Below are positions 1 through 20,407 of a stretch of DNA of 20,407 nt, one piece after another (position 1 is the stretch's first letter; every line of letters begins with the position of its first letter). Under the pieces are notes generated by a model, which saw nothing but the letters and a program-made list of their open reading frames with translations, did not search any database and was not told the origin of the DNA. Location: positions 1 to 20,407 of IMG/VR virus record IMGVR_UViG_3300042521_004122; one strand, given 5' to 3'. Origin of the DNA: a virus. Both the position numbers and the translations under genes were made by a program.

Positions 1-1724
1 GGGGTTATTACCTTGATATTTCTAATGGAGGGGGAGGTGCCTCCACTCAAATAGGAGGCTCCGCAACTGCTGCTGGTTCAAATACTCAAGTTCAATATAA
101 TAATGGTGGCGCATTTGCTGGATCTGGAAACTTTACATTTGATGGTTCTGGAGTAAATGTAAATGGCATTATTTCTTCAGGCTTAGGCATCTCTACAAGT
201 GCTACTACATTTAATATAGCCACCAATACTGCATCTACTATTAACATAGGTACTACATCTGGAAGTGCAATAAATATAGGCAATGCTGGCGGAACTACTA
301 CAATAAGGAATGCTGGTACAAACATAAACGGGACTCTGACCGTTACTGGTGTTTCAGTACATCAAGGTGCGGGTGCTTTTAATAGTACACTTTCTGTTAC
401 TGGTGCATCTACTCTTATTGGTGACGTTACTGCAGGCGGCGACATTGCAGTGAACGGTGGAGATATTACAAGTACTGCTACCACATTCAACTTACTTAAT
501 GCCACCGTTACCAATGCAAACGTACTTGGAGCTGCTAACACGGTAGTTCTAGGTGGCACAGGTGGTACGACGACAATTAGAAACGCTGGAACAAATATAA
601 ATGGTACTCTTACTGTTACTGGTGTCTCAGTGCATCAAGGTGCTGGTGCTTTTAATAGTACACTTTCTGTTACTGGCGTCACAACATTGCAAGGTGCTTC
701 TACACTACAGGGTGCAGTAAATATGAACAGCACTCTCACCGTTACTGGTGTTTCAGTGCATCAAGGTGCTGGTGCTTTTAACAGTACTCTTTCAGTTACT
801 GGCACATCTACTCTTATTGGTGACGTTACTGCAAGCGGAGATATTGCAGTAAACGGTGGAGACATTACTTCCACTGCAACTACGTTTAATTTACTGAACG
901 CTACCGTTACTGGTCTCAATATAGGTGGTGCTGCTAATAGAGTTGTATTAGGTAATACAGGTGGTACCGCTACAATTAGAAATGCTGGTACAAACATAAA
1001 TGGTACTTTAACCGTAACTGGAGCTACTACTCTGCAAAGTACTTTAGATATTGGTGGCAATGCAATATCGTCTGGATCAACTACCTTTTATCTTTTAGAT
1101 ACTACTGTTACCAACTTGAGCATTGGAGGTTCTGCCACTTACGTTTCTATTGGTGCTGCTTTTTTGCCCGGGCAAACAATTATTCAAAACGAAACATTTA
1201 GTGTTAAGAGTAGTAATATTAGTCTTTTTAATGATTCTGTTACAGGTGTCTATGCCAGCAGCAAAGCAGGAACTTTTTGGACATTTACGGTGGGAGAGGG
1301 AAACGTATTCCTTATAGAGCCAAGCGCTTTTGCATATGACAAGCCAGATTTGGCATTTGGAGGTATGACAAGTACATTCATTGGTGACTATAGTGGCAAT
1401 GGAAATGGCACTTTGATAGGAGTTTTAGATGGTACCCAAACTATTAATTTCACTGGCAACTTAGCAGGCACAAGCGGTTCTCTTGGTATTTATAGTCATC
1501 TTATTCTTGGTACAAATTCATATGAGCTTAGGTTCTACGATGCTGATGGCTCTCATTTCGTTGGATTTAAAGCTCCATCTACTGTGACCGCTGATAATAC
1601 ATGGGTACTTCCTGCGCAAGACGGTTCTGCTGGTCAATTGTTAACTACAGATGGAGCCGATAACTTAACTTGGACATCTCCACCAGCATTAGATTTGTTC
1701 TTATTCTCACAAGGTATTATTTAA
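1..1724 (+). CDS. Repeat-rich tail fibre-like protein, 5' truncated by the window edge
   Basis: The frame is open from base 3 to the TAA at 1722-1724, so at least 573 residues are present and the true start lies upstream. The GTG at 450 is internal to a continuing repeat and is not the start. The protein is low-complexity, rich in Thr, Gly, Asn and Ser, and built from imperfect repeats such as GTNINGTLTVTG, GAGAFNSTLSVTG and TATTFNLLNATVT. The C-terminal part is less repetitive and ends with the pattern WVLPAQDGSAGQLLTTDG followed by LTW, which I associate with the ends of phage fibre and surface repeat proteins. It probably forms an elongated beta-structured trimeric fibre or adhesin on the virion. 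The glycine-rich adhesin-like genes directly downstream support this. The exact structural role is inferred. Confidence 0.7.
   Translation, partial: GYYLDISNGGGGASTQIGGSATAAGSNTQVQYNNGGAFAGSGNFTFDGSGVNVNGIISSGLGISTSATTFNIATNTASTINIGTTSGSAINIGNAGGTTTIRNAGTNINGTLTVTGVSVHQGAGAFNSTLSVTGASTLIGDVTAGGDIAVNGGDITSTATTFNLLNATVTNANVLGAANTVVLGGTGGTTTIRNAGTNINGTLTVTGVSVHQGAGAFNSTLSVTGVTTLQGASTLQGAVNMNSTLTVTGVSVHQGAGAFNSTLSVTGTSTLIGDVTASGDIAVNGGDITSTATTFNLLNATVTGLNIGGAANRVVLGNTGGTATIRNAGTNINGTLTVTGATTLQSTLDIGGNAISSGSTTFYLLDTTVTNLSIGGSATYVSIGAAFLPGQTIIQNETFSVKSSNISLFNDSVTGVYASSKAGTFWTFTVGEGNVFLIEPSAFAYDKPDLAFGGMTSTFIGDYSGNGNGTLIGVLDGTQTINFTGNLAGTSGSLGIYSHLILGTNSYELRFYDADGSHFVGFKAPSTVTADNTWVLPAQDGSAGQLLTTDGADNLTWTSPPALDLFLFSQGII
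331..1020 (+). repeat. Internal direct duplication, 399-base period, in the fibre-like gene
   Basis: Bases about 331-621 and 730-1020 are near-identical at an offset of exactly 399 bases (133 codons). For example, the TTGGTGACGTTACTGCA block occurs near 418 and again near 817. A third, partial copy of the VSVHQGAGAFNSTLSVTG module lies at about 603-676, and a more diverged relative is at about 193-345. Similarity at the DNA level, including silent positions, suggests recent duplication. Confidence 0.8.
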
Positions 1725-1739
1725 TAGGAGGAAAATATC

Positions 1740-2123
1740 ATGGCCACTACAGCGCAATATACGGCACAACCTTTAGTTGAATGTACAACTACTGTCAGTG
1801 CTGGTTCTACAACCATTTCCACTGCACTTTCTACATCTGCAGCTAATGGTGTTGGTAAAAGAATTTTAAGAGTGTATTCTACTATAACAGGTACTAATAC
1901 AGCAGGAAAATTAAGTCTTTACATTACTGCAAGTTCAAATGACTTTTTGATTGCAGAAAGAGCAGTTGCAGCGAATACGGTTAGTGCTACAGCTGCTGCA
2001 CTTCGTGTTGAATTTCCAGAAGCAGTTGGCTTAGTTTTGCCTGGAGGCAGTACAACATCATTAAAACTTGTGAATGGAGTAAACGTCACAACGAACAACG
2101 TTGTTGAAAGCGGATTGTTATGA
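1740..2123 (+). CDS. Small beta-rich virion-like protein, unknown
   Basis: This encodes 127 residues and starts at an ATG preceded by a strong AGGAGG ribosome binding site at 1727-1732. The protein is Thr/Ser/Ala/Val-rich with short alternating hydrophobic stretches (RILRVYSTI, KLSLYITASS, TSLKLVNGVNVT), which suggests an all-beta fold. I see no signal peptide or membrane segment. It lies between the fibre-like gene and the first glycine-rich gene and overlaps the latter by four bases (ATGA), so translation of the two is probably coupled. A small accessory subunit of the fibre or adhesin complex is the likeliest role. I do not recognise the family. Confidence 0.6.
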   Translation: MATTAQYTAQPLVECTTTVSAGSTTISTALSTSAANGVGKRILRVYSTITGTNTAGKLSLYITASSNDFLIAERAVAANTVSATAAALRVEFPEAVGLVLPGGSTTSLKLVNGVNVTTNNVVESGLL

Positions 2124-3022
2124 ATCATGGTTTTTATGGATTTCCTAATAAATTAAATTTATCAGAAAACGCCATTGAGCAGTTCGATTCTAGCGGTGCT
2201 TATTCTATATTGCCTGGAGCAAAAAAGCTTTATATATTTGCAGTAGGCGGCGGTGGTGGTGGTGGTGGTGGTGCTCGGCAAAGCGGTAACGCATACGGCG
2301 GCGGTGGTGGTGGTGGTGGAGTGATGATATTAAAAGAGTTTTATGTTTCTGATCTTGGAGGTCCGGGTCAAACATTGTTTATCACTATTGGAGCTGGCGG
2401 AACAAGTGGTGCTGCTGCTGCCAGTGATAGTTCAAACGGCAGTAATGGTGGCGCAGGTGGAGCTACTCAAATCAATATTGCAGGGAAGCCAGGTGCGCTT
2501 ATATATTGCCCGGGTGGAAATTTTGGATCTGGAGGCACAACCAGCGGTGGTACTGCAGGGCAAGGCCAGTCATGTTTCATAGAATCTTATAGTGTTACTG
2601 GTGGCCTTGGATCAGGATCTGGAGGCGGTATTACTGTGGCAGCAATTTATTCTCATGGGGGCGCTGGTGGGGGATGGAAAATATCTGGTAATGGCAGCAA
2701 TGGCGGCGCAATAACATTGCAAGGTACGTCTGTTTCTGGGATTATGTCTTCTTTACAGGCAAGAGCAAATAACGTATATAATGGAGGTACTGCTGAGTCA
2801 TCAACAAAGCCATTTGATTCTTATCAACATATTCTTGGAATTATGTCCCCAGGATTTGGTGGTCCGGGTGGTGGAGGTGGTGGTGTAACTGCATCTAATG
2901 CTGGCGGTAATGGTTTTAGAGGGTCAGGGGGTGGGGGTGGTGGAGCATCAACAAACGGAATTGCTGCCAGTGCAGGTGGAGTTGGTGGAAACGGATACGT
3001 AGCAATATTGGCGATATATTGA
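2120..3022 (+). CDS. Glycine-rich adhesin-like protein, paralogue 1
   Basis: This encodes 300 residues. The N-terminus (MNHGFYGFP, then FDSSGAYSILPGAKKLYIFA) has the signature of the phage glycine-rich domain: a short beta segment with a Ser-Gly-x-Tyr and Pro-Gly pair, followed by long Gly runs (about residues 44-63, and again near the C-terminus). The C-terminus ends GGNGYVAILAIY. Such proteins in tail-fibre regions are thought to fold like the polyglycine sandwich of T-even gp38-type receptor-binding adhesins; that comparison is from family knowledge. Two more paralogues follow at 3223 and 4168 with matching ends and diverged middles, as expected for receptor-binding variation. Translation is coupled to the upstream gene by an ATGA overlap. 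Confidence 0.7.
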   Translation: MNHGFYGFPNKLNLSENAIEQFDSSGAYSILPGAKKLYIFAVGGGGGGGGGARQSGNAYGGGGGGGGVMILKEFYVSDLGGPGQTLFITIGAGGTSGAAAASDSSNGSNGGAGGATQINIAGKPGALIYCPGGNFGSGGTTSGGTAGQGQSCFIESYSVTGGLGSGSGGGITVAAIYSHGGAGGGWKISGNGSNGGAITLQGTSVSGIMSSLQARANNVYNGGTAESSTKPFDSYQHILGIMSPGFGGPGGGGGGVTASNAGGNGFRGSGGGGGGASTNGIAASAGGVGGNGYVAILAIY

Positions 3023-3037
3023 AAAGGAGTTTATTTT

Positions 3038-3226
3038 ATGAGATGGGCAATTATAAATTTAGAAACTAATACTGTTGAAAATGTTATAATTTGGGACGGA
3101 AACGGTCAAATTTTCCCTTTTGATGCAAATCAGCTTATTCACTTACAAGATGATGAACGATGTGAAATTGGCGCTATTTTTGATCCAAATTCTTCTCCAC
3201 GATTTATAGAACAACAGCAAGTATGA
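3038..3226 (+). CDS. Small tail-fibre-region accessory protein, unknown
   Basis: This encodes 62 residues, with an AAAGGAG-type ribosome binding site at about 3024-3029. The sequence opens MRWAIINLETNTVENVIIWDG, then a Pro/Asp segment and an acidic C-terminal half with DDERCEIG. The pattern of a hydrophobic strand, Val-Glu-Asn-Val-Ile, and Trp-Asp-Gly is like small proteins often encoded beside phage tail fibres. I know it only as a recurring context, not as a named function. It overlaps the next glycine-rich gene by four bases (ATGA), so it may act with that protein, for example as an assembly helper or cap. That role is inference. Confidence 0.6.
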   Translation: MRWAIINLETNTVENVIIWDGNGQIFPFDANQLIHLQDDERCEIGAIFDPNSSPRFIEQQQV

Positions 3227-4164
3227 ACCAAGGTTTTTTTTCTAATTTTTCTTCAAATACTCGTCTTGATCCAGACTCAGAAGACGTTGTTTTATTCGAT
3301 TCCAGTGGTGCTTACAAGATACTTCCTGGTGTTCGCATGCTATTTATATTAGCTTGTGGCGGCGGAGGTGGCGGCGGCGGTGGTGGAAGATACGCGTCTG
3401 GTACTAATTCCTTTGGTGGTGGTGGTGGTACAGCAGGGGCAAATGTTTATACGTATTTTTTAGCAGAAGATTTAGGTGGATCAAATAGTATTTTGTACAT
3501 AACTATTGGCGCTGGTGGTACGAGTGGAGCTACTGCAGCTAGTGATGGCTCTGCTGGAGGAAGCGGTGGATCTGGCGGCAGCACTTCTATCAGCTTGAAT
3601 GGTTGGCCTGGCACTTTATTAACTGCTTTAGGCGGCGGTGGTGGGGCTGGAGGAAGTAACACTTCTGGCACTGGTGGTACTGCAACTTCTCATTCTTTTT
3701 ATGGTTGGTTGATTACAGCTACTTCTGGTGGTGCTGGTGGTGGGTCAAGTGGCAATGGTGGTAGTATAACTGCAAATATCATTAGTGCGGGGCATCAGGG
3801 AGCTGGTGGTGGCGGAAAAAGTTCTGGCGGTACTATTTATTCTGGTGGAGATATTTTAAATACCGGCGCTACCACTGGTGGCATGGCTGCGCATCCAGAT
3901 ATTGCAAGAGGCTCTGCGATATTAGCTGGCGGAGGATCTGGTTCTGGCGGTGCTTCTAACACCAGATTTCATTTGACTGGTATTTTTACTGGAGGATTGG
4001 GCGGTGCAGGCGGTGGGGGCTCAACATTGGTGGCTGGTGGAGCTGGCGGTTCTGGATTTCGTGGCGGCGGCGGCGGCGGCGGTGGTGGTTGTCAAAATGG
4101 AAGTGCTTCAGGTATTGGTGGTCGTGGTGGTAGTGGTTATGTTGCAATACTTGCGATAAGGTGA
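3223..4164 (+). CDS. Glycine-rich adhesin-like protein, paralogue 2
   Basis: This encodes 313 residues with the same architecture as its neighbours: start MNQGFFSNF, then LFDSSGAYKILPG, a polyglycine run (about residues 46-55), several further Gly-rich blocks with GGSGGSGG and GGGGGAGGSN, and an end in GGSGYVAILAIR. The segment YITIGAGGTSGATAASDGS is nearly shared with paralogue 1 (FITIGAGGTSGAAAASDSS). It is probably a virion-surface adhesin or receptor-binding component. The ATGA overlap with the 62-residue gene implies coupled translation. A lone Cys near the C-terminus (GGGCQNG) and one near residue 44 (ILACGGG) are unusual in so glycine-rich a chain. Confidence 0.7.
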   Translation: MNQGFFSNFSSNTRLDPDSEDVVLFDSSGAYKILPGVRMLFILACGGGGGGGGGGRYASGTNSFGGGGGTAGANVYTYFLAEDLGGSNSILYITIGAGGTSGATAASDGSAGGSGGSGGSTSISLNGWPGTLLTALGGGGGAGGSNTSGTGGTATSHSFYGWLITATSGGAGGGSSGNGGSITANIISAGHQGAGGGGKSSGGTIYSGGDILNTGATTGGMAAHPDIARGSAILAGGGSGSGGASNTRFHLTGIFTGGLGGAGGGGSTLVAGGAGGSGFRGGGGGGGGGCQNGSASGIGGRGGSGYVAILAIR

Positions 4165-4167
4165 CTT

Positions 4168-5151
4168 ATGAACAATGGATTTTATGGATTTCCAGGTATA
4201 GTCGGAACCAAATTTATAGAAGCAGTTCAATTTGACACTACTGGTGTTTATACAATTCCGAGAAACTCAAGAACTTTATTGGTGTATGCTACTGCTGCGG
4301 GCGGCGGCGGTGGTGGTGGTTTTAGAGGGGCATCATTAGGCAATGCTGCAGGCGGTGCGGGTGGTGGCGGTGGTGGGTGGACATTATATAGATTATTACT
4401 AGATGAATTCCAAAATTTTTCTGGCAATAATGCTTCTAGTGCATATAGTTTTTCTGCATTACTAATCACTATTGGTGCAGGAGGTACTTCTGGGCCCGCT
4501 TCTGCTAGTGATGGTGGTGCTGCTACCGCCGGTGGTACGGGAGGAAGTACTACAATTTCTTTTCTTGGTTCTAGGGGTAATTTAATTCTATTGCAAGGAG
4601 GCGCAGGTGGTGCGGCGGGAACAGCCGCATCCGCTTCAGGTGGTGCAGCTAGAGTATCAGCAACTTGGGGGTATAACACCGTATCAGCGATGGGTGGAGT
4701 GGGTGGCTCTGGTTCTACTTCAAAGCCATCTAACGTTTCAGTTGGTCATCCGCAACAAACGCAAGTTTTGTGGAACGGCGGTGGTGGTGGTGGTGGATAT
4801 CTAAACTCTTCTGGCCTTGCTGCTGCTGGTGCAGATATTACTTTGTATAGCGCCACATCATTTACCACTTTTGGAACTCCTGGATTGGCGCGTAGTGCAA
4901 CAATAGCCTCTGGAGGGACAGCTGCTGGGGTCGCTCCCACTCCTACTCCTACATTTAACATATGCGGTAAATTGTCGCCTGGATTCGGTGGTGCTGGCGG
5001 TGGAGGCTCTGCTCTTGGCGGTGCCACTGCGGGAGCAAATGGATTTCGTGGTGGCGGTGGTGGCGGTGGTGGCGGATCAAAGTCTGCAGTTACTGCTGGC
5101 GCTGGTGGCGTTGGTGGTAATGGCTATGTTTGCATCGTTGCTTTTGAATAA
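4168..5151 (+). CDS. Glycine-rich adhesin-like protein, paralogue 3
   Basis: This encodes 327 residues. It starts MNNGFYGFP, close to paralogue 1 (MNHGFYGFP), then VQFDTTGVYTIPRNSRTLLV, which is the best match of the three to the glycine-rich domain entry motif. Gly runs follow (about residues 46-52 and 64-70), then LITIGAGGTSGPASASDGG and a C-terminal block ANGFRGGGGGGGGG, ending VGGNGYVCIVAFE. A Thr/Pro segment (GVAPTPTPTF) lies near residue 253. The stop of paralogue 2 is three bases upstream, and the stop here shares one base with the next start (TAATG). It is a probable receptor-binding or adhesin component. I cannot tell whether the three paralogues are assembled together or used alternately. 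Confidence 0.7.
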   Translation: MNNGFYGFPGIVGTKFIEAVQFDTTGVYTIPRNSRTLLVYATAAGGGGGGGFRGASLGNAAGGAGGGGGGWTLYRLLLDEFQNFSGNNASSAYSFSALLITIGAGGTSGPASASDGGAATAGGTGGSTTISFLGSRGNLILLQGGAGGAAGTAASASGGAARVSATWGYNTVSAMGGVGGSGSTSKPSNVSVGHPQQTQVLWNGGGGGGGYLNSSGLAAAGADITLYSATSFTTFGTPGLARSATIASGGTAAGVAPTPTPTFNICGKLSPGFGGAGGGGSALGGATAGANGFRGGGGGGGGGSKSAVTAGAGGVGGNGYVCIVAFE

Positions 5152-5717
5152 TGATAAAAAAATATATTAAAGATTTTTATCCACATCCAGAATCAAATGG
5201 ATATGGCATTGAAAGCGCATATAGAAGGTTCGAAATTCTAAGGCCTCTGCACTTTGATTCTGTTTTAGACGTTGGTTCTGGCCCCTGTTTGTTGCACAAA
5301 TGGCTTTTAACAAATAACATACTAGCTTCTTATGAGGCCGTTGACATTCGAGAAGAATCTCTAAATCTTTGTAATTGCAAAACGTATATAGATATACCAA
5401 CAAATAAAAAATATGATTTAGTTTGCATGTTTGGAACTGTTACTTTTAATATTAATCATGATGTAGAGAAAAATAAACTATTATTGCATGAATTAGTTGC
5501 TGATAGCACAAAAGTATGCTCTAAGTATATTGTAATGACTGTATTTAAGGATGAATTTGTTAATAAAAGTCCATCTATTGTAAAAAAAATGTGTGTTGGT
5601 TTTTCTAAAAATGAAATTAAAAATATGTTTAATAATTATACTGACGACATTGACATTCAAGAAAGAAATGATTTAGACAAAGATGAATATTTTGTAGTAG
5701 TAAAATTGCCGATATAG
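5151..5717 (+). CDS. Class I SAM-dependent methyltransferase
   Basis: This encodes 188 residues. Motif I of Rossmann-fold methyltransferases is clear (VLDVGSGP, residues 38-45), followed by an acidic post-strand-2 residue in YEAVDIREES (Asp65) and a strand-4 motif YDLVCMFGT (88-96). The length fits a single catalytic domain with no target-recognition domain. I see no DNA-methylase DPPY/NPPF motif, so a small molecule, sugar or protein substrate is likelier than DNA. The start shares one base with the glycine-rich gene stop (TAATG), and a glycosyltransferase follows seven bases after the stop. The pair could modify a surface glycan or a virion adhesin. Local AT content and AAA use are higher than in the glycine-rich genes. 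The substrate is unknown. Confidence 0.75.
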   Translation: MIKKYIKDFYPHPESNGYGIESAYRRFEILRPLHFDSVLDVGSGPCLLHKWLLTNNILASYEAVDIREESLNLCNCKTYIDIPTNKKYDLVCMFGTVTFNINHDVEKNKLLLHELVADSTKVCSKYIVMTVFKDEFVNKSPSIVKKMCVGFSKNEIKNMFNNYTDDIDIQERNDLDKDEYFVVVKLPI

Positions 5718-5724
5718 ATTTATT

Positions 5725-6498
5725 ATGGCAAAGAAAAAGAATACAACCACAAAAAGCACTTCATCAGTAGAAAAAAATAGCGTTAAGCCTAAAAGAAAAG
5801 TGATGATTGCAACACCTGCATATGATGGCAGAATAGATGCATGGTATAATCACAGCATGCTCTTGACAGAAAGAGAATGTGTCAAAAATAATATTTTGAT
5901 AGATCCTATTTATGTATGTTATGATGCTCTTGTGGAGAAGGCTCGTAATGATTTGTTTGCATATGCATACGAAAACAATTATGATGATTTAGTTTATATT
6001 GATTCAGATATTTCTTGGGATCCACAACAGTTTTTAAGATTACTCAGTCATCCAGTTGACTTCGTCGCTGGCATATATCCCAAAAAGTCAGAAATTGAAG
6101 ACTTTCCAGTTAATCTAATTGGAGATATTACTATTCAGAATGGCCTAATGGAAGTTGCTTCTGTGCCAACTGGATTTTTAAGGTTGAGTAAAAATGCAAT
6201 TAATATTTTGTGGAAAGCGTGCCCTCCATATACAATAAGTCAAGATCCAAAAGTTTTTAAGCATGTATTTCAGACCGGAGTTCTTGGCGGCAGATACATT
6301 AGTGAAGATATACTGACTTGTTTAAAATGGAGGGAGCTTGGAAATAAGGTTTATCTAGATCCTTTTATTTCTGTTGCTCACAGTGGACATAGAACATGGA
6401 GAAACAACTTTATGGATTTCTTGAACAAGAACACGGTTAGACAAGTTCCTCAATCTGCTGCTGCTGCTCAAATATCTCAGGCTCAACAAAATGCTTAG
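5725..6498 (+). CDS. GT-A fold glycosyltransferase
   Basis: This encodes 257 residues. After a basic, Lys/Thr/Ser-rich N-terminus (1-25) comes the nucleotide-sugar binding entry IATPAYDG (28-35). Next are ALVEKARND (68-76), the metal-binding DxD in YIDSDISW (Asp93, Asp95), then SEDILTCLKW (192-201) with the acidic pair typical of the catalytic region, and HSGHRTW (219-225). These match small phage-encoded GT-A enzymes. The C-terminus is an Ala/Gln-rich tail. It is a soluble enzyme with no membrane segment. The partner methyltransferase and the adhesins upstream suggest a role in decorating a virion surface protein or a host glycan, but donor and acceptor cannot be read. The ribosome binding site is weak; the gap to the previous stop is seven bases. 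Confidence 0.75.
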   Translation: MAKKKNTTTKSTSSVEKNSVKPKRKVMIATPAYDGRIDAWYNHSMLLTERECVKNNILIDPIYVCYDALVEKARNDLFAYAYENNYDDLVYIDSDISWDPQQFLRLLSHPVDFVAGIYPKKSEIEDFPVNLIGDITIQNGLMEVASVPTGFLRLSKNAINILWKACPPYTISQDPKVFKHVFQTGVLGGRYISEDILTCLKWRELGNKVYLDPFISVAHSGHRTWRNNFMDFLNKNTVRQVPQSAAAAQISQAQQNA

Positions 6499-6506
6499 TG
6501 AGTAAT

Positions 6507-6526
6507 TATTTTTAAAAATATAAGTA
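6507..6526 (+). promoter_or_regulatory. Possible late promoter box in a 60-base gap
   Basis: The gap 6499-6558 is one of the few non-coding stretches. It holds a perfect 14-base palindrome TATTTTTAAAAATA (6507-6520) running into TATAAGTA (6519-6526), one base from the T4 late promoter consensus TATAAATA. It sits 33 bases before the GTG of the next gene and upstream of terminase. A lone box in AT-rich DNA is weak evidence. Confidence 0.3.
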
Positions 6527-6558
6527 GGGAAACTTTTAGTTTTGTTTTAAAAAAATAT

Positions 6559-6915
6559 GTGGAATATATATATCATATAATTATTCCAAAACATCATGTC
6601 GCTAAAGTAAATGATTGCTTTAGCAAAATATGTAAGACTAAGTCAAAACCCTTTTCTCATAATTTAGCATCAAAAAGTGTTTACAAAGCAACTCATGTTG
6701 CTGCATCTGGTATATCTGAAGAAGAGCTTAGGGTTTTTGAAATAGTTTTACAGCTTGATAGTCCAAATGTTTTTTGGTGGAAAGTTTCCGCTAAAAATGG
6801 AGTACTGGAAGACTGCAACGATGCTGATTGTTTCGTTTATTTGGGCGAAAAAACAGAGTACAAACAGTTGTTCAAAAAAGCAGGCTTCATTTATTTGAGT
6901 AAAGATGATGGGTAA
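6559..6915 (+). CDS. Hypothetical protein upstream of terminase
   Basis: This encodes 118 residues. The GTG at 6559 is the only usable start: no in-frame ATG occurs before or within the frame, and the ATG two bases earlier is out of frame. The nearest purine-rich stretch (AGTAGGGA, 6523-6530) is too far away to be a good ribosome binding site, so initiation looks weak. The chain is mixed alpha/beta with a Trp-rich centre (NVFWWKVSAKNG) and four or five Cys. It overlaps the terminase start by 11 bases. Its position is where a small terminase subunit might be encoded, but I see no helix-turn-helix or other sign of one, so I do not make that call. Confidence 0.55.
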   Translation: MEYIYHIIIPKHHVAKVNDCFSKICKTKSKPFSHNLASKSVYKATHVAASGISEEELRVFEIVLQLDSPNVFWWKVSAKNGVLEDCNDADCFVYLGEKTEYKQLFKKAGFIYLSKDDG

Positions 6916-8779
6916 ATCAGGAAGACCAAAGAAAAAGTCAGATCTCTTTTTAGATCTCGAAGGCTTAAAGGAAGCGGTTAAGAACGTTACAATTACAGCC
7001 GCTGATGCTGGTCGTATTCCTAGTATAATTGAATTTATTGAGTCTGAAAAATATTTGGGGTTAATTCATAGAAAGCCCACTCCTATCGATTTATACCCTT
7101 TTCAGAGAATTATGTTAAAAGCTTTTTATGCTAATAGTGTTGGTAATGAAAATTTATCCCTTTCAGATGAAGAAATAAACTTATGTAAAGAAAATAACTT
7201 TGAAGATGAAGATATAAGTGATTTGTTTTTCAAAAAAGACAACGGAACCACAAAGAGCGAGCTGGTTCTTGTGTGGGGGCGCAGGAGCGGGAAAGACTTT
7301 ATTGTTTCAATATTAGCATGCTATGAGGCAGCAAAACTTCTAGAAGCTCCTGAAGGAGACCCTTATAAGCTTTATGGTTTAGGTTCAGGAGCTCCATTCA
7401 CCATTCTTACTGTTGCAAACAGTTCGGCTCAAGCTCAAGTTTTGTTTAATGAAATAAAAGATAAAATTATTAATAGTTCATATTTTGCTGATAAAATAGT
7501 TCCATCTGGAATTTTATCTGAACAAATTCATTTATTGACTCCTGCGGATAAAGTGCGAAATGCTGAGCTTGCCTCTCGTGGATTGCCTACCAGTCCTGGC
7601 TCTGTAATTATTCGTTGTGGTCACAGTAACTCTGATTCTTTAGCAGGTATTTCTTGCTATTGTTTATTGCTTGATGAAATTGGCTTATATAAGCAAACTG
7701 CTGGTAGTAGCGGCGGAGAAAGTATATACAGAACATTAGCACCTGCCACTGCCACATATGTACGCAAAGAAAAAGTGATTGATCCATATGGAGTGGAATC
7801 TACAAAAGACGTTTATGATGGTAAAATTATATGCATTAGTTCTCCTCGTGGTAAAGAAGGTGTGTTTTATGATTTATATAGGAAAAGTAGTGCAGTATCT
7901 CACAGGGTAATGTGCAAGCTTCCAACATGGAAGGTTAATCCAAACCAGACTCAAGAATTACTTCGTGAAAAATTTGCAAATATGACAGAAGAAGAATTCA
8001 TGATGGAGTTTGGTGCAGAATTTAGTGGCACAGCTGGACAAACTTTCTTTACAAGAGATATGGTTGAAAAGGCATTTAGTAACAATTTGCATCTCAAAGA
8101 TCACGGCGAGGCTGGCTTTACCTATTTTTGCCATTTAGATCCAGCAACTTCTTCTCACAACTATGCTCTTTGTGTTGTCCATAGAGAGCTTTTTGTAAAT
8201 CCAGAAACAAATAAGATGGATTTTAAAGTAAAGGTAGATCATTTGAAGTATTGGCAGCCTGCAGAGGGAAAACCAATTCTTACAGAAGAAGTTGATAATT
8301 ACATTATTAGTTTGAGTAAAAAGTATAATTTTGAACTTGTTACTTTTGATCAATGGAACTCCCAACACAGCATTGACCATCTTAAAAAACATAGTGTTCC
8401 AGCAAAAATGACTAGATTTACAAAAAGATATAAAATTATTATATATGATAATTTATATGACTTATGTTCTGCCGGTAGACTTGATATTCCAGAGCATGAT
8501 TTATTAAAAAATGAAATGTTGTATCTGCAGCGCAGATATACCCCAACTGGATACCGTGTTTTTGCTAAAAAAGACGGCTTGGTAAAAACAGATGATGTTG
8601 TAGATGCTCTGGCTGGTGCAGCTTATTCTTGCATGAATGACACTATGACAAGATTGCCTCAAGGAAAATTAGTTAGATTATCAGTAAATCCTGTAGGAGA
8701 AGATGTTGTCTTTAGAAGCATGTCAGGAGTTCCTATTGGCAATACACTTCAACAACAAAAATGGAGCAAAAGGTTTTAA
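6905..8779 (+). CDS. terL: Terminase large subunit (ATPase-nuclease)
   Basis: This encodes 624 residues, a usual length for TerL. It is the motor and nuclease that packages DNA into the prohead through the portal. The N-terminal ATPase domain shows the terminase variant of Walker A, VWGRRSGKD (about 123-131), Walker B with catalytic Glu in LLLDEIG (254-260), and a coupling motif CISSPRG (310-316). The C-terminal RNase H-like nuclease domain shows FCHLDPATSS (Asp412), LVTFDQW (Asp482) and TDDVVDALAGA (Asp563, Asp564, Asp567). A basic N-terminus (GKSGRPKKK) precedes. ATG codons at 6905 and 6908 are both possible; 6905 overlaps the upstream gene by 11 bases. I see no intein or intron. The [KR]xA[SQ] motif common in the downstream head genes is absent. 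Confidence 0.95.
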   Translation: MMGKSGRPKKKSDLFLDLEGLKEAVKNVTITAADAGRIPSIIEFIESEKYLGLIHRKPTPIDLYPFQRIMLKAFYANSVGNENLSLSDEEINLCKENNFEDEDISDLFFKKDNGTTKSELVLVWGRRSGKDFIVSILACYEAAKLLEAPEGDPYKLYGLGSGAPFTILTVANSSAQAQVLFNEIKDKIINSSYFADKIVPSGILSEQIHLLTPADKVRNAELASRGLPTSPGSVIIRCGHSNSDSLAGISCYCLLLDEIGLYKQTAGSSGGESIYRTLAPATATYVRKEKVIDPYGVESTKDVYDGKIICISSPRGKEGVFYDLYRKSSAVSHRVMCKLPTWKVNPNQTQELLREKFANMTEEEFMMEFGAEFSGTAGQTFFTRDMVEKAFSNNLHLKDHGEAGFTYFCHLDPATSSHNYALCVVHRELFVNPETNKMDFKVKVDHLKYWQPAEGKPILTEEVDNYIISLSKKYNFELVTFDQWNSQHSIDHLKKHSVPAKMTRFTKRYKIIIYDNLYDLCSAGRLDIPEHDLLKNEMLYLQRRYTPTGYRVFAKKDGLVKTDDVVDALAGAAYSCMNDTMTRLPQGKLVRLSVNPVGEDVVFRSMSGVPIGNTLQQQKWSKRF

Positions 8780-8781
8780 AA

Positions 8782-9498
8782 ATGTTTAATTTAAAAAAAT
8801 GGGTCAAATCTTTGTTTTCTGAAAGTGATAATGTAAAAACAGCTAGTTTAGCTTCTGATCTTGATCAGCATAGAAAAGATCAGGGCACTGGAATATCAGA
8901 TGTCCCAGAAATAGCTGAAGCAGTATTGGATAGAGTCGAATCTTCTGATAAAGATGTGACTATCGAAGGCAAGATGAGTAAAGAAAATAAGTCTGATTCT
9001 CAGACTCTTGAAGCTCAAATGGATGAAAAATTAAAATATTCAATAAGAAAAAATGACAATATAAGAGAAGAGGTTCCTAGAATAAATGTTGCAACAGAAA
9101 TGCATGATCAAGCTTATCGTGAAGCTTATTCAAAGGCAGAAAAAAATCTTACTAAGCAAAAAGATTTATTTGAAAAATATATAGGCAAAAAGGGTTCAAA
9201 GCAGGTTCCTGCTAATGTCGCTGATTCTGCTTCTGGTTTGCCAAATAGCCCTGAACGCTTTGTTAATTTTGACGGCGTACCTTCAGAGGATGTAAAGAAA
9301 AACTTGTCTCATATTGGAGACTCTTCTGAAGTTAAGTCAATGCATACTACTGGAGATTTAGATTCTGTTAAAAAGCTAGATGCTGCCGCTTTTTATATAG
9401 CCTACAAAGCTGCATCTGCTGGCAGAGATTTAAATGACAGCGAAAATTCTATTATTAAATCTATAATTGATAAAAAACGAGAGTTACTTTTGTCATGA
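8782..9498 (+). CDS. Hypothetical hydrophilic protein after terminase
   Basis: This encodes 238 residues from the ATG at 8782, which lies three bases after the terminase stop and about eight bases after an AAAAGG. The in-frame ATG at 8761 inside terminase has no such site, so I prefer 8782. The start MFNLKKWVKSLF is amphipathic. Most of the rest is charged and probably disordered or helical, with a Lys/Glu-rich segment (about residues 105-145) and a better ordered C-terminal helix region (AAAFYIAYKAASAGRDL). KTAS at residues 19-22 is a copy of the motif shared by the head genes. I do not recognise the family; a head or scaffold-associated role is inferred from context. Confidence 0.6.
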   Translation: MFNLKKWVKSLFSESDNVKTASLASDLDQHRKDQGTGISDVPEIAEAVLDRVESSDKDVTIEGKMSKENKSDSQTLEAQMDEKLKYSIRKNDNIREEVPRINVATEMHDQAYREAYSKAEKNLTKQKDLFEKYIGKKGSKQVPANVADSASGLPNSPERFVNFDGVPSEDVKKNLSHIGDSSEVKSMHTTGDLDSVKKLDAAAFYIAYKAASAGRDLNDSENSIIKSIIDKKRELLLS

Positions 9499-9935
9499 AA
9501 AAAGTAGCCAGACGTGGCACTGGTTGGCCAGCAGCATTTGAACATCCTCTTGATAGGAAAGATCCATACAAGAGATATGTTGGTCCAAATTCTGGCGAAT
9601 CTCCTAAGTTAACTAGAATTGGAGATCAGGGTTTTCCCGATGAAGCTCCAGACGCGTCTGGATCTATAGGTGGTGCTAGTAAATATGATCATATAGCTCC
9701 AGGCGATCACCCATGGACTGATTTTGATCCAGATGATCCATTTGAGTCCTATGTTGGTAGGGATCAGGGTCAAATGCCATACGGGGAGTCTGGACAAGAG
9801 TTGAATTTTACAACCAATGACGGTCCACTTTCGCGTACTTTTCGCATATTTACTTTGATGGCTGACGATAATAGGGATAGCAAGCCTGAGCAGTTGTCTG
9901 GCAATTTGGCCAAGAAAAGGATTAAAAAAATATGA
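9495..9935 (+). CDS. Hypothetical Asp/Pro/Gly-rich protein with an internal repeat
   Basis: This encodes 146 residues and overlaps the previous gene by four bases (ATGA). The sequence is rich in Asp, Pro, Gly and aromatic residues. It contains two related blocks: DPYKRYVGPNSGESP (about residues 23-37) and DPFESYVGRDQGQMP (about 80-94), a DP[YF]xxYVGxxxGxxP repeat. Basic ends (MKKVARRG and AKKRIKKI) flank an acidic middle. The repeat might bind a repeated partner surface. Function is unknown. It belongs to the coupled chain of genes after terminase. Confidence 0.6.
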   Translation: MKKVARRGTGWPAAFEHPLDRKDPYKRYVGPNSGESPKLTRIGDQGFPDEAPDASGSIGGASKYDHIAPGDHPWTDFDPDDPFESYVGRDQGQMPYGESGQELNFTTNDGPLSRTFRIFTLMADDNRDSKPEQLSGNLAKKRIKKI

Positions 9936-10513
9936 AATTTAGAACAACAGAAAAAATTACCGGAGAAATAGTGCTTGGTGGTTTGAATTTGGTTTTAAAG
10001 CGTGGTGTGTTTTTTGATTTAACTAAAGATAAAATTGGTCACCATGAATTAGTATGGGCAATTCATAACGGCTATGTTGAAGCTATTGATAATGACGCTA
10101 AAAATGCAGCAAATGCAGAAAAGAAAGTTTATACTAACAGTTCAAAAAAAATCATAGTTTCACAATTTCTGAAGAGTCCCCTTAATTCAGGAGACACTGT
10201 TGTCTTGCTGAAAGATGATCCAACATGTGTTGAACTTGATAAGCTTGTTGCTGCTGGTCTGCTTTCTTGCTCTGACGCTTCATCTCCTGCAGCTGAAGCT
10301 AAGCAGGTTAAGGCTCCAGTGGACTCAAAGCCTGAGAAAATTACTGAAACTAGAAAAAGTTTTAAGAAAAAGCCTTCTTCAAAGAAAGAGGACAAAAAGG
10401 ATAATACAGTCGAATCATCAAAAATAACCTCGGATGCTAAGCCTAAGCCTTTCGTTTCAGAACAGAAAACGATTTTCGTAGGCTCAAACAACGAGGAGTT
10501 AGAGCTTGATTAA
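9932..10513 (+). CDS. Hypothetical protein with Lys/Ser-rich tail
   Basis: This encodes 193 residues and starts by ATGA overlap with the upstream gene. The first half looks folded (GEIVLGGLNLVLKRGVFFDLTK, then a His/Trp region HHELVWAIHNGYVEAI). The segment from about residue 60 to 90 carries KKIIVSQFLKSPLNSGDTVVLL. From about residue 92 on it becomes a charged, Lys/Ser/Pro/Ala-rich disordered tail ending in an acidic NNEELELD. The tail could bind DNA or another virion protein. I do not recognise the family. Its final codons carry the ribosome binding site for the small gene that follows. Confidence 0.6.
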   Translation: MKFRTTEKITGEIVLGGLNLVLKRGVFFDLTKDKIGHHELVWAIHNGYVEAIDNDAKNAANAEKKVYTNSSKKIIVSQFLKSPLNSGDTVVLLKDDPTCVELDKLVAAGLLSCSDASSPAAEAKQVKAPVDSKPEKITETRKSFKKKPSSKKEDKKDNTVESSKITSDAKPKPFVSEQKTIFVGSNNEELELD

Positions 10514-10652
10514 ATTTAATTCTAGTACTTTTCAAAATAAACTAAAAAAAGTAAAAAGAAACAATAAGAAAAAATTGTGTCGTTATTTTACTCTTCTGTA
10601 TCCACAAGAGTATGCCTCTGACTTAGTGGGGAAGAAGTGCAATGACTCATGA
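10506..10652 (+). CDS. Small basic protein, 48 residues, TTG start
   Basis: This short reading frame fills what would otherwise be a 128-base gap. The TTG at 10506-10508 overlaps the previous stop and follows GAGGAG (10493-10498) at seven bases; an in-frame TAG at 10500-10502 fixes this as the upstream limit. The frame ends at a TGA inside the next gene, an 11-base overlap. The product has a basic N-terminal half (NKLKKVKRNNKKKLCRYF) and a neutral C-terminal half (TLLYPQEYASDLVGKKC). Two Cys are present. Tight overlaps on both sides and a good ribosome binding site support a real gene. A basic peptide might bind nucleic acid. I do not recognise it. Confidence 0.5.
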   Translation: MIKFNSSTFQNKLKKVKRNNKKKLCRYFTLLYPQEYASDLVGKKCNDS

Positions 10653-11430
10653 TTCAAAATTGCAGGCTATTCAAGCAGAATTAAATTACTATGGATATGC
10701 CATTAATGGATCCCAGATTATTTCTTTAGAAAACAGCTCTGTAGAAAACGTTGATCTTTTTTTGCAAAGGTTATCTGATTTGCAAAAAGAACAAGTAGTA
10801 AAATTAAAAGACGAATGGGAAAAAATTGAGATTAATGTCAAGGCTATTGCTGGTGGTATTACTGTTCATGGGCTCCGTGTTTTGCAAAAATGTTTCAACT
10901 ACGTTAAAAGCAAAAGTCAGCATTCTGTTTTAAAAGATAGGTCTTGTATAAAACATATTAGAAACATTTCATGCATGGCTGCTGATCGCATGAGTCATGC
11001 AACCGCTGAACAAATTGCAGTAGTCCTGTCAAGAATTGAATTGTATGAGTATAACATAAAAAAAATAGGATATCTTAAGTTTTTAATTAGTTCTTATATA
11101 AAAAAACAAAATTCTTCTAATATAAAAATTGCAATAGATATTGATATTAGTTCATCTGTACAGGGTCCTTATTCTAATCTTGATCTTCCAACAGAAGAAA
11201 GAGTATTCAGATGGAGTGATGTAGATGAAGAGACTTATGCAAGACAGGACATGAAGCAAAAGCAAAGAAGATATCAAATGGGTTTAGAAGACAATCAGTC
11301 TAGTGATACAAAGGTTGGATTTTATTGGCGAGAATTACGTAATGAGCCTTATCCATTTCTTAGCGGTTCTGAAGAAATGGGCTATGAAACTTCGTATCCT
11401 TATCGTGCAAATCTGTGGGGTAATCCATGA
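10642..11430 (+). CDS. Hypothetical helical protein
   Basis: This encodes 262 residues; GGGGAAG (10628-10634) is a good ribosome binding site for the ATG at 10642. The N-terminal two thirds look largely helical (LSDLQKEQVVKLKDEWEKIE, and later AEQIAVVLSRIELYEYNIKK), with possible coiled coil near residues 45-70. The C-terminal third is charged and aromatic, with RWSDVDEETYARQDMKQKQR and a Tyr/Pro-rich end (YETSYPYRANLWGNP). I see no transmembrane segment or known catalytic motif. It sits between terminase and portal and may be a virion or assembly factor. Family not recognised. Confidence 0.6.
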   Translation: MTHDSKLQAIQAELNYYGYAINGSQIISLENSSVENVDLFLQRLSDLQKEQVVKLKDEWEKIEINVKAIAGGITVHGLRVLQKCFNYVKSKSQHSVLKDRSCIKHIRNISCMAADRMSHATAEQIAVVLSRIELYEYNIKKIGYLKFLISSYIKKQNSSNIKIAIDIDISSSVQGPYSNLDLPTEERVFRWSDVDEETYARQDMKQKQRRYQMGLEDNQSSDTKVGFYWRELRNEPYPFLSGSEEMGYETSYPYRANLWGNP

Positions 11431-11828
11431 AAAAAGTAAGTCAGTCATCTCTCGTTGATTTTTTGGTAAATAATAAAACTATAAATGTTAGTAATCTAAA
11501 TTTTATTAGCATTCATTCTAGGCAGGCTAAAAATTTATATTCTCTTTTTGTTTCTTCTGTTGATGGAAATTCTAATATAAAAATAGCTAAACCAATTAAT
11601 ATGCATACTACTGACTTTGTTGAGCTGCAGCTTGCTGGTCTTATTAAGGGTGACATGAGTAACGCTGTTATTACCGCAAACGGTGCAAAGCTTTTGGAAA
11701 AAATGATATTGTCTGATGACGATTGTACGTTTGCATTAAAGACCAATGTACATCATAAGGGTTTAGGAAAAGTTAGTGAAAATAATTTTGATGTGCCAAA
11801 AAGGGGCAATTCTATTTTTAGAGCATGA
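11427..11828 (+). CDS. Hypothetical protein, possible winged-helix-like segment
   Basis: This encodes 133 residues with a four-base ATGA overlap upstream and another downstream. The middle (DFVELQLAGLIKGDMSNAVITANGAKLLEKMIL) has the rhythm of a winged-helix end: a helix, a Gly turn, a short strand, then TANGAKLLEKM. That resembles small phage proteins with a DNA-binding wing, but the match is by eye only. The C-terminus is basic and Gly/Asn-rich (HHKGLGKVSENNF). No copy of the shared [KR]xA[SQ] motif is seen. Function is unknown. Confidence 0.55.
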   Translation: MKKVSQSSLVDFLVNNKTINVSNLNFISIHSRQAKNLYSLFVSSVDGNSNIKIAKPINMHTTDFVELQLAGLIKGDMSNAVITANGAKLLEKMILSDDDCTFALKTNVHHKGLGKVSENNFDVPKRGNSIFRA

Positions 11829-12034
11829 TGCAATTAAGTTATAGATATAATAGTGAGAGAGATCGTGCACTATGCTTAGATTTTTTGCGTCACAGTGGTT
11901 TTTGGAATGACATAGAAGTTGAATATTTAAGATCTGCAACAAAAAGATTAGTAATATCTATAGAAAATGAAGATGTTGATGACTTTACTATAAGGGCAAA
12001 ATACAAAGGTTTTAAATTCAATGAAATTGAGTAA
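11825..12034 (+). CDS. Small hypothetical protein
   Basis: This encodes 69 residues (68 if the second ATG at 11828 is used). It overlaps the upstream gene by four bases and the DUF192-containing gene by 14 bases. The sequence MMQLSYRYNSERDRALCLDF continues to a helix and two or three strands (KRLVISIENEDVDDFTIRAKYKG, interrupted by acidic residues), which suggests a small alpha/beta fold. There is one Cys and no recognisable motif. Its tight packing between two genes supports it being real. Confidence 0.55.
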   Translation: MMQLSYRYNSERDRALCLDFLRHSGFWNDIEVEYLRSATKRLVISIENEDVDDFTIRAKYKGFKFNEIE

Positions 12035-12854
12035 CTCAAAAAAAATCTATGTAGAAGTTGCAAAGACCCCGGAACAGCAAAGTCAAGGGTTAATGTTTAG
12101 GAAATCTTTAGATAAAGATAGTGGCATGCTGTTTGTTTTTCAAAATTCAAAACCTTTAAGTTTTTGGGGAATGAATACTTTTATTCCTTTAGACATCGCA
12201 TTTATAGATGAATCTGGAAAAATTCAAGACATTAAAAGAATTAAAGAGCATGATTTGACAAGTGTAAAGTCTTCATGTCCATGCAAATATGCTTTAGAGA
12301 TGGAAGACGGATGGTTCAAGTCAAACGGTTTTTCTGTTGGAGATTATTGTGAGCCTTTATTCAAAAAATTTGACAATTCCGTTGTGCTTATTAAGAATAT
12401 AAAAACTGCTCAAAAAGAAGAAGCTCAGGACGTTGAAGATAAAACTGAAGATTTAGATAAAGATGAAAAAAAACCGGAAGAGACAAAAAAGGAAATAAAA
12501 GTTCCATCTCCAGCTAAGCCTATTCCTAATGTTGTTGTGACTCCTGTGTCAGCCCCAGCAAAACAGGACGTAATTAATATCCCAAAATTTGGCAATATTT
12601 TTGAGGCATTAAGATGGTCTATTTCTAATAATCAAGTTATGAGAGTGACTTATCATACGCAAAAAGGACACACTGTTACTAAAGATATAGAACCTCATCG
12701 TGTTTTCTTTTCCAGGAGTAGTAAGCGTCAGGTTTTAAAAGCATATGACGAAACAGCAGATCATCCAAGCCAATATATAATTATGAATATTGTTTCGTAT
12801 GGATTTCCTGGAAGGAAGTTTATGCCTAAATCAATATTATTAACACGGAGATAG
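12021..12854 (+). CDS. DUF192 domain protein with C-terminal WYL-like domain
   Basis: This encodes 277 residues. Residues about 7-113 match the DUF192/UPF0127 family: VEVAKTPEQQSQGLMFRKSL, GMLFVFQNSKPLSFWGMNTF, IPLDIAFID, then the late CKYALEMEDGWF and NGFSVGD. The biochemical role of DUF192 is not settled. A charged, Pro/Lys/Glu-rich linker (about 130-185) leads to a second domain (about 190-277). There VMRVTYHTQKGHTVTKDIEP, a VLKAYDE strand and YIIMNIVSYGFPG resemble the beta-rich WYL ligand-binding domain. KTAQ at 128-131, a copy of the shared motif, lies at the boundary between domain one and the linker. The start overlaps the upstream gene by 14 bases with AAAGG at 12005-12009. DUF192 is a confident call; WYL is tentative. 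Confidence 0.8.
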   Translation: MKLSNSKKIYVEVAKTPEQQSQGLMFRKSLDKDSGMLFVFQNSKPLSFWGMNTFIPLDIAFIDESGKIQDIKRIKEHDLTSVKSSCPCKYALEMEDGWFKSNGFSVGDYCEPLFKKFDNSVVLIKNIKTAQKEEAQDVEDKTEDLDKDEKKPEETKKEIKVPSPAKPIPNVVVTPVSAPAKQDVINIPKFGNIFEALRWSISNNQVMRVTYHTQKGHTVTKDIEPHRVFFSRSSKRQVLKAYDETADHPSQYIIMNIVSYGFPGRKFMPKSILLTRR

Positions 12855-12859
12855 TGTTT

Positions 12860-13462
12860 ATGATTAATTTAATAAAAGATATAATTTTGACCGCACAAAG
12901 TTTAGAGATCAAGGGGCTTAGCAAGCATGCATCGCAGCTAGATGGCGTTGCAGAATCTTTAACTATGATTAAGCAAGCTCAGTATGATGGTGTTCAAGGC
13001 TACTGGATCAGAAATGGTCGTTGTTTTGACAATTGTTATAGAGAGAAGCGTACAAAAGAAGCAAAAAAGAGTGCACAAGAAATTTGGAGTGAATGTCATG
13101 AAGAGTGGTTAAAATCTCTGATGAGTAATAGTTCTGAATGGGACAAGTACGCCAAAGACTCTTCAAATTCTATGATAAAAATAGCGAAGTCAGAGACAAC
13201 TAATTTTTCTGATGAAATTTTAAAAGATGAAATAAAAGAAAAAGTATCTTCTGGTTTGCCTATTTCAGACGCAGTCCCAATGACTGTTGCTGAAAGAATG
13301 TTTAGTATCCCATGGAAACTTGCTCAAGTGAGTAATGAAGTTGTTGAGATAGCTAGGGAGGTTTCCGAGTCAGATCCCGCCGTTTCTGAGAAACTTTATG
13401 ATTTTGCAGATCAAATTAGACAAGAAAGTTTACATAATTATAGAGACTGCCTTATATCATAA
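12860..13462 (+). CDS. Hypothetical head-region protein with Ala/Leu helical repeats
   Basis: This encodes 200 residues from the ATG at 12860, nine bases after GGAG (12847-12850). The in-frame GTG at 12854 is only three bases from that site, so I reject it. The N-terminus has a helical pattern LTAQSLEIKGLSKHASQLDG followed by VAESLTMIKQAQ, like the LxxAxxLxxKGLxxxAxxLD motif I associate with uncharacterised phage virion proteins. A central segment has conserved-looking aromatic and Cys residues (YWIRNGRCFDNCYREK, then WSECHEEWLKSL). Four copies of the shared motif occur: KHAS, KQAQ, KSAQ and KLAQ. The C-terminal helix contains VSESDPAVSEKLYDFADQIR. Function is unknown. Confidence 0.6.
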   Translation: MINLIKDIILTAQSLEIKGLSKHASQLDGVAESLTMIKQAQYDGVQGYWIRNGRCFDNCYREKRTKEAKKSAQEIWSECHEEWLKSLMSNSSEWDKYAKDSSNSMIKIAKSETTNFSDEILKDEIKEKVSSGLPISDAVPMTVAERMFSIPWKLAQVSNEVVEIAREVSESDPAVSEKLYDFADQIRQESLHNYRDCLIS

Positions 13463-13471
13463 AGGAAAATT

Positions 13472-13479
13472 TATAAATA
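13472..13479 (+). promoter_or_regulatory. TATAAATA late-promoter-like box
   Basis: An exact match to the T4-type late promoter core TATAAATA lies in the 54-base gap 13463-13516, 37 bases before the next ATG. A near-perfect GGAGGA ribosome binding site follows at 13503-13508. The next gene has codon use unlike its neighbours, suggesting high expression. No other exact copy was noticed in the window by eye. Confidence 0.45.
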
Positions 13480-13516
13480 CTTATTAATAAAAAGGACCAT
13501 TTGGAGGAACAACTAT

Positions 13517-14239
13517 ATGCAATTTTTTTCTAACAAAATTTACGTAAACGGATCTCAAAAATCATTCCAAGACCTTATTGATGGTGTCAAGGGTAACGGA
13601 ATGACTAAGGTCGCATCTTCTGCTGAAGCTCCCGTCAAGGAAGCTGGCAAGGAAGCTATGATGGAAAAGACGACTAAGGGCGGTAAGATGCCCAAGGAAG
13701 TGCTGGAGCACTTTAAGGGTAAGTCAGGTGCTTCTGGTAAGTCAGGTGCTTCTGGTAAGTCAGGTGCTTCTGGTAAGTCAGGTGCTTCTGGTAAGTCAGG
13801 CTTAACTTCTGCTCAAAAGAAATTGCCAGCTGCTCTTCAGCAAGCTATCTTAGACAAGAAGAAGGCTGAAGCCAAAGATGATGGCCTAAAAATAGCAAGT
13901 ATTGAAAAGGTTAATGATGATGAAGTTATTTTGACACTAGCAACTTCTCATGAAGCTGGATTTGCTCACGCAGCAACTTCTCATGAAGATGGAGAAGAGG
14001 TTGTTATTGATGATTCAGATGAAGGCAAGAGTGGCAAGAGTGGCAAGAGTGGCAAGGACGAAAAAGAATCTTGCTGGTCTGCAAAAGAATCTTGTTGGTC
14101 TGACAAAATGGCTTCTGAGCAACCAAAGTTTGTCAAGATAGCTAACCTCACCGATAAGCAAAAGTCTCATTTCCGTAAGTATTGGGACAATGTTTGGCCA
14201 AAGGAGTTTATTGAAGCTCTACTTTCTGTACAGAATTAA
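13517..14239 (+). CDS. Collagen-like Gly-x-Ser repeat protein, probably abundant in virion
   Basis: This encodes 240 residues; GGAGGA at 13503-13508 gives strong initiation. Residues 68-97 form an uninterrupted Gly-x-y stretch, alternating GKS and GAS triplets. A second stretch at 170-181 is GKSGKSGKSGKD. Two more small duplications follow: ATSHEAG/ATSHEDG and KESCWSAKESCWSDK. Copies of the shared motif are KVAS (31-34) and KIAS (125-128), with KIAN at 207-210. The C-terminus is aromatic and basic (SHFRKYWDNVWPKEFIEALL). Lysine is mostly AAG and many codons end in C, unlike the AAA-rich flanking genes, which suggests high expression. It could be a decoration, scaffold or fibrous head protein. 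It has few prolines, so a true collagen triple helix is uncertain. Confidence 0.65.
   Translation: MQFFSNKIYVNGSQKSFQDLIDGVKGNGMTKVASSAEAPVKEAGKEAMMEKTTKGGKMPKEVLEHFKGKSGASGKSGASGKSGASGKSGASGKSGLTSAQKKLPAALQQAILDKKKAEAKDDGLKIASIEKVNDDEVILTLATSHEAGFAHAATSHEDGEEVVIDDSDEGKSGKSGKSGKDEKESCWSAKESCWSDKMASEQPKFVKIANLTDKQKSHFRKYWDNVWPKEFIEALLSVQN
13718..13800 (+). repeat. 18-base tandem repeat, four full copies plus a partial
   Basis: The unit GGTAAGTCAGGTGCTTCT is repeated at 13718, 13736, 13754 and 13772 without a single mismatch, then a partial copy from 13790. It encodes GKSGAS. Perfect identity including third positions implies recent expansion or ongoing slippage. Confidence 0.9.
14024..14056 (+). 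repeat. 9-base tandem repeat encoding GKS triplets
   Basis: The unit GGCAAGAGT is repeated three times (14024, 14033, 14042) followed by GGCAAG. It encodes Gly-Lys-Ser with different codons (AAG AGT) from the upstream 18-base repeat (AAG TCA), so the two arrays arose separately. Confidence 0.85.
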
Positions 14240-14250
14240 GGAGCTTTAAT

Positions 14251-14853
14251 ATGGCTATTTTGCCTGTAGGAATTAGGAAAGAAATGCAGACGCAGATGTT
14301 CAGGACGGCGCAATCAGCGCCTCCTGAACCTGCTTCTGCTTATATGCAGGGAGGTCCGTCAGTTCCTCCTGAACAGCCAGCGCCCGTTGCTAATGTTGCT
14401 AAAAATATAGATGATCAAAATATTCGAGATTTTGTAACGGATATTTTGGTAAATAGGCTTGGCGTTCCCGAAAGAACCGTTGACAAAAAGTTAGAAAATT
14501 TAGTTAGTTATTCTATAGCATCGAATGGCGATATCAGCGGATTCTTTATTATTCCTGTTCATACTGGTCAAAAGAAAGTATCTTTGCAAGAGGCAAAACA
14601 AATTGTTTCTGATTTTTGCTCAGCATTCAATGTTGAATGTGAGATAGAACATGGCAAAAATTTTAAAATATCTTTTAAAAGTGTTCCAAAAACTGATATC
14701 CAAGAGCCAACAGATGAAGGTAGTTTAAAGTTTGTTCCAGATGAAAAGGGGACAGCTCAGAAAAAGGTTGCTTCTAGTATTTTTGCAGAACAATTTGAGA
14801 TGCGTAAGACAATGCTTGCAGACACCTTAAAAAGATTGGGATATACAAAATGA
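14251..14853 (+). CDS. Hypothetical head-region protein
   Basis: This encodes 200 residues; the ribosome binding site TAAGGAG overlaps the previous stop. The N-terminal 50 residues are Pro/Ala/Gln-rich and disordered (SAPPEPASAYMQGGPSVPPE). The middle (about 55-143) looks like a folded alpha/beta domain (IRDFVTDILVNRLGV, then SIASNGDISGFFIIPVHTG and AKQIVSDFCSAFNVECEIEH). A C-terminal helix ends LADTLKRLGYTK. Shared-motif copies lie at RTAQ (18-21) and KVAS (172-175), that is, between the ends and the folded core, as might be expected for cleavage of terminal tails. Family not recognised. Confidence 0.6.
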   Translation: MAILPVGIRKEMQTQMFRTAQSAPPEPASAYMQGGPSVPPEQPAPVANVAKNIDDQNIRDFVTDILVNRLGVPERTVDKKLENLVSYSIASNGDISGFFIIPVHTGQKKVSLQEAKQIVSDFCSAFNVECEIEHGKNFKISFKSVPKTDIQEPTDEGSLKFVPDEKGTAQKKVASSIFAEQFEMRKTMLADTLKRLGYTK

Positions 14854-15491
14854 TATTTAAAAACAAAGATGCTGGAAAGTCATCTATATTTAATGAAAAA
14901 TCATCTAAGAGCTCAGAGACTCCAGTAGATCCATCTGTTTTAGAAAGTTTTTTCAGGAAGCAGGTAAGTAAAAAGTCTGCACAATCTGATGGCACTTTAT
15001 TAAATAAAAAAGTTACTAGAAGTTCCTCTACAAGTGACGCGAATGTTCCTGCAGATAATTATTTTGGCAAGTCTTCTTCTAGGTCAATATTCACTCCAGA
15101 CTCAGTGCCAGCTGACAATCAGGTAGGTATTGTTGAGAAAAAATCAGAGTTTTTACCAAATGTCAAGCAAGAAATAGCGCCAGATATTGCTGATGACCTT
15201 ACAAGATTCAAAGGTAATTTTTCTCCAGCTGCAAAGAATGCCGGATCTCACGGATCTATTCGTAAAGACAGAATTAGCTTATTTGATAAGGGTGCTTTTG
15301 ACCGCATAGATACGCCTTCTGCTTCTGAAGAAAAGGTTGCTTCTGTCGAAGAAAAGAAAATATCTAAATCTTTAAGATCTACAGATGTGGTCGAGTCATT
15401 GTGGTCTAAAATTGCTTCTCCTCAATCCGAAAAGCCAAAGTCTGCTAGAGAAAGAGCAATAGATAAATTATTTGGAGATAAAAATGCCTAA
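14850..15491 (+). CDS. Hypothetical disordered Ser/Lys-rich protein
   Basis: This encodes 213 residues with an ATGA overlap upstream. Nearly the whole chain is charged, Ser-rich and low in hydrophobic residues, suggesting a disordered or scaffold-like protein. A short duplication NVPADNYFGK / SVPADNQVGI occurs near residues 65 and 86. The C-terminal 35 residues look like a helix-forming end (DVVESLWSKIASPQSE, then ARERAIDKLFG). Three copies of the shared motif: KSAQ (42-45), KVAS (162-165) and KIAS (187-190). High charge and many candidate cleavage sites would suit an internal scaffold digested by the prohead protease; this is inference. Confidence 0.55.
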   Translation: MIFKNKDAGKSSIFNEKSSKSSETPVDPSVLESFFRKQVSKKSAQSDGTLLNKKVTRSSSTSDANVPADNYFGKSSSRSIFTPDSVPADNQVGIVEKKSEFLPNVKQEIAPDIADDLTRFKGNFSPAAKNAGSHGSIRKDRISLFDKGAFDRIDTPSASEEKVASVEEKKISKSLRSTDVVESLWSKIASPQSEKPKSARERAIDKLFGDKNA

Positions 15492-16479
15492 GTTTAATTT
15501 GTCTAAGTTCGCACAAAAATCTATTGAAATGACTCCTCCTCCCACCATTCAAGGAGCAGAAGAGTTCAGTGACATTGAGATGTCTGATGAGGCGAAAGAT
15601 AGTTCTGGGCTTCTTATGGCTCCAAATAAAGACATTGACACAGAAGTTGAAACCATATCTGTGCCTGTATTTGATAATCATGTTCAAATGTACGAAAAGT
15701 TAAAGTCTTTCGCATATGGCGACATTAAGTCTTCTATGGATGCTGCGTGGAATGAGTACTTTTCTCAATCTATTGGGGCAACTGATATAGCAGACGATTT
15801 TAAAGCTGGATTAAGTCAGTTTTTTGAAGTTGATCCACAGTCAGAAGATGCAGTAGATATAGCTAATAGATTATTTGATATGTATTCAAAAATACATCCT
15901 CCACAAGTTCAGGAAGAAGAGATGGACATCGCTACTGCAAGTACCATGCATGTTATGAAGCTAGCTAGAGATGTGGCAGAGTCTGAAAGAAAGCAGAGTT
16001 CTGTAGGCAAATTTAATCTCACAAAAACAGCTCAACATAAAAGCATTATGCATGGAACTATTATGTCTGGTCCTGGCCAAACCTCTTTAAGTCCATTTAG
16101 TAGAGATATACAAAGTGGCTTGCATTTAGTAGAGCAAAATAAGGGATTTGGCTTGAAAATAGATGACGTTTTAGACATTGATTTTGAAGCCATTTGGCGT
16201 GGCAATGTTATGGACAAGTACAATGCTCCATATCGTGATGCTGAAGGAAATTATGTCGGCGGCTATATTAATAGAAGGTTTGAAGTTAACCGCAATATTC
16301 CAGTTGGCAATAATTTGCAGTTATTGCCTGGAACAAGAGGTCGTCCGTGGATGCCTCAATACTCTACTCTTGAATCAAGAATGGAAGTATTAAGAGGAAA
16401 TGAAGACAAGTTGGTAAACCCAGCTACTTTTAACAAAATTTCCATCGGTCCATTTAACTTAAAAAAAAAGAACAGTTAA
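15484..16479 (+). CDS. Hypothetical head-region protein, zero-frame product
   Basis: This encodes 331 residues. The ATG at 15484, six bases after GGAG (15474-15477), is chosen over the in-frame TTG at 15472; it overlaps the upstream stop by eight bases. The start MPKFNLSKFAQKS is echoed inside the chain by GKFNLTKTAQHKS (about 175-187), and both hold the shared motif. The region between (about 60-140) looks helical and acidic. The second half (about 205-320) looks better folded, with YRDAEGNYVGGYINRRFEVN and a Gly/Pro/Trp segment PGTRGRPWMPQYS. The gene ends in TTA followed by nine A and a G, with a slippery heptamer in the correct phase, and may have a longer product. Family not recognised. 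Confidence 0.65.
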   Translation: MPKFNLSKFAQKSIEMTPPPTIQGAEEFSDIEMSDEAKDSSGLLMAPNKDIDTEVETISVPVFDNHVQMYEKLKSFAYGDIKSSMDAAWNEYFSQSIGATDIADDFKAGLSQFFEVDPQSEDAVDIANRLFDMYSKIHPPQVQEEEMDIATASTMHVMKLARDVAESERKQSSVGKFNLTKTAQHKSIMHGTIMSGPGQTSLSPFSRDIQSGLHLVEQNKGFGLKIDDVLDIDFEAIWRGNVMDKYNAPYRDAEGNYVGGYINRRFEVNRNIPVGNNLQLLPGTRGRPWMPQYSTLESRMEVLRGNEDKLVNPATFNKISIGPFNLKKKNS

Positions 16480-16697
16480 ATCTTAAGTCTGCGTCTAATG
16501 CTTCTACTTCTCCTTTTAATAGGGCATTAGACCGTGCTTTCTCCTTTATGAAACCCGATAAAGGTAATATATATTCTAGACAGAAAAAAATCTGTCCAAT
16601 ATGTAATTCTGATAATTCTGCAGATTCTTCAAAAAACGGTAATAAATGTGTAAATTGCGGATGTGATTTAAGTAATGTTTCCATAACAAGAGTGTAA
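16461..16697 (+). CDS. Zinc-ribbon reading frame, probable -1 frameshift extension
   Basis: This frame is open from base 16458 (a TAA precedes at 16455-16457) to the stop at 16695-16697. After the slip it reads EQLNLKSASNASTSPFNRAL, then DRAFSFMKPDKG, then a four- or five-Cys zinc ribbon: CPIC, 14 residues, CVNCGC. The only ATG is at 16548 and has no ribosome binding site, and the coding-like sequence begins well before it. Fusion to the upstream gene by frameshifting is therefore likelier than independent initiation, giving a 404-residue product. The extension carries its own copy of the shared motif (KSAS). An uncorrected homopolymer error in the A9 run would make the fusion constitutive. 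The stop is five bases before the portal start. Confidence 0.55.
   Translation, partial: KKKEQLNLKSASNASTSPFNRALDRAFSFMKPDKGNIYSRQKKICPICNSDNSADSSKNGNKCVNCGCDLSNVSITRV
16464..16470 (+). promoter_or_regulatory. A AAA AAG slippery heptamer, candidate -1 frameshift site
   Basis: The heptamer A AAA AAG lies in phase with the zero-frame codons (AAA at 16465-16467, AAG at 16468-16470). It is the same slip sequence used in Escherichia coli dnaX. A -1 slip bypasses the TAA at 16477-16479 and continues for 75 codons to the TAA at 16695-16697. A 9-base inverted repeat lies 22 bases downstream. Confidence 0.5.
16493..16532 (+). other. Inverted repeat downstream of the slippery site
   Basis: GTCTAATGC (16493-16501) and GCATTAGAC (16524-16532) are perfect reverse complements with a 22-base loop. 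A hairpin here could stimulate frameshifting, but the 22-base spacer from the heptamer is longer than the usual 5-9 bases and the loop is large. No U-tract follows, so it is not a terminator. Confidence 0.35.
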
Positions 16698-16702
16698 AAT
16701 AA

Positions 16703-18967
16703 ATGGCAAAGTCAATCAATAAAGAACAAGAAACAGGTAACGCAGAACATAATTCTAACTTTGATGTTCGCAAATACGCAAATTCTTCAGCTGTATCTTT
16801 ACCTTTAACAAAAGCTGCTCAATACGTTGGAGGCAATGCCGGGACAATATTTACACAGCCAATGTTTTTTAGCCCTTTGCATACACCACAAAATTGGCAG
16901 ATTGCAAGTAAAAGAAAAGAAGTTTATCAATGGGCTAGATTTTATTACGAAAACGAACCAAAAGCTGCTGCTGGCATAGATTTTTATGCAGGATTCCCAA
17001 TGAATGGCTTTGCACTTGAGTGTAAGGACAAAAAGGTTCTTGCATATTTTGAGCACATGTCGGAAAAACTAAATCTAGAGTATTGGCTTAGAAAAATAAG
17101 TCATGAATATTTTTTGTTGGGTGATGTATTTGTTTTTACAGAAATAGAATGTCCAGTATGTCGTGGCATGGGTCATCTTCCAAATGGTAATATCTGCAAT
17201 CACCCCGATGGGACCATAAAGCGTTTACTAATTTTAAATCCTGATTTTATAGAAGTTCAAAATACTCAGCTTGCAGATGAGCCCACTGTTGCTTTAATTC
17301 CAGACGATGATCTTAAAAGGGTTGTTGCTCAGAAGAAGCCCAAAAATGTTTATGACAGAATTCCAGATTCTATTAAAGAGTATGTATTGTCTGGTAGACC
17401 TATTCCGCTGAGTCCAAGATGCATTAGTCATATACGACACAAGGGTTCTCCATATGGAACTTATGGAGAAAGTTTATTGCGAAGACTGTTTACAATCATT
17501 TCATATAAGACAAAGTTAATGACTGCCAACTGGATTATGGCAGAGCGTCATATCCTTCCTGTAAGAGTTGTTAAAGTTGGCAATGCAGAAAGACCAGCTT
17601 CTGAATTTGATATTGCAGATGTGCAAGGACAACTCGCTGCTGTTGCAAACGATCCTAATCTTACTATTGTGACTCACCATGCATTTGAAATGGATTTTAT
17701 AGGAGCAACTGGTAAAATACACGATATTTCTAATCAGCTTGAAATGATTGGAAAAGAAATGCTGGACGGTCTTATGTTGCCTCAAACTCTTCTTAACGGA
17801 GAAATGGCAGCATATAGCGCTGCTGCAGTTGGCGTTGAGACTTTGATCAGAAGATTAGAAACTTGGCGTATGGAGCTTTCATCTTGGGTTGAAAAAAATA
17901 TCTTTTTACCAGTTGCGCAAATGCAAGGTTTTGTTGATACTCAAAAAAGCAAATTAGTTGGTGAGACTGTATGGCTTTATCCAAAGATGAAATGGAATGA
18001 TTTAAGGTTGCGTGATAATAGTCAGTATTTGCAAGGACTAATGCAGCTTCATGACAAGGGGTTGATATCTTCTCAAAAGCTTCTTACTGAATATAATATT
18101 GATTATGATCAAGAGATCAATAGACTTCGTGAAGAGCAGATTACTGCTGGTAAGGGTGGTCAGGTGATTGGTGGTAGTCCAGATTCAGGTGGCGGAATGG
18201 GCGGTCTTGATTTAGGCCTTGGCGGACCTCCTGGTGGTGGTTTAGATCTTGGCATGGGCGGCGGCGGCATGCCGCCAGGCTTAGCTGGCCCAGGACCTGG
18301 CGCTCCTCCGCCAGGACCTCCAGTGGGTGGCGCTCCTCCAACTCCGCCAATGGGAGCTGCTGCTAGTTCAGACGATATGACCAAGGTTGCTCAATTTTAT
18401 CCAGCTATGGATGGCATGCAATCAGGAGTTGATGCTGGCATGCGCGTATATAAGCGTGGTAAGGAACCAAAACAGAAAAAAGTTGAAGAGCAAGCTCCAG
18501 AGTCAAAACAAATATTTTTGACCAAGCCTGAGCAGAAGTTGTTTAGTATTATCAAGTCTTTGAATATTCCACTAAGACTTTTTGCTCAATATGAGTTTCA
18601 AGTTCCAGGAGAAAAGAATGCGTATCTTTTAGATTTTGCATTCCCTGATATTATGATTAATTTTGAAGCAGACGGAGATTTTTGGCATTCTGACGTAGAT
18701 GCTGTAGAGCGAGACAAGCAAAGAGACATGAAGCTTGCAAATATGGGCTGGCGTGTTGTAAGAATCAAAGAAAGTGCTTTAAACACAAATGTTGAACTTG
18801 TAACGCAAATTATAATAAATAATATTAAAGATACAATAGCTCAAAGAAAAGCATTGATGGCTAAAAAAGCTAGTGTAAATGATGATGAAAGTATTTATTA
18901 CGAAGATGGGGATGAACTAAAAATCACTTATCAAAATTTGATTTATGATAACAGTGACAATTCATAA
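16703..18967 (+). CDS. Portal protein fused to a DUF559/Vsr-like nuclease domain
   Basis: This encodes 754 residues. Residues about 50-480 match a phage portal: RKEVYQWARFYYENEPKAAA (71-90), a clip/wing region with a Cys cluster (C150, C153, C165, H167), YGTYGESLLRRLF (251-263) and the long helix KLMTANWIMAERHILPVRVV. A Gly/Pro/Met linker fills about 484-555. Residues about 604-712 are a PD-(D/E)XK fold of the DUF559/Vsr type: TKPEQKLFSII, AYLLDFAFPD (Asp644), INFEADGDFWH (Glu655, His662), RDMKLANMGWRVVRI. Motif copies KAAQ (37-40), KVAQ (561-564) and KKAS (721-724) lie before the portal core, between linker and nuclease, and after the nuclease. The portal forms the dodecameric DNA entry ring. 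The ribosome binding site is weak. Fusion of a nuclease to a portal is unusual. Confidence 0.85.
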   Translation: MAKSINKEQETGNAEHNSNFDVRKYANSSAVSLPLTKAAQYVGGNAGTIFTQPMFFSPLHTPQNWQIASKRKEVYQWARFYYENEPKAAAGIDFYAGFPMNGFALECKDKKVLAYFEHMSEKLNLEYWLRKISHEYFLLGDVFVFTEIECPVCRGMGHLPNGNICNHPDGTIKRLLILNPDFIEVQNTQLADEPTVALIPDDDLKRVVAQKKPKNVYDRIPDSIKEYVLSGRPIPLSPRCISHIRHKGSPYGTYGESLLRRLFTIISYKTKLMTANWIMAERHILPVRVVKVGNAERPASEFDIADVQGQLAAVANDPNLTIVTHHAFEMDFIGATGKIHDISNQLEMIGKEMLDGLMLPQTLLNGEMAAYSAAAVGVETLIRRLETWRMELSSWVEKNIFLPVAQMQGFVDTQKSKLVGETVWLYPKMKWNDLRLRDNSQYLQGLMQLHDKGLISSQKLLTEYNIDYDQEINRLREEQITAGKGGQVIGGSPDSGGGMGGLDLGLGGPPGGGLDLGMGGGGMPPGLAGPGPGAPPPGPPVGGAPPTPPMGAAASSDDMTKVAQFYPAMDGMQSGVDAGMRVYKRGKEPKQKKVEEQAPESKQIFLTKPEQKLFSIIKSLNIPLRLFAQYEFQVPGEKNAYLLDFAFPDIMINFEADGDFWHSDVDAVERDKQRDMKLANMGWRVVRIKESALNTNVELVTQIIINNIKDTIAQRKALMAKKASVNDDESIYYEDGDELKITYQNLIYDNSDNS

Positions 18968-19031
18968 TATATTCCTGCATTTAAAAGGAAAAACAATATA
19001 TTTTATTAAATGAATATGTTACAAGGTTATT

Positions 19032-19445
19032 ATGATAAAATTATCTGCCAAAAGAATTAAAGATCGCAATATTACTTGGCGTGAAGCTTACTCGGAGCGC
19101 ACAGCACCATTGCACGAAAGATATACGGCAGAAGTAGGGCCCGGATCGTATAGAAGGTGGGAAGGTCATGACTATACTACGAATAGTGATTACTATGTAG
19201 TTTGTAGTCCAGCTCAAACTAAATACGGCGAAAAATCTTATTTTGCTGGTATCAAGAAACTGCCACCATTAGCCGTAAGAGATGTTGTAAAAACATATTC
19301 TCCTTATGGAAAATATTTTACCAATATGGCTTCTGCGTTATCTTTTTTAAAAGAAAAATACGGTATCCCATGGCCAAAGGGTCAAATTAACTACACCGTA
19401 GATAACCTTGAAAATATTGATATTCCTAGATTTGTAAAGGCATAA
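19032..19445 (+). CDS. Hypothetical protein between portal and protease
   Basis: This encodes 137 residues; AAGG at about 19023-19026 serves the ATG. The chain is basic and aromatic, with a Tyr-rich core (YRRWEGHDYTTNSDYYVVCS) followed by KYGEKSYFAGIKKLPPLAVR and a helix plus loop FTNMASALSFLKEKYGIPWP. It has the look of a small folded alpha/beta protein. No copy of the shared motif is present. The location between portal and protease suggests a head-assembly or connector role, but I do not recognise it. The protease start follows two bases after its stop. Confidence 0.6.
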   Translation: MIKLSAKRIKDRNITWREAYSERTAPLHERYTAEVGPGSYRRWEGHDYTTNSDYYVVCSPAQTKYGEKSYFAGIKKLPPLAVRDVVKTYSPYGKYFTNMASALSFLKEKYGIPWPKGQINYTVDNLENIDIPRFVKA

Positions 19446-19447
19446 AA

Positions 19448-20407
19448 ATGGATAAATTCACAATTACATCTGAAAGACAAATAGAGCCATTAAATTTACC
19501 GCAAAATTGGGATGAAATTAATCTTTCTCCTATTCAAAAATTTGCATCAAAAGAAAAAACATTTGATGACCATATAAAGAATATAGACCTTGGCGGATTT
19601 GATATAGTTTCAGCTGTCAAAGAAAATCCAGATCATCTTTTTGTAAAAGTTTTTGCAATTAAGAAAGATGAAGTAAATGACAATGGAGATTATTTTAGTG
19701 AAAATGAATTAAAAAAAGCAGCCAAAACTTTTATTGGAGTTCCTGTATTTGTTAATCACCAAAACGATGACGTTGAAAAGGCTAGAGGTAAAGTTGTTCA
19801 TGCATGGTGGGATGATACTCGTGGTGGAATATATACTATTAATATGGTTGACAAAGTTGCGTATCCAAGACTTGCTAGAGGCATAGAAGCTGGTTACGTC
19901 ACTGGAAGCAGTATGGGCTGTAGTGTAAAGTATTCTTGCTGCTCTGTATGTCATACACGCGCTGCAAATGCAAAAGAATATTGCTCTCATATTAGAGAAA
20001 GAAAAAAGAAAAATTATACTGGAGATCATGAATGTGAATATCACAAAAGTGCCAATGCGGGTGAAGAGCCATGTCCAGTGTGTGGATGCAAAAAGGGAGA
20101 AAAGAAACACAACAAGTTTGCCAGTCAACAGATATTTGAGCATAACTATGGTGTTAAATTTATAGAAGACAGTTTTGTTGTCAACCCAGCATGTCATGAC
20201 TGCTTAGTAAGTGATATTATAAACCCCACTGGCTTACTTAAGAAGGTGGCAGACCTTCGTGACACTCTTGCTAAGATTGGAACTTCCATGGACCAAGACT
20301 CTTCATTTGGCATGGAATGTGCTTCTGGACAATGCAGCTTGCATAAAGCTGCAGGTAAGCAAGAAATCAATGAATTAAATGATGCGATGAACCAGCTTGA
20401 GCGTGTT
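19448..20407 (+). CDS. Prohead protease, 3' truncated by the window edge
   Basis: The first 320 residues are present and the frame runs off the end. Residues about 64-160 fit the assemblin-type serine protease of phage heads: LFVKVFAIKKDEVNDNGDYF, VFVNHQNDD (candidate catalytic His104), AYPRLARGIEAGYVTGSSMG (candidate Ser155). A Cys/His cluster follows, CSVCHTRAANAKEYCSH (165-181), of a kind I associate with this protease family in large phages. A second cluster, C196, H199, C209, C212, C214, may bind zinc. KFAS occurs at 31-34 and 223-226, possible self-cleavage sites. The enzyme would process head proteins after prohead assembly. The start is two bases after the preceding stop, with a purine-rich AAAAA but no clear GGAG. 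A scaffold region may lie downstream. Confidence 0.8.
   Translation, partial: MDKFTITSERQIEPLNLPQNWDEINLSPIQKFASKEKTFDDHIKNIDLGGFDIVSAVKENPDHLFVKVFAIKKDEVNDNGDYFSENELKKAAKTFIGVPVFVNHQNDDVEKARGKVVHAWWDDTRGGIYTINMVDKVAYPRLARGIEAGYVTGSSMGCSVKYSCCSVCHTRAANAKEYCSHIRERKKKNYTGDHECEYHKSANAGEEPCPVCGCKKGEKKHNKFASQQIFEHNYGVKFIEDSFVVNPACHDCLVSDIINPTGLLKKVADLRDTLAKIGTSMDQDSSFGMECASGQCSLHKAAGKQEINELNDAMNQLERV

Follow-up and report, generated by a model that had tools for sequence, protein, structure and literature searches.

The stretch of viral DNA analysed here (the window: 20,407 nucleotides, positions 1 to 20,407 of IMG/VR record IMGVR_UViG_3300042521_004122) holds a cassette of phage head genes in whose products one short motif keeps returning, and the question raised by this locus is whether such repetition is a by-product of protein composition, a tag that brings proteins into the prohead, or the signal at which a prohead protease cuts them. 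A preliminary description of this DNA favoured the last of these, with the motif written as [K/R]-x-A-[S/Q]. As judged from the homology of its portal (31% identity to gp14), of its protease core (45% to gp19) and of the capsid protein encoded further downstream (match to gp27, E 4e-90), the phage has a head lineage like that of Bacillus phage G.

Definition and distribution of the motif

In the head cassette of the window, K-x-A-[S/Q] occurs 21 times against 3.5 expected by shuffling (200 shuffles, maximum 8), which bears out the earlier claim of a number far above chance, and it is absent from the other genes of the window. When all gapped three-residue patterns were scanned without bias, K-x-A-S ranked first and K-x-A-Q second, and no x-E pattern was among the top ones. 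Arginine at the first position (P3), allowed by the preliminary description, had to be discarded: in the head genes of eight genomes R-x-A-[S/Q] is barely enriched (29 copies against 18.5 expected), whereas K-x-A-[S/Q] is strongly so (259 against 38.2), and lysine is for this reason taken as the real P3 residue. Two residues upstream of the lysine, leucine or methionine is favoured ([L/M]-x-K-x-A-[S/Q], 82 against 3.6 expected), with z scores of 33.6 for the core and 40 for this extended form. The copies listed previously are all real, including the KSAS of the frameshift extension, but three had been overlooked (KAAS at 9406, KMAS at 14105 and RPAS at 17591), the last of which lies within the portal fold and is probably not a genuine site. 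Likewise, the glycine-rich genes, described as free of the motif, contain two arginine-type copies (RYAS at 3388 and RGAS at 4324), although none with lysine.

Beyond the window, the head genes of nine relatives hold 300 copies against 42.7 expected from shuffles that preserve the composition of each protein, and all their non-head genes hold 104 against 92.5. Full-genome counts, run as the preliminary description had suggested, on a 548-kb relative and on the complete genome of phage G, gave an excess confined to head genes (22 against 5.3 in the former, with 63 against 61.2 in the remaining 705 genes; 13 against 3.1 in the latter, with 71 against 55.3 in the rest). No enrichment was seen in terminase, tail genes or the major capsid protein; the capsid and tail genes downstream of the polyprotein discussed below have 7 against 9.5, 17 against 12.6 and 7 against 9.2. 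The excess is far beyond chance, and the motif is specific to head-interior proteins of a large group of giant phages related to Bacillus phage G. That disordered proteins rich in lysine, alanine and serine yield such a motif by composition has practically no likelihood left, in spite of the abundance of K, A, S and Q in the head proteins and of their partial disorder: the excess persists in shuffles that keep composition, permuted motifs made of the same letters stay near expectation, with enrichment absent or weak (|z| of 3 or less), and the sites are conserved in position. The head region of virus Rctr197k has [K/R]-x-A-[S/Q] at chance level, its polyprotein homologue excepted (6 against 1.4), and cluster C mycobacteriophage Breeniome shows only a modest excess of K-x-A-[S/Q] (8 against 2.4), so that conservation of the motif at that distance is uncertain.

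Motif copies in the portal, the small head proteins and the protease

Copies in the window are given in Table 1 with their retention among aligned sequences; those retained in 9/9 occur in three proteins. The last gene lies downstream of the portal gene (protease at 19448, portal at 16703) and, in an extending contig (G003), upstream of the capsid gene; it encodes there a polyprotein of 1,925 residues with about 21 copies. The best-conserved of these is found in 13/13 homologues, and others in 12/13, 12/13 and 10/13. In aligned comparisons of the polyproteins, the K and A of the motif are conserved at 68%, S/Q at 52% and x at 30%, next to 26-36% for the residues immediately flanking the motifs and 41, 43 and 30% for K, A and S outside the motifs of these proteins; in other words, P3 and P1 are fixed and P2 is free to drift.

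Table 1. Head genes and candidate cleavage sites in the window
Feature	Position	Strand	Location	Retention or match
KTAS	8836..8847	+	residue 26 of 245-aa head-cassette protein (ORF 8761-9498)	5/7 (KTAS/KVAS/KKAS/KSAS)
KAAS	9406..9417	+	residue 216 of ORF 8761-9498; not listed earlier	3/7
KTAQ	12402..12413	+	residue 128 of ORF 12021-12854	5/9 as K-x-A-Q
KHAS	12923..12934	+	ORF 12854-13462	
KQAQ	12971..12982	+	ORF 12854-13462	9/9 (KQAQ/KTAQ/KVAQ)
KSAQ	13067..13078	+	ORF 12854-13462	
KLAQ	13316..13327	+	ORF 12854-13462	
KVAS	13607..13618	+	residue 31 of collagen-like ORF 13517-14239	6/7 (KVAS/KEAS/KQAS/KTAS)
KIAS	13889..13900	+	collagen-like ORF 13517-14239	
KMAS	14105..14116	+	collagen-like ORF 13517-14239; not listed earlier	
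RTAQ	14302..14313	+	ORF 14251-14853; arginine form, less certain	RTAQ/REAQ in close relatives
KVAS	14764..14775	+	near C-terminus of ORF 14251-14853	
KSAQ	14973..14984	+	ORF 14850-15491	
KVAS	15333..15344	+	ORF 14850-15491	
KIAS	15408..15419	+	ORF 14850-15491	
KFAQ	15505..15516	+	N-terminus (FNLSKFAQ) of ORF 15472-16479	8/9
KTAQ	16024..16035	+	ORF 15472-16479	9/9
KSAS	16485..16496	+	zinc-ribbon tail added to ORF 15472-16479 by a predicted -1 frameshift	K-x-A kept in most relatives (KTAS, KQAQ, KFAN, KTAA, KVAD)
Portal protein, C-terminal DUF559/MTES_1575 nuclease-like domain	16703..18967	+		phrog_16240, E 3.8e-43; DUF559, E 3.3e-7
KAAQ	16811..16822	+	residue 37 of portal, upstream of portal domain	9/9 as K/R-x-A-Q
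KVAQ	18383..18394	+	residue 561 of portal, linker preceding DUF559-like domain (607-708)	
KKAS	18863..18874	+	residue 721 of portal, beyond DUF559-like domain	
Prohead protease/presumed scaffold polyprotein, N-terminal 320 residues	19448..20407	+	window ends within gene	
KFAS	19538..19549	+	polyprotein residue 31, directly preceding protease domain	12/13
KFAS	20114..20125	+	polyprotein residue 223, beyond protease core and its Cys-rich insertion	6/13

The N-terminal part of the polyprotein is similar to the head maturation protease phrog_18299 (E 3.6e-13) and to phrog_4523 (0.0028), a match to Peptidase_S78_2 falling below the cut-off; His104 and Ser155, invariant in 13/13 polyproteins, are putative catalytic residues assigned by position only. 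A PDB profile search with the protease gave no match, and the best fold match was HCMV assemblin (probability 0.97, with a poor E of 0.084 and a low-confidence model), several HCMV protease chains being among the top matches.

Based on the confinement of the enrichment to head-interior genes, the conserved positions, the layout of the motif and the identities of the genes, we consider it highly probable that the prohead protease of this lineage recognises and cuts K-x-A-[S/Q], preferably with leucine or methionine two residues before the lysine, and the predicted sites are consistent with every sequence-level test. The many copies, mid-chain and C-terminal ones included, argue for cutting, as do positions that are kept while P2 drifts, copies that flank the protease domain or lie in linkers of the portal and of the DUF192/WYL-like protein, and a P3-x-P1-P1' layout that is also that of known prohead-protease motifs (PMC10052503). 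The motif could instead be a docking or targeting signal that binds, for example, the capsid protein or the scaffold and recruits proteins into the prohead uncut, given that it is limited to proteins expected there and that a leader containing this K-x-A core stands at the N-terminus of unrelated proteins. We regard this as unlikely, however, as one copy would suffice for a pure tag, whereas copies are spread evenly along the proteins (flat by decile), amount to about 21 in a single polyprotein, lie C-terminally in several cases and flank the protease domain. The head-targeting tag offered earlier as an alternative appears complementary to cleavage rather than in competition with it, a separate leader ending in the same core.

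If the motif is indeed a cleavage signal, the bond most likely cut is that between A and S/Q. The protease would be synthesised at the N-terminal end of a protease-scaffold polyprotein of about 1,900 residues, whose long C-terminal part is presumed to be the scaffold; inside the prohead, it would release itself through the sites at residues 31 and 223, cut the scaffold part to pieces at about 20 further sites, trim the portal by removing an N-terminal peptide and freeing the C-terminal nuclease-like domain, and trim the small proteins of the inner head. The capsid protein would stay uncut. The earlier suggestion of a copy near its N-terminus proved wrong, the downstream gene having none. Against cleavage it counts that about half of the head-cassette proteins lack a copy (64/135 carry at least one), that several copies lie in predicted helices, that the fold match to assemblin has a poor E-value, and that alanine at P1 is unlike the glutamate of the T4, phiKZ and SPN3US proteases. 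The placement of copies at domain boundaries, put forward in general terms before, holds where HMM domains define linkers, as for the KTAQ at 12402 between the DUF192 (9-108) and WYL-like (193-249) domains. Because the AlphaFold models were weak (mean pLDDT 52 and 48), only HMM domain envelopes served to assign copies to linkers, and the assignment is clear for no copies but those that such envelopes delimit.

A shared N-terminal leader

Dozens of unrelated proteins in the same phages begin with the leader MNWYKxA, which ends in the K-x-A core; phage G has MKRLxKxA instead. Among 46 aligned proteins with MNWYKxA, the leader provides the only invariant columns, and the proteins that carry it include ART (ADP-ribosyltransferase), Tad6 (anti-Thoeris), cREC, GNAT, G6PD and kinase domains. 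MNWY is the commonest N-terminal tetrapeptide in one relative (G043), as is MKRL in phage G, and in the window's phage the leader (MNWYKTAN) is found on a CCA-adding-enzyme-like gene situated downstream of that for the capsid protein.

We lean slightly towards the view that two signals share one core, K-x-A-[S/Q] being cleaved and the leader serving in addition for capsid targeting and ending in a cleavage site, as in T4; such a view extends the explanation by cleavage and does not oppose it. Besides the mutual unrelatedness of the leader proteins and the rank of their tetrapeptides, it would account for the 27 stretches with MNWYKxAQ in viral contigs against 1 with MNWYKxAE (bacterial genomes, 257 billion bases in all, have MNWYKxAQ 4 times), and for the 10/21 leader contigs that also encode the polyprotein and capsid protein of the phage G-like head group. 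The other 11 show no head genes, however, which fragmentation may explain; the residue after the alanine of the leader is often not S or Q (N, K, T and D occur too), a generic N-terminal excess of K-x-A is clear only in phage G ([L/M/W]-x-K-x-A, 15 against 3.9), and the leader could send proteins somewhere else. The leader appears to be a capsid-targeting sequence of the T4 kind, on cargo that would be injected. That huge phages of the phage G lineage share a modular packaging code, made up of the cleavage signal and a leader that packs dozens of unrelated enzymes (ADP-ribosyltransferases and anti-Thoeris Tad6 among them) into the head for injection with the DNA, is in our judgement evenly balanced.

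Such findings would make legible the maturation code of a phage group that ranks among the largest known (phage G, and contigs of up to 548 kb), from which head-processed proteins could be predicted by sequence alone and, with the leader, possibly also packaged or injected ones, counter-defence proteins included. If the packaging code is true, the leader alone would be enough to predict which effectors uncultured giant phages inject, and as phage G is cultured, the injected cargo of a giant phage would be testable by mass spectrometry.

Comparison with known systems

In the literature searched, we found neither the K-x-A-[S/Q] signal, nor the leader (MNWYKxA, MKRLxKxA), nor any published prohead-protease motif with Lys/Ala. 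The prohead protease gp245 of SPN3US cuts A-x-E before S, with serine favoured at P1' (PMC10052503, PMC5694885). The two motifs are alike in that P3 and P1 are fixed, P2 is free and serine is favoured at P1', and the predicted processing is also similar, as in SPN3US several head and ejection proteins are processed, propeptides hold multiple copies and the protease cuts itself; SPN3US, however, cuts after glutamate, whereas P3 is lysine here and the presumed P1 alanine, and its cuts define N-terminal propeptides (except for the protease's own C-terminal cut), whereas here copies are found all along the proteins and in the fused part presumed to be the scaffold. In the account of Mullaney and Black 1996 given in PMC9024508, internal proteins of T4 share a short N-terminal capsid-targeting leader, and these proteins include the injected ADP-ribosyltransferase Alt (PMC9503650). 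The T4 protease gp21 clears scaffold and internal proteins, a role comparable to that proposed here, and the T4 leader is removed at a protease motif, much as the function of a leader ending in the K-x-A core is predicted; gp21 cuts after glutamate, though, and T4 has its own leader sequence, in place of the presumed alanine and the MNWYKxA seen here. In T4, the protease and the scaffold are encoded separately.

Herpesvirus assemblin (UL80/UL26-type) combines protease and scaffold in one chain, as the polyprotein presumably does, and cleaves after alanine and before serine, so that the after-Ala rather than after-Glu specificity suggested for our protease would be nearer to assemblin. Herpesviruses, however, have two main sites as opposed to about 21 copies, to our knowledge those sites do not as a rule have lysine at P3, and assemblin was not recovered as a sequence-level counterpart in the PDB profile search. 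The head module of Bacillus phage G (gp14 portal, gp19 protease, gp27 capsid protein) has homologues here and is likewise enriched in K-x-A-[S/Q], even though its protease is a separate 300-aa gene and not part of a 1,900-aa polyprotein.

Gene layout of the head region

The whole 20.4-kb window is contained in a 38.5-kb contig (G001), and a second contig of 30.4 kb (G003) overlaps it from nt 5571 and extends about 15.5 kb further downstream. In the latter, the protease gene encodes one protein of 1,925 residues, and structure models of this polyprotein show, after the protease part, mostly low-confidence, acidic, helical regions, such as a scaffold would be expected to have. A small protein, possibly a decoration protein, is encoded 3' of the polyprotein gene, and after it comes the major capsid protein (phrog_2522, E 2.5e-63). 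Among solved structures, gp27 of Bacillus phage G (6wkk, E 4e-90) is the nearest to this capsid protein; the portals of the two phages are 31% identical. Relatives extend to contigs of 164-173 kb, and also of 296, 476 and 548 kb. Most contigs in the comparison are fragments, and ORF calling in the relatives was mechanical.

Features of the window and K-sites within their products
Feature	Window coordinates	Residue	Remark
Terminase	6905-8779		
Small head gene cassette	8761-16479		
DUF192 protein fused to WYL-like domain	12021-12854		within the cassette
K-site		128	between DUF192 and WYL-like domain
Conserved run of A and -1 frame continuation	16460-16695		run of A at the end of ORF 15472-16479
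Portal with C-terminal DUF559/nuclease-like domain	16703-18967		
K-site		37	before portal domain
K-site		561	between portal and nuclease-like domain
K-site		721	after nuclease-like domain
DUF559/MTES_1575 endonuclease-like domain	18520-18830		flanked by two motif copies
Protease gene	from 19448		first 320 residues inside the window
K-sites		31, 223	either side of protease core

From the run of A (TTAAAAAAAAAG), the -1 frame runs on into a zinc-ribbon tail (CPICNSDNSADSSKNGNKCVNC), and because the same arrangement recurs in most relatives, a programmed frameshift is likely here. Inteins with a LAGLIDADG domain interrupt the terminase of one relative (G013, L046:948-4022) and the portals of others, such as G022 (L071:14690-19243).

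Distribution and placement of the K-x-A-[S/Q] motif

The preliminary description had proposed that [KR]-x-A-[SQ] marks head-region proteins. Every copy that it listed is present, and counts against per-protein shuffles confirmed and sharpened the observation, as K.A[SQ] occurs 21 times in the window's head genes (3.5 expected) and is absent from the genes outside this set (1.0 expected). In nine relatives, 300 copies were seen in head genes against 42.7 expected, and 104 against 92.5 in all other genes (227,000 residues); the corresponding figures were 22 against 5.3 and 63 against 61.2 in the 548-kb relative, and 13 against 3.1 and 71 against 55.3 in the complete phage G genome. When all three-residue gapped patterns were scanned with no motif specified beforehand, K.AS ranked first and K.AQ second, while permutations of the motif letters were unenriched or weakly enriched. 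Of the two P3 residues proposed, lysine is required, arginine is barely enriched (R.A[SQ], 29 against 18.5), and [LM] is strongly preferred two residues before K (82 against 3.6). The capsid and tail genes downstream showed no enrichment above chance, and the motif thus marks the head interior rather than virion proteins generally.

Across 13 aligned polyproteins, motif copies retain their K and A in 68% of comparisons and their S/Q in 52%, whereas the x position is retained in 30% and the residues directly beside the motif in 26-36%. Elsewhere in these proteins, conservation is 41% for K, 43% for A and 30% for S. One polyprotein site is present in 13/13 (as KQAQ, KRAQ, KKAQ, REAQ, KEAQ or KSAQ), and three sites in window genes are kept in all nine aligned sequences. 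In the portal, the DUF192/WYL-like protein and the protease, a small sample, K-sites lie outside the profile domains wherever these set boundaries; placement was judged from profile domains only, structure models being too weak for more sites. The RPAS at residue 297 of the portal falls within the fold and is unlikely to be a site. Were the portal cut at the copies flanking its endonuclease-like domain, a nuclease would be set free within the head.

N-terminal leaders

While non-head copies were being checked, an N-terminal leader, MNWYKxA, was found, often followed by Q. Among the leader matches listed, P1' counts are biased toward Q. Pattern scans gave 27 stretches of MNWYKxAQ in viral contigs against one of MNWYKxAE, and four of MNWYKxAQ in bacterial genomes totalling 257 billion bases. 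Ten of the 21 leader contigs also encode the polyprotein and capsid protein of the window's lineage. The leader precedes proteins that have no relation to one another: in an alignment of 46, it alone is invariant, and the domains include G6PD, Tad6 anti-Thoeris, ART, cREC, GNAT, kinase/zeta-like, UvrD and cell-wall hydrolase. In the window's phage, one copy stands on a gene resembling CCA-adding enzymes, which lies downstream of the capsid gene. The leader in phage G differs: about a dozen proteins, some with ART-like starts, begin with MKRLxKxA or something close to it, and [LMW].K.A is found 15 times at phage G N-termini (3.9 expected).

The leader fits the hypothesis of a capsid-targeting sequence that the protease would cleave off, as happens in T4. 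Jumbo phages have been proposed to carry ARTs in their heads, and the leader could be how these get there; phage G encodes at least 10 ARTs (PMC9503650). This leader code, attached to the motif system, is potentially the more novel part. Runs of three to five neighbouring MNWYK-led genes (L134, L135, L145, L152; G043 around 425-433 kb and 485-489 kb) are possible cargo islands. Downstream of the capsid gene in contig G035 (L187-L189), repeated leaders MRTIRTAGYK, MKVIRTSGWK and MRVIRTAGWE on unrelated small genes adjoin MNWYK-led ones, and MKIYRIA-like starts are present in contig G036.

Putative cleavage by the prohead protease

The sequence evidence supports well the earlier suggestion of a prohead protease cleavage signal, and the most likely mechanism is proteolysis, in which this enzyme would cut head proteins with the specificity K-x-A↓[S/Q], the A-[S/Q] bond being the one presumably cut. 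The SPN3US prohead protease recognizes A-x-E and prefers Ser at P1' (PMC10052503), and those of phiKZ and T4 likewise cut after Glu (PMC5694885). Such known motifs have the same layout as K-x-A-[S/Q]. The best structural match to the protease model is HCMV assemblin, with a match probability of 0.97 and a weak E-value. Assemblin cuts after Ala and before Ser, and the polyprotein, with protease and presumed scaffold fused in one chain, resembles the herpesvirus arrangement.
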